Shown: piece by piece, positions 1-64,000 of the stretch | Numbering within the stretch: the stretch's first letter is position 1 | Layout of the letters: every line of letters begins with the position of its first letter | Source of the DNA: Gari tellinella | Lineage: Eukaryota; Mollusca; Bivalvia; Cardiida; Psammobiidae | Direction: 5' to 3' | NCBI GenBank assembly: GCA_922989275.2 | Contig: OV277870.1 | Span: forward strand, 42,900,356 to 42,964,355 | Length of the DNA: 64,000 nucleotides | The notes under the pieces: generated by a model | Seen by the model: only the letters and a program-made list of their open reading frames with translations | Told to the model about the DNA's origin: nothing | Database searches by the model: none | Made by a program: the position numbers and the translations under genes

Positions 1-121
1 ATTCCTGGCATCAGTGTGGTCACATATGTCTACAGACTATCTTGCAATTCATGTTTACTTTATTTGTAAGAAGATATTAGAGAAAAACGTCATAAAAGTA
101 CTCACCTCGCTACTTTCACTT

Positions 122-2857
122 TCAATTCCTAATCACTTCGGTGTCTATATCCTGTGTACGTTTATTCACCGTGATTCGCCTGTCGGTAACAAACAGCTGC
201 TTTTTCACTGTATGTACATGAAGATCAAGCCCTTCAATAAGTGCTGGATACGTTTGATTCAAGTATTGCCGCGAAAGACAATCACTGACAGGAATGTTTT
301 TTCCGCTAACATGACGCACGTTTATGCGGTATTTCTGCAACTGCAAGAGCATTCTTTGCAGACGCGGCGGTGCAGCATGCAAAGGTTTGAGCATGATTGA
401 AGCGATGGGTTTATGATCGGAATGCACAATAATGTCGTTTCCGTATGTGTACTGATGAAAACGTTTGCAACCAAACAAAATCGCCAGTAACTCTTTTTCT
501 ATCTGGGCATAGCCAATTTCTGCCTGCGTGAGACTTTTCGAAGCGAATGCAATCGGCCGTCCGTCTTGCATTAAGCACGCACCTATCCCAAATTTGCTTG
601 CATCGACCTCTAACGTAAGAGGCTCCGATGGGTTGTAATACCCGAGAACTGGGGCTGTTGTTATGGCATTTTTGACCTCGTTAAATGCCTTTTTCTGAGG
701 CTCGTCCCACAGAAATTCGGTTTCTTTCTTTAGAAGTGCGCGAAGAGGCCCTGTGACCTCGGACAGATTTGGGGCAAATTTCGCTAGATAATTCACCATA
801 CCTAGGAAAGTTTCCAGTTTTGCGCGCGAATCTGGGGCTTCTAACTTGACAATAGCCTCAATTTTACTTGGGTCTGGTTTCAAGCCTGTGTTGCTTATAA
901 TGTGCCCAAAAAACGGTACTTCCGGCACCCCGATTACGCATTTATCAGGATTGAACCTAATCCCTTTTGCGCGAGCACGGTCTAGTGCGTTTTTCAAGTT
1001 TCTGTCGTGTTCCTCCGTCGTGCGACCGTGTATGAGGATGTCATCGACTATCGCGTGTATGCCTGGCAGCCCTTCAAAGATTTCATTAACCTTATGCTGA
1101 AAAATATCGCCACTGGCAGAAATGCCAAAGGGTAACCGGAGATATTTATACCGTCCCATTGGCGTCCCAAAGCATGTCAAGTTTGACGACTCGTCGTCCA
1201 GTTTCACACTCCAATATGCATGCGTGATATCGAGTATGCTAAATCGCGTCGCACCCGAGAGTTTTGACGTGACGTCGTCAAGCGTAGGTGACGGATAGTG
1301 CGGTCGCCTTATAGCCTCATTCAGGGCCTTGGGGTCAAGACAAACGCGTAGCTTACCTGTCTTAGGTTTTTCGACCACGACAATCGAATTCACCCAATCG
1401 GTGGGTTCTGTGACTTTTTCAATGATCTTGTCGCGCTCCATTCGGTCAAGTTCGGACTTTAACCTGGACTGTAGAGCTTCCGGCACTCGACGCGGCGGAT
1501 TGATTACCGGAACCGCATTTTCTTTCAAATGCAAGTGACATGAGCCGGGAATGACACCTATTCCTTTGAACAAATCTCCATATTCTTTCATGACTACCGA
1601 TTTGTTCAGTTCGCATGTGCTACCCTTGGGTGTTTTGTTTGAGTCTGCTGACAACTCTGAGTCTACCGAGTATGTCAGTCTGATCAGTTCTAAGTCTAAG
1701 GATGACTGTAATCCTATCAGACAGGGTGAAGAACTTTCAACTACATAGAACGGAGCATTAATTATCCGATCTTTGAATTTGCAAGCCATGCTGATTTTGC
1801 CCTTAACCTTAATGGCGTTGCCTGTATAAGACGTGAGTCTACAATCATGGGGCTCTAGGGGCTTTTGTAAGGACATTGATTTGAACAATTTTTCAGAAAG
1901 AGTGTTAACAGCACTCCCAGAATCAATTTTGAATTTGACCGGGACTTGATTTGGACCAATTTTCAAGGAAACGAATGCACGGTCTGGTGAATGAGAAAAA
2001 GTGCTTACCGTGTCCAGAAAATGCTCGTCCAACATGTCCTCTGCTTCAAAATCTCGGTCACTTCTGTTAATGTCATTCACTGTCCTTTTGGATTTACACA
2101 TAGATTTGAAATGGTTGTATTTCTTACAATTATAACACTGCTTCTCATAAGCAGGACACAGTTTTTTGTCCTTTTTGTGTAAAGTTCCACAGTTTGGACA
2201 TTTTGTCGCATGTGGTTGTTGTTGTTGTCCCTGTTTCTGCTTCCAGCTTGGTTGACGTCGACGTTGGTGCTTTACATCATCAACGGTTGAGTGTCCACTG
2301 GCCTGCGCCCCGTCGCTTGTCCCCGACATAGTCCTCAGTTGTTCCCGAGAATATTCGAATGCCTGTGCGTTTTCAATGGCAGTGTCTAATGTCAGCTTTT
2401 CACCAATGTTAATTAACTTCTCGCGTAACCGAGCTGACGACGCTCCAAATACAATCCTATCACGGATCATGTCGTCTTGGTCTTTAAATTGACAGTCTTG
2501 TGCTGCAATTTTCAATTTTGTCACAAATGACTCAATGGCGTATGTCCCTTGCGTGATATTATTGAATTTAAACCTTGCGAAAATTGGGTTCAGCTTTGGT
2601 TGGACGTATTGTTTAAACTTAGTGTAATACGTCTCCAACAACTTTGCGTCCTCTTCGCCAATTGTCCATGTGTGTTGGACGTCTCTGCCTTTGTCCCCTA
2701 TCCAGAGGAGCAGGTAAGACACTTTCTCTGCCTCTGATTTGCTCTTTAGAGGACCAGAGAACACTAGTTTGGCATGTCTTATAAATTTGTCCCATGCTTC
2801 TGGTAAATTTGAACTTTCCCAGTCCATAGATGGAATTGACACACCACACATTTCCAT
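122..2857 (-). CDS. Gypsy gag-pol polyprotein (gag, zinc knuckles, protease, RT, RNase H)
   Basis: This single frame of about 911 residues encodes the capsid and replication enzymes of the retrotransposon. The frame is open further up to about 2893, but that start would be TTG; the first ATG is at 2857. An N-terminal capsid-like region carries TYAIESFVTKL. Two Cys/His knuckles follow (CPNCGTLHKKDKKLCP and CYNCKKYNHFKSMC). The protease active site is IDSGSAVN. The RT has LRVCLDPKALN, FSILDITHAYWSV, LPFGISASGDIFQ and the catalytic IVDDILI. The RNase H has LEVDASKFGIGA, IEKELLAI and VHSDHKPI. The stop at 122-124 falls just after RNase H, where integrase is normally fused, so the frame is either truncated or separated from integrase. 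Gag and pol share one frame with no frameshift. On the same strand a splice-donor-like GAG/GTGAGT lies about 15 bases past the stop. Confidence 0.93.
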   Translation of the reverse strand: MEMCGVSIPSMDWESSNLPEAWDKFIRHAKLVFSGPLKSKSEAEKVSYLLLWIGDKGRDVQHTWTIGEEDAKLLETYYTKFKQYVQPKLNPIFARFKFNNITQGTYAIESFVTKLKIAAQDCQFKDQDDMIRDRIVFGASSARLREKLINIGEKLTLDTAIENAQAFEYSREQLRTMSGTSDGAQASGHSTVDDVKHQRRRQPSWKQKQGQQQQPHATKCPNCGTLHKKDKKLCPAYEKQCYNCKKYNHFKSMCKSKRTVNDINRSDRDFEAEDMLDEHFLDTVSTFSHSPDRAFVSLKIGPNQVPVKFKIDSGSAVNTLSEKLFKSMSLQKPLEPHDCRLTSYTGNAIKVKGKISMACKFKDRIINAPFYVVESSSPCLIGLQSSLDLELIRLTYSVDSELSADSNKTPKGSTCELNKSVVMKEYGDLFKGIGVIPGSCHLHLKENAVPVINPPRRVPEALQSRLKSELDRMERDKIIEKVTEPTDWVNSIVVVEKPKTGKLRVCLDPKALNEAIRRPHYPSPTLDDVTSKLSGATRFSILDITHAYWSVKLDDESSNLTCFGTPMGRYKYLRLPFGISASGDIFQHKVNEIFEGLPGIHAIVDDILIHGRTTEEHDRNLKNALDRARAKGIRFNPDKCVIGVPEVPFFGHIISNTGLKPDPSKIEAIVKLEAPDSRAKLETFLGMVNYLAKFAPNLSEVTGPLRALLKKETEFLWDEPQKKAFNEVKNAITTAPVLGYYNPSEPLTLEVDASKFGIGACLMQDGRPIAFASKSLTQAEIGYAQIEKELLAILFGCKRFHQYTYGNDIIVHSDHKPIASIMLKPLHAAPPRLQRMLLQLQKYRINVRHVSGKNIPVSDCLSRQYLNQTYPALIEGLDLHVHTVKKQLFVTDRRITVNKRTQDIDTEVIRN

Positions 2858-2939
2858 TGTGATTAATTCACTGTCCAAGTATTTAATATCCAAATGTAAA
2901 ATAAGGGTAGTGAGCGTTCCAATTGTTAATAAATAGTTT

Positions 2940-2951
2940 CTTCTGACACCA
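2940..2951 (-). promoter_or_regulatory. Primer-binding site of the Gypsy element
   Basis: The minus strand reads TGGTGTCAGAAG directly after the LTR end ACTACA. TGG complements the CCA tail of a tRNA, and this word resembles the tRNA-Leu-type sites of several Gypsy lineages. The position fixes the inner LTR boundary. Confidence 0.75.
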
Positions 2952-3177
2952 TGTAGTATTTTCGTTGTCTTAATAACACTAATGTATTACTATATAACGA
3001 TAAAGGATCTCAAATGAGAAAGACACAAATGTGCTGTTGATCAATCTATTTCTACAAGCTAAGTGATGTATATGAATGGTACAGCAGACCGAACTCTGAC
3101 CTATATAAACTGAGCCTGTGCACTGGCTAGCTAGGCTATAGTCTATTTCATTAAATAGGAACTATGATAATACAACA
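2952..3177 (-). repeat. 5' LTR of the Gypsy element (226 bp)
   Basis: On the minus strand the LTR begins TGTTGTATT and ends AATACTACA, an inverted pair with one mismatch, and it abuts the primer site. The 3' partner LTR is outside the window, so the outer boundary rests on this inverted pair and on the resumption of M2 sequence at 3178. Confidence 0.7.
3101..3110 (-). promoter_or_regulatory. TATA box in the LTR
   Basis: The minus strand reads GTTTATATAG inside the LTR, about 70 bp after the LTR start. This is the expected place for the U3 promoter of a short LTR. Confidence 0.5.
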
Positions 3178-3450
3178 GCTAACATTTGCAAACAGCTTGG
3201 ATCCAGATCAGACACCGCGTAACGCGGTGTCTAATCTGGATTCAAGCTGTTTGTCACTCGTCATTAAGTTCTTATCTGTCAAAATGTCAAAAATGTAACT
3301 TTGAGGAAAGCAGCAGACGACAATTTTACGCAGACGATATTGAAGCAGTGAAAATGTTAGGCATTTAATTGTCCTGTTTAGGGAACTGCGGCAATGGTCG
3401 TTGAAAGGATGTGTAGTTTATGGAGGGCCGTTGTTGAGAGGGAGCGCTGT
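3178..3450 (+). mobile_element. M2 MITE, right part, split by the Gypsy insertion
   Basis: The fragment begins in the flank of the H1 hairpin (3188-3256, arms with GGATCCAGATCAGAC / GTCTAATCTGGATTC). It runs through the internal ATTTTACGCAGACGATATTGAA segment and ends in the M2 terminus GAGAGGGAGCGCTG. Its left end is missing because the Gypsy LTR abuts it. The same sequence recurs at 15743-16008. Confidence 0.75.
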
Positions 3451-4254
3451 GACCATCTAAACTATTGTTGTATGAAAAAATATATATCAATACGAGCGCT
3501 TGTCAATCATATCGTGACATATGATCTGGATCAAAATTGTTTGCAAAGTAGACTTTAGTCGCCTAGGTAAGTGAAATGATAAACATAACACAAACAACGT
3601 ACCCTGAAAGGAACAGCCATAACGGCATTATTCAGGCAACGCAACAAACACCGATATCCAGTCATAATACGCCAGTGTGTGTAACAAATTACCTCCCTTT
3701 ATACACTCTTGGTATTTTTTGTACAAGTTTGCTTTTAGTTTAAATCCAATATTACCTATAAATTAAAATTGATATAAATTATTTATTTAAAATCAGATTA
3801 TTATAAAAAATTTACGTAGTTCTATACATTGAAATACATTTACTATAATTAATGTATTTAAACATATTTATATAAACATTAAAAATATGAAACATGTTTA
3901 TCCGATCTTTTAAAAAACTTGCTGTGACGCCACGTGAAACTGTATCTTTGATTCACGTAGGAGTTTCTTGATCTTCTCGTGGTTTCGAGGAGAAAGTAAC
4001 ATAACACCAATAAAATTGTGGTCACCCTAGGCAAATAGTCCTCACAAGTCGTGAAAGTAACTGTAAAGTATGAGAAATGGCTAGGCCTTCCTCAAGTTTC
4101 TGTAGAAGCCCTGACATACTCAGATGCAAGGTTTTTTTCCAATGGGATTTACTAACTAAACTGTCGAATATAAGGTAGGGGCCTCACCAACACATTAATA
4201 ATGAAGTTCAAAGTTAAACGTGGCTATTTTCGACTGAACCGAACATGAAATTAT

Positions 4255-4498
4255 GTAATTCGAAATATTGGCTGGTTCGAGTTAAGCGAGTCGAGATATC
4301 GAAGTTCGACTGAGTCGAACTTCAATATCTCGAACTCGGGGAAATCGAACATACCCGTATTCCAAAGTTAAAACGCGGCTTAGCCGTGTTTTAACTTTGA
4401 AACACGGGTATGTTCGTCCTAATCGAGCATGAAATAATGCAGTTCATGTGTCGAACTATCGGATAGTTCGCTTAGTTCGAGATATCGAAGTTCGACTG
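4255..4498. mobile_element. Tigger/pogo-like MITE with GATATCGAAGTTCGAC ends
   Basis: The right end reads CAGTCGAACTTCGATATC on the minus strand. The interior holds nested inverted repeats (ATATCGAAGTTCGACT / GTCGAACTTCAATATC, and AAAGTTAAAACGCGGC / GCCGTGTTTTAACTTT). Related copies lie at 26065-26286, 28828-28985 and 34233-34385. The CAGTCGAAC end is pogo/Tigger-like; that class call is inference. Confidence 0.5.
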
Positions 4499-4941
4499 TG
4501 GAAATAATGTTCCACTCTTAAACCAAGATTCATAGTAATTATTATTCTTATTAGCAGAATCTGAAAAAAACAATTAAGGCATCTCCTATGTCTGTAAAGA
4601 CTTGATACTGGTACAGTGGAGAATCTGTTATTCTTTCCCGTTTAAACGCAAATGTACGCAAACGCAAAGCACTAAAACGTAGAAAAGTACAACTTTTGGT
4701 GATTTATTGAGTAGGGTTTTACGGCACCGCGACACATAAACGGTCATATAGCGCCGAAATACACTTATTTATACTGAAATGAGATTTGGTTAAACTTGGA
4801 ATGTTGTAGATCTACACGAAATTGAACTATAAACAATTTGGAAAAGAAGAAACAATTTAAAGCATAAATGTTTGGATATTGTTACAAATTCTGTGATAAA
4901 ATTTTGGATTCGATAGTTAAATTTTGTGATACAAACGGAAT

Positions 4942-5090
4942 ATTACTATACTTTGCATATCTTATGCACCGGATCACTCGAGTTGTGTGTGTAAAGGCTA
5001 TATCCAACGAGACCGAAGGTCGAGTTGGATATAGCCTTTACACACACAACGAGAGTGATCCGGTACATAAGATATGCAAAGTATAGTAAT
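4942..5090. repeat. Long palindrome (arms about 70 bp)
   Basis: The arms run ATTACTATACTTTGCATATC ... GATATGCAAAGTATAGTAAT, with inner ATAGCC / GGCTAT around a short GACCGAAGGTC centre. Pairing is nearly perfect. It lies in the LINE 3' UTR and is probably a foldback MITE insertion. No coding content. Confidence 0.7.
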
Positions 5091-5207
5091 GTTCCTTTTA
5101 TTATATACCTCTTATAATATAAATAAAATGAAAAACGATAGAAATGTTTCGAGCGTTACTATAAATAAACGGGATTTCCCATACGTCACACTTCGGGGAA
5201 TGGCGCG

Positions 5208-5416
5208 TGAAAGTAAATACTCGCTATTACGACCACTAAAACGAATGCTAATTGATTAAATAATAGAGAGGTGACAGCTTAAAGCAAGGTGACAGTGAAA
5301 CAGAAAGCTCCTAAAGGAGCTTTCTGTTTCACTGTCACCTTGCTTTAAGCGGTCACCTACCGTAAACACCCTAATACTTAACATAATTTAGTGGTCGTAA
5401 TAGAGAGGTTTTACTG
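5208..5416. mobile_element. M3 pogo-like MITE with an H2 hairpin
   Basis: Right end TAGAGAGGTTTTACTG is followed by TA; the left end is degenerate (CTATTACGACCACTAAAAC). The core is an H2 hairpin (5278-5350) with arms AAGCAAGGTGACAGTGAAAC and GTTTCACTGTCACCTTGCTT around AGAAAGCTCCT. It sits just beyond the LINE stop codon. Confidence 0.75.
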
Positions 5417-5433
5417 TAGTTCCGAACTTCCGA

Positions 5434-7493
5434 CTACACAGTAAACGTTCTTTTCCCATTACACAAGGTACATGGGTAATACGGAATTTTCAATCCGTCA
5501 AGGTGTATTTGTTCGATTAAATACAGAAATATTTCGGGCAGAACATTGGTAGGTATATAATAAAGATGTATCTCTTTCAAGAAGGAAATAATATTTTCAT
5601 GACAGACTGTATTAAACAGTTGACTCATGGAGTCAACACTATAAAATGTTTGCCTCACGGAAATTAAATCGGCACAATCAATAAGCACATGCTTAATTGT
5701 GTATGGTTCTTGACAAAACACACACTCTGGTGGTTCCTCTCGTCAATGAAAGAATGGGTAACATGTGTGTGACCAATGCGACAGCGAGCAAGCACGACTT
5801 CTTCTCTGCGAACAGATCTGTAAGATCGGACTGACTCGCCGACAAACGGCTTCAAAGCATGCAGTTTGTTATTGAAAGCCATGTTCCAAGAAGATTGCCA
5901 TTTATCATTTACAAATTTACTGATTAAAGGTTTAAAGTCGGTGAAGGGCAACTTTATATTTGATGGTTTCAAAGAAAGTGAGGACTTTGCTGCGCTGTCT
6001 ACTTCCTCATTTCCGTGGATACCTACATGGCTTGGAAGCCAGCAGAACAATATATCTTTACTTAAACTTAAGAGGTGGGTTTTAAGTAAAAGCTTTTGCA
6101 CAAGAGGATTGGATAAATCTCTATTTTTTAACGACATGAGAACAGAAAGAGAATCAGAGCATATGATAAAATCTTTGCGATCAAATGTAGATATGAATCG
6201 CAAAGCAAGGTCAATAGCTTGTACTTCCCCTGTAAAGATGGAAAAATTGTCTGGAAGTCTCATTTTATTCGTATGAAATTCGCTGACGGATGCACAACCA
6301 ACTTTTACATCATTTTTAGATCCGTCTGTAAATATTGCAGTATACGATGGATACCGAGATATTCACTCGTTAAACTTAGATCTGAATTCCAATGGAGATG
6401 TTGATGATTTCTTGTCCTTACTTAGACTGAGTATTACTGTAGGGTGTTTTATAGTCCATGGTGGAATAGGAGTTATTTTATTTTCCCTAACGTTATCCAA
6501 TTTTAGTCCAGCATTTTCTATTGCAGATTTTAATCGGATACCGATAGGTCGAATAGCATTAGGTTTTCTCTCATAAAGGGTTTCATATTTTGGATCAAAT
6601 ATCACATCATTAACAGGGTATTGTGGATTTGCCTTTACCTTAGTGGCATAACTAAGAGCCAACTTTTCTCTCCTGATGTAAAGAGAGGGTTCGTTGGCTT
6701 CTACCAGAAGACTTTCAACTGGAGATGTCTTAAAGGCACCTAAAGCTAGTCGTAGTCCTTGGTGATGAAGTGGATCAATCACTTTAAAGTATGACTTTCT
6801 AGCAGCTCCATATACTATGCTTCCATAGTCGAGCTTGGATCGAATTAGCGAGCGATAAAGTCGCAAAAGCACTTTTCGGTCAGCACCCCAGTCGGTATGT
6901 GCTAAGACTTTTAAAATATTTAAAGCTTTGAGACATTTTGTCTTTAGATGTTTAATATGCGGAATAAATGTAAGTTTCCTGTCGAATATAACGCCTAGGA
7001 ATTTGACCTCCTCAACGACAGGTATTTTAACACCATTAAGTAGTAATTCAGGGTCACTGTGATCTTTACGTAATTGACAAAAGTGGACACATTGAGTTTT
7101 AGAGGTAGCAAATTTGAACCCATTTTCAGTTGTCCAGGTTTGAAGTTTATTGAGGCATTGCTGTAGTTGTCGTTCGATAGTATTAATATTTTTAGAGCGA
7201 TAACAAATCAAAAAGTCGTCCACATAAAGAGAACAGTCTATACCTGGACTAAGGCATTTTACAATGTTGTTTATCTTAACAGCAAACAGTGTAACTGAAA
7301 GAATACTTCCCTGCGGGACACCTTCTTCTTGTTGATACAAATCAGAAAGTGTTGAACCCACACGAACATTAAAATTTCTGTCAGAGAGAAAGTCCGATAT
7401 AAAGGAAGGTAGGCGACCTTTAAGACCAAAGTCTTGCAGGTCTTTCATAATCCCATATTTCCATGTTGTGTCATAAGCCTTCTCAAGATCGAA
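5434..7493 (-). pseudogene. I/Nimb-type LINE pol: partial RT, RNase H, Cys/His tail
   Basis: The RT fragment starts at FDLEKAYDTTWKYGI, so its N-terminal motifs are missing. It keeps EEGVPQGSILS, the catalytic SLYVDDFLICY and EEVKFLGVIFDRKL. An in-frame TGA at 6363-6365 interrupts it. The frame then continues into RNase H (YTAIFTDGSK, IICSDSLSVL, WLPSHVGIHGNEEVDSAAK). A one-base frameshift near 5733 precedes the C-terminal CVFCQEPYTIKHVLIDC knuckle, which ends at 5434. RT plus RNase H plus CCHC tail is the I-group layout. An upstream open frame to 7649 is fortuitous M1 sequence fused to the RT. The copy is dead: truncated, one nonsense codon, one frameshift. Confidence 0.88.
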
Positions 7494-7708
7494 GAATTCT
7501 GATAATTCATGTTTATCTTGGTGGCAAACAATTTGGAGCCTGATCAGACGCCGGGTTACCCGGCTCTGATCTGGCTCCAAACTGTTTGCACTGAAAATAA
7601 TAGTTTTAGCGTAAACGCGTTTATTGGGAAAGAATAACAGATTCTCCACTGTATACTTTATGAAAAGCTCATTTATTATTGCCTTATAAATTAATGATGT
7701 ATTTCTTA

Positions 7709-7900
7709 CAGGGCTCCCTCTCTACAACGACACCCATTGGGAGACAGATTATGAACGTTGTTCCGAGGGAGTCTTTATAGGGAGGGAAATTAGCTGTTTG
7801 CAAGTGTAAGCCAATTTCCGTCCCTATACATGTAACGACTCGCTCCGAGCAACTCACTTTTTTGTCTCCGATTGGATATCGTTGTAGAGACGGAGCGTTG
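7709..7900. mobile_element. Short M2-like MITE (192 bp)
   Basis: Ends CAGGGCTCCCTCTCTACAAC and GTTGTAGAGACGGAGCGTTG are flanked by TA. It has no H1 hairpin. The orthologous copy in duplication B is at 26442-26605, so it predates the duplication. Confidence 0.7.
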
Positions 7901-8103
7901 TAGTATACGTACTCGATATCAAACCGTGTATGGGATAAAAAACGATCTGAGAAATGACAGGTCTGAGTGTTTTCGGAAGTAAACTCTGGGAATCACTGCA
8001 GGAGACAAATGTTATTAACTAACTGTTTCTTCTATAAGGCTTTTAAGAGCGTTGTCTCTTTATAACGATACACGCGTTTTTGCTAAGCAACGTTTACTAT
8101 GTA

Positions 8104-8353
8104 CAGTGGAGAATCTGTTATTCTTTCCCGTTTAAAAGCAAACGTACGCAAACGCAGAGCACTAAAACGTAGAAAAGGACAACTTTTTGACAATTCTAAT
8201 ATTTCATGTTTATCTTGGTGGCAAACAGTTTGGAGCCTGATCAGACGCCGGGTTAACCGGCGTCTGATCTGGCTCCAAACTGTTTGCACTCCATGGAAAT
8301 AATAGTTTTAGCGTAAACGCGTTTATTGGGAAAGAATAACACATTCTCCACTG
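8104..8353 (+). mobile_element. M1 MITE
   Basis: A complete 250-bp copy with TA at 8102-8103 and 8354-8355. Its H1 hairpin is at 8219-8288. It is absent at the matching place in copy B (about 26798), so it inserted after the duplication. Confidence 0.92.
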
Positions 8354-8484
8354 TAATAACCAATCAGACGCCAGGCAACCTGGAATCTAATAAAGCTCCA
8401 AGCTGTAAGGCAGTTCAAATATATAAAAAAAAAATCGTAAGATTAATTTGTATCTGTATTTTTTTATTTTCATTTGCACCTCGT

Positions 8485-8672
8485 TTAGTTCACTTCACTG
8501 CCGTGACGTCATCAATTTTAAATAATTGCCGTTTGCTTTTATTTCTAAAATTTCAACTTTTGGGTATTTTGACTCAGAAATATTTAAATGAGTGTCAAAC
8601 AGTTTGGATCCTGATCAGACGCCGCGTTTGCAAGTAACCACTGTACTCGGGGTATCGCAGTGAAAGGGTAAA
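8485..8672. mobile_element. M5-like MITE with half an H1 hairpin
   Basis: It carries the CACTGCCGTGACGTCATC and ATTTTGACTCAGAAAT flanks seen in other M5 copies and the left H1 arm GGATCCTGATCAGACGCC, but the right arm is deleted. It ends in CAGTGAAAGGG. Confidence 0.5.
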
Positions 8673-9009
8673 ACGGATAAAATAACGCCTGCCTACCATA
8701 AAAAGAAACTGCTCTCATCAGACTTCATGTTTAAACCTCAAATATGTCACGTTTTAACTTTGAATTACGGGTACATGTATGTTCGACTTATAACCAAGTT
8801 CAAGCCTTGATATGATATCAAAACTCGACCATTTATAGTGTAATTTTTGCTATACCCTTTATAGTGCAATTGTAGTTACACCATTAATAGTGTACTGTAA
8901 TTACACTATTTAGAGTGTAATATACTTCACCAGTACATGTAGCGTGTTCAATTACCACTGTTTGCTGATTAGGTTAGCAGTTTGTGTCCCGTGTGCAGCG
9001 TGCAGAGTA

Positions 9010-9229
9010 CACTAGAGAAAACATTTTCTTTCCAAAAACCGCGTTAACGCTTAAACTATGAATTTCATTGCAAACAATTTGGAACCAGATCAGACGCCAG
9101 GTAACCCGGCGTCTGGTCAGGCTCCAAACTGTTTGCCACTCAGATTAAAAATGGTAGTGAGAATTGTAAAAAAGTTGTCATTTTCTATATCTCACTGCAA
9201 TGCTTTTGCGTTTGAACGGAAGAATACTG
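9010..9229 (-). mobile_element. Degenerate M1 MITE
   Basis: TA at 9008-9009 and 9230-9231, with eroded ends (CACTAGAGAAAACATT). H1 is at 9070-9140 with GGAACCAGATCAGACGCC. It is shared with copy B at 27655-27826, so it is older than the duplication. Confidence 0.7.
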
Positions 9230-9372
9230 TATTTCAGACCGGTTGACAACTCGCAATCGATGGTCATCGACGGCCATCGATTTCTTTACTGAACTCATCA
9301 CAGGTTTCTATCGTATCTGTAAAGTTTGATATAATATGGAAGGCTCATTTATTATTTCGTTATAACAATCTG

Positions 9373-9516
9373 CAGTGAAACCTCTCTGATACGACCGCAA
9401 TATTGTGTTAAATATAAGTATGGGTTTCAGACAAGTGACTGCTCAAAGCAAAGTCAAATGTAAAACAGAAAGCTCCTTGAGGAGCTTTCCGTTTTCCTGT
9501 CACCTTGTTTTAACCC
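9373..9516. mobile_element. M3 MITE, left part, with H2 hairpin
   Basis: The end CAGTGAAACCTCTCTGATAC is followed by an H2 hairpin (AAACAGAAAGCTCC / GGAGCTTTCCGTTTTC). The right terminus is not found. Copy B has an M3 end at the matching place (27979). Confidence 0.6.
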
Positions 9517-10513
9517 TTTTGCTCTCAATGACGCTTAAAAGCACGGGTTTTTTTTGTTTTTTTTTTCATTTTCGGCTGTCAAGCAGCCCATTTATTGTGT
9601 CCCCGTCATGGGTGAGGGAAGGTCGGGGACCCATCCTCCTGCCCACCTCACATAAAGGTATGTCATATATATTTGTTTTACATTGAACCTTATCGACCCC
9701 TTTGGCGTTGAATACTGGTCCAGGAAATAGTTTTCGAATATTTGAGATTTTATGAAACACGACTATATTTTTCAGTTTATTACCTCTATCTTTTGATAAA
9801 AACAAATACAAACAGTGAAAGCCCAGAGCCAACTACCACCTCTATGAGCTGTGTACTCATGCTCTGGGACTGCACTGCCTGTCTACATTGTCACCAAAAG
9901 GGTCGACACTTCCATGCTACAAACAATAGATACAAAACTTAATTAAAATGGGGTTTTAGAATTTTGAAGTTTACTTAGAATAGACTTGCCTGTTAAAAAG
10001 ATTAAAAGTAAATATTCAAGTTGACAAAAGGTTTATCTGACCTCCAAAGCTCTTTTTAAGTACAATCTCCTGTTTGGTTTTTTTTTTCTTCTTAATATTT
10101 TTTTTATAGGAAAGAAATACATGTTTTGAATAACATAATAATTCTTCTAGTAGTAATATTAACTAGATGTGTGTTACTTTGAACACATGTGCTCTCTGTC
10201 AGCAAGTATCAGTTGAAAAACAGTTATAGCCAAAATCAAAAGAATCATTATATCACAAGTTATCTGACGGAAAGTAAAGTGCAGAGAGGGGGAGTAACCA
10301 ATGGTGTTAATGCAAGAGTTATTTGCTATGCCAAAGGCATTTCAAATCATCAAACTTTTCCATTAATGACATTTCGTATTAAAGTATCAATAGAACAAGA
10401 GTGACACTATAAAAAGAATTTTAAGGTATAGGTGTTTGTGGACCTACATTATATAATTCTGTCGAATTTGATATCTAAAAGCTCCAACGCCCACACTATT
10501 AATTTGACTTAAC
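9517..10513. other. Unique AT-rich DNA
   Basis: No gene, RNA gene or recognisable repeat apart from poly-T runs (9547 and 10078). Short open frames here show no domain and no splice logic. Confidence 0.5.
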
Positions 10514-10706
10514 CAGGGCTCTAGATAAGAGATAGTCATTTCAACAAATCCAACATTTTCTCACTCTCTTTAGAACCAAATACCATGGTGTTATCACTCA
10601 TTAGAGTCGTCTCGAAGAGACGATTCTAATGAGTAATGACACCATAGGGTTTAATTCAGAAACAAAGATCTTAGTATTTGAAAAACTACCCTTATCTGGT
10701 GCTCTG
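10514..10706. mobile_element. MITE with H3 hairpin
   Basis: Imperfect terminal repeats CAGGGCTCTAGATAAG and CTTATCTGGTGCTCTG are flanked by the direct repeat TTAAC on each side. The core hairpin (10587-10654) pairs CTCATTAGAGTCGTCTC with GAGACGATTCTAATGAG. A relative lies at 45529-45775. The CAGGG end is hAT-like, but 5 bp of flank repeat is too short to classify it. Confidence 0.55.
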
Positions 10707-11178
10707 TTAACCCACTATTCCACACTAGATACTAATAAGATACACATTTTGTGCATTTAGCCCATTTTTCGAATAAAGAAAATGGTTGTAATGAAGTCTT
10801 TACAGTCGTGAAGATGTATCAGATTCATAAGAAATATTTCCCATATTCTTGTATATAGAATCCCAAATATGGCTGAGAGTAAAGCAGAGTGTGAATCATG
10901 TGTCGTACAAAATGAGCATGGAGGTCAGATAAAAAATCAATATAAAGATTTCTGCATATGTTGAAAAAGAAAAGGAAAGGGCAAGTGCGCTAGAAAAAAC
11001 TGTTTTCCTTCCAGTTTTAAATCTAGAAGCTAAATGTAATATAATACAAACAAAAAAACAACAAAAAAAACCAAAGGATAATAACAAAGGTATATGTACA
11101 AATATAACAAGGAATATCAAGGACACCAATCGTGCAGACAGAGGTGATGCTTGTCTTATAACTCTTATGTCAATCTAT

Positions 11179-11424
11179 TTAACCCTTCACTCCATGCATA
11201 TGTCTTCTAATGCCCCTATTAGTTGCTCCAGTGGAGACAAAAAGCTCCACTCTGTGCTTTATAAATATGCACTGTTTGAAACAGGTTCTATATCCTAGCA
11301 TAAAGCAAGTCGAAAGCAAAGCAGGATGCGTCTGAGATGCAACTCTGCTTTACCTCCCACCCACTTCAAGCTGTCACATGACCTGTCTTTAAAACTCAAG
11401 AAACAGGCTATTGGGCAAAGGGTC
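11179..11424. mobile_element. M4 piggyBac-like MITE, degenerate
   Basis: It starts TTAACCCTTCACTCC and ends near GGGCAAAGGGTC. A worn H2 hairpin (11301-11395) reads GTCGAAAGCAAAGCAGGATG / CTCTGCTTTACC. The CTCAAGAAACAGGCTATTGG tail matches other M4 copies. Confidence 0.5.
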
Positions 11425-11679
11425 AAGTCTTGACACGAATAAATTTTAAGTTAAAAGTGAGGTCCAGATTAATCAAGACCAGGTCAAAACAGTTTGAATA
11501 TTTGTGCTTGGTTATATTGTTTCTTATGACTAGTTGTTGGGGGTAAGGAGTGAACACCTTTACATAAGATCAACCAATTGAGGGTCTCTGAATCGAGAAA
11601 AAATAAAAATCTATCCAGCATGGCCACTGAAGAAGGGCTATGAGTTGGCAGTATCAAAGACAGAAGACAGCCCACAGCA

Positions 11680-11803
11680 TAGCGAAAGCAAAGCAGAAAG
11701 CCTCTAAATGAGCTTTAGACCCTACCTCAACCCTGCCACGAGCGACCATCTGTCCCGACCACCATACTTCCTCACCCAGTGGTCACTATAGAGAGGATGA
11801 CTG
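11680..11803. mobile_element. M3-like MITE remnant
   Basis: H2-like arm GAAAGCAAAGCAGAAAGC and a right end GTGGTCACTATAGAGAGG remain. The left end is lost. Confidence 0.4.
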
Positions 11804-11888
11804 GAATAATGTCAAGTAATTTTAATGGTTTCAACACAAGTCTGACACAAGTGATGCATGATCAAGCAGCAATTGTGTCAGAGCCATG

Positions 11889-14800
11889 CTAAAGACATAT
11901 TTTAAGAATTATTGAGTAAATTGATTCATTGGGGTAAATTGCTGAATTTGGAATATGAATCATTTCATCTTTCCATTTTTGCAGACTTTTGGGATATTCT
12001 TCGCTTTTATTTAGTTGTTTGTAAATTGTCCTACAGCCTTTCTTATCAGAGTTTATAATGGCTAGGTTAATAGGTTGTAATAAGTTAAAATCTCTGTTTG
12101 GTAGATAGTGTACTCTTTTAATTTCAAGAAAGCGTTTAATTGAGCGGATGAGACCATTATATTCAATAAAATTGACGGCTACATTAAATCTTAAAGTAAA
12201 TTCTTCATAGGTGTATAGCTCACCATTACATTTTATTAGATCCCCTATGAACACTATCCCCGCAGCAAGCTATCTCTTATAGCAAATACTAGAACCTCCG
12301 ACCTTAATATTTGGGTTATACCATAAATTAGTACAAGCAATTTGACCCTCGTTTAGTGTACTTACACTTAGAGTTAATTTACAATAACTTAGTAGGACAT
12401 CTTTCCAGAATGGATTCAAATCTTGCTGTAACTGGCGTTTGATAAAATCTGAGCCATATTTGTAAATATCATGAAGGGCTTTGCATGCGCATTCAGCCAT
12501 ATGACTAAATTTATTATTCATAATGGACAATCTCCGCAGCCAAGTTAATTTTAGGCTGAACATGAAGTTATTCAACTCAATCATTTTGAGACCACCAAAT
12601 TTGTAGTCCTGCGTAATTGTGCTACGTTTGACTTTGTCATTTGACTTGTCCCACAAAAACTTAAAAAATAAATTTTGTATTTTATTGATTGTTTCTTGAG
12701 GTGGGCTGGGTATACTTAAAATTAAATGGTTGAGTTTAGCAAGAGCTAAAGTTTTTATAACAACTATTTTACCCAAAGGAGTAATGACTCTTTTTGACCA
12801 GCAGGAAAATAAGGCAATAATTTCCTCTATTTTTGATTCATAATTCATATCAATAATGTCTTTTAAATTAGTTGAGAATTTAACCCCAAGTACAGTGAAA
12901 AGAGTGTTTTCCCAAGATAGATTATATTCTGGGCATAACATTACTTGGCTGTTTTTTCGTGAACCAAACCATATAACTTTAGTTTTTTCTGTATTAATAT
13001 TAAGGTCGGAGATTCTTCCATAAAATTTTAAAACAAGTATTGCATTAACCAAGGATTCTTCAGAGCCATTTAAAAATAAACTTGTATCATCAGCATACTG
13101 AGATACTAAATACTCGATACCATTTATCTTAATTCCTTTGATTCTTTCATTATTTCTAAGTAGTATTGATAAAATTTCTGCACAGAGAATAAACAGGTAC
13201 GGTGACAAAGCATCCCCTTGACGACAGCCTCTTTGTAGTTGGAACCACTTAGACATGTGGCCATTTACTATGACACAGGACTCCACATTTGTATAAAATA
13301 TATTAACCCATCTTCTTATTGAAGGTCCAAAATTAAAAAAATCTAAAACTTTACTCATAAAACTCCACGAGACAGTATCAAAAGCTGCAGCAAAATCAAT
13401 TAAAAGAAGAAGTCCTGGAATATTATTTTGTTCAGTATAAAACAGTATATCGTATAGCAACCTGATATTTGTTGCCATAAGTCTACCTGGAAGAAAGCCT
13501 GTCTGGTCTTCATTTATAATGTTACCTAAAATATTTTTTATTCTAAAAGCTATTGATGCTGAAGCAATTTTGTAAGCAATGTTTAGTAATGAAATAGGTC
13601 TCCAATTTTTTAAATAATTTTTGTCTTTGTTTCCCTTAGGTATGCACGTAATGACTCCCTGTTTTTGGGTTACAGACAATTCCCCTACAGTATATGCATA
13701 ATTTATAGATCTCACTAAAAACATACCAATATCTTTCCAAAAAAATTAAAAAAAATTCCACTGTAAATCCATCATTACCTGGACTTGTATTGTTAGACAT
13801 TTTTTTTAAACTATTTGCCAGTTCAGTATATGTAAGTGCACCCTCCATTAATAATTTCTCCTGCTCATTAAGTTTTCTGGTATTTGTATTTACTAATAAT
13901 TCATGTAAATCAAAAATTATCCATTTCTGTAGCTTGATATAGACTTTGCTAGTGTCTTTTTGTTTCTTTCAAAATATCTTCTTGGGTTTTCAGAAGGTTA
14001 CCATTTGGTGTTAATAGAGAGTTCACACATTTTGAAACAAAATTACGGTTTTCTAAATTGCAAAAAATATTTTGTAGGTTTTTCTCCTTCCTGAATCCAT
14101 TTTGCTCTAGATCTGATAAAAACACCAGACAGTTTCTTTTTTCTTATTTCACCTAGTTCTCTTCTTTTATTGTCTAAAATGTCATAGTTAATATCAGTTT
14201 GTTTTTCTAACTTTTCAATTTCTTTCAAAATTTTATTCTCTTTGTTAATTTCAGATTTCTTTTTGTGTGAACAGTATGCAATAGTTTTTCCCCTAACGGC
14301 TAGGAGTAGAGATTCAAAGAATAACTGGTCATTTATAGTGAATGTAATATCTTCCAAAGGTATTTCCTCAATATCATTGTAAATGCCAGGGATTTCAGAA
14401 ATATACTGTGTTTTGGTGGATTTTATAATTGATTTTACTTCTTGTATATATAATTGATCTTTTAATAGAGAATTGTTAAATTTCCAATAAGATATTCCTT
14501 TTTGAAATTTATCAAATTGTAAAGAGATAAAAATTAGAAAGTGGTCTGTCCTATACCCAGGTAAAATTTTAGTTTCAACAGCATCTGTGTAAAGCATTTC
14601 AGATATGAGGAAAAAGTCAAGCCTTGGTTTTTTTAATTGGATTTCTCCTAAACCATGTATATTCTTTAGTTTCCAGATGATCTTCTCTCCAACAGTCTAT
14701 CAAATTATTTTCAATCATAAGGTTCAGAACTGAGTTTCTAGCATTTGGGTTATTAACATGAACATAGCTGAAACAGTCTATATTTGGATTAAGTATGAGA

Positions 14801-15210
14801 TTAAAATCTCCACTAACAATAAAAAACGAGTCATTCAGGTTATTGTAAAAATCAGGACTGTCTCTGTTTGGGCCATAGATATTAATCAAAACAACATTTT
14901 TTTCTGCAATTTTACAATCTAGAATTAATAAATTACCATTTGTATCTTGTTCAATATTGTTTACTTTGTAATCAAAGTTATTATTAATGAATGTGGCAAC
15001 ACCTCTAGATTGACTGTTGAAATTACTGAAAAAGCACCCGTAACCCCATTGACTTCTTATGTATCTTTCCTCATTAACAGTGAAGTGTGTGTCTTGAAGC
15101 ATACATATTGAATATTTCTTACTTTTAATAAAATTAATGACATCTTTACGTTTCTCTTTGTCGCCTAGTCCCTGTACATTCATAGATATTATATTAATTT
15201 TTTCACTCAT
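11889..15210 (-). pseudogene. L1/Tx1-type LINE ORF2: endonuclease and reverse transcriptase
   Basis: The sequence encodes the APE-like nicking endonuclease and RT of a non-LTR element. It starts at the ATG at 15210 with NIISMNVQGLGD. Endonuclease motifs are MLQDTHFT, INIYGPN, VSGDFNLILN and YRTDHFLI. RT motifs are NWRPISLLNIAYKIAS, TGFLPGR, LLLIDFAAAFDTVSW, GCRQGDALSPYLFILC, the catalytic QYADDTSLFL and VLGVKF. The C-terminal block IGDLIKCNGELYTYEEF is typical of the group. The frame is broken at about 14628 (T7 run), about 14066 (A6 run), about 13955 and about 13742 (A-rich run), plus an in-frame TAG at 12270-12272 where a Trp codon is expected. All domains are present, so it is nearly intact. 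Confidence 0.92.
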
Positions 15211-15400
15211 TTAGAACAAGTAGAAATGAAAAATATGCACAATGAAGGTCACGATGGGACAATTTTAACTGGTAAATCTTACTTTCTTTGGTAGCACCGT
15301 TCAAACTATGACTTTCATACTGTTTCAGTATAGCAAACATCACCTCAGTCCGCAAAACTCTGGTGTCCATGCAATCCATTAAATTTTGATGTATTTTCAT
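15203..15400 (-). CDS. Possible C-terminal remnant of LINE ORF1
   Basis: This 65-residue frame ends at 15203, and its stop overlaps the ORF2 start (ATGAGTGA on the minus strand). Such overlap is common between LINE ORF1 and ORF2. No RRM or zinc-knuckle motif is visible, and the upstream part is missing or unrelated. It could be chance. Confidence 0.3.
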   Translation of the reverse strand: MKIHQNLMDCMDTRVLRTEVMFAILKQYESHSLNGATKESKIYQLKLSHRDLHCAYFSFLLVLNE

Positions 15401-15742
15401 ACAAATTTATATACATCAACTGTGGTAGAGAGAAAATGGATGACAGAATAAAACCAATAAGACAATCAAGTTTGTTTGATATTCAGAGAATACTATAAGC
15501 AGAAATTATTATCAGTACTTAGTATAGTATAGTCAAACAGTGCACATCCCTGTCAGCTGAATTCTAAAAAGTCACCAGACTTGATCACCCACTGTTTTAA
15601 GCCACTATAATTATTAAGTTTCATAAAATACAGCCATGTATGATATTGCCTTGAAGACAAATGAGTTTGGTATAGATACATAGTTGGTACAATACATTTT
15701 TTTCTTCTTTCAAGTACTAGATCAAGTAATATTAAGAGTTGG

Positions 15743-16008
15743 GCTTAAATCTGGATTCAAGCTGTTTGTCACTTTTCTGTCAAAATGTCAAAAATGTAGC
15801 TTTGAGGAAAGCAGCAGACGACAATTTTACGCAGACGATATTGAAGCAGTGAAAATGTTAGGCATTTAATTGTCCTGTTTAGGGAACTGCGGCAATGGTC
15901 GTTGAAAGGATGTACATTGTAATTGTCCTGTTTAGGGAACTGCGGCAATGGTCGTTGAAAGGATGTGTAGTTTATGGAGGGCCGTTGTTGAGAGGGAGCG
16001 CTGTGACC
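15743..16008 (+). mobile_element. M2 MITE, right part, with an internal tandem duplication
   Basis: It matches 3235-3450, from the right H1 arm TCTGGATTCAAGCTGTTTG to GAGAGGGAGCGCTG. A segment of about 47 bp (AATTGTCCTGTTTAGGGAAC onward) is present twice in tandem (15868 and 15919). The left half is absent. Confidence 0.75.
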
Positions 16009-16101
16009 GTCTAAACTATTGTTGTCTGCATTATAGTTTTAAAGTAATATTATAGGCAGAATGACTAAAGATATATATCGATACGAGCGCTTGCCAATCC
16101 T

Positions 16102-16110
16102 ATCGTGACA
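16102..16110 (+). other. Left 9-bp target-site duplication
   Basis: ATCGTGACA immediately precedes the element end AGGTGTGTG. The identical 9-mer follows the other end at 25305-25313, and occurs once at the empty site (3511-3519). Confidence 0.95.
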
Positions 16111-17920
16111 AGGTGTGTGAAGTTTGCACGACATTCGACAATTCGACATTCGACCTTTCACAAATGAAAGGTCGAACAGCTGTCGAATTTCGACTTTCGA
16201 CATTTAAGCTTTCACATAATGTAACAAATTTTGCCGATCGATAAGTCAGCTTTGCCATAATGTAGAAATATTGTCGAAATTCGACTTTCGACATTCAACA
16301 TTTTTAAAACACATTACTTTGTCGAACTGATGTCGAATTTCGACGTTCGACATTTATACAAAGTCGGGAAATTGTCGAATTAGGGTCGAATTTCGTCGTT
16401 CGACAAACTGCAAGTAAGGGAAAAAGTCGAAATATTGTCGAAATTCGACATTCGACATTCAAAATTTCTTAAACACATTACTTTGTCGAACTGATGTCGA
16501 ATTTCGACGTTCGACACTTAAACAAAGTCGGGAATTGTCGAATTAGTGTCGAATTTCGACGTTCGACAAACTGCAAGTAAGGGAAAAAGTCGAAACATTG
16601 TCGAAATTCGACGTTCGACATTCAAAATTTCTTAAACACATTACTTTGTCGAACTGATGTCGAATTTCGACGTTCGACATTTATACAAAGTCGGGAAATT
16701 GTCGAACTAGGGTCGAATTTCGACGTTCGACAAACTGCAAGTAAGGGAAAAAGTCGAAATATTGTCGAAATTCGACGTTCGACATTCAAAATTTCTTCAA
16801 CACATTACTTTGTCGAACTGATGTCGAACTTCGACGTTCGACACTTATACAAAGTCGGGAAATTGTCGAACTAGGGTTGAATTTCGACGTTCGACAAACT
16901 GCAAGTAAGGGAAAAAGTCGAAATATTGTCGAAATTCGACATTCGACATTCAAAATTTCTTAAACACATAACTTTGTCGAACTGATGTCGAATTTCGACG
17001 TTCGACACTTATACAAAGTCAGGAATTGTCGAATTAGGGTCGAATTTCGACGTTCGACAAACTGAAAGTAAGGGAAAAAGTCGAAACATTGTCGAAATTC
17101 GACGTTCGACATTCAAAATTTCTTAAACACATTACTTTGTCGAACTGATGTCGAATTTCGACGTTCGACATTGATACAAAGTCGGGAAATTGTCGAATTA
17201 GGGTCGAATTTCGACGTTCGACAAACTGCAAGTAAGGGAAAAAGTCGAAATATTGTCGAATTCGACGTTCGACATTCAAAATTTCTGAAACACATTACTT
17301 TGTCGAACTCATGCCGAATTTCGACGTTCGACACTTATACAAAGTCGGGAAATTGTCGAATTAGGGTCGAATTTCGACGTTCGACAAACTGCAAGTAAGG
17401 GAAAAAGTCGAACTATTGTCGAAATTCGACGTTCGACATTCAAGATTTCTTAATACACATTCACTCTGTTGAAATTATGTCGAATTTCGACGTCCAACAA
17501 TTTTCCGGACCCGGGAAAAGTCGAAATATTGTCGAAATTCGACAATGTTCTTTCAACAATTCTTTAATACATTCACTATGTCGACCTTATGTCTACTTTC
17601 GACGTTCGACAAGTGGCCTGGCAAGGAAAAAATCGAAATATTGTCGAATTTCGACATTCGACATTTCAACAAAGCCAGTAAAGTGTCTAATTTATGTATA
17701 TTTTCGACAATCGACAAATTTCCCGATAGTGCAATAGTCGAATTATTGTCGAATATCGACGTTTGACATTGGTCTTTTACCAAAATGTCGAAAATTTGTC
17801 CAAATTCGACGTTCGACTTTCAACATATCTTAAACACATTTACTATGTCGAATTTGTATCGAATTTCGACGTTCGACAATTTGCCGGGCCAGGAAATAGT
17901 CGAAATATTGTCGATTTCCC
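16111..17920 (+). repeat. Left inverted array: 163-164 bp tandem units of GTCGAA words
   Basis: After a unique outer stretch of about 200 bp, at least seven homogeneous units follow. The CTGCAAGTAAGGG landmark recurs at 16408, 16571, 16735, 16899, 17062 (one change), 17226 and 17389, giving a period of 163-164. Each unit contains several small palindromes such as GTCGAATTTCGAC and GTCGAAATTCGAC. From about 17450 inward the units diverge. Open frames through it are artefacts of the repeat. Confidence 0.92.
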
Positions 17921-19640
17921 AATTTTTCTATTTTTCAAACGCGATTTTACACTATAGTCATTATCTAGACACAAGGAAACTTAAAACAGATATTGAAAGT
18001 AAAGTAGGATGCGTATTTAGGCGCATTCTGCTTTACTTCCAGTCTGTTCAAAACTACATGTACCATCTGCTAGGATACAAATCAGAAGATTTCGGAAGAC
18101 ATCCGGAGAAATGGCAGCCCTGATTTATAGGACAGGGTTTAGGTGAACAGCGAATAAGATCTTTCATGAATGTTAGAAATGCACAATTATATGTATTACA
18201 TCCTTCTCATACCGAACTGTATAATTATGAAATCAATGGAAATATATCGAAAAGCTCAGCCTTATTTAACTTTTAAAAAGATATTACCTTCTGATCCAAT
18301 CTACGAAGGATTCATTATTTTTTCCCTTATAAATTGGCCTCTGCTTTTTTGCATATTCGAATTATTATGCAGAAACACTTTCTGTGGGTCACTTTGCCAT
18401 GTGGTCATCTAATTTCTGAATAACAGATTAGAATCAATACATGAAGTTGACCTTTCATTATACACTACTCGTATTTTACAAAATACTTAGAGGGTAGCCT
18501 TTGATTTTACTTTATCCCTATGCCTGCGAACAGACTTTGTCCATGTTACATGTACACTTTCTAGGCATTGCTGATTATAATGTCAAGGAGGTCCTTATAC
18601 ATGTATGTCTTTGAATTACACGTATTGCTTATGTGTAACTTATTGCAGGCTGGATACTGATGGATCAGTATTATGCAAATAATGTAGACCCAGCTCAGAT
18701 AGCTCATACAAGAGCATTCTGATCAGTGGATTCACTGTTTGCCAAAGCAATCATAAGCTTCAATAAGAACATAAAAGTCCTACGATGTTCAAAGGTACCT
18801 GGTGTTTCATAATATAATTGAAATACAATGGATTAACGCCATTTAAAAGATTTATCTGCAGTGCCTTTAAAGACAGATATAGCAATATTCGAAATGGGGA
18901 ATTAAATGAGTTTAAAATCATAACAATGCTCTTTTCTGATAGTTCGACCTCTAATTGCCTTTTTAAAGAAAATCATGTCGGACATAATTTTCTTTGCAAA
19001 ATGTCCCGAAATATTGGAATAGAGCAATGCTATGATTTTGCAGTGCCTTTTTATGTTAACCATTTATTCCCTAGATATGCCGTTTAACGCTGTGAACTAC
19101 ATGTAATTCCTCCTAATGAAGAAAATTGGTACAACTCACACAGTCATGAATATGTATCATAATAAATAATTCTATGTTCTAGCAGATGATAGCTTAAGGT
19201 AAAGCAGCATGTGTAATAAGGATCATTCTGCTTTACTTTCAACCTTTTTTTCGTAGTCACTAGTCTTCATAAATAGAAATTGGCTATGGAGTAAATGGCT
19301 CTTCTTTCACTGGTCCTTTCTTTGTTAAGGTTTTAGAGCCATAATAGAAAACATCGACCATCGATATATACATGTAGCTTTAATGTTCGTGTAGTAAGAT
19401 TGTGCCGGACATATTACAGAATAATTATGCGGAAACGGTGTTCAGATTTTCGCATTATGGATCTATAACCTTAAAACATTGTCGAAATAATAAAAAAGTT
19501 TACATTATCAAAATTTGCTTATTTTACAATGCCAATTTAAAAAAACAAAAAGGTCTAACGTTCTCAAGCTTTTCAAAGTTTAAATTTTCAACAAGAATAT
19601 TTAGGCCTGAAATATTTAGAATATCTTACAACAAATTGTA

Positions 19641-19876
19641 TAGAGTGGAGAAAACGTTATTATTCCCGTGTAAACGCAAACGAAACGCAAACGCATAGCA
19701 CAAAAACGTTGAAAATGTCAATTTTTAGATATTTCTTACAGTTCATTTTAACCTGGACAGCAAACAGTTTCGAGCCACATCACCCGGCGTCTGATCTGGC
19801 TGCAAACTGTTTGCAGTGGAAATAAACGTTTTAGTGTAAATGCGTTTATTGGGAAAGAATAACATATTCTCCACCG
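19641..19876 (+). mobile_element. M1 MITE inside the foldback element
   Basis: Ends GAGTGGAGAAAACG and ATTCTCCACCG are flanked by TA. It belongs to the GAAAACGTTATT subfamily also seen at 28423 and 60682. Its H1 core is damaged: the left arm lacks GATCAGACG. Confidence 0.8.
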
Positions 19877-20353
19877 TATACCTAGACGAAAACAGTTGAT
19901 TTGGATTCTGCTTCAGCACCGGCTATTTACTGCATTTCCACTTCACCACTTTCTATTTAAATATGTTAACCCTTTACTCTAGGGCGAGTGTTAAATGACG
20001 TCATAACTATTGACTCTGTCACTCACATTACACATGGATAGATGTAATTGGTCAATGTGTTGAGACTTGGTTCTTATTGGTACGTTCAAGGCGTTTAGTC
20101 TAGTGTGATTGACAGCAACGGGCAAATAGCTACCACACCAAGTGTAGCATTGAAAAATGCATAATGGCGCAAACTTATATCGTTTCTTTGAGACGATAAT
20201 GTTTAATTGTAGTTCAAAGACGATTTACTGAAAATATAAAACGCGATATAGGACAAAATGTAATCGTCTTTAAGAGACGATAATGCTGAATAGTCGATAT
20301 ACGACTAATTCAGAAACATATAATTCGCGTAGTACATGTACTTTGAACATTTA

Positions 20354-20662
20354 TTAAAAATGATCGTCTCTATTACAATATAACGTTCTTAGGAACACTA
20401 TCTTAACCATCGTCTGATGCGTCTTGTCACATAAAACATGATCCAAGTAGAGTGTATCTTCCCTAATAGAAAGGTACGCGATTCTTCCCTTCGGTTTTTG
20501 AACTGACAAAATATTTGACAAACTATGCTTCTTTATATATTTGTCCGGCTGAGCAGGGCAACACAGTACTTCTCGTCTGTCAGTGTTATTATTTACTAAA
20601 ATTCTACATCTGCACGTGCTGACCTTGAAGGAAATGGACAAAACTCCCACGGTATCTGTCAA
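20354..20662 (-). other. Unrecognised coding-like fragment, possibly captured
   Basis: A 102-residue minus-strand frame contains VSTCRCRILVNNNTDRREVL. A second minus-strand stretch (about 20912-20770) reads LIVSNRVDKREVQCNPP in another frame, so the two resemble each other at protein level. Possible splice acceptors (CTTCAAG and CTTATAG) precede each. I do not recognise the family. Two diverged copies of one Cys-containing exon carried inside a transposon would fit gene-fragment capture, but chance or an old duplication is also possible. Confidence 0.25.
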
Positions 20663-22914
20663 TAAAATGAAGTACAGTGTAGCCTACTTCCACCGGACTT
20701 TACGACACATACCTCTCACTTGTGCATTTCGTCGCCAGATCAGGATCCAAACGGTCTGAGGCATTGCCAAGGCAGCGCCTCACTCAGTTTTCTTCTTGTT
20801 CTTGCTTGACGATGTATTTGTCGCAATTTGACTTCGTTTTTTTAATGTCCGTTTGGGGAGGGTTACACTGTACTTCTCTCTTGTCAACTCTGTTACTCAC
20901 TATAAGACTACATCAGCAATGATGCCCTCTATAGACATGTGAGGTTTTTTTTATTTGGAAATTGTTCAAAAGAAAGAATAGTCGCAGCTTTAACTATAGA
21001 CGGACCAGTTTGCTTTATTATAAGTGAACTGATCTGCATAGCTAATTTATATATTGTATCATCTAATAATAGCTTGGTATTTATTTCTATATATTGTGTC
21101 CATACCATTTAGTTAAGTATTTTAATATTTTTCCACCTTCCCTCTATATCGCAGATTAATTCAGTATTCGACCACCAAATGTCCTACTAACTCAATAGTT
21201 TTTTATTATATTATACTTCACATGTAATTACAAAACATATGTTTGGTTTCTGTGACAAAAAAAGAAAGGGTTGTTCTGTTCTGCTCTGTCTATTACAGAC
21301 GAGCAAATAGGTAAGTAAGTAAGTACACAGTAATATATAATAACAAATATTATATATTATTCTCAAACAGATGTTAACCGAAAGTTTAAAGCTTAAAGCA
21401 GTCTCAATGCGCATTTAGCTTTACTCTTAACCCGCTTTAATTGGTCACCTATATTCAATACTAGAAACAGTCTATGGAACAAAGGGTTAATGTTCAGGGA
21501 CCACACATATAGGTTGACCAATTAACCCATTGCTCCATATACGCATTTCAATTCACTCCAACACTAAAGAAAAAAGTTTCTGCCTAGACAGTCACCAATT
21601 TTATCATAACAAATATTTTCTATTTACCACAAACCACAAAGCCCGTTTCTTTGTTTTTAGGATAGATGAATAACCGAATACTTGAAGCAGGTTGAAGGTA
21701 AAACAGAATGCGCCTTAAGGCACATTCTGCTTTACTTTTAGTCTGCTTTATGATACATTTTCATGACTGTATAAATGGAAGTATTTTCGTCGGTGAAAGA
21801 ATAAATTAGAGGCGTATTTATCGGGTAAAGCAGTCTGAACTTGAAACAGACCGTACCCTATAAGGCGCATCATGTTTCAATCTATAGATCAGCTATAAGG
21901 GATTAGATACCGGAAGGTAAACCTTTGCTTTTAAGTTTAAACTCATTACTCCACAGATACGCATTTTAACATCTTTCATCTTCCACTTTTTGCCGAAAAT
22001 AGTTCTATTCTACGCATTCAAGAATATTTATTATTAGTAACATTCTCTATAATCTAGCAGATGATAGTCTAAAGCTTAAAGCAGGTTGAACGCAAAGCAG
22101 AACTGGTCTTTACTTGCATTCTACTTAACTCTAAACGTTCATCCATCTTCAATACTAGAAACAGCCACATGTCAATGGTTTCGGATTGAAGACCACCGAC
22201 CTACTCCCAAACAGTTTGTCTTATAAATATTCCATCTTATTATAGAAATGGCATTCTACCAGTGTAAGATAATCCGTGCATGCAAGATTACTGAAAACAG
22301 TGAAGGATCAGCACAATGGCCCTCCCAGGTGACTAATATAGTCCTGGTATAATCAGTATATACACCGTATCTATATGTAAAATATTACTTAACTTTATTA
22401 CATATATAGTAACTCGTACATTTAAGGTTATTGAAGACTTGATCGTGAGCAATCTTTAATATGTCACTGAACTTACCGACTATACGCCTATATAAAATTA
22501 CACAAAATACATGTTATTGTATAATTTTTATAGTGAAGACCCTGCCCAGTGGGCTCTGGTAGGAGACACCAGGCCCGGTGTGATCTGTTTGCGGTCTAGC
22601 TGTGCCAAATATACATCAATACGTTACACAGCAGGTTAGACAAGTATAAGACCTAGATAAATATAGTTCGGTAGAAGACCTTTAATCTGAATTCAAACTG
22701 TGTTTCGTATAAATATTCAGGTTATACATCTAAATACAATTACAAAATAATAGTGCCTGGTACAGTTATTCATTATTGTCAAATACATGTAGTAAACAGT
22801 GTATAACTAGATCAAAGTGCTCTTCTAGGCACTTTCGGTCCAGTCCGCAATTGCCCCATACGTATACAGATTTAATCGCACGACTCCCGAAGACTTATTC
22901 GCACTATCTGCCGT

Positions 22915-25304
22915 TAAATTGTCGAAATTGAAATCTGATACTTTTTCCACATTTCCCAGACTTTATAGAAATGTTGAATGTTTACCACTTTGGTGAAAGG
23001 ACAATATCGAAAGTCGAAATTCGAAAATAGTTCGACTATTTACCTGTCTGGCAATTTCTCGCAAGTCGAACTTCGACAATAACTCGACATTTTCCCTGCA
23101 ATGGCACTTGTAAAACGTCACAATTCCACATAAGTTCGACATTGTGAATGTGGTAAAGAAATGTTGATTGTCAAATGACGAATTTCGACAACATTTCGAC
23201 TTTTTCTAGGTTCGCTAAATTATTGAACGTCTAATTTCTACACAAGTTCGACATAGTGAATGTTTTTAAGTAGTGTTGAAAGTCGAACATTGAATTTCGT
23301 CAAACGTTCGACATTTTGGTAAACGGACTATGTCGAATGTCGAAATTCGACATAAATAGTCGACTTTTTCCCGGTCTGGAAAATTGTCGTATGTCGAAAT
23401 TGGACACATGATCGACATAGTGGGTGTGTTAAAGTAATTTTAAAAGAAGAAAGTCGAATATTTGACAATTTTTCGATATTTTGGTAAAAGGATAATGTCC
23501 AACGTCGATATTCGACACTATTTCGACAATTGCACTATCGGGAAATTTGTCGATTGTCGAAAATATACATAAATTAGACACTTTACTGGCTTTGTTGAAA
23601 TGTCGAATATCGAATTTCGACAATATTTCGATTTTTTCCTTGCCAGACCACTTGTCGAACGTCGAAAGTAGACATAAGGTCGACATAGTGAATGTATTAA
23701 AGAATTGTTGAAAGAACAATGTCGAATTTCGACAATATTTCGACTTTTCCCGGGTCCGGAAAATTGTTGGACGTCGAAATTCGACATAATTTCAACAGAG
23801 GGAATGTGTATTAAGAAATCTTGAATGTCGAACGTCGAATTTCGACAATAGTTCGACTTTCTCCCTTACTTGCAGTTTGTCGAACGTCGAAATTCGACCC
23901 TAATTCGACAATTTCCCGACTTTGTATAAGTGTCGAAAGTCGAAATTCGACATCAGTTCGACAAAGTAATGTGTTGAAGAAATTTTGAATGTCGAACGTC
24001 AAATTTCGACAATATTTCGACTTTCCCCCTTACTTGCAGTTTGTCGAACGTCGAAATTCGACCCTATTTCGACAATTTCCCAACTTTGTATAAATGACTA
24101 ACGTCGAAATTCGACATCAGTTCGACAAAGTAATGTGTTTAAGAAACTTTTAATGTCGAACGTCGAATTTCGACAATATTTCGACTTTTTCCCTTACTTG
24201 CAGTTTGTCGAACGTCGAAATTCGACCCTATTTCGACAATTTCCCGACTTTGTATAAGTGTCGAACGTCGAAATTCGACATCAGTTCGACAAAGTAATGT
24301 GTTGAAGAAATTTTGAATGTCGAACGTCGAATTTCGACAATATTTCGACTTTCCCCCTTACTTGCAGTTTGTCGAACGTCGAAATTCGACCCTATTTCGA
24401 CAATTTCCCAACTTTGTATAAATGACTAACGTCGAAATTCGACATCAGTTCGACAAAGTAATGTGTTTAAGAAACTTTTAATGTCGAACGTCGAATTTCG
24501 ACAATATTTCGACTTTTTCCCTTACTTGCAGTTTGTCGAACGTCGAAATTCGACCCTATTTCGACAATTTCCCGACTTTGTATAAGTGTCGAACGTCGAA
24601 ATTCGACATCAGTTCGACAAAGTAATGTGTTGAAGAAATTTTGAATGTCGAACGTCGAATTTCGACATTATTTCGACTTTCCCCCTTACTTGCAGTTTGT
24701 CGAACGTCGAAATTCGACCCTATTTCGACAATTTCCCGACTTTGTATAAATGGCGAACGTCGAAATTCGACATCAGTTCGACAAAGTAATGTGTTTAAGA
24801 AGTTTTGAATGTCGAACGTCGAATTTCGACAACATTTCGACTTTTCCCTTACTTGCAGTTTGTCGAACGTCGAAATTCAACCCTAGTTCGACAATTTGCC
24901 GACCTTGTATAAATGTCGAACGTCGAAATTCGACATTAGTTCGACAAAGTAATGTGTTTAAGAAGTTTTGAATGTCGAACGTCGAATTTCGACAATATTT
25001 CGACTTTTCCCTTACTTGCAGTTTGTCGAACGTCGAAATTCAACCCTAGTTCGACAATTTGCCGATTTTGTATAAATGTCGAACGTCGAAATTCGACATC
25101 AGTTCGACAAAATAATGTGTTTTAAAGATGTTGAATGTCGAAAGTCGAGTTTCGACAATATTTCTACATTATGGCAAAGTTGACTTGTCGATCGGCAAAA
25201 TTTGTTACATTATGTGAAAGCTTAAATGTCGAAAGTCGAAATTCGACAGCTGTTCGACCTGTCGAATGTCGAATTGTCGAATGTCGTGCAAACTTCACAC
25301 ACCT
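22915..25304 (-). repeat. Right inverted array of GTCGAA words
   Basis: Reverse complement of the left array. It includes the matching outer unique segment (TTTGCCGATCGACAAGTC on the minus strand, near 25180) and eight or more units carrying CCCTTACTTGCAGTTTGTCG. It is longer than the left arm. A pair of adjacent units (about 23985-24310 and 24310-24640) repeats as a near-identical block of about 325 bp, which points to recent tandem amplification. Confidence 0.92.
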
Positions 25305-25313
25305 ATCGTGACA
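25305..25313 (+). other. Right 9-bp target-site duplication
   Basis: ATCGTGACA directly follows the element end CACACACCT and is identical to the left copy at 16102-16110. Confidence 0.95.
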
Positions 25314-26441
25314 TATGATCTGGATTAAAATTGTTTGCAAAGTAGACTTTAGTCGCCTAGGTAAGTGAAATGATAAACATAACACAAACAACGTACCCTG
25401 AAAGGAACAGCCATAACGGCATTATTCAGGAATTTCAGGCAACGCAACAAATGATTCACGCCCCACCACTTCTGCGCAAGATATCCAGTCATAATACGCC
25501 AGTATGTAATTTATTTTGTAAACAAATTACCTCCCTTTATAAACTCTTGGTATTTCTTGTACAAGTTTGCTTTTAGTTTAAATCAAATATTACCTATAAA
25601 TTGAAATTGATATAAATTATTTATTTTAAATCAGATTATTATAAAATTTGTACGTATTTCTATACATTGAAATACATTTACTAGAACCAATGTTTTTAAA
25701 CATATTTATATAAACATTAAAAATAACTAATTGTTTATCCAATCTTTTAAAAAACTTGCTGTGACGCTACGTGAAACTGTATCTTTGATTCACGTAGGAG
25801 TTTCTTGATCTTCTCGTGGTTTCGAGGAGAAATTAACATAACACCAATGAAATTGTGGTAAATGTAAAGTATGAAAAATGGCTATAGGCCTTCCTCAAGT
25901 TTTCTGTAGAAGCCCTGACATAATCAGATTCAAGGTTTTTTTCCAATGGGATTTACTAACTTAACTATCGAATATAAGGTAGGGCCTCACCAACACATTA
26001 AAAATTAAGTTCAAAGTTAAAACGTGGCTATTTTCGACTGAACCGAACATGAAATGATGTAATTCGAAATATTGGTTAGTTCGAGTTAAGCGAGTTCGAG
26101 ATATCGAACTTCAATATCTCGAACTCGGTGAAATCGAACATACCCGTATTCTAAAGTGAAAACTAGCCGCGTTTTAACTTTTAAACACGAGTATGTTCGT
26201 CCTAGCCGAGCATGAAATAGTGCAGTTCATGTGTCGAACTATCGGATAGTTCGAGTTAAGCGAGTTCGAGATATCGAAGTTCGACTGTGGAAACAATGTT
26301 CCACTCTTAAACCTAGACTCATAGTACTTATTATTCTTATTAGCAGAATCTGAAAAAACCTACCTATCTGTAAAGGCTTGATCCACTGGTATAATATGAA
26401 AAGCTAATTTATTATTGCCTTATTAATAGTGTATTTCTTAC

Positions 26442-26605
26442 AGCACCCCCTCTCTACATCAACACCTATTGGGAGACACAGATTATGTACGTTGTTCAGA
26501 GGGCGTCTTTATAGGGAGGGAAATTAGCTGTTTGCAAATATATGCCAATTTCCGTCCATATAACGACTCCCTCCGAGCAACTCACACACTTTTTGTCTCC
26601 GAGCG
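26442..26605. mobile_element. Short M2-like MITE, copy B version
   Basis: Ends CAGCACCCCCTCTCTACA and TCTCCGAGCGTTG. It is the counterpart of 7709-7900 with a deletion near its right end. Confidence 0.6.
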
Positions 26606-26836
26606 TTGTATTACTTACTCAATATCAAACTGTGTATGGGATAAAAAATGACAGTTTTGAGTGTTTCCGGAAGTAAACTCTGGGAATCACTGCAGGTGAC
26701 AAATGTTATTAACAAACTGTTTCTTGTGTGAGGCTTTTCAAAGTGTTGTCTCTTTATACAGAAACAGGCGGGTTTGCTAAACAACGTTTACTATATATGT
26801 AACAACAAAATCAGACGCCAGGCAAAGTTCTCTAGG

Positions 26837-27064
26837 CGCCAGTTTCATAAAACTAAAAACGGTCGCAACTCAAATTTTTAAAATACATTTAATTTCTGAT
26901 TTGTCCATCTAATCATGTATTGTGACATCTTTTTGGATATCGTCTTTTCAAAACGATTCCAAAGAGATGTCACACGGCAGGAGAAATAAACAATAATTGA
27001 GACTTTTATAATCTGACTTACGACAATATTAATTTTGTCCTACGAATTTTTATGAAACGGGTCC
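26837..27064. mobile_element. GTTTCATAAA-ended MITE (Harbinger-like?)
   Basis: Inverted ends GCGCCAGTTTCATAAAA and TTTTATGAAACGGGTCCC surround a hairpin (26920-26976) of GTGACATCTTTTTGGAT / CAAAGAGATGTCAC. It is missing from copy A, so it inserted after the duplication. A cleaner copy is at 45225-45467. The superfamily is uncertain. Confidence 0.7.
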
Positions 27065-27654
27065 CTGGAGTCTTATAAAGCTCCAAGCTGTAAGACAGCT
27101 CAGATATGTCGTACAATGTATATAAAAAATCGAAAGATTATTCTTTTTGTATCTGTAATTTTCTAGTTTCATATGCACCTCGTTTAGTTTCGTTTAACCT
27201 TTTCCTCCCTGAAACCTCAAATGGACAATTCTAGTTTTCAATTTAGTCTGGTCCATGTTTGACTTTTTAGGGTTGATTTTTACCAAATACATGTATGTCA
27301 AAATGATAAACAGTGAAGACCCTGATCAGAGGGGTCTACACTGTTTGCATAGGACAAGTGTAATCATCACATGACGCATATATGCGTGACTAGAGTTCAA
27401 AGAGTTTAAACGGACAAATTAACGCCTGACTATATATACCGTAAAAAGAAACTGCTCTTATCTGACTACTAATATAAACCTGAAATATGTCACGTTTTAA
27501 CATTGAAATACTGGTATGTTCGACTTATAACCAAGTTCGAGATATCAAAATTTGACCATTTATAGTGTAATGTAATTACACTATTTATAGAGTGTTATAT
27601 GTTTCACCAGTAGCGTGTTTAGCAGTTTGTCCCCCGTGTGCAGCGTGCAGAGTA

Positions 27655-27826
27655 CAGTAGAGAAAACATTTTCTTTCTAAATAACCCCGGTTGCGCTTAA
27701 ACTATGAATTTCATTGCAAACAGTTTTGAGCCAGATCAGACGCCGGGTAACTGTTTGCCACTCAGATTAAAACTGCCATTTTCAATATTTCATAGTTTGA
27801 ACGGAATAATAACTTTTTTCCCACTG
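27655..27826 (-). mobile_element. Degenerate M1 MITE, copy B version
   Basis: TA at 27653-27654 and 27827-27828. It is the counterpart of 9010-9229, but half of the H1 hairpin is deleted (GTAACTGTTTGCC joins the arms). Confidence 0.7.
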
Positions 27827-27978
27827 TATTTCAGACCGGTAGTCAACCCTCAATCGACGGCCATCGACGACCATCGATTTCCTTACTGAACTCATCACAG
27901 GTATATCTCCCGTACATGTATCTGTTAAGAGTTTGATATAATATGAAAGGCCCGTTTATAATTTCGTTATTACAACCT

Positions 27979-28223
27979 ACAGTAAAACCTCTCTGTTACG
28001 ATCGCAAACCCTTTGCAAGCGCGTTTTGAATTTCTTCAGTCATTCTGCCTTATTTTTTAACTTTGAAACGACATTGCGGACAACAAAATTGAAGCAGACG
28101 ACAATGAAACGGTGAAGTGGTAAAAATCTCATGAAAAAGTTGGCAGTGAAAAAGTTAGCTGTCACCTGTCTGAAACAATCAATTAATATTAGTTTAATGG
28201 TCGTAAAAGAGAGGTTATATTGT
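27979..28223. mobile_element. M3 MITE
   Basis: Left end CAGTAAAACCTCTCTGTTAC, right end TGGTCGTAAAAGAGAGG. The interior includes a foreign GACAATGAAACGGTG stretch instead of the H2 hairpin. Confidence 0.55.
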
Positions 28224-28422
28224 TTTCCCTATTTGCACTCACTAACACATTAATAATACGGAGCAATTAGACCCACCCAGGGAGGGACAAGTTTTAACAA
28301 TTAAAGTAGTAATTAATGTAGTTCTTATCACTTTTCTAAAAACTCACTCGATATTCAACCGTGGATTGGATAAATAAGGTTTGATGAATTTTATTATGGT
28401 AGCGTATTTTTCACATGTCATA

Positions 28423-28673
28423 CAGTGGAGAAAACGTTATTCTTTCCCGTTTTTAAAAACGCAAACGAAACGCAAACGCATTGCAATAAAATGAAGAAAG
28501 TAACAACTTGGCGGCAATTCTGACCATTTATTTTAAGCTGAGCGGCAAACAGTTTGGAGCCTGATCAGACGCCGGGTTACCCGGCGTCTGATCTGGCTCC
28601 AAACTATATGTATTGGAAATAATATATTTAGCGTAAACGCGTTTATTGGGAAAGAATAACGTTTTCTCTACTG
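28423..28673 (+). mobile_element. M1 MITE
   Basis: TA at 28421-28422 and 28674-28675. Ends CAGTGGAGAAAACG and CGTTTTCTCTACTG; H1 hairpin at 28546-28613. Confidence 0.9.
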
Positions 28674-28827
28674 TACATTATAATAATGATATGAGAAACA
28701 AACGTTGTTGTTCTTGTCGGAAGTGAACTCTGGGAATCACAGCGGGCGGCAAATGACAATGTTGTGTAAATAGCTATACATCCAGTTATTTGATACCTGA
28801 TCTGTTTTCAATCTGTTTAAATGGATG

Positions 28828-28985
28828 AACAGTCTAACTTCGATATCTCGAAATCGCTTAATTCGATCTGATATTTTCACAAATGAATTTCATGTTTTAA
28901 GCTCTGTTAAGTCGAATAGCCGAGTTTTAACTTTGAAATACGGGTATGTTCGACTTAACCGAGTTCGAGATTTGTATACATATAG
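28828..28985. mobile_element. Tigger/pogo-like MITE remnant
   Basis: CAGTCTAACTTCGATATC faces GTTCGAGATTTGTA. The middle AACTTTGAAATACGGGTATG matches 4395 and 8757. Confidence 0.45.
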
Positions 28986-29246
28986 CAAAGTGCGGGGTTA
29001 ACTTCTCACAGTGCGGAAGTAAAATTGACAAATCCCTTTTAATTATGCATGATAATGAAATTAGTCTTATTTGAAATTAACCAAAACACAGAGATTACTT
29101 AAATACGGACACTTAACGAGAACAAATCCGCCATAATATGTTCGTTACAAGAATGGATGTTTCAGTGTAGTTTTACCCAGTCAACATTATTTGCACCCAT
29201 GGATTCAGCGTCAAATTAACCGTATATATGTATTTTACCCGTTTAA

Positions 29247-30505
29247 AGTGCGCTCACATTTGCTCTGGCGGCCGCAGAAATGTGAAATCGGTAGGAATCT
29301 TGCGGCGGCCGTAGAGATTCTACGGCGGCCGTGCGGAGGCCGTACGGCGGCCGCACTGCGTATCCAAATATTGTACAGGCCGTAGAGCTCTCCGTAGAAT
29401 TATAACGCGGGGTTATAACATTTTTTCATTTCATACGCCGGAGAGTATTTCTGCGGCAGCCGGCTGCCGTACGGTCGCAGTGCGGACAGCGTGCGGCCGC
29501 CGTAACTCAATGGTCACTTTTCCTATTGTGCATTTGTACTTTTGTTCATATATATAAATCATGTAAATTATCTAAAAATGGATTCAGATGTTCTTAATGC
29601 CTCGCTCACATTTGCTGCTGCTGCTGCTGCTAATCATTTCTACGGTTAGTAGCAATTCCCCGCCCGCCGCAGAATTCCTACGGCCGCCGTGTGTTGCGCT
29701 CACATTTGCTGCGGCTGCCGCACGGCGAAATTTTATTTTGGTAGGGTTAAAAAATCTGCGGCAACCGTACGGCCGCCGTGTGGCTGCCGTGTGGCTGCCG
29801 TACGGCGACCGCACGGCGACCGTACGACTGCCGTACGGCAGCCGTGGAAGTCCCACCAGATACATTGTAACCAAAATGCTGCTCCTGCTACACAACTTGG
29901 TTTTGCTACATGTTCACACAACTTATATCAGTCCAACAACACAATGAACTCAAAGGACACATTTGGACAGCATTTAAGACATCTAAATCCATTTTTAGAT
30001 AATATACATGTTTTACATATATGAACAAAAGTACAAATGCTCAATAGGGAAATTGACCATCGAGTTACGGCAGCCGCATGGTGGTCGTACGGCAACCGTA
30101 CGGCTGCCGTACGGCAGCCGTAGAACCACTCTGCGGTGTGTGTTTCTACGGCCGCCGTAGAAATGAAAAAATGTTATAACTCCGCGTTATGATTCTACGG
30201 CGACCTCTACGGCCTGTAAAATATTGGGATACGCCGTGCGGCTGCCGTACGGCCGCCACACGACCGCCGTAGATTTTTTACGGCCGCCGTAAGATTCTCT
30301 CGATTTCACGTCTCTGCGGCCGCCGTACGGCCGCCGTAGAGCAAATGTGAGCGCACCATAAATGCTGTCCAAATGTGTCATTTTAGTTCACGGTGTAGGT
30401 GGACTGATATGAAATGTGTGAACATGTAGCAAAATCAAGTTGTGTAGCAGGAGCAGCATTTTGGTTGCAGAGCATCTGATGGGGCTTCCACGGCTGCCAG
30501 ACGTA
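29247..30505. mobile_element. Foldback complex built from CGGCCGCCGTA words
   Basis: Outer ends GTGCGCTCACATTTGC (29248) and its complement (30342-30356) bound arms rich in CGGCCGCCGTACGG and its variants. This is far more GC-rich than the surroundings. The left arm (29247-29595) and right arm (about 29975-30358) are inverted copies, sharing ATTGTGCATTTGTACTTTTG. A second CTCACATTTGCTGC end at 29608 and 29700, and an inverted copy of 29845-29970 at 30360-30505, show nested foldback units. TAA lies at both outer ends, but the ends are offset by one base, so the target duplication is only tentative. Confidence 0.8.
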
Positions 30506-30734
30506 ATGTAGTTTCAAAGTTAAATTATAGGCAGTAAGACTAAATATATATCGATACGAGTGCTAAACGTATCGTGGCATCTGATCTGGATCCAAATTGA
30601 TTGCAAAGTGGACTTTAGTCGCCTATGAAGGTTCAATGGTTGACAGTAATATTGGAGCACTAGTGTTCATAATGACGGTGATAGTAGAACTCCGAGAAAC
30701 GAAAAGTGACTACAAACCGATCTGTCTATAGAAA

Positions 30735-30892
30735 CAATTACTATAAAACATCTATATTACATGTACGACCACAAAATTGTATTACTTATTAGGTGTTTAC
30801 GATAGGTGACCTCTTAAAGCAAGGTGACAGTAAAACAGAAAGTTCCTTTAAGAGCTTTCTGTTTTATTGGCATCTTCGTGTAAGGGTGTATC
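30735..30892. mobile_element. M3 MITE, left part, with H2 hairpin
   Basis: Worn end followed by TACGACCACAAAATTG, then an H2 hairpin (30809-30885) of AAGCAAGGTGACAGTAAAAC with AGAAAGTTCC / GAGCTTTCT. The right end is missing. Confidence 0.55.
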
Positions 30893-32115
30893 AAACCCAA
30901 AGCGAATATTTCAAAGTATCTAACTTTTTTCTTTTCCTTTTCTTTTTGGAAGAGCTGTTTGTAAACATGTATGATAAATGAAAAATAGAAAAAAAATCAT
31001 ATATTGGTGTGCATCAATTTGCACTACGGCAATTTGGAAAAGGTGTGTCAAATACGGATTTTTTCTCAAATTTAAAGAATAAGCTTTAGTACAATCTATT
31101 TTGATTAGAATTAAACAGGGTTCTTTTGTTTTTATTATGTTTTTCATGTCTATGGAAGTATGTTTACATACGGAAACTAATTCAAGACCAAACAGGCACC
31201 TGCTTTGAAAAACATGAATCTCTGAATCAACAACATTGTTTTAATGCATAATGATATTTAAAAAAAAAGGTTTTATAAAAAAAAGTCCAAAACATATTTC
31301 TAGTATTTAACTTTTTCTTATATTGTACCAGATGAAAGCCGGCCCGTACAAAGGCAATTCAAAATATTAAAAGAAATTGAAAGGTTAGTGTTGAAATTAC
31401 TGAGTTAGCTCCCTTTACAAAAGAGTACCACATCGATTATATTAAGAGCTTCATTAATTTCACATTTGGTGCATGTTTTGTCTTAAATTAGCTTTTCTAT
31501 GAGGAAATACTACCATAGACATGGAATAAATAGTACAAAACCAAATCCCCATATTTGTTTTCATTTGAAATAGATTTTCTTGAAGCGGATTCTTTGAAAA
31601 TGACAATAGAAAAAACCAAATCTTAATCTGACACACCTTTGAAAATGACCGTAGAGCCAAACATTGTACACCAAAATATCATATTTTTCTATATTTCCAT
31701 TCATCCTAAATAAGTATTCAAAACAAAACAATGATAGAATGTTTTTATAATTTGAAATTTTCACAAATTCATGAGTTTAATGCACACATAAGCTGTCATC
31801 TGTCAATAGTCTGCGTTTCAGTGGTCGAAATGGAGAGGCTTACTGTCGTGTTAAAAAATCCAAATTTGAAAACAGATGAGACTGAAAACCGAACTCATGG
31901 AAATAATCTTTCCCTTAAAACCTAACTTATAGCAATCTGGGGAACTTCCCGTCTGATCAGAATCAACTCGTATTTACACTCGTTTCACCAATTCTACAGT
32001 AAATATAACAATTCAACATTTGATTTTTAAAATACAGACGAACATTTCAAAAACGACAATATGTTCGAATAAGTGTAAAGTATGTTGCTGACTAATTAAC
32101 CTCTCCTTCACTGCT
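30893..32115. other. Unique AT-rich DNA
   Basis: No gene or classifiable repeat. CAGTAGTG-type ends, H1 and H2 are all absent, making this one of the few MITE-free stretches over 1 kb. Confidence 0.5.
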
Positions 32116-32117
32116 TA

Positions 32118-32363
32118 CAGTGGAGAATCTGTTATTCTTTTCCGTTTAAACGCAAACGTACGCAAACGCAAAACACTAAAACGTAGAAAAGTACAACTTT
32201 TGGACAATTCTGATAATTCATGTTTATCTTGGTGGCAAACAGTTTGGAGCCTGATCAGATGCCGGGTTACCCGGCGTCTGATCTTGCTCCAAACTGTTTG
32301 CACTGCAAATAATAGTTTTAGCGTAAACGCGTTTATTGGGAAAGAATATAACATTCTCCACTG
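32118..32363 (+). mobile_element. M1 MITE
   Basis: TA at 32116-32117 and 32364-32365. Ends CAGTGGAGAATCTG and ACATTCTCCACTG; H1 at 32235-32304. Confidence 0.93.
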
Positions 32364-32792
32364 TACCTTGAGAACAATTACTACTTGTAAACAGCTTGGA
32401 CGTTGATCATTCGATATTTCTTTGGTAAAGTTTTCTGTAATCTAAATATGAAAAATAAAAGCAAACGACCATTGTTCTAGCAGCTGACGTCATGGCATTA
32501 AAGGAGTTAAAACAACGAGCAACATGTGCTAGTGGACCATTCGCTGTACATAGTAACACCACGTTCCTCCCCTTCCGACGTATTAGCGTGATGTCCACTT
32601 TAAATGGCCAGGTTAATGTCACAAGAGATGGCCAGTTAATTTCTACGAAAAATACCAAAAAAGACCTGCGGACAGATTCTAAAGTAATGTACGGAAAATG
32701 TAGTTTATAGGTGGCGGACTAATTGTAAACCCTAGCCAACCAGGAGCGTTTGTTTTATAGTGTCGTTTTCAATTTAAGATTTCACATTCAGA

Positions 32793-33041
32793 TTAACCCT
32801 CTTGACGCCCAATTAATCGTAAGGTTTTTACCCTTTCACTGTATATTTTTTCGTCTGCTTCAATAGTTGTCGTCTGAAAGATCATTTCAAAGTTAGTTTC
32901 AAAGTAGCATGACTTAAGAAATATTGATGTCAGCGTCAAACAGATTGGATCCAGATCAGACGCCGCGTGACGCGGCGTCTGATCTGGATCCAAACTGTTT
33001 GCAAAGTCACATTTATGCGACCTTGGCACCGAAAGGGTTAA
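32793..33041. mobile_element. M5 piggyBac-like MITE with H1 hairpin
   Basis: Flanked by TTAA (32793-32796 and 33038-33041), with ends TTAACCCTCTTGACGCC and GGCACCGAAAGGGTTAA. The core is a perfect H1 hairpin (32936-33003), GGATCCAGATCAGACGCC paired with GGCGTCTGATCTGGATCC. The TTAA target and CCCTTT ends are piggyBac-like; that class call is inference. Confidence 0.75.
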
Positions 33042-33125
33042 TTGCATATTAATCCAAGAACTGCTCTAAATGGCAAACATCTTGTATTTTGACCAAACAC
33101 CGAGCGTGGTATAGCGTACAATGTA

Positions 33126-34196
33126 CAGTGCTCCCTCTCTACAACGATAAATACATGGGAGACGCATAATGTGTGTGTTGTTCGGAGGGAGTCGTTATAG
33201 AAAGGGGCCATTAAGACTTGGCTTACATTTGCAAACAGTTGAATCTAGACCAGAAGCCATGTATGCCCCGGTCACACAGACGGTCGGGCTTAAATCGGTA
33301 CCCAATCGGTCGAATTATTTACTGTTTTGATCGGTTGTCATAAGTGATTTAATTTCATGCTTTCTGTGTGACCGGGTATCGGTGATAAATAATTGTTCAA
33401 TCGGTGAAACGCCATCCCGCCTCCGATTGGCCACCGATTGGCCACCGATTGGCAACTCATTAACTCCTATGGGCCACCGATTAAAAGCGCCCAACAACCT
33501 ATCAATAATCGACGAATACCGATAAAACACCGATGAAATGCTGGCGGCAACCGATTTATCACCAATTGATCACCGATTGAACTGCCATTAACAACCGATG
33601 AAAACCGACGAGATCCTGCGTTTTAATTCTCATCTTTTTTCATCGGTGGTAAGTATCAGTTCATCGGTGCTTTATCGGTGGTTTATCGGTGACTCGTCGG
33701 TGATATCGGTTGTAGACAGGTTGTCAATCGGTTATTTGTAAAATATTTTCACCGATCGAGAATTTTAAGCACGTTTAAAAATCCCAATCGGTGATTTTTC
33801 GCCGACGAAACTCATCTTTACCCAATAGCGATTGATAGGTGGAAAACAGGTGGCCAATAGGTGATATCGGTAGTAAATCGGTTCTCATCGGTCCCCTCCC
33901 TAGTTTGGCGAAAAAAACAACCGATCTATCACCGATGACTCTGTGTGACCGGGGTGTTACACGCGTCGTCTGATCCGGACTCAAGATGTTTGTCACTGGT
34001 CAATATAATTTTATGTACTCTATCAAAAACTCCACTTATATGTAAATGTGAGAGAAAACAGCAGACGACAATCTTAAGCGGACGTTTTACAGCAGTAAAA
34101 TAGTAAGACTTAATTATCCCATTAAGGGAATTACGACGAGTGTCGTTGTAAGGATGAAGTCGTTGTTGGGAGGGCCGTTGTAGAGAGGGAGCGCTG
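33126..34196 (+). mobile_element. M2 MITE split by a foldback element
   Basis: Left end CAGTGCTCCCTCTCTACAAC follows TA at 33124; right end GTAGAGAGGGAGCGCTG. The H1 hairpin is cut in its loop: the left arm stops at 33263 and the right arm GCGTCGTCTGATCCGG resumes after 33957. Without the insert the copy is about 375 bp, the normal M2 length. Confidence 0.85.
33264..33956. mobile_element. Foldback element built from ATCGGT / ACCGAT words
   Basis: Ends TGCCCCGGTCACACAGA and TCTGTGTGACCGGGG are inverted repeats. Almost the whole 0.7-kb interior consists of CACCGATT, ATCGGTG and close variants on both strands. No frame is meaningful. It landed in the loop of an H1 hairpin. A clean target duplication is not visible (GTA left, TAC right). 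The end resembles that of 48887-50019. Confidence 0.85.
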
Positions 34197-34232
34197 AAGT
34201 TTAGTGTTTACAAATAGTAGATAGTGTTTACA

Positions 34233-34385
34233 AATAAACTTCGTTAACTCGAACGAACCCGTATTTCAAAGTTAAAAAGTGGTTTTGGCGCTTTAACTTT
34301 GAAAGAAAGGTAAGTACATGTACTTCTATAAAAATCCGTGAATATTCGATTTAAACGAGTTGGAGATATCGAGTCTAGACTGAAC
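34233..34385. mobile_element. Tigger/pogo-like MITE remnant
   Basis: TTCGTTAACTCGAACGAACC faces GAGTTGGAGATATCGAG; TTTCAAAGTTAAAAAG pairs with CTTTAACTTTGAAAG. Confidence 0.4.
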
Positions 34386-34531
34386 ATATCTAGTTCGATT
34401 TAGCAGTAAAATGGTCTATTTTGCCAACTTATAGAGGTGGGTTATTGTCCCAAGATATTCGCAATCTTTGCATATTCAAAATTGAGCATTCACTCTTCGG
34501 TGTCTATGCTGTAACTTTAGGAAGGCTGGTA

Positions 34532-34738
34532 CGGTAAAACCACTCAATGACGACCACTTAAGCGAATGCTAATAGACTGTATAAAATTCAGGTAATAGCT
34601 TAAAGCAAGGTGACGGTAAAAAACAAAAAGCTCCTACAGGAGCTTTCTCTTTTACTATCACATGACTTTAAGCAGTCATCTGTTGTAAACACCTTATAAT
34701 TAACACAATTGTGTGGTCGTTATAGAGAGGTTTTACTG
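34532..34738. mobile_element. M3 pogo-like MITE with H2 hairpin
   Basis: TA at 34530-34531 and 34739-34740. Right end GTCGTTATAGAGAGGTTTTA; left end CGGTAAAACCACTCAATGAC. The H2 hairpin (34600-34672) pairs AAAAGCTCCT with AGGAGCTTTC. Confidence 0.8.
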
Positions 34739-34911
34739 TATTTAGAAAACATTGATATATAGTCGTAATGTTTGTACTCGTTTATTTTCAATAGGTGGCG
34801 CTGTGGATTTACACATCTTAGTGTTGTTCACAGTTCATTTCATATTATCTATTCATTATTTCATTGTATTTTAACGTTAAATATGTACCAGGTGGCATTA
34901 AATATGAAAAA

Positions 34912-34980
34912 GCAAACAGTGATGACCCTGATGAGACACCGCGTAACGCGGTGTCTCATCAGGGTCAGCACTGTTTGCAA
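34912..34980. repeat. H1-variant hairpin
   Basis: GCAAACAGTGATGACCCTGA / TCAGGGTCAGCACTGTTTGC with GAGACACCGCGT / ACGCGGTGTCTC. One-base offset only; otherwise paired throughout. Confidence 0.8.
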
Positions 34981-35061
34981 ATAAACACTAGGCTTAAAAG
35001 GGTTAAATACATAGTGATCATTAGTTTTTCTCGTTGTACATGTATGACGTTTATGTTTAGA

Positions 35062-38000
35062 CTAGTCGTCCCACATGTCGTCTCCCCATCCCCAAAATGG
35101 CGGTGGTCGTCGCCAGAAATTACGCCAGGGATTCCACCAGTTCCACCAGTTATCTGCAACAAAAATGAGCACTTACATGTAACCAAAACAGTAAAAATGA
35201 TAGGACGAAAATAATTATATCTGAGGTAGTAAATATTGAATAGTAATCCATTCTCCGTTAGGGCTTACAATTACAAAAATCATGTTGTTTTTTAAATTAA
35301 GTTTCATATAGTTGTGAATGATTTATTGCAAAGTGGCCAACAGATAAGACCCTGACCAGAAGGCTCCTAAAGGAACCCTTCGATCAGGGACGACACTATT
35401 TCATTAGGACAGGCGTTCATTTAACATGTAAATTGTGAATGGCGAGTTTTCCCCGTACTGGGGCTGAAACTGCCAAGACCGACAGCAAAAGATTTGCAAA
35501 CGGTTTGGATCCTGATCAGACGCCGCGTTACGCGGCGTCTAATCAGGATCCAATCTGTTTAACACTTATGTCAATTGTTTTGTTAGTCAAAACGTGCAAT
35601 GACTTGTGAAAGGCAAAATCGCTAGATGGGTGAAATGGCTAGTGATTTATCGTGATGTGATATATGAAAGGCAAAACCATGTAATCAATTAAAGAGTACG
35701 TGTAATACTTTTGCAATATCTTGAGATTGTTGGAAGGGCAATAGTGCGGGATGGCTCGAAAGGCAATATTTTGAAATGACTGGAAGGGAAACATTGTATA
35801 ATGACTGGAAGGGAAATATTTTTTTATTTCTGGAAGGACACTATTGCGGTATGGCTGGAATGGAAACATTGCGGGATGGGTGTAAGGGCAATATTGCGGG
35901 ATGGCTGTAAGGGCAATATTGTAGGATTGCTTGAAGAGAAATATCGCTGGATGGCTGGAAGGGCAATATTGCGGGATGGCTGTAAGGGCAATATTGCGGG
36001 ATGGCTGGAAGGGAAACATTGCGGGATGACTGTAAGGGCAAGACTGCGGGATGGCTGTAAGGGCAATATTGTAGGATTGCTTAAAGAGAAACATTGCGGG
36101 ATGGCTGGAAGGGCAATATTGCGGGATGTCTGTAAGGGCAATATTGCGGGATGGCTGGAAGGGCAATATTGCGGGATGGCTGGAAGGGCAATATTGCGGG
36201 ATGGCTGGAAGGGCAACATTGCGGGATGGCTGTTAGGGCAATATTGCGGGATGGCTGGAAGGGCAATATTGCGGGATGGCTGTAAGGACAATATTGCGGG
36301 ATGGCTGGAAGGGAAACATTGCGGGATGGCTATAAGGGCGATATTGCGGGATGGCTGGAAGGGCAATATTGCGGGATGGCTGGAAGGGCAATATTGCGGG
36401 ATGGCTGTAAGGGCAATATTGCGGGATGGCTGGAAGGGAAACATTGCGGGATGGCTGGAAGGGCAAAATTGCGGGATGGCTGGAAGGGCAATATTGCGGG
36501 ATAGCTGTAAGGGCAGTATTGCGGGATGGCTGGAAGGGAAACATTGCGGGATGGCTGGAAGGGCAATATTGCGGGATGGCTGGAAGGGCAATATTGCGGA
36601 TTGGCGGGAAGGACAATATTGCGGGATGGCTGTAAGGGCAATATTGCGGGATGGCTGGAAGGGCAATATTACGGGATATCTGTAAGGGCAATATTGCGGG
36701 ATGGCTGGAAGGGAAATATTGCGGGATGGCTGGAAGGGCAATATTGCGGGATAGTTGGAAGGGCAATATTTCGGGATGGCTGGAAGGGCAATATTGCGGG
36801 ATGGCTGGAAGGGTAATATTGCGGGATAGCTGTAAGGCAGTATTGCGGGATGGCTTGAAGGGAAACATTGCGGGATGGCTGGAAGGGCAATATTGCGGGA
36901 TGGCTGGAAGGGCAATATTGCGGGATGGCTGTAAGGGCAATATTGCGGGATGGCTGGAAGGGCAATATTGGGGATGGCTGGAAAGCCAACATTGCGGGAT
37001 GGCTGTAAGGGCAACATTGCGGGATGGCTAGAAGGGAAACATTGCGGGATGGCTGTAAGGGCAATATTGCTGGATGGCTGGAAGGGCAATATTGCGGGAT
37101 GGCTGTAAGGGCAATATTGCGGGATGGCTAGAAGGGAAACATTGCGGGATGGCTGTAAGGGTAATATTGCTGGATGGCTGGAAGGGAAACATTGCGGGAT
37201 GGCTGTAAGGGCAATATAGCTGGATGGCTGGAAGGGAAACATTGCGGGATGGCTGTAAGGGCAATATTTGGGGAGGCTTAAATGTAAACTTTGTATAATG
37301 GCTTGGAGGGCAATATTGCGGGTTGGCTTGAAGGGCAATATTGTGGGATAGCTGGCAGGGAAACATTGTAGAATGACTGGAAGGGCAATATTGTGAAATT
37401 GATGGAAGGGCAATATTGTGGGAGGGCTGGAAGGGAACTATTGTGGGATGGCTTGAAGGGAAATATTGTGAGATGGCTGGAAGGACAATATTGTAGGATT
37501 GCTTGAAGAGAAATATTGTGGGATGGCTTGAAGGGCAACATTGAGGGAAGGCTTGAAGGGAAATATTGTGGGATTGCAGGAAGGGAAACATTGTTTAATG
37601 GCTTGAAGGGCAAAACTGCGGGATGACTGGAAAGGAAATATAGTGGGATGGCTGGAAGAGAAACGTTTTAGAATGGCTGGAAGGGCAACAGTGCGGGATG
37701 ACTGGAAGGGAAATATCGTGAGATGCCTGGAAGGATACCATCGTGAGATGACTTGAAGGACAATATCGGGAACTGACTTGGAGGGTAATATCGTGAGTTG
37801 ACTGGAAGGCAAATATCTTGCAATGTCAATGAATGGTATGTTAAACAGTATCGAGGAATGATCGGACGCAAAAATGCAAAGGTTACGTCATTGCGATATT
37901 ACATTAACGTTATGTGATTGAAATGTCGTCAACTGTACATTATTATTAGTACAGTGTTTTCCTAGGATACGTGAGGATTTATTCCCGGTGAGAAAAATCA

Positions 38001-39108
38001 CGGGGAGGGTTTCATGATTTCACCAGTCGGGAATATATCTCAATGTAACCTTAGAAAAAATGTATAACGAATTTATAATAGTGCCACGTTTTCACTGTTC
38101 AAACGATTTCGGCATTTTTCGTATATAGCGTTGAGTAAACAGTAACAAAATGGAGACAAAACAGTTGACGGCTGTTATTCAGTTTGAAGAAAAAGCGGCG
38201 CTCATAGGCGTCGGCGTCAAACTTTTTCAGAAAAGAAAAAAAGAGGTTGTTCAAAGATCCAAACCACGATTGATTCTCAGCCGCTGCCAAGATGGACTTA
38301 ATAAAGGAGGTTGCATTATTGAAGGCACTAAATCATGTCGGGCAGTCGGACATATTTCATTCTGTAAAGCAAGGCTGAGGAGCCTGTCAGTCAATGAAAA
38401 GCCTGTATTTCTATGTTCCCTGTCAACTCACAGGGTACATGGATTCAGGTCTTCGGCTTGTTATCCAATTAGAAGTGCAGAACTTATTTTTCAGTATAAA
38501 AAGAACCCTTAACCTCCTCCTCCGTTAACAATTAAAAAGGAGAATGGGCGATTACATACATTTAACAAATAGTGTACCCGTGAAGAGTACACTCGGCCTA
38601 TGCAAACAGTGAAGACCCTGATCAGAGGGCTTATCTCCTCTAATCAGGGGTAGTTCCTGTTTGTCAGTTTGCAATAGATTGTTAAAATTCAATTTATGAA
38701 GTTCTTGTGACTTATCCAAACAGTTTTTACCTTTGTGACAGTTTCGGTTCTCCATTGGAGCACCTTCATCAGACTGTGACATCCGCGGATGTCACAGTCT
38801 GATGAAGGTGCTCCAATGGAGAACCGAAACTGTCACAAAGGTAAAAACTATTTGGATAAGTCACAAGAACTTCATAAATTGAGTGTATTACTATCCTGAT
38901 GAACTTTTTTCGAGAATTGTTTAAAGTATTCCTAAAAAGTAAGAAATTAGTTAAACATGGAAACTGGTTGGTTCCATTTCCAGTTCCAGGGGTGAATGGA
39001 TTAATATATCTACTTACTTGTTTGTGGTTGTGCCGTTGTCTGTGCAGCCACGAGGCAGACAGCCACAGCCAGCAAGAGCACTGCTGTGATGGCGTGTGTC
39101 ACCCACAT
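35062..39108 (-). CDS. Two-exon gene for a 60-residue secreted Trp-rich peptide
   Basis: Exon 1 is 39108-39018 and exon 2 is 35153-35062, on the minus strand. Exon 1 starts with ATG and encodes a 30-residue signal-peptide region, MWVTHAITAVLLLAVAVC followed by LVAAQTTAQPQT. The donor is CAA/GTAAGT. Exon 2 follows TTTTTGTTGCAG; the split codon (A + AT) gives Asn and phase 1 is kept. It encodes NWWNWWNPWRNFWRR, a PPPFWGWG turn and an acidic tail DDMWDD, with 9 Trp in 29 residues, then TAG. The predicted cleavage is near LVAAQ. The mature part has no Cys. The 3.9-kb intron holds the 25-bp minisatellite and a large palindrome. A paralogue with the same intron phase lies at 48061-55125. I do not recognise the family; an antimicrobial or membrane-active role is only a guess from composition. 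Confidence 0.75.
35341..35405. repeat. H1-variant hairpin, degenerate
   Basis: CAACAGATAAGACCCTGACC with AGAAGGCTCCT / AGGAACCCTTCGATCAGGG. It belongs to the GACCCTGATCAGAGG subtype of H1. Confidence 0.55.
35495..35565. repeat. H1 hairpin (M5-like context)
   Basis: GCAAACGGTTTGGATCCTGA is paired with TAATCAGGATCCAATCTGTT around GACGCCGCGTTACGCGGCGTC. Flanking CAAAACGTGCAATG suggests a worn M5 element. Confidence 0.75.
35730..37822. repeat. 25-bp minisatellite, about 80 units
   Basis: Unit consensus is GGAAGGGCAATATTGCG plus GGATGGCT. Centre units (about 36100-37050) are nearly identical; both edges decay. The left edge has TTGAAATGACTGGAAGGG and the right edge ATCGTGAGATGACTTGAAGG. Because 25 is not a multiple of 3, every frame cycles through all three phases, and the consensus lacks stops on either strand. 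Long Pro/Ser/Ile-rich frames (one of 529 residues on the minus strand) are therefore artefacts. It lies in the intron of the Trp-rich peptide gene. Confidence 0.95.
37823..38600. other. Mostly unique DNA with one weak open frame
   Basis: An imperfect inverted repeat (CCTAGGATACGTGAGG with ATTCCCGGTGAG / CACCAGTCGGGAAT) spans 37963-38070. A 120-residue plus-strand frame (38150-38512) starts METKQLTAVIQFEEKAAL. I see no domain, signal peptide or splice support, so I do not call it a gene. Confidence 0.4.
38601..38670. repeat. H1-variant hairpin, degenerate
   Basis: GCAAACAGTGAAGACCCTGA with TCAGAGGGCTTATC / CTCTAATCAGGGG. It belongs to the GACCCTGATCAGAGG subtype. Confidence 0.6.
38689..38882. 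repeat. Near-perfect palindrome with 97-bp arms and no spacer
   Basis: The symmetry centre is CCGCGG (38783-38788). The arms begin TCAATTTATGAAGTTCTTG and mirror at 38864-38882, with a single mismatch (AAACAGTT against AACTATTT). It lies in the intron of the Trp-rich peptide gene. Such a sequence can form a cruciform or a long dsRNA hairpin if transcribed. Confidence 0.95.
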
Positions 39109-40012
39109 ATCTCCTGTTACCGCACACAAAGTCCACAGAAAGAGGTTATATCTGCATTAATACGGCGACGTCAACTGTCTTGAGGAGCAGCAGTGGATAT
39201 GACTTGATATAGAAGAGACATTAAACATTCTACTGCTGATTTCACAGTTTTATAGATTACCTCAAGGTTTTTCTGTCATTAAAGTTCATTGTTGTAATTG
39301 CGTTTAAAATTCGCTTGTAATCTGTAAAATTTTCATCACTTACCCACGTCTTGTAATTGCGATTTGCAACCAGTTGGGATCAAGATAATACGTCCGCGTT
39401 ACTCGGCATGTAAACAAGAACTAACTTGTTTGCGACACGTATCGGTAATTTGAGCCAAAGTGTCAAAAGACGAGATATAAAAAGGAGAAAAGCAGATGGC
39501 ATATTACAGGAGATGGCCAAGGGAATTCAAGGGTTGAATTACCTAGATCAATTATGTACACTGGGTTGTAAAAGTACAGATATATACATGTACATGTATC
39601 AGGGTCTATCTCGTTAAGAAAATTTGCGGGCGACTTACAGTAGGTTGCTATTTATATGGAAGTGGTAAATATCAGAATGTTTCCTTTTGGAAAAATGCCC
39701 CATAAAAAAAGGTTTATATAAATGATTGCTGATAACTGGTCGATTTTAATGAACGAGTTGAGTTAAATAATATGACGCCAAACCTAACGAGCGTCGTATT
39801 TACCTTAGTGAACGATCTTATTTAAATAATAATATGTGGGATAACATGTATATTCAGCATGTAATCATTTCAAAAACCTATTTAGTTTATTCAAGATGTA
39901 AGTTTTAATTTGCTCCGCACTGATATGTTCCGTCAAACGTGACTTTAGTTATTTACTAGTGATATCATTTTGATTTTTCGTTTCATGCACTGCTTTTGGG
40001 TCAACAAGGATT
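39109..40012. other. 5' flank of the Trp-rich gene and unique DNA
   Basis: About 70-80 bp upstream of the exon 1 ATG the minus strand has GTTGACGTCGCC, which resembles CAGACGTCTCC upstream of the paralogue. A weak TATA candidate, CTATATCA, lies at 39205-39212. Beyond this I see only a worn H1 fragment (39370-39425) and AT-rich DNA. Confidence 0.4.
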
Positions 40013-40015
40013 TGT

Positions 40016-40067
40016 CGGAGCCCATAAATCGATAATGCACTTGTGCATTATCGATCTGTGGGCTCCG
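40016..40067. repeat. Palindrome (arms about 25 bp)
   Basis: CGGAGCCCATAAATCGATAA pairs with TTATCGATCTGTGGGCTCCG around TGCACTTGTGCA. Confidence 0.8.
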
Positions 40068-40664
40068 ATCAATTATTGTCATGGAAAACAATGCATGGCA
40101 TTTTTACGCTGCCAGAGGAAAGGTTTATGTGATAAATAGTCTTTTAAAATAAGCACTTTTCTGTTTTGTCTCGGATACCGAGTACAATGGCCATTTGCAA
40201 ATATATTCGATTCTGTTGAGACCCTACATAACCCGTTAGGTTTCAAACTGTTGGTACTCATGATATACATTTGTTTTCATTTGAGGGGAAAGGAAGACGA
40301 CAAGTGTTTAAAGCAGATTACTTCTTAGCAGTGAAGGGGTTAAATAAGAGAAAATGTTTAACTTTGGCACTTATAAATAAGTGAGTTTTCATTTTATATA
40401 CTAAACAAATATATATTTCATAAATTTATACCTTATAAGTCTCGATGGTATATAGGTTTAACATTTAAAAGCGGATGTTGAATTTTCACTCTTTAAGCAT
40501 TTAAACGATCTCCATTTTTGAACGCATCATGCATTGCAAGCCGTGGTGGCGCTCAATCACAGCCGATTTTGAACATGGTGTGTGTCTAAATAACACATGT
40601 GAACAGTTTCAATCTGGATAAAACGGCGGGGAACTCTAGTATATAAAATGTTTAGATCTATATA

Positions 40665-40834
40665 CACATTACCAGTTGACAGCGCGATACAGAGTGATGT
40701 ATTTAGCTCGAGACGTTTTTGGCGGAAATAGCCGATCTGACGAGCGCCTTGGCGCGAGTCTGATCGGTTGTTTCCGCCAAAAACGTCGAGAGCTAAATGC
40801 AACACTCTGTTGCGCACTGCCAACTGGTGATGTG
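40665..40834. repeat. Imperfect palindrome (arms about 80 bp)
   Basis: CACATTACCAGTTGAC pairs with GCCAACTGGTGATGTG; inner AGCTCGAGACGTTTTTGGCG pairs with CGCCAAAAACGTCGAGAGCT; the centre is GGCGC-rich. Probably a foldback MITE. Open frames on both strands here are reflections of the palindrome. Confidence 0.8.
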
Positions 40835-41008
40835 TTTATTATATGCCTTGAATACAAACCAGAAACAACTAAATAGTTGTTTGAATCATTTTATATCCAA
40901 AATTTATTAGTTATTTGAAACAGAACAAGATTTTTTTGTATGTCACAAAGAATAACGCGGCACTCGTACATGTACGTAAATGACGTCACGTCAAATCGAA
41001 AGCGAGGT

Positions 41009-41070
41009 CAGAGTAAAATACAAAGTGGCTGATACAAGGTGGCTGATACAGACTCTTGTATTTTACTCTG
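41009..41070. repeat. Short inverted repeat with internal direct repeat
   Basis: CAGAGTAAAATACAA pairs with TTGTATTTTACTCTG; between them GTGGCTGATACA occurs twice. Confidence 0.65.
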
Positions 41071-41141
41071 CAAATACACGCGGAAACGCTCGATATCACT
41101 CGAAGGCATATAATAAAAGTGTGTTATCAGGTAATCATATA

Positions 41142-41508
41142 CAGTGTTCCCTCCTTACAACGTCCCTCCCAACAACGACTTCCTCCTAACAACGTCCCTT
41201 GCCGCAATTCCCTAAACAGGACAATTACACCTAACGCTTTTACTGCTGCAATACCGTCTGCTCAAAATTGTCGTCAGCTGTTTTTCTCAAAGTTACATAT
41301 AAGTGAATATTTTGATTGTATAAATATAATGACGAGTGACAAACAGCTTGAATCCGGATCAGACGCCGCATTATGCGGCGTCTGATCTGGATTCAAGCTG
41401 TTTGCAAATTCAAATCAAGTCTTAATTTTCCCGTCCTATAACGACTCCCTCCGAACAACACACATTATATGTGTCTCGCATTGGGAATCGTTGTACAGAG
41501 GGAGCGTG
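41142..41508 (-). mobile_element. M2 MITE
   Basis: TA at 41140-41141 and 41509-41510; ends CAGTGTTCCCTCCTTACAAC and GTTGTACAGAGGGAGCGTG. H1 hairpin at 41337-41406 with GAATCCGGATCAGACGCC. Confidence 0.9.
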
Positions 41509-41723
41509 TACGTGCACGTGGTCTTCTTTTTTGAATGCCATCGATAACGACGATGCATTCAGCGTCGCCTAAGATAATATCGTAGTCAACATTTGTAGTC
41601 CAAATTCGTATTTATATTTGATAGAACAGTTTTAACTCAGTGAACCCTGGGACTTTAGATCAACAATTCCATTTGCAAATTAAGCCTAGTCAATGTTTAT
41701 TGTTAACAATATCTTACAAAATG

Positions 41724-41792
41724 ACAAACAGTGTTGACCCTGATCAGAGTGCTCTTAGAGACCTCTGATCTTTTTCTACACAGTTTGAATAG
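41724..41792. repeat. H1-variant hairpin, degenerate
   Basis: ACAAACAGTGTTGACCCTGA with TCAGAGTGCTCTTAG and a broken right arm CTCTGATCTTTTTCTACACA. Confidence 0.5.
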
Positions 41793-42413
41793 GACTAATG
41801 CACACTTCGCAGTACATTGTACATTGTTAGTTAAAGACGAGTATTCTCGTCGCTAGGGTTCAATGATTTGACAGGTTCGTTTAAACTTTTATTCTGTTGC
41901 TGCTACACACTATTGTGATTTCCAATTTTAATTAGATAAGATACTAGTTACATGTATCAGGTTGTTATATGACGTTTTTACATACATATTTTCAAAACAT
42001 ACTAAATTATTTTTGATGATGTGATCAAAGAATAAACGTGAATTCTATTTTGCATGTGGTTGATAGTATATGAGATCGCATAAATGATCACAAGCAAAAC
42101 CGAATAAATTTACATATTTCGTAACACTCGTGTTACATGTAACATTCTTTCGAACGCTTTGTCCTGAGGCAATTCACGGCAAAACAGCGAACGGTAATTT
42201 ATCTAGAATATAATCCGTCACTAGAACATTTATTTAACAAATTACTCCGGGGTTTTTTTAAAAGTAAGTTCACCACTTAAAACAGGCTGAAAGTAACACG
42301 GAATACATTCTGCTATTTGTAGCATGTTTAAGTTCCAATCTGTAAAGATACTCACAATGGCTTCTAAATTTTATTTTAAAGAATTCTTAACGCGGGAATG
42401 CTTCTCTTTATAT

Positions 42414-42842
42414 TTGAATAATTAGAAGACTAAACAAGTTTATTTATGGGGTAAAGGGTTGAATATTTTAGTCGCTGGACAATATTTTTGTCACATTGAT
42501 TACAGTGGAGAATCTGTTATTCTTTCCCGTTTAAACGCAAACGTACGCAAACGCAAAGCACTAAAACGTAGAAAAGAACAACTTTTGGACAATTCTGATA
42601 TTTCATCTTTATCTTGGTGGCAAACAGATTGGAGCCTGATCAGACGCCGGGTGACCCGGCGTCTGATCTGGCTCCAAACTGTTTGCAAGGGCAATGATAG
42701 ATTTAGCGTAAACGCGTTTATTGGGAAAGAATAACACATTCTCCACTGTAATTGAATAATTAGAAGAATAAACAACTTTATTTATGGGTAAAGGGTTGAA
42801 TATTTTAGTCGCTGGACAATAGTTTTTGTCACATTGATTAGT
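42414..42842 (+). repeat. About 88-bp direct repeats flanking an M1 copy
   Basis: 42414-42502 (TGAATAATTAGAAGACTAAAC ... CACATTGAT, shortened here) recurs at 42751-42842 with about 90% identity by eye. Between the two copies is exactly one M1 MITE. The repeat includes GGGTAAAGGGTTGAATATTT, the end of an M4 element. Confidence 0.8.
42503..42748 (+). mobile_element. M1 MITE
   Basis: TA at 42501-42502 and 42749-42750. Ends CAGTGGAGAATCTG and ACATTCTCCACTG; H1 at 42619-42688. Confidence 0.93.
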
Positions 42843-43101
42843 AACAGTTAATTGATGAAAACTCGAAGTGCAATGCTGTGACACTATTCACTGTCTGTAA
42901 TAAACAAAGGGAAAAGGATTTCCATGACCACATGGTGTATCTACATAGAGAAATAAACTGGCTATGATAATTCACGACACTTGTATGTACATGCACATGG
43001 ACGAGACGAAATGCTGGATTGATTTATTGTTTACAACAGTTAAACAGCTTTGACCTCACTTCATTATGTTCGCATGTATATTTCTGTACATTGTACATGT
43101 A

Positions 43102-43614
43102 CAGTCGAGAATACGTTATTCTTTCCTAATAAACAGAGTGAAACACATAATCAGAATTGTCAAAAGGTTGACGTGTTGTTAGGTGTGCTTAATATTGTAG
43201 GCAAGAGGGTTCAATGATCAGGGGAGTGAATGTACAGTCGGCTGAGCGGTCATTCGGAATGCAAGTAGAATATAACTTGGTACTTTTTTGGTCATTAAGT
43301 ACATTGTATTGTTGTGCTTTTTCGTTTCGTTTGCGTTAACTCTTTGAACCCTAGTCACGCATATATGCATCATTTGCAAACAGTGTATATATGAGAAGTA
43401 CACTTGTCCTTTGCAAACAATGTAGACTCTGATCAGAGGGCTCCTTAGGAGCCCTCTGATCAGGGTCTACACTGTTTGTCATTTTGACATATATTGTAAA
43501 AATCAACCCTAAAATGTCAAAAATTGACTGGAATAAGTTGAAAACTAGAATTGTCCATTTGAGGTTTCAGGGAGGAAAGGGTGAAAACAGAAAAGAATAA
43601 CGTCTTTACCACTG
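43102..43614. mobile_element. Long M1 derivative carrying a GACCCTGATCAGAGG hairpin
   Basis: TA at 43100-43101 and 43615-43616; ends CAGTCGAGAATACGTTATTC and GAATAACGTCTTTACCACTG. The interior is unlike M1. It holds a near-perfect hairpin (43413-43481) with GTAGACTCTGATCAGAGGGC / GCCCTCTGATCAGGGTCTAC. Confidence 0.65.
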
Positions 43615-43807
43615 TACTTTGTTTATTGTAAAGAGGAGTACGATCTAACACTAGAAACCGACGTTTAGAGAGACAGGCAGAAATAATATAAAAAGGGAAC
43701 TGAAGAAATGATTTGACCAGCTGATAGATCGGATGGCTTAACCCTTTCGTGGTCAAATGTATCGTGGTTTTTTATCCCCTTCACTGCCTTATTATTCTTA
43801 TAGTCTA

Positions 43808-44054
43808 CAGTGGAGAATCTGTTAGTCTTTCCCGTTTAAACGCAAACGAAACGCAAACGCAAAACACTAAAACGTAGAAAAGTACAATTTTGGGGCAATT
43901 CTGATAATTCAAGGTTATCTTGGTGACAAACAGTTTGGAGCCTGATCAGACGCCGGGTTACCCGGCGTCTGATCTGGCTCCAAACTGTTTGTAATAGAAT
44001 TAATAGATTTAGCGTAAACGCGTTTATTGGAAAAGAATAACACATTCTCCACTG
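43808..44054 (+). mobile_element. M1 MITE with duplicated flanks
   Basis: TA at 43806-43807 and 44055-44056; H1 at 43927-43993. The left flank CCCTTCACTGCCTTATTATT and the right flank CCCTTCACCGCCATAGTATT, each leading into TATAGTCTA, are diverged direct repeats of about 33 bp. Confidence 0.92.
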
Positions 44055-44148
44055 TACCCCCTTCACCGCCATAGTATTCGTATAGTCTACTTCATTACTG
44101 CTGTCTGCAATATCGTTTCAAAGTAAGGTTTGAGGCAGCATGACGGTA

Positions 44149-44360
44149 CAGTGAAACCCCTCTAAACCGGAACCTCTAAATACCGGAATTCTCTCTAAAC
44201 CGGACAAAAACGTTGGTCCCGTTCTAACCCTCCTGTATTATGAGTATGACCCATTATACCATATATATGCCTTTTTACTCCCTTATACTCCAATTTTCTA
44301 TATTCTATAGCAGATGACAGCTTAAAGCATGTTGGAAGTAAAGCAGAATGCGATGAAAGG
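44149..44360. mobile_element. Tigger-like MITE end with H2 remnant
   Basis: CAGTGAAACCCCTCTAAACC plus repeated ACCGGAATTCTCTC is the same end as 54195-54772. A half H2 (GCTTAAAGCATGTTGGAAG) follows at 44321; the right side is gone. Confidence 0.6.
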
Positions 44361-44561
44361 ATTGCTTATTTCGTTGTCATACCGTCATTTGCTACATGTA
44401 TTTGTAAGTGTCCTCTGTCTTTATGTATTTAATTTAGATTACGGGCATTTTAACTGAGGAAATTTGACAACACATTGAATTAGTTAATTGATGTGTTAAA
44501 AAACTGTAGGAGAAACAAAAGTAATAAGAAAAGTACTTTCAGTCCGAATGACTGTTCCAGC

Positions 44562-44636
44562 GACTGGACAATGGAACTAATAGTTTTAGCGTAAACTCGT
44601 TTATTAGGAAAGAATAACGTCTTCTCCACATGCAGA
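44562..44636 (+). mobile_element. Solo right end of an M1 MITE
   Basis: TAGTTTTAGCGTAAACTCG ... GAATAACGTCTTCTCCAC, without the left half. Confidence 0.65.
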
Positions 44637-44860
44637 TTACACTAACCCTTTTGTTGCCAGGGTATGATCTGTAAGAAATGTTTCTTCTAATTTTATATCT
44701 CCAAATCAGACTTACGACGTTTTTGAACGAACGCACTTTATATTAGTATCATACATTTTGTCCTAATCAGTCGTAATTTCATTTGGCGTCTGAGTTTGTT
44801 TTAAACTGTTTTCAAATGTCAGCCTATAATTATATAGATGACAGTGAAAGGGTTAACCCC

Positions 44861-45069
44861 TTAACAACCTTACCCCGAGTACACTGGGTGTTTGCAAACA
44901 GTTTTGGTCCTGATCAGACGCCGCGTTACGCGGCGTCTGATCTGGATCCAAACTGTTTAGCAATCATTTAAATATTGCGTAAATAAAATAACCTGAAATT
45001 TATATATGAGACATAAAAGCAGACGACAATTGTTTAAAGCAGATGACGTCATGGACGCGAAGGGTTTAA
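44861..45069. mobile_element. M5 piggyBac-like MITE with H1 hairpin
   Basis: TTAACAACCTTACCCCGAG start and GCGAAGGGTTTAA end. H1 at 44893-44959 (GTCCTGATCAGACGCCGCG / CGCGGCGTCTGATCTGGAT). Confidence 0.6.
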
Positions 45070-45224
45070 TTATCCCGAGGGCTTTATTTCCCATAGGAGC
45101 GCCGGAAACGTTGATAAGCACCTTTAATTATGCATGATCACGGAATAAGTTAACCAAAACACGGAGATTACTTTAACGACACGGACAATTAGCCAAAACA
45201 AGATCGATAAGATGTGCTTTACAA

Positions 45225-45467
45225 GGGCCCGTTTCATAAAACTTCTTACGACAAGTGTTGTCGTAAGTCAAAACTTAAAAAAAAAACATTTAATATCTGA
45301 GTTCTCTATCTAATCATGTCTTGTGATATCTCTTTGGAATCGCCTTTTCAAGACGTTTCCAAAGAGATGTCACAAGACAGGATTATATGGAGAAATCAAT
45401 AATTATTGAGACTTATAATCGCACTTACGACAACATTTTGTCGTAAGAAGTTTTATGAAACGGGCCC
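45225..45467. mobile_element. GTTTCATAAA-ended MITE (Harbinger-like?)
   Basis: Perfect ends GGGCCCGTTTCATAAAACTT and AAGTTTTATGAAACGGGCCC, followed by TCTTACGACA inverted repeats. The central hairpin pairs TTGTGATATCTCTTTGGA with TCCAAAGAGATGTCACAA. It is the same family as 26837-27064. No clear target duplication. Confidence 0.8.
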
Positions 45468-45528
45468 CAGGAAGAGATACATGTAGTTCATGTATTTTCA
45501 TGAGCCCAGATAAGTCACTGTACTCGTT

Positions 45529-45775
45529 CAGGGCTCCAGATAAAGGAGAAACTGAACAAACCCAGAATTTTCTCACTTACTCAGCACCAAATTCTATGGT
45601 GTTACTACTCATTAGAATCGTCTCTTCGAGACGATTCTAATGAGTAGTGACACCATAGGGTTTAAAACAGAAATAAAGATTTTAATATTTGCAATACCAC
45701 CCTTACCTGTCATTAGAATATTATATTCGAGGAGATATTAATGAGTAGTCACACCATATGGTTTGATGCAGACAT
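45529..45775. mobile_element. H3-hairpin MITE with a second partial hairpin
   Basis: Start CAGGGCTCCAGATAAAGG. H3 at 45593-45661 pairs CTCATTAGAATCGTCTC with GAGACGATTCTAATGAG. A second, worn H3 (ACCTGTCATTAGAATA / ATTAATGAGTAGTCACACC) follows at 45710-45765. Confidence 0.6.
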
Positions 45776-45959
45776 AAAATAGAAAATGTTGAAACTGTCC
45801 AGTTCACTACCTCTTATCAATAGCCCTGTAATGTTTCGTGCGATTGTATTTGTTTTCAACATCATTCATAGGTTTCCAATAAGGTCTAGTTAGTTTTGAC
45901 TACTAAGTTGTTATTTTAGGTAATTGCAAGAAAACAACAAAAAGTTTAGCCAGGAGTTT

Positions 45960-46111
45960 TCTCAAAGCAAAATAAAAGTAAAACCCAAAGCTCCTAGTGG
46001 AGCTTTTATGAGTTTTCTGCGTTACTTGCTTTTTTTTTAAAGCTGTAACCTGTCTTATACACCGTCTTAAAATTAGACTAATTCTTAGGGTCGTTATAGA
46101 GAGGGTTTACT
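45960..46111. mobile_element. M3 MITE, right part, with H2 hairpin
   Basis: H2 arms AAAGCAAAATAAAAGTAAAAC and GTTACTTGC flank CAAAGCTCC / GGAGCTTTT. The right end is GTCGTTATAGAGAGGGTTTA. Confidence 0.6.
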
Positions 46112-46511
46112 GAGTATGATAAATGTTAAATTAGTATTACGTTATACGTGGCATTAACAGCAGGACCAATTATCATGCATCACTCAAAAACTACAAAGCA
46201 CATTGGCAATGAATTATCTGCCGATATAAAGTGGAACACGCATTTACAGTCAAGCTGTGACAAGACCCCTATGTTATAAAGAATTGATTGTGTTCAAATC
46301 TGCCACATCAAATGCTTGAGAACGATTTGAGACTCAACTCAAACTCTTTATAACCTTGGACCTAGGGTCGTATATAATAAAGAAGATAGTATTTCCAAAT
46401 GAGCTCATTAATGCTAAAATAGTTATTTAAGTTGCAATACGTTCTAAGCCAGCTCCAACCCCACGAAGTTGCTGTCTGGTCAGGCTCTAATGACTTGCAT
46501 ATCATTGTTTA

Positions 46512-46735
46512 GCCCATTGGTGCCCATTTTCGCATATATGGAATATTGGCATACAGTGTAGAATCTGATCAGACGCCGCATCATGCGGCGTCTGATCAGA
46601 ATCCACACTGTTTGCTGATAGGGTTTTCAATAAAATAAAACATGAAAGAAAATCAAATCAGTCGCCCCTTTGATAAAAATAGCCTAATCCAATAAATGAG
46701 CATTGGAAACTCCAATGGGCGCAATTCGGTTAATA
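46512..46735. mobile_element. MITE with perfect H1-variant hairpin
   Basis: AGCCCATTGGTGCCCATTTT faces CAATGGGCGCAATTCGGTTAA. The hairpin (46554-46614) pairs AGAATCTGATCAGACGCC with GGCGTCTGATCAGAATCC. Confidence 0.6.
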
Positions 46736-46849
46736 AACAGTCATCATTTTCACGCAGCTGTCAATTATCCCTTAATATTGTACTAATGCTGTGATTAGTT
46801 TCGTTAAAAACGGGAAAGAATGATTTTCATAATGTACCTCAATTTAAGT

Positions 46850-47090
46850 TTTACAGATACAGTAAACATGCCACTGGTTTACGTCTAGGTCTGAAACTAT
46901 TTTAAGCACTAGACAGAGTTCGGCCGAGCACCAGCCACAACGACTGGGCGCAGGTCCAATTCTGATCAAGTAAATTGGTGTATCTACGTGTCGTGCATTT
47001 TGTGGTTGCCGACCAGACGTGGACGGGTCGCATCCGTCACTTTGTGATTTTGTGGTCTGTTGGGCAACCGGGCAGAACATAACGCATTAT
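46850..47090. other. Unclassified higher-GC patch
   Basis: Clearly richer in GC than its neighbours, with a 78-residue minus-strand frame (46844-47080) that I do not recognise. It could be a SINE core or an old exon. I see no A/B box promoter and no consistent splice sites. Confidence 0.25.
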
Positions 47091-47476
47091 ATATTTTATT
47101 TGATTGACCTGCGCATAGTTCATCATTTTAGCGTATATTTATTCCTATTATAATGTGAAGATTTGACAAATGAAAGATTCGCTCTATATGACCTACATTT
47201 ATGCAATCAAGCACAGGAATAATTAAGTATTGTGATTCGCGCTAAAATTTGAAGTAAATGCAATTTTAAGATACCTTAAAATATTTCAAATCCCTTTTTG
47301 AAACATTTCTGAATGTGAAACGGACTGTATATATTAATGTTTTCAATGTATGTCTCTTTGTTTCCACGTTGAGTGCTCCGAAGTTTTGCAGTGTTAAAGT
47401 TAAAACGTGCCGACAACTAATTTTGTACAACTTAAACAAAACAATATCAGCACAGGATTCACAGTTCACACAATTA

Positions 47477-47722
47477 CAGTGGAGAATGTGTTATTCTTTC
47501 CCAATAAACGCGTTTACGCTAAATCTATTATTGCCCTTGCAAACATTTTGGAGCCAGATCAGACGCCGGGTAACCCGGCGTCTTATCAGGCTCCAAACTG
47601 TTTGCCACCAAGATAAACATGAATTATCAGAATTGTCCAACAATTGTACTTGTCTACGTTTCAGTGCTTTGCGTTTGCGTACGTTTGCGTTTAAACGGGA
47701 AAGAATAACAGATTCTCCACTG
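47477..47722 (-). mobile_element. M1 MITE
   Basis: TA at 47475-47476 and 47723-47724. H1 at 47537-47607 (GGAGCCAGATCAGACGCC / GGCGTCTTATCAGGCTCC). Confidence 0.93.
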
Positions 47723-47903
47723 TATCAGAAGCAATTACTGCAAATGATCTATACAACCTGGGAATGTGCAGTGCCCTATAACATGTTCAAGGGACTATGA
47801 TCTTGTTCTTTTTCAAATATCCAGCCTTGCGTTCATTAGCGAAAACTCTCACGAACATCTATGTTCGGGAAAAACCATAGGTGGAGGGACAATGACAACA
47901 ACT

Positions 47904-47909
47904 GATTTA
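47904..47909 (-). terminator. Candidate poly(A) signal of the 48061-55125 gene
   Basis: AATAAA on the minus strand about 150 bp after the stop codon at 48061. No downstream element was tested. Confidence 0.35.
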
Positions 47910-48060
47910 TTCAATATCGTCAGTCAGTACATTTAATATAGTATAATTGTTTTTTATACAAAACGGTTTATGAAGGCGACGTCATGTTAGGGGAAAATGA
48001 CGTATTTCATTCAAAATGTTTTCATTTGAGGTTGTCTTGGTCCACATTCAGTCCGCTCAT

Positions 48061-51000
48061 TCAACAGTTTGTTGACCCATCACGAAACCAGCCACCCCAG
48101 CACCCTTTCCAATTCCGTGGGTTCCACCACTGACGCATCCATTTCCACATAGTATCCGGGCCCTCATCTGTAACGAAAATAACCCTTCAACCCTTATTTT
48201 TGTTAAATTGTCGTCTGGTTCAAATATATCATCTGCGAAAAAAAAAATCTTTTTGACTGTGTTTTTTAACTGAAGAAAAAGTTGAAAAGAAGTGTCCAAA
48301 AGTTTTGATCCTGATACGAAACCGCGTTCACGGTGTCTGATCGGGATCCAACTGTTTGCCAATGTTAAGCAGGTCGTGCTTATGATATCACGATAAGGAT
48401 TAATAATTTCAATCTTATACCCCCATTCCACTGGACGACGATTTTTGTGATTCATAAATGGCGAATCGCCGTGAAGACGCCTTGATCGTCGCTAGATCGT
48501 ACAGAGCGTAGTGTGAGCGCCCAGAGCGTACGAGGAACGTAGCGGAATCGCGGGCAAAAACAATGTATCTCGACGATTTTAGTACGATGCGACTACGCTT
48601 GCGCTACGTCAACCACGCTGCGACTGCGTTGCTACTACGCTCATGAATTTCTTAGTACGCTTCTGCTGCGCTTCTGCTGCGCTTCGAGTCCACGGCGATG
48701 CCGCTACGTAAATTTTGAGCAGGGTCAAAACATTCGCCGTGAGGTGGCGATCAAGAGCTTCTGTGACGCTTCTACTACGATCAGGGCGTTTCTACTGCGC
48801 TGTTGCCGTTCCTACTACGATTCGCGGCGATTTTACCAAAGTTTCGAAGCGTAGGGGAATCGCCGCTCAGTGGAATGGGGGTATTATGCTAGGTTCACAC
48901 CAACGGCGAATGCCGCGCTTTAAATCGGCGAGCAAAGCGTCGTCATTTTCGTTAACTTTTCCAAAAGCATCACGATCTCTTACGGTCTGATAAGCTCTGA
49001 TACGCTCTGATACGAATTGGTTGCCGCTTTGGGGCGAATCATTTCCCGACTTGTTACGGTTCCTCACGCATTGATCCCGCTTTGACCAGGCTTTGTTGCG
49101 CTTGAAATCACGCTTTTATAAGCTTTATTACGCTTTATCACGCTTTGATGCGATTGTGGCGCTTTAAATAAGGCTCTGATACGGTTATCGCGCTTTGTTG
49201 TGTATTGGTACGCTCTGTTCAGCTCTGTTACGCAATGGAAAATGTCAAGATCGCTGATTTAATGCCGCTTTTTATCCAGAGCCCATATAACGATGCAGTA
49301 GAACCACAAACTTTTTGTACATTTGACTCAAGTATACGATGGCAAAACAACAAGATCCAGAAGTTCCAAATATACCAAAGCATTATCTATCTGAAGAAGA
49401 CATGATGTTTGTCTCCCAATTGTATAACTACATCCTAGCCCTTGAAAGCGTGAAAGAGCGTGAGAGAGCGTAAGGAAGTTTGCCAAGCGTAACAAAGCCT
49501 AACAAAACGTGTCAAGCCTTGATCGAAGCGTCTCAATTCGTGGGAAATCATGAGAGTCCTTCATGAAAACGTAACAAATCGTAACAAAGCGTGTCATATC
49601 TTGATGAAAGCGTCTGACCTCGTGTCAAATCTTCATGCCAGATCGTAACAAATCTTGAGATATCTTAACGAAGCGTGTCAAGTGGTGACAGACCGTGAAG
49701 AATGGAGTCCCCGCTTTGAACCAAGCTCTGTTAAGCTTTCCTACGCTTTGAGTCAAGCTTTGCTGAGCTTTGTTACGCTTTGTTAAGCTTTGATAAGCTT
49801 TGATACGCTCTAGGCGCTTTAATCAAATCGTGACAGAGCGCCCAAAATTTTTAAACAGTTTAAAAAAATTGGGCGCTCTTGCCGAATGTCCCGCTTTACT
49901 CCAAGCTTTCCCACGATCTATTACAACACTGACGCTTTAATCAAGCTTTGTTACGCTTTGGTGCCGCTTTGCACGCCGCTTTAAAGCGCCATCAAAGCGC
50001 CGTTGGTGTGAACCTAGCATTAGCGAAGAGTATACAGTGGAGAATCTGTTATTCTTTCCCAATAAACGCGTTTACGCTAAAACTATTATTTGCAGTGCAA
50101 ACAATTTGGAGCCAGATCAGACGCCGGGTAACCCGGCGTCTGATCAGGCTCCAAACTGTTTGCCACCAAGATAAACAAGAATTATGAGAATTGTCCAAAA
50201 GTTGTTCTTTTCTACGTTTTAGTGCTTTGCGTACGCTTGCGTTTAAACGGGAAAGAATAACACATTATCCACTGTATTCGCCATTAACAAACTGCACCTT
50301 TAAAGAGTTCATTTGGCCTTTACAGAAAGTGTAAACAAACAGTTTAGCTTCTGGTGTTTTTTCCTGGCATAATTTTTGACAATTATTGAATACAAAGTAT
50401 CGTTTTATAATATAAACCATCAATTAGTTCATTCTTCAATATTGTTCTTATCTGGGGTGAGTCTCATCCTTTAAGATAATCTAAAAAACATGCATTAACA
50501 AGCCGTAAATCCGATTCATTATTTAACCCTTTACCTGGTAGCCTATTTCTAGTACTTAAGATAGGTGACTACTTAAAGCAGGTTGAAAGTAAAGCAGAAT
50601 GCGCCTTCGGGCGCATTCTGCTTTACTTTCAGCCTGCTTAAAGCTATCATGTACTACATGTATAATATAGAAAATATTCCCTAAAATACATATTCATTAC
50701 TGATTAAATTGGAACTATTTTCTTCAGCGGATGAATAAATCATAGCCGCTAAAAGGCGCTTCTATTGGGGGAAAGGGTTAACTCTTTCGTTGCCAAATGA
50801 CTCGTGAGATATTTACCCCTTCGTCGTTTCATTGTCGTCTTCTTCAAATTTATTGTTTGCAAGATCGTTTCAAAGTAAGATTCAATGTTTTATGACTTAA
50901 AACATATCGATAGGAGTATCAAACAATTCAGATCCTGATCCGACGCCGCTTTACGCGTTTTTTGGCGTCATTAAGAGTGAAATGGTAAAGGCTTTGTTTA

Positions 51001-54000
51001 TAACTGTACAGTGTTGTCGGTTGTACTGAACTATGTTTTGCCTAATTCACGTTCCATACGTTGTGTATTTAGTCTGAATTTCATAAACTTTAACAACTGG
51101 CCATATACAGTGGAGAATCTGTTATTATTTCCCGTTTAAACGCAAACGTACGCAAACGCAAAGCACTAAAACGTAGAAAAGTACAACTTTTGGACAAATT
51201 TGATAATTCATGTTTATCATGGTGGCAAACAGTTTAGAGCCTGATCAGACGCCGGGTTACCCGGCGTCTGATCTGGCTCCAAACTGTTTGCACTGCAAAT
51301 AATAGTTTTAGCGTAAACGCGTTTATTGGGAAAAAATAACGTTTTCTCCACTGTAATAAGCTTAATATCTAAATTATGTACATAACAGAGCATATTATAA
51401 TTAGGCTTATACTTACAGTATCTTATTAATTTTATTTTAAACAATATGCATAATTGCCATGGAATCTATGACTGGATCAAATATAATAAGAACATGCAAG
51501 TTTACATTTGACAAATTTGATTGTGGGTATAACCTATCCATATAATAATGAGCATATGGGATATTTTCTACAAATTCTTCCTCCGCCATTGAAAGCTATT
51601 GGTTATTGTATGTCTTTCTTTGTCATATATTAACCAATTAAACTTTTTAACGAACATTCCAGATTCTAGTCCATTTATGATTATATGTATTTAGGGTTTC
51701 TTCCTAGAATTTATTTAAGGAATAATTCGAATATTTATTGTATTCATGGAGGTATGAAAAAAAACCTGGTCACACTGTATGAAACCGCGAAGCGGTTTCA
51801 TACAAAAGTGTGACCAGGTTTTTTTTTCATACCTCCATGAATACAGTAAATATTCCGAATTATTCCTTATAATTTAATATCACTTCTGAATTTAAGAAAG
51901 TAGTTAAATAGAGAATCTGACGCGAATGTTCTTTTTTAACGCTTTAAAACGTAGGTTGTAGTCCCTCCGCCATATATATTTTCCGGCGTGGCCTGAATTT
52001 CATTTTTTTCATGGAGTTATGAAACAAAAATTACAGCCAATCACAGCTAACCAAATGTAATGAAAACAAACAATAATATGTATTTAGGCTTTTCCTATGG
52101 ACGGAAAAAAGCAAAATTATACTAATGAAAACGGAATAGATCTATCACCAGTGTGTATTAGTTCGTTGTGTATTCCAGATCACACTCGAGGCTACGCCTC
52201 TCGTGACTGAGATCTGGATTACACAACCGACTCGAACTTTTATTTTATACCTAAATTGTTTGGGACAAGATCTATATGTTGTTAAACCAAATAATCAAAT
52301 AGATCTATAAGCACCCGTGTATACAATGTCAAAAGTTAACACTCCTCCGTACACCTATAATGCAATCTGAAACTATTTTTGGAAGTCATATGACTACCAA
52401 TAATGACGTCATTATTTATATTGATGGCGTATTGGTAATCCGTTATTTTTATCGGTTCGATTGAGAAGTAGATTTTTGTAAATAACGTTCATTTAAGCGT
52501 TTAAGGGTATGAATTGAACTGTTTGAAGCTTTGTCCTTTGGAGAAAATCATTTCAAGTGAGTGTTGGGGGTTATTCATGCTTATTAATGGTTTAAAAATA
52601 GCACCGAAATCGGGAATTCCGAAACGTCACGCACAACTCTTCGTAAAAGCCGTGACGTCATCATCCAAGATGTCAGCCCCCATGTTTTGTAGATGCCTAG
52701 TTTTGAGGAAATTATTCACGCGCAAATCAAACACTTTTCAAAGTCTGTTAGTGATTGAATAAAATTGGAATACCTTTGATTTTATCATGCATTACTTAAG
52801 AACGGAAAATAGGCAAGCCTTTTTTCCGTATTAAATTATTCCCCAATGAAAATCAAAGCAGCCCCTGAACAGAGGGTTCCTTTTTCGGCCCGATTTGTGG
52901 CGTATATTATCATGTCTGTGAAAAGGGGGTACCCTGAGAAAAACCAACGTGTGTGGATGGGCGACAAATTGATCATTTCGTAAATCTACTACAGCGCCTC
53001 CTCTCTACAACGGCCCTCTCAACAACGACTCCCTCCTTACAACGACACTCGTCGTAAATCCCTTAACGGGATAATTCAGTCTAACTCTTTAACTGCCCCA
53101 ATATCGTCTGCTTAAGATTGTCGTTTGCTGTTTTCCCTCACAGTTACATATAAGTGGAGATTTTTATAGAATACATATATTGACCAGTGACAAACAGTTT
53201 GAATCCTGATCAGACGCCGCGTGACGCGGCGTCTGATCTGGATTCAAGCTGTTTGCCAATGTAAGTCAATTCTTAATTGTCCCTCTCTATAACGACTCCC
53301 CCCGAACAACACACACAGTATGTGTCTCCCATTGGATGTCGTTATAGAGAGGGATCGCTGTAGTCTCATTATGTTTCACTGTTAAGTTATAAGCCTATTA
53401 AATGTTCAGCGCATTATACAATATTTCTTTGAAATCATGTGTGGTAAGTGGCAAAATACAGTAAAATATGTCTATTACGACCACAAAAACGGCTAATTGA
53501 TTTAATAAAAGACGGATGACAGATGAAAGCAATTTGAAAGAAAAACTGAAAACTCCTTAATTATTTTTGTGTTGCTTTGATGGTCGTATTAGAGATTCTT
53601 TACAGAAGTTCAATATATCTGACACCGTTGTAGATTTATTTAGAGGCCGGCCAGTCCAAACTGTTGCAACAGATACTTCGCGTGCTTCGTGTGAATGATT
53701 AATGCATTTGAAATCAAATTTATAAACAGATCGGATAGACGCAAAGGGAATTTTACCTCTGGTCAGGATTCAAAGCGTTTTATGGTCCTTTTTAAATTTA
53801 ATCTGTTCGAAAGACAATTCACCATATTTGAAAGAAAATTAAGCAATCATCGCCAAATTCGGTTGAATCATACAGTGCAATATCAAGAAAAGGTTTGTAT
53901 TACGTATAGCATTGTAACCAATGAACCATTACTGCCATAAATAGTGCTTCTTATGACAGGACAGCGTTATAGTTTTCAATAAACAATTACGTGCTTACAT

Positions 54001-55125
54001 TGCAAACGCTTTTAAATCATTATCAAGCTTTTGAATGGGTCAGATTTGAGCCTAGGCTCAAATCTGACCAATCAAATGCTTGAGATCAAACTCAAACTCA
54101 ACTCAAACGCTTTATAAGCGCTGGACCAGACCACAAATAACCAATATTTAAACCATTCACTGCAGTGACGCAATCAATTTTAAGCAATTGTCTACAGGAA
54201 AACCCCTCTAAACCGGAACCTCTCAATACCAGAATTCTCTCTAAACCGGACTAAATCAGTTATCTTCCATACTAGAAACAAGCTATCGGTTAAAACCCCT
54301 CTAAACCGGAACCTCTCAATACCGGAATTCTCTCTAAACCGGACTAAATCAGTTATCTTCCATACTAGAAACAAGCTATTGGTTAAAACCCCTCTAAACC
54401 GGAACCTCTCAATACCGGAAGTCTCTCTAAACCGGACTAAAACTTTGGTCCCGTTTATAACACTTCTTTATTAAACACATAACACTATAAAATGCCTTTT
54501 TACGCCTTTGATCTATTTCTTCACTGAAAATTATATATTTCTGAATATGTATCATCAGAAATAGATTATACAGATGCTAGCTTAAAGCAGGTTGAAAGTA
54601 AAGCAGAATGCCCCTTAAGGCGCATTCTGCTTTACTTTCAACTGCTTTAAGTGATCAGCTATCTTCCATACTAGAAACAAGCTATTGGTTAAAACCCCTC
54701 TAAATCGGAAACCCCTCTAAACCGGACTTTTATTTTGTCCCCATACGTGTCCGGTTTAGAGGGGTTTCACTGTATTTTCATTTCTCTAATTTAAATTTAA
54801 GGAAGAAACTGAAGAAATATTGTAATAAGTGTCAAACAACTTTGATCCCGATTAGACAACGCGAAATGCTGCGTCATATCGAGAACCTAACTGTTTGCAA
54901 ATAACTATCGTACTCGGGGAAAGACAGTGCAAATGTTAAAGCAAATAACCAAAAGCTGTTTATTTCCTTTAACTGCTTCATCACTGTATTTTTCCTCTTA
55001 CCTGACTTTGTTTTCATTGGAATCGTGTCTTTCATTTTCATCCTGTCTGATAGTGGCTGTGCAGTAACGAGACAAACAGCTACAGATAGCACAAACGCTG
55101 CTATGATTAGGTTTCTTGACAACAT
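48061..55125 (-). CDS. Two-exon gene for a 76-residue secreted Trp-rich peptide (paralogue)
   Basis: Exon 1 is 55125-55002 and exon 2 is 48167-48061, on the minus strand. Exon 1 encodes a signal peptide, MLSRNLIIAAFVLSVAVC then LVTAQ, followed by a basic linker with DRMKMKDTIPMKTKS. The donor is TCAG/GTAAGAG. Exon 2 follows TTTTCGTTACAG; the split codon (G + AT) gives Asp in phase 1. It encodes EGPDTMWKWMRQWWNPRNW and KGCWGGWFRDGSTNC, then TGA. WWNPRNW here matches WWNPWRNFW in the gene at 35062-39108, as do the AVCLV.AQ signal core, the intron phase and the 5' flank, so they are paralogues. Two Cys could pair. The peptide part is basic, whereas its paralogue ends acidic. The 6.8-kb intron contains several transposons. 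Function unknown. Confidence 0.75.
48296..48362. repeat. H1 hairpin, degenerate
   Basis: CCAAAAGTTTTGATCCTGA with GAAACCGCGTTCACGGTGTC and GATCGGGATCCAACTGTTTG. Confidence 0.6.
48418..48883. mobile_element. Foldback element built from CTACGC / GCGTAG words (TTA target)
   Basis: Ends TACCCCCATTCCACTG and CAGTGGAATGGGGGTA are inverted repeats. TTA stands at 48415-48417 and 48884-48886. The interior repeats GCTACTACG, TACGCTTCTGC and their complements. TTA target plus short inverted ends fits PIF/Harbinger, which is inference. It lies in the intron of the Trp-rich paralogue. Confidence 0.85.
48887..50019. mobile_element. Foldback element built from ACGCTTTG / CAAAGCGT words (TTA target)
   Basis: Ends TGCTAGGTTCACACCAACGG and its exact complement at 50000-50019; TTA at 48884-48886 and 50020-50022. 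The interior is saturated with ACGCTTTG, GATACGCTCTG, AACAAAGCGTG and similar words in both orientations. No coding frame. It shares the central TTA with the element at 48418-48883, so one inserted at the other's edge. Confidence 0.88.
50035..50274 (-). mobile_element. M1 MITE
   Basis: TA at 50033-50034 and 50275-50276. H1 at 50097-50166. It lies only 12 bp from the preceding foldback element. Confidence 0.93.
50523..50781. mobile_element. M4 piggyBac-like MITE with perfect H2 hairpin
   Basis: TTAA at 50523-50526 and 50778-50781; ends TTAACCCTTTACC and GGGGAAAGGGTTAA. The H2 hairpin (50574-50644) pairs AAGCAGGTTGAAAGTAAAGC with GCTTTACTTTCAGCCTGCTT around AGAATGCGCC. Best-preserved copy of M4. 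Confidence 0.85.
50778..50997. mobile_element. M5-like MITE, degenerate
   Basis: TTAACTCTTTCGTTGCC start, GCAAGATCGTTTCAAAGTAAG middle, broken H1 (CAGATCCTGATCCGACGCC), end AAGAGTGAAATGG. It abuts the M4 copy and shares its TTAA. Confidence 0.5.
51108..51353 (+). mobile_element. M1 MITE
   Basis: TA at 51106-51107 and 51354-51355. Ends CAGTGGAGAATCTG and CGTTTTCTCCACTG; H1 at 51225-51294. Confidence 0.93.
51716..51871. repeat. Long palindrome (arms about 72 bp)
   Basis: TTAAGGAATAATTCGAATAT mirrors ATATTCCGAATTATTCCTTA; ACCTGGTCACAC pairs with GTGTGACCAGGT; the centre is ACCGCGAAGCGGT. A few mismatches and a 3-base bulge (AAA). Confidence 0.88.
51872..52990. other. Mostly unique DNA with one palindrome
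   Basis: A 77-bp imperfect palindrome lies at 52161-52237 (GTTCGTTGTGTATTCCAGAT / ATCTGGATTACACAACCGAC, centre GAGGCTACGCCTC). An 82-residue plus-strand frame at 52514-52762 shows no domain. Nothing else supported. Confidence 0.5.
52992..53360 (-). mobile_element. M2 MITE
   Basis: TA at 52990-52991 and 53361-53362. Ends CAGCGCCTCCTCTCTACAAC and GTTATAGAGAGGGATCGCTG; H1 at 53190-53259 with perfect GACGCCGCGTGACGCGGCGTC. Confidence 0.92.
53459..53603. mobile_element. M3 MITE, short and degenerate
   Basis: CAGTAAAATATGTCTATTAC and GATGGTCGTATTAGAGATTC ends; the H2 core is reduced to GAAAACTCCTTAAT. Confidence 0.55.
54195..54772. mobile_element. Tigger-like MITE with a triplicated terminal repeat
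   Basis: Right end GTTTAGAGGGGTTTCACTG, then TA at 54773. The left end AAAACCCCTCTAAACCGG is repeated three times with a 93-bp period (54199, 54292, 54385). An H2 hairpin (54579-54652) lies inside. It is inserted within an M5-like element whose halves are at about 54150-54192 and 54776-54940. The CAGTGAAACCCCTCTAAACC end is Tigger/pogo-like. Confidence 0.8.
54776..54940. mobile_element. M5-like MITE, right part
   Basis: Degenerate H1 (AACAACTTTGATCCCGATTA / GAGAACCTAACTGTTTGC) and tail ATCGTACTCGGGGAAAGACAG match 8640. The left part (CACTGCAGTGACGCAATCAA) lies before 54192. Confidence 0.5.
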
Positions 55126-55233
55126 ATCTGCTGTTTGCGAAACACCAACGTAAAGTCTAAAGTCCGTATCTCTATACTGATGTGGAGACGTCTGGTGTCT
55201 CAAAGAACAGCTTTAGCTTTGTGCGGTGAGGGC

Positions 55234-55240
55234 ATTTATA
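55234..55240 (-). promoter_or_regulatory. TATA box of the Trp-rich paralogue
   Basis: TATAAAT on the minus strand, 109 bp upstream of the ATG at 55125. A start of transcription near 55205 would give a 5' UTR of about 80 bases. Confidence 0.55.
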
Positions 55241-55256
55241 CGTATCAATTCATTCC

Positions 55257-55470
55257 CTTAAACCTTTCACTGGCATGAAGACATCAGATTTAAACACATG
55301 TCGTCTGTCTTTATTTCTCAAATTTAAAGTTTAGGTATTTTGACCTAAGAACTATTGAAATGGATGTCAAACAGTATGGATTCTGGTCAAGCGCCGAGGC
55401 TTGTGGTCAGGATTCAAACTGTTTGAAAATAACCATTGAACTGAGGAAGGCAGGGAAGGGTTCACAGGGC
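55257..55470. mobile_element. M5-like MITE, degenerate
   Basis: TTAAACCTTTCACTGGCATG start, ATTTTGACCTAAGAACTATTG middle, worn H1 (GTCAAACAGTATGGATTC / GGATTCAAACTGTTTG), end GCAGGGAAGGG. Confidence 0.5.
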
Positions 55471-55522
55471 TGCCATTTCTCCGGATTTTTCCTAAATCTT
55501 CGGATTTTTTTTCTGGTAAATG

Positions 55523-55645
55523 GTAGCTTAAAGCATGCTGAAAGTAAAGCAGAATGCGCCTTAAGGCGCATTCTGCTTTACTTACAGCCTGCTTTAAGTA
55601 CATGTAGTCGCATATCAACAAAACAAGAAGCAGGCTATGGGGTAA
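55523..55645. mobile_element. M4-type H2 hairpin remnant
   Basis: GCTTAAAGCATGCTGAAAGT / ACTTACAGCCTGCTTTAAG around AGAATGCGCCTTAAGGCGC, ending in GCAGGCTATGGGGTAAAGG. Confidence 0.7.
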
Positions 55646-56344
55646 AGGTACGATTCGTAAAATCTCACTTAAGAAATGCAAATTTGGAAATCTTAGGATT
55701 TTTCATGTCAACTTATGGCAGCCCTGGTTTACAATTTTACCCTACAAAAAACCGTTCTCGCGCTTCTTATTTTTCACACGCTAAGCGAAGTATTCTTAGG
55801 CTTGGAAATCGTAACATGATATTTAATGGGTATTCCAAATGACTTTCCAAATGAAAGCCGAAAGCAGGCTTAAGTAAAACAGAAAGCTCATTAACGAGTA
55901 TCTTGCTTAACTTTTAAAGTTCAAGCTATATTAAGTGATGACCTGTACTCAAAATTAGAACTAACATGGTGTTAATGGATGACTTGAAATCATCAAAGTT
56001 GCTTGTGTTAATTTATGTCTAAACATGTGTGCGTTTGATGTTATTAATCATAAAACGGGACCATACTCTATCAAATGTTAATCGTGAGTAAATGAGCTGT
56101 GTCATGACAACACTTGCCTTATTGCATTGCAAACAGTGTAGATCAAGGTCTTGATCTACTATGTATTTAGCAGTATTACCTTTGGTACTTGGCACTGTAG
56201 ACCAAACCCGGATGCAAAGCCTATGATGATAACGGTGGGTGGTCTGTACATTGTTGCAATGAAATAAAGCAGGTTTGGTAATGACAGGGCTCAAATAGAT
56301 TGACTCCAGGGTCCAAGGTTATAAAGCGTTTTAGTTTAGTCTGA

Positions 56345-56479
56345 GTGTTTGGAGATAGAAGTTTCATGCATGCAGCCCCAAAACTCTGGAACTCTCTACC
56401 ATCAGACATCAGAGATGCGAGCTCAGTTGCAGTCTTCAAAAAACGTCTGAAAACACACTTCTTTAATATGTATTATTAG
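56345..56479 (+). pseudogene. C-terminal scrap of a CR1/L2/Jockey-type LINE pol
   Basis: The 45-codon plus-strand frame reads VFGDRSFMHAAPKLWNSLP then SDIRDASSVAVFKKRLKTHF, and stops at TAG. The APKLWNSLP...IR...FKKRLKTHF motif is the conserved C-terminus of many non-LTR reverse transcriptases. Everything upstream is missing. Confidence 0.85.
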
Positions 56480-57460
56480 AACACATTAGGAAATGGATGA
56501 CTGCTACCTCCGGGCTATGTTCTTGCTGTAGATATTGTGGGTCTAAATGGGAGTTCTGGAATTGTACCGTTTGCCCATGCCTGTTCGGTGGATCTTGATG
56601 GTAGGGATGGCCCCTGATCTCTTTGAAACCGACTGGCTTGGGGTTTGCGGTAAAATTCAGGGACAGCTTCTTATCTTGATGTTTTATAAAGTAAGGGTGT
56701 AATTTCAGCCATGGAACATGTAGGTCCCACGGGTGTTGGGTGGAGAGGGTAGATGACTGCTACCCTAAGGCTGTGTTCATTCTGTATATGTTATGGGTCT
56801 AATTTTTAGTTCTGGGGTTGTACCGTTGACCAGTGCCTGTCTGGTGGATCTTTGATGGTAGGGATATGGCTCTGATCTCTTTTGAAACCAGCTGGCGGGG
56901 TCTGTGGTATAATTCTTGGACAGCTTTCACCATTTTTAATCATGTCATTGATCTTCTATAGAGTTTTTAGTTATGGTCGCATGCTATTTTTCCTAGTTAT
57001 GTTACATTAGATGGCCTGCATTGGGCGCTATGCTATTATTTCTATTGGTCGGCAATCTTTAGCCGGTTGGTTCATTGCTGATTGATGGGGGTAGTGTGAT
57101 CGCCGTTTTGGGGGCTGTCTTTTGTATGTTTATTCTTATCTATTTTAGATCTAATTATAGTTATTTGTGTTTTGTCGATGGCCTGCATTCGGCGCTCTAC
57201 CATTATTTATATCAGTCGGCAATACTTAGCCGGTCGGTTCATTGCTGATTGATGGGGGTAATGTGATCGCCGTTTTGGGGGACTGTCTTTTATATGTTTA
57301 TTCATGTTTTATTTCAGATCTAATTGTAGTTATTTTGTCTTTTCTCGATTTATAGGTACATATGTGTTATTTCATGTAAAGCGCTTTTGAACGCACAATC
57401 CCTGTGTGAAAAGAGCGCTATATAAATCTGGTATAATAATAATAATAATAATTCTCAAGC
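56480..57460 (+). mobile_element. LINE 3' UTR with two internal duplications
   Basis: Two diverged tandem units (56500-56720 and 56752-56945) share ATGACTGCTACC and GGTAGGGAT. Two more (56955-57130 and 57170-57310) share GATGGCCTGCATT and GATTGATGGGGGTA. The end GTAAAGCGCTTTTGAACGC ... GAGCGCTATATAAATCTGG with (ATA)n is CR1/L2-like. Flanking AGTCTGAGTG and CACTCAGACT belong to the arms of the MITE it entered. Confidence 0.75.
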
Positions 57461-58326
57461 ACTCAGACTCAATTCAAAAGCTTTATAAGCTTAGAACCAG
57501 ATCAGAAACCGAGTTATTTGTGAAATAGTTGTCTCGCCAGTCCAGTCACATTTTCAAATTTTATCGTGAAAAATGAATGCAGACGACTATAACAAATCCT
57601 GAAACCTGCTCTATCTCTTAGTGATTTAGTGATTTTTGGACACAAATATCGAATGGAATACACGAACTTCGTACTCCGCTACCTCGAAAAAGGTTTAAGT
57701 CTAGCTAACCCGTATTTCGTTCGATAAATTTCTTTATCACATAAACGTGCAAAATATAGAGGGCCGTACAAATCGTACGGCCCACTGGGCATATATTTTA
57801 TACTAATTTTCGAATCACCAAAATACTGTATTACTACGCCGACTTTAAATCAGTTAAGAAAATCTAGACAAAATAAGATCACCACTAGGGATTTAAAACA
57901 TTTCCAAGTGTCCTAAAACATTATCCCAGGCAATCCCGCAAATTCAGGCTGCAAATTAGACTACGTAAAGCTCTAGTAGAACAGTGACTCAGACTGTTTT
58001 TTAAATGTAGACGTTACAATGATAATGACGTCGTGTTGCTATATCGACGTTATTTTGAAAACAAAACTTGATTCTATCTGTCAAATGATCATTTTTAGTC
58101 AGTTAGAACAGTTTTGAATTAAATATTAATTTAAAATTTGAATATGGTATCGGAAAAGTCTTTACACAACACATAGATGTTGATTTTCTTTATTTTAGTT
58201 TGATTGGTGTTTTTATCAACGGATGAATAAAACCGAATAACTCCTATGACGAATCGTTTTCCTAAGAGCCGAGGGCAAAAGTGAAAGTAAGAGCGTTCGG
58301 ATTTTCTTGTCATTTGGTGTTTATGT
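57461..58326. other. Worn MITE arm and unique DNA
   Basis: The start (to 57530) is the arm of a MITE with CTCAATTCAAAAGCTTTATAAG, related to 54060-54130 and 62170-62260. A small inverted repeat GGGCCGTACAAATCGTACGGCCC lies near 57761, trimmed here to its core CCGTACAAATCGTACGG. Nothing else recognised. Confidence 0.45.
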
Positions 58327-58488
58327 GATAAATAGGATATCAAATTCGTGTGTTGTCAGTCGTGAATTTATTGAACTCGTTTGATAAAATAATATGTTGC
58401 GAGCCTTGGCGAGCAACATATCATTTTATCCAACGAGTTCAATAAATTCACGACTGACAACACACTCATTTAATATCCTCTATTTATC
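58327..58488. repeat. Long palindrome (arms about 75 bp)
   Basis: GATAAATAGGATATCAAATT mirrors TTAATATCCTCTATTTATC; GTTGTCAGTCGTGAATTTAT pairs with ATAAATTCACGACTGACAAC; the centre is GCGAGCCTTGGCGAGC. A few mismatches. Confidence 0.85.
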
Positions 58489-59143
58489 TCAACTTTGAGA
58501 TACGGATATATTTTACTAAAACGAGAATGGAATATCAATATGCGGCTGTATATCTAAAACCTGTTTTAACCGACACACTGCTTTAACCGACATTATCAGT
58601 TGGTACTGAAGGATGTCGGATAACTTGGATAAGGCATATTATAATGTATGGATAGTGGAGAAGTAAACTTGCAGAACAATATTCCATTCTGTCCTGTTGA
58701 TTTATGTTAAATAATGCGAGTGATAGAAGACAAAGCAGTTTATATTTGGAAGGCAGCATACATTGACATTTTCTTATTAAGATCTTCGTTTGCGGAGCCA
58801 AGCCATGATGGCGAGTGCGAGGGACATAAGACAAAGTAGTTTCAGTTTGGAAGGCCGAATAATATTTCAAGGTTTACACTTAGTAATAGATAGTTCCATG
58901 ATCAACCATATAGTGTACCATACTCAATTTTCTAGACCCGTTCAGGTTGCGTTGTTTTGTTACGGTCAATGTATTGTAACAATAAACGTACATTACTTTG
59001 CTTTTGGGAATTGCCAATTTCAAACAAGTCTTTGTAACTTTTGAATTACTATGCCACATTCAAGTGTAATCCTGTAACGTTTAAGGTACATTATCATATG
59101 AACACATTGAAATGCCAGTCATTGTCTATTAACCCTTTCACTC

Positions 59144-59395
59144 TTAACCCTTTCCCCCATAGAAGCGACTTTTAGCGTATTTAATTTATATCTCCGCTGA
59201 AGAAAAAAGTTCCAGTTTATACCCTCATGAACAATTACCATTACAAATATTTTATATAGCTTAGAAGATGGTAGTTTAAAGCAGGCTGAAAGTAAAGCAG
59301 AATGTGCCTTAAGGCACATTCTGCTTTTCTTTCAACCTGCTTTAAGTGATCACATGTCTTTAATGTTTTAAACAAGTTAGTGGGTAAAGGGTTAA
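59144..59395. mobile_element. M4 piggyBac-like MITE with H2 hairpin
   Basis: TTAA at both ends; TTAACCCTTTCCCCC start and GGGTAAAGGGTTAA end. H2 (59276-59346) pairs GCAGAATGTGCC with GGCACATTCTGC. The CATAGAAGCGACTTTTAGC segment is shared with 61575. Confidence 0.82.
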
Positions 59396-59585
59396 TGACG
59401 CTAAAAAGCGCGTTGGCAAACGTCGCCGCGTAACGCGGTGTCTGACACTCGTATAGATATGTTGTAAGTCATATTACATTGAATCTTACTTTGAAAAAAT
59501 CTTGCAAACAACAAAATTGAAACAGACGACAATGAAATGGTGATTGGGTAAATATCTCACGATTGATTTGTCAGCGAAAGAATGA
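59392..59585. mobile_element. M5-like remnant
   Basis: TTAATGACGCTAAAAAGCGC, half H1 (CGTCGCCGCGTAACGCGGTG) and the GACAATGAAATGGTGA tail, as at 28101 and 50830. Confidence 0.45.
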
Positions 59586-60317
59586 AGGTCTGTGAAATCA
59601 CAGAAACCTGAGAAGTTACACATGGTACCCAACGAGGGAGGGACATGCCTCTAGTTAGAATACACAGCCGACTATGAAGACGGTTCAGCTCATCAACCTA
59701 TTATATATCGAACGACGTTGGCTTAGGGTTATACATTTAGGACAGCTCATTTTGCATTTCAGTTACATTAAGTTTAAATTGACATTGATACAATGTAGTG
59801 CCAACAGTTGCAGATTTCCAATTGTTTCATGTTTAGTTTAAACATATTTTATTTCAATATATACAAAGAAATGGGGTTGGGCCACAAGTTCTTACAACAT
59901 TAGATTCGGCCCTTCCCCTATTGTTTCATGTTCAGCGTACCGTGGGTAATATAATATACTAGTAATGAATGCATCATATAAAATATAGCCGTTGACTTTT
60001 GCATGTTAAATTTATCACAAATATTTTGGTGAAGGAAATCTTACAACATAACCTATGTAATGGCACTTTCATCGCATTTATAGAAGTTGTATTAGTGTTC
60101 TTTCCATTGGTCTATAATTTGAACAATACAGATGTTATATGCTTCCATTCCGATCAATTGAAAAAAAATTAAATAGATTCTAAGTCAGTTTTGGACGTTT
60201 TCAGAAAAGTTGTATTCTACAATTTTTTTTTGCTTTTTAATAAATTAGTAAATAACAAGTTCAATTTTAATCTATATCTAGTATAATATAATATGTAATA
60301 TAACTTATTACATGTAC
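59586..60317. other. Unique AT-rich DNA
   Basis: No repeat family or coding signal recognised. Confidence 0.5.
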
Positions 60318-60319
60318 TA

Positions 60320-60564
60320 CAGTTGAGAATGTGTTATTCTTTCCCAATAAACGCGTTTACGCTAAATCTATTATTGCCCTTGCAAACAGTTTGGAGCCAG
60401 ATCAGACGCCGGGTCACCCGGCGTCTGATCAGGCTCCAAACTGTTTGCCACCAAGATAAACATAAAATATCAGAATTGTCCAAAAGTTGTTCTTTTCTAC
60501 GTTTTAGTGCTTTGCGTTTGGGTACGTTTGCGTTTAAACGGAAAGAATAACAGATTCTCCACTG
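60320..60564 (-). mobile_element. M1 MITE
   Basis: TA at 60318-60319 and 60565-60566. H1 at 60380-60449. Faces another M1 copy 117 bp away in the opposite orientation. Confidence 0.92.
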
Positions 60565-60681
60565 TACGAAAGTATAGTTTAAAAAGAGCAACCTAAATGT
60601 ATGGCATATTTGTTTTAAGAATTTTGAAAGTATGGAGTAATTTAACATAGTATTTCAGTGTTAAACAATGAAAGCTAATTA

Positions 60682-60928
60682 CAGTGGAGAAAACGTTATT
60701 CTTTCCCGTTTAAACGCAAACGAAACGAAAACGCATAACACTAAAACGTAGAAAATGTCAATTTTTAGATATTTTTTACAATTCATTTTTATCTGAGAGG
60801 CAAACAATTTGGAGCCTGATCAGACGCCGGGTTACCCGGCGTTTGATCTGGCTTCAAAGTGTTTGCAGTGGAAATAATAATTTGAGCGTAAATGCGTTTA
60901 TTGGGAAAGAATTATACATTCTCCACTG
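60682..60928 (+). mobile_element. M1 MITE
   Basis: TA at 60680-60681 and 60929-60930. GAAAACGTTATT subfamily; H1 at 60799-60867. Confidence 0.92.
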
Positions 60929-60930
60929 TA

Positions 60931-61560
60931 CGTGTATTGAAGTAAGTATAAAATAACGTCTTTATATGTATAGGGTTTTTTGCATAATATCAAATAAAAA
61001 TGACATCATCTTGAACCGAAATTGCAACTACGGGTGGTAATATCGTGAAATGTATCAGGTGAAAAAGTATTTATACATGTATACAGTAATTAAATTCTTA
61101 TTTTGGATGTGAAAACAGAGTGATGAGAACATGTATTAGAAAACCTCATATCACGTTCATATGATGGTTCCGAATCTTCTGACGATAGGCCTTGTTCTAG
61201 TTTAAAAACAGTGCATATCGGCCATACTGAATTCATTAGAATTCTTGAATGAAATTCTTTAAATTTCATTGACTGCTTTCGTTACTCGAGAGACATAACT
61301 ATGTTAAATTAGTTCAACTCTGTTAATTAATTTGACTAGAAAGAATGAGCATGCCAATTTAAGTCAGTAATTGATTTTGTATTATAGAGGAGTTACAAAT
61401 AGATGGTTTAATTAGGACATGTGTGCTTTCGGCGTTATTTTTACATATAGCATTGATTTACTCTGAGAAAAAACATTCCTTCAGTTTAATACAATGAATT
61501 ACCTAAAAGCATGCATCACCAATGATTGCCTGATTTAGATTGCATTATTTAGAACACGTA
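60931..61560. other. Unique AT-rich DNA
   Basis: Nothing recognised beyond short AT-rich inverted repeats (ATTCATTAGAATTCTTGAAT near 61231). Confidence 0.5.
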
Positions 61561-61803
61561 TTAACCATTTCCCCCTTAGAAGCGCGTTTTGGCTTATTCT
61601 ATTTGTTCCTTCACTGAAAAAATTAGTTCCAATTCATACAGTCATGATATGTAACATAAGAAATATTTTCTATATCCTAGCAGATGTTCGCTTAAAGCAG
61701 GCTGAAAGTAAAGCAGAATGCGCCTTAATGCGCATTCTGCTTAACTTGCAACATGCTTTAAGTGGTTTCCTATCTTCAATACTAGAAACGGGCAATAAGT
61801 TAA
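61561..61803. mobile_element. M4 piggyBac-like MITE with H2 hairpin
   Basis: TTAACCATTTCCCCC start; right TTAA at 61800-61803. H2 at 61691-61761 with GCAGAATGCGCC / GCGCATTCTGC and a worn right arm. Confidence 0.75.
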
Positions 61804-61809
61804 CGAGTT

Positions 61810-63218
61810 AATGCAGTATTACCAGTCCTTCCAGAACAACATACCAATAATACCTTACCGATCGTTCTTTGAAGAAGGAATAGTGTGAGGCTTAGATTGT
61901 ATGTACACTACACTTATCTCATTTACCCTTCAAAGATTTGATGGAGATAAAGTCTCATCCATGTTTAACAAATTAGGGTTTTCTTCCAATAGATTTCAAA
62001 ATGACACACACAGCAAAACAATAGATATAAGGCTTGAAGTATATCAGTGGTAGATAATTTGAAAGATATCAAAGAAAAAACCATATACTGTGATACTGTA
62101 GTTTAATTAACACACACAAATATGTAGTATATTTTGGACTGCAGGAGTAAAGTCTTGCTAAGGCTTTTTTACACCCTTGGCTCCAAGGTCAAAAAGAGTT
62201 TGGATTGAGTCTGACATCGTTTTGATGTAAATGCTGTATAACCTTGGACTCGGTTGGACTCTGTTGTTCATTGGTCTAGGACATATTATCCCGTATTAAT
62301 TTTGTGTTTTGGTCAAACAATATCCGAGATTCATGAGAATGAGGTTAACTTGTCCTGCTACACATCGGGGATATGTTTTATACAGACATGAGAACGAGCT
62401 CCTTTGTTGTTGTTTTTCATTTCCTTTGTTACAGTATTAGATATAATTACTCCAAAAAGCAATTTGGATTTTATTGACTGGAAGTTGAATTACTCAATTT
62501 ACATTGCTATGTCCTATCACATTAATTTTTAAATTTAGATTCAATGATCATGTTTTAGAATTAAAATGCCATACATGATTGCTTTTCGTCCGATGTTCGT
62601 ACGTACGTGAAACGTCCATGGACATCCCCTTTAATAGATCTGTTGAATACTCAACAATTGGGGAATATGTAATATTTAACATTTAAACCACTCTACCGTC
62701 AACAATCTACAGTATTGAACAGTTTTTTTAATTTAAAAAGTTAACAATGTTGATGTCTGCTAGTTTATGACGACCTCGAATATACCAGAAAATCGGATCA
62801 ACGGTTAAAGAGTAAGCATAACTAAAAAATTATAATATTGGTAAAATAAAGGCCATTATAAACACATATAAACAGTATCGGGTGTAAAAAGATCTACATG
62901 TATTTTAATCAATTTCTGAAATGCTCAGATAAGTTCGATCATAAGCGTAACTGGACTAACGGACCAATACATAACTGTCCTTGATGGCTTCAGTTTTTAT
63001 TTGATTTTGATTTGACTTGCTCACACGCACCATGTATATTACTGAATGTTCTTAGATACATTTTATTTCGGTAAAACGGATAATTATGCAAATAATTATC
63101 TGCTCTTAATTTACAGATGTTATTGAAAATGTCATATTTCAAATTTGTTTACCATGTAGTTTTTACAGATTATGTTCGAGTCAGTTTTCCAGTTTGTTAG
63201 ATTATTATGCCATTGTAT
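61810..63218. other. Unique AT-rich DNA with one weak inverted repeat
   Basis: Near 62165-62260, CCAAGGTCAAAAAGAGTTTG and GCTGTATAACCTTGGACTC are arms of the same MITE type as at 54060 and 57460. No gene is visible. Confidence 0.45.
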
Positions 63219-63220
63219 TA

Positions 63221-63588
63221 AAGTGCTCCCTCTCTACTACAACACACAAATGGGAGACAACGATTGTGTCTGTTTTTCGAAGGATATTGTGGTTGAGTTG
63301 TTAAAGGAAAGGACAATTGACTTACATTTGCAAATAGCTTGAAGCCATATCAGACGCCGCGTGAAGCGGCGTCTGATCGGGATTCAAGCTGTTTGCCACT
63401 CGTGATTGTTTCTTCTATAAAATTGTCCAATATATAATTTTGAGAAAAACATCAGACAACAATTTTAAGCAGACGATATTTCAGCACTGAAAACGTTAGA
63501 CATAACTGTCTTGTTTAGGTAACAGTGAAAAGCGTTGTTGGGAGGAAGGAATCGTTGTTGGGAGGACCGTTCTAAAGAGGGAGCACTG
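63221..63588 (+). mobile_element. M2 MITE
   Basis: TA at 63219-63220 and 63589-63590. Ends AAGTGCTCCCTCTCTACTAC and AAAGAGGGAGCACTG; H1 at 63328-63398 with GACGCCGCGTGAAGCGGCGTC. Confidence 0.88.
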
Positions 63589-63815
63589 TAATAGGTCGAA
63601 ATATCTGTCATTGACGAGGTGACAAAACGTTGTTAAATCCACTCTAGCTGTTTTAGTTTAGGATGTATTTTGATTTTACACCATGTATATACACCGTGTA
63701 GAACGCCACATGTGCGGGTACAGTGATATTGCGTACGGGGGTACTGTGATTGTAGAGCGAAAAGAGACACTCAGTGATTAAAAGCGAATATTTTGTCTTT
63801 TACAGGACTGCTAGG

Positions 63816-63823
63816 TATAAATA
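63816..63823 (+). promoter_or_regulatory. Possible TATA box of a plus-strand gene beyond the window
   Basis: TATAAATA is followed about 55 bp later by a donor-like AACAC/GTAAGC (about 63877). No coding exon can be confirmed before the window ends. Confidence 0.2.
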
Positions 63824-64000
63824 CTATCTCGCACGGAACGCAGCAATCATTTATCAATTGCCAGCCAGTTTTTTAAACACGTAAGCACAATGTTCGTGGT
63901 CACAGCGCTCAGACACAATTAACCTTAAATTCGGCGTTTTTCTTTGCTTTTAAAGAGCTGTTTTCAAATATTTGATACGTAATGAAAGACTACGATGTTT

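Follow-up and report, generated by a model that had tools for sequence, protein, structure and literature searches.

Tritrpticin, a pig cathelicidin, and indolicidin are short antimicrobial peptides rich in Trp together with Arg and Pro, and their action lies at the membrane interface. Indolicidin is a bovine cathelicidin, and the available part of one report describes such Trp-rich peptides as acting at membranes (PMC8583803). The myticalins and modiocalins, linear cationic antimicrobial peptides of Mytilus and Modiolus, form a small multigene family with a conserved signal peptide, a diverged mature part and a phase-1 coding intron, possess a Cys-free mature peptide followed by a dibasic site and an acidic end, and include the Trp-enriched subfamilies D and E (PMC5577615, PMC12294457). 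Among marine invertebrates, hedistin, strongylocin 2 and the centrocins are secreted defence peptides with modified (bromo) Trp, just one or two per peptide according to the part of the source available (PMC8659048). High Trp content is also found outside defence, as the quagga mussel byssal proteins Dbfp16 (13.6% Trp), Dbfp14-alpha (13.0%) and Dbfp10-alpha (9.1%, with an acidic-aromatic C-terminus) are small secreted proteins in the section of the report available (PMC6474901).

We analyzed a 64,000-nucleotide stretch of the Gari tellinella genome (contig OV277870.1), hereafter the window. An earlier note had proposed a hidden gene on its minus strand, spliced from two exons and encoding a secreted peptide dense in Trp. 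The structure given for this gene (gene A) was confirmed, with exon 1 at 39108-39018, exon 2 at 35153-35062, a GTAAGT donor and a phase-1 junction, as was its predicted product of 60 residues with 9 Trp within the last 29. This interpretation remains the best one, and it is now strongly supported by a paralogue in the same window: a second two-exon gene (gene B), missed at first reading, lies upstream of gene A on the same strand. The features of both genes are as follows.

39249..39254, minus strand: TATAAA, 146 nt upstream of the gene A start codon (consensus match only)
39018..39108, minus strand: gene A exon 1, coding part, with start codon (ATG at 39108), signal peptide and short spacer; 91 nt, phase 1, donor CAA/GTAAGT
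35154..39017, minus strand: putative gene A intron, GT-AG, 3864 nt
35062..35153, minus strand: gene A exon 2, coding part, with Trp-rich tail, RR site, acidic end and stop TAG (ending at 35062)
34781..34786, minus strand: AATAAA, possible polyadenylation signal, 275 nt after the gene A stop (consensus match only)
55235..55240, minus strand: TATAAA, 115 nt upstream of the gene B start codon (consensus match only)
55002..55125, minus strand: gene B exon 1, coding part, with a signal peptide homologous to that of gene A and a longer spacer containing Lys and Met; 124 nt, phase 1, donor CAG/GTAAGA
48168..55001, minus strand: putative gene B intron, GT-AG, 6834 nt
48168..48232, minus strand: stretch between an alternative acceptor (exon start 48232) and the gene B Trp-frame acceptor; its inclusion would give a 99-aa Gly-rich product
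48061..48167, minus strand: gene B exon 2, coding part, with Trp-rich cationic tail, two Cys and stop TGA
47906..47911, minus strand: AATAAA, possible polyadenylation signal, about 148 nt after the gene B stop (consensus match only)

The TATAAA motifs at -146 and -115 would point to a 5′ UTR lying within exon 1 in both genes, rather than to a separate 5′ UTR exon ahead of the start codon as in myticalins. An ATTAAA near the 3′ end of gene B starts at 47937. Exon 2 of gene A begins directly after TTTTTGTTGCAG, and its short Trp product is obtained in only one of the three joining frames. The donors of both genes score 8 out of 9; across the window, 12 minus-strand and 14 plus-strand donors score at least 8. 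Self-repeats make up 65% of the gene A intron, in which a 25-bp minisatellite (80 copies) and a 194-bp near-perfect palindrome were also observed.

The predicted mature part of gene A lacks Cys, is rich in Asn and contains 24% Trp. Its net charge is -1 when unprocessed, and the RR site divides it into a +3 Trp/Asn part and an acidic-aromatic C-terminal stretch of 14 residues with a net charge of -4. Gene A would therefore be a poor classic cationic antimicrobial peptide, as it reaches only +3 up to RR. Gene B, whose exons are likewise joined in phase 1, encodes a product of 76 residues with 7 Trp. Its 29-residue tail (net +4, 24% Trp) combines W, K and R with two Cys separated by 11 residues, and the whole mature part has 13% Trp and a net charge of +4.

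The two signal exons were found to be homologous. The DNA alignment of exon 1 scored 43, which was reached in none of 1000 base shuffles and none of 5000 codon shuffles (maximum of the latter, 27), while among the best tiles listed those outside both exons scored 23 at most; the score of the signal protein parts was not reached in 5000 residue shuffles either. The neighboring stretches matched at chance level, the observed scores being reached in 530 (5′ flank), 486 (intron 5′ end), 153 (intron 3′ end) and 382 (3′ flank) of 1000 shuffles each. In these flank and exon tests the gene B pieces deviated by 1-2 bases from the borders given above (exon 1 ended at 55004, exon 2 spanned 48168-48060, and the flanks were shifted to match); with the correct borders, exon 1 again scored 43. 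By blastn, similarity was limited to exon 1 and some 10 bp ahead of the ATG (39118-39037 versus 55135-55054). Over 23 codons of exon 1, dS was 0.64 and dN 0.32, and over the last 11 codons dS was 0.82 and dN 0.09 (5 silent and 2 changing differences). None of the four exons showed self-repeat matches in the window (E 1e-10, at least 60 bp), compared with 41% of the window as a whole. Given this lack of repeat matches and the narrow extent of the similarity, a transposon or repeat source of the exon 1 match was rejected. Genes A and B are best read as tandem paralogues with homologous signal exons.

The Trp tails are alike in composition and showed no significant alignment, the observed score being reached in 1099 of 5000 shuffles for the tail protein and 110 of 1000 for exon 2 DNA. 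An alignment through WWNP-RN-W, in which only silent differences occur, was set aside because it depends on gap placement. When signal and mature parts were shuffled separately, the whole-protein score was reached in 16 of 1000 cases. Two-sequence profiles of the signal and of the tail retrieved only genes A and B from the window, with next E-values of 0.96 and 5.5.

The earlier note knew of no molluscan family with this pattern, and comparison with Pfam, PDB and the literature did not place either product. No Pfam family scored above its curated cut-off, the best matches being to unrelated families (15.4 bits versus 25.8 for gene A, 14.9 versus 27.3 for gene B), and the alternative Gly-rich product of gene B had no Pfam match up to E 0.1. 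A phmmer search of PDB (threshold E 0.001) gave nothing for gene B up to E 10 and two matches at E 1.9 for gene A. Literature searches on Trp-rich bivalve or mollusc peptides, byssal proteins, bromotryptophan, C-mannosylated tryptophan and myticalins, with most subscription papers outside their scope, returned no description of such a family among the matches listed. The strings WWNWW, WWNPW and WWNPR led to no such peptide by title among the matches listed (best 18 of 19), and the phrase C-mannosylated tryptophan was absent from the best 8 of 527 mussel/foot protein matches.

Membership in the myticalins was rejected on signal, exon layout and acidic extension. Their signal consensus is MKGXXLLLLTIXXALCMIXECEG, and by eye it shares no common block with either signal (PMC5577615). 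Myticalins encode the signal together with the mature peptide in a single exon, the phase-1 intron following the mature part, whereas in genes A and B the phase-1 junction falls between signal and Trp tail; their acidic extension comprises 35-75 residues after the dibasic site, compared with 14 (net -4) in gene A and none in gene B (PMC5577615). Trp reaches 12% in the Trp-rich D subtype, as far as its description goes, against about 24% in both tails, and gene B further differs in having Cys. The mammalian indolicidin and tritrpticin are likened to our peptides by type rather than descent, and gene A, unlike them, is not strongly cationic; hedistin, strongylocin 2 and the centrocins are likened by description. 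Dbfp10, Dbfp14 and Dbfp16 differ in being Cys-rich or containing Tyr and in their signal peptides, according to the section available (PMC6474901). With 13 of the 17 entries of the byssal table (26 comparisons), neither gene gave a notable alignment, the smallest value being 5 of 500 shuffles (gene A versus Dbfp17), and membership among the dreissenid byssal proteins was rejected on this basis.

Could the two genes be unrelated exon-like open stretches, or decayed relics? The first reading offered a single example, and GT and AG dinucleotides are plentiful in 64 kb. However, the differences in the core of the homologous signal exons are mainly silent, and both copies keep open frames and splice-site motifs. 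The earlier note had called the Trp density very rare. The densest stop-free 29-codon stretch of the window is the gene A block (9 Trp), the second densest (7 Trp, at 48150 minus) sits in gene B exon 2, and the next two have 5, whereas 300 dinucleotide shuffles of the window never reached 7 or 9, their maximum of 6 occurring in 4 shuffles (the count started at 5 Trp per stretch, and only the high end of this distribution is informative). A rule scan of both strands found exactly two signal exons and two Trp exons, ordered 1B-2B-1A-2A on one strand, against means of 0.02 and 0.005 in 200 one-strand shuffles, with thresholds chosen when both genes were already known. A chance origin was rejected given the paralogue and the shuffles, and we regard it as very improbable. 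It is also improbable, to a lesser degree, that most gene B splicing uses an acceptor farther upstream, chiefly the one giving exon start 48232. A 99-residue Gly-rich protein would then result, with the Trp frame of gene B arising by accident from TGG-rich sequence and gene A left as the sole Trp peptide. TGG-rich DNA does encode Gly in another frame; the 48232 acceptor carries the longer run of T (TTTTTTTTTTCGCAG), with a pyrimidine fraction of 0.73 versus 0.60 for the Trp-frame acceptor, which is joint weakest of the four listed, and the frame entered from 48232 stays open to a few bases beyond the Trp-frame stop. The acceptor at 48269 is richer still (0.87) but leads to a stop after 13 residues. 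Against the Gly-rich product, the corresponding Gly frame of gene A, without a stop within the 150 bases translated, is entered from none of the five acceptors listed at exon 2 or ahead of it (up to 350 bp, pyrimidine at least 0.6), and no reading other than the Trp frame is shared by the two genes from a phase-1 acceptor. The Gly-rich reading would, moreover, require that the stretch ranking second in Trp density within the window had come by accident to follow, on one strand, a signal exon homologous to that of gene A.

If the genes are real, their function has to be weighed. A structural or adhesive role, in secretions forming byssus, shell, periostracum or mucus where Trp would provide stacking, cation-pi contacts and cohesion, is a less likely but serious candidate, favored by the Trp-rich quagga mussel byssal proteins and by the acidic-aromatic end and Asn richness of gene A. 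Neither mature peptide contains Tyr (0 of 38 and 0 of 54 residues), the usual DOPA source, which speaks against adhesion together with the lack of notable byssal alignments; the missing Tyr is a weak argument, because Dbfp16 and Dbfp17, two of the 13 byssal proteins examined, also lack it in the mature part as tabulated. Signalling is a distinctly doubtful option, whether as neuropeptide, pheromone or growth-factor-like ligand, with release in gene A at the RR site. A signal peptide, one short product and the single dibasic site of gene A would suit it, and the Cys pair of gene B (11 residues between) could close a loop. Nevertheless, there are no repeated peptide copies, gene A has no amidation Gly before RR, the Trp content is far above that known from neuropeptides, and the mature parts, by the tail comparison, are too different for ligands of one receptor.

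Overall, we favor a reading in which the products belong to a small family of Trp-rich secreted peptides that evolves fast; defence by action on membranes is their most likely role, and an adhesive or matrix function is the main rival. The specific proposal of two tandem paralogues, each with a phase-1-spliced signal exon and a tail of about one quarter Trp, acting as secreted membrane-active defence peptides, falls a little short of an even chance. Under this proposal, the signal-peptide exon would be joined through the phase-1 intron to the short Trp exon and the product secreted, the signal probably being cut between A and Q of the V-x-A-Q common to both (by eye), leaving an N-terminal Gln. 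Mature gene B would carry its cationic tail, and in gene A the RR site would separate the Trp/Asn part from an acidic end that may serve as a neutralising propart. Trp side chains would then enter microbial membranes at the interface, in the manner of Trp-rich defence peptides already known. Myticalins, too, are reported to combine a conserved signal with mature parts that have diverged (PMC5577615), and this was counted in favor of defence.

More broadly, it is about an even call from the sequence whether the locus represents an undescribed, lineage-restricted multigene family in which a conserved signal exon is spliced over long introns to hypervariable Trp exons, with tails of about 24% Trp containing WW pairs and WxxW units, serving as a Trp-based defence arsenal or a cohesive secretion. 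Genes A and B exemplify two-small-exon genes that are invisible to open-frame searches, and gene finders may easily miss them as their coding exons are only 91-124 nt. Their exact junctions can be checked directly by RNA-seq. At about 24% Trp, with WW pairs and, in gene A, free of Cys, such a ribosomal product would mark a natural extreme for activity at the membrane interface, cohesive assembly or Trp modification, of which bromination and C-mannosylation at WxxW, the motif for the latter, were considered. If transcribed, genes A and B would constitute a family of very Trp-dense secreted peptides new to their lineage.

The earlier note had described a hidden two-exon minus-strand gene (gene A, 35062-39108) for a secreted peptide, and its exon borders, phase-1 join and 60-residue product with 9 Trp in the last 29 residues could all be read directly from the sequence. 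This Trp block is the highest-Trp stop-free 29-codon stretch in all six frames of the window, and the very high Trp density held against 300 dinucleotide shuffles of the window, in which the maximum per 29 codons was 6 (reached in four). With gene A exon 1 and 52 upstream bases as the query, a single other match was found in the window, at 55135-55054; it spans 82 bp at 72% and has an E of 3e-7 inside the window. The window's second highest Trp stretch (7 per 29 codons) lies further downstream on that strand, at 48150. Gene B, the second two-exon gene (48061-55125), would encode a product of 76 residues with 7 Trp and with 2 Cys in its Trp tail, the short part coded by exon 2. Since the minus-strand exon order is exons 1 and 2 of gene B followed by exons 1 and 2 of gene A, the two are same-plan genes in tandem. 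The interpretation as a spliced gene for a secreted Trp-dense peptide is supported, now for a tandem pair instead of a single gene.

Features of genes A and B
39108-39018, minus strand: gene A exon 1 coding part, ATG at 39108, 91 nt open, then GTAAGT donor
35153-35062, minus strand: gene A exon 2 coding part, preceded by TTTTTGTTGCAG, stop ending at 35062
55125-55002, minus strand: gene B exon 1 coding part, 124 nt, phase 1, donor CAG/GTAAGA
48167-48061, minus strand: gene B exon 2 coding part, preceded by TTATTTTCGTTACAG
-146 (gene A) and -115 (gene B), minus strand: TATA[AT]A, one per gene within 400 bp upstream, consensus match only
275 nt (gene A) and about 148 nt (gene B) past the stop, minus strand: AATAAA, consensus match only

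The first exons of the two genes align gap-free across 18 codons with a score of 43, a value never attained in 1000 base shuffles or in 5000 codon shuffles (codon-shuffle maximum 27); 150-base tiles outside the two exons scored at most 23 among the best tiles listed. Since 5' flanks, intron ends and 3' flanks matched at chance level (530, 486, 153 and 382 per 1000 shuffles), the conserved part is the signal-coding portion and about 10 bp ahead of it. Over 23 codons of exon 1, dS was 0.64 and dN 0.32, and over the last 11, the signal peptide end, the values were 0.82 and 0.09, from just 5 silent and 2 changing differences. The Trp tails showed no alignment beyond composition (DNA 110/1000, protein 1099/5000 shuffles), and when the signal was shuffled apart from the mature part, 16 of 1000 shuffles reached the whole-protein score.

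Using rules fixed with both genes already known (a signal exon had to have an ATG, a hydrophobic core and a phase-1 donor scoring 8/9 or better, and a Trp exon an acceptor, a phase-1 frame and 6 or more Trp), a scan of both strands of the window returned exactly two signal exons and exactly two Trp exons, those of genes A and B. The same scan on 200 one-strand shuffles gave means of 0.02 signal exons and 0.005 Trp exons, and never two Trp exons; 12 donors on the minus strand of the window score at least 8/9. None of the four exons carries a self-repeat match, whereas such matches span 41% of the whole window, 65% of the gene A intron and 35% of that of gene B. Both genes are very probably real and spliced, the splicing being predicted.

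The acceptor of the Trp frame in gene B has the joint lowest pyrimidine score (0.60) among the four acceptors listed. The acceptor at 48269 (0.87) reaches a stop after 13 residues, and that at 48232 (0.73) would lead in a different frame to a 99-residue Gly-rich product. In gene A, the matching frame has no stop in 150 translated bases, and no product from the five listed acceptors runs through it. The Trp frame is therefore the sole reading common to both genes.

The gene A intron holds a 25-bp minisatellite (35731-37734, about 80 copies) that gives spurious-looking long open frames of up to 529 aa (minus) and 294 aa (plus), and, near exon 1, a 99% self-complementary 194-bp palindrome (38689-38882), possibly a hairpin-type mobile element. 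A plus-strand 116-aa open frame (34864-35214) lies antisense over exon 2 with no sign of being a gene, and another palindrome (34912-34978) lies within the 3' region. A small palindromic element about 65 bp long (35494-35560) recurs at 17 further places among the matches listed, such as 41340-41404, 42617-42688 and 53187-53258. The 250-bp dispersed repeat at 42501-42750, which is probably a SINE or similar element of recent origin, has listed copies starting at 8102, 32109, 43806, 47724 (about 340 bp beyond the gene B stop), 50279, 51106 and 60566, which are 90-97% identical to the copy at 42501-42750. A 164-bp tandem repeat forms two arrays (16265-17493 and 23721-25164) that lie about 6 kb apart, by eye on opposite strands, and have a common GTCGAAATTCGAC core. 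Retrotransposon remains lie on the minus strand at 122-2893, 5664-7649 and 11889-15210; one matches protease-like, reverse transcriptase and RNase H sequences, and in the other two a reverse transcriptase match is accompanied in one case by an RNase H-like frame and in the other by an endonuclease-like frame slightly below cut-offs.

Searches with both products gave sub-threshold matches alone in Pfam, all to unrelated families, and no match of note in PDB. Among the literature matches listed, no publication on such a Trp-rich peptide family was found, and novelty is claimed within that range. Membership in the myticalins, antimicrobial peptides of Mytilus (PMC5577615), failed on signal sequence, intron place and acidic-end length. 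The quagga mussel byssal protein Dbfp13 (PMC6474901, Table 2) starts MKGVFLLLAIVCIMVEAGG and is Pro/Arg-rich; by eye it looks similar to myticalins in signal consensus and composition (PMC5577615), and instead of an adhesive it may be a peptide of the myticalin-like kind.

The main rival explanation for the gene A and B peptides is a cohesive or adhesive secretion, as several quagga byssal proteins contain 9 to 13.6% Trp (PMC6474901). Against it, 26 comparisons with byssal proteins (13 of the 17 table entries in the same source) gave nothing notable, and Tyr is absent from both predicted mature peptides, though equally from Dbfp16 and Dbfp17.

Both predicted signals end V-x-A/Q, judged by eye, and both predicted mature peptides would start with Gln, which might cyclise. 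In the mature part of gene B, a spacer (25 residues, net charge 0) precedes a 29-residue tail of net +4 with 24% Trp; that of gene A has a net charge of -1 as a whole, with an RR site dividing a +3 Trp/Asn part from a -4 acidic end. This gene A layout resembles defence peptides silenced by an acidic propart, such as myticalins, which likewise combine a conserved signal with an altered mature part (PMC5577615). Indolicidin and similar Trp-rich peptides sit at membrane interfaces (PMC8583803). On this basis, we tentatively place defence first, at somewhat less than an even chance, as the role that the two peptides may have.
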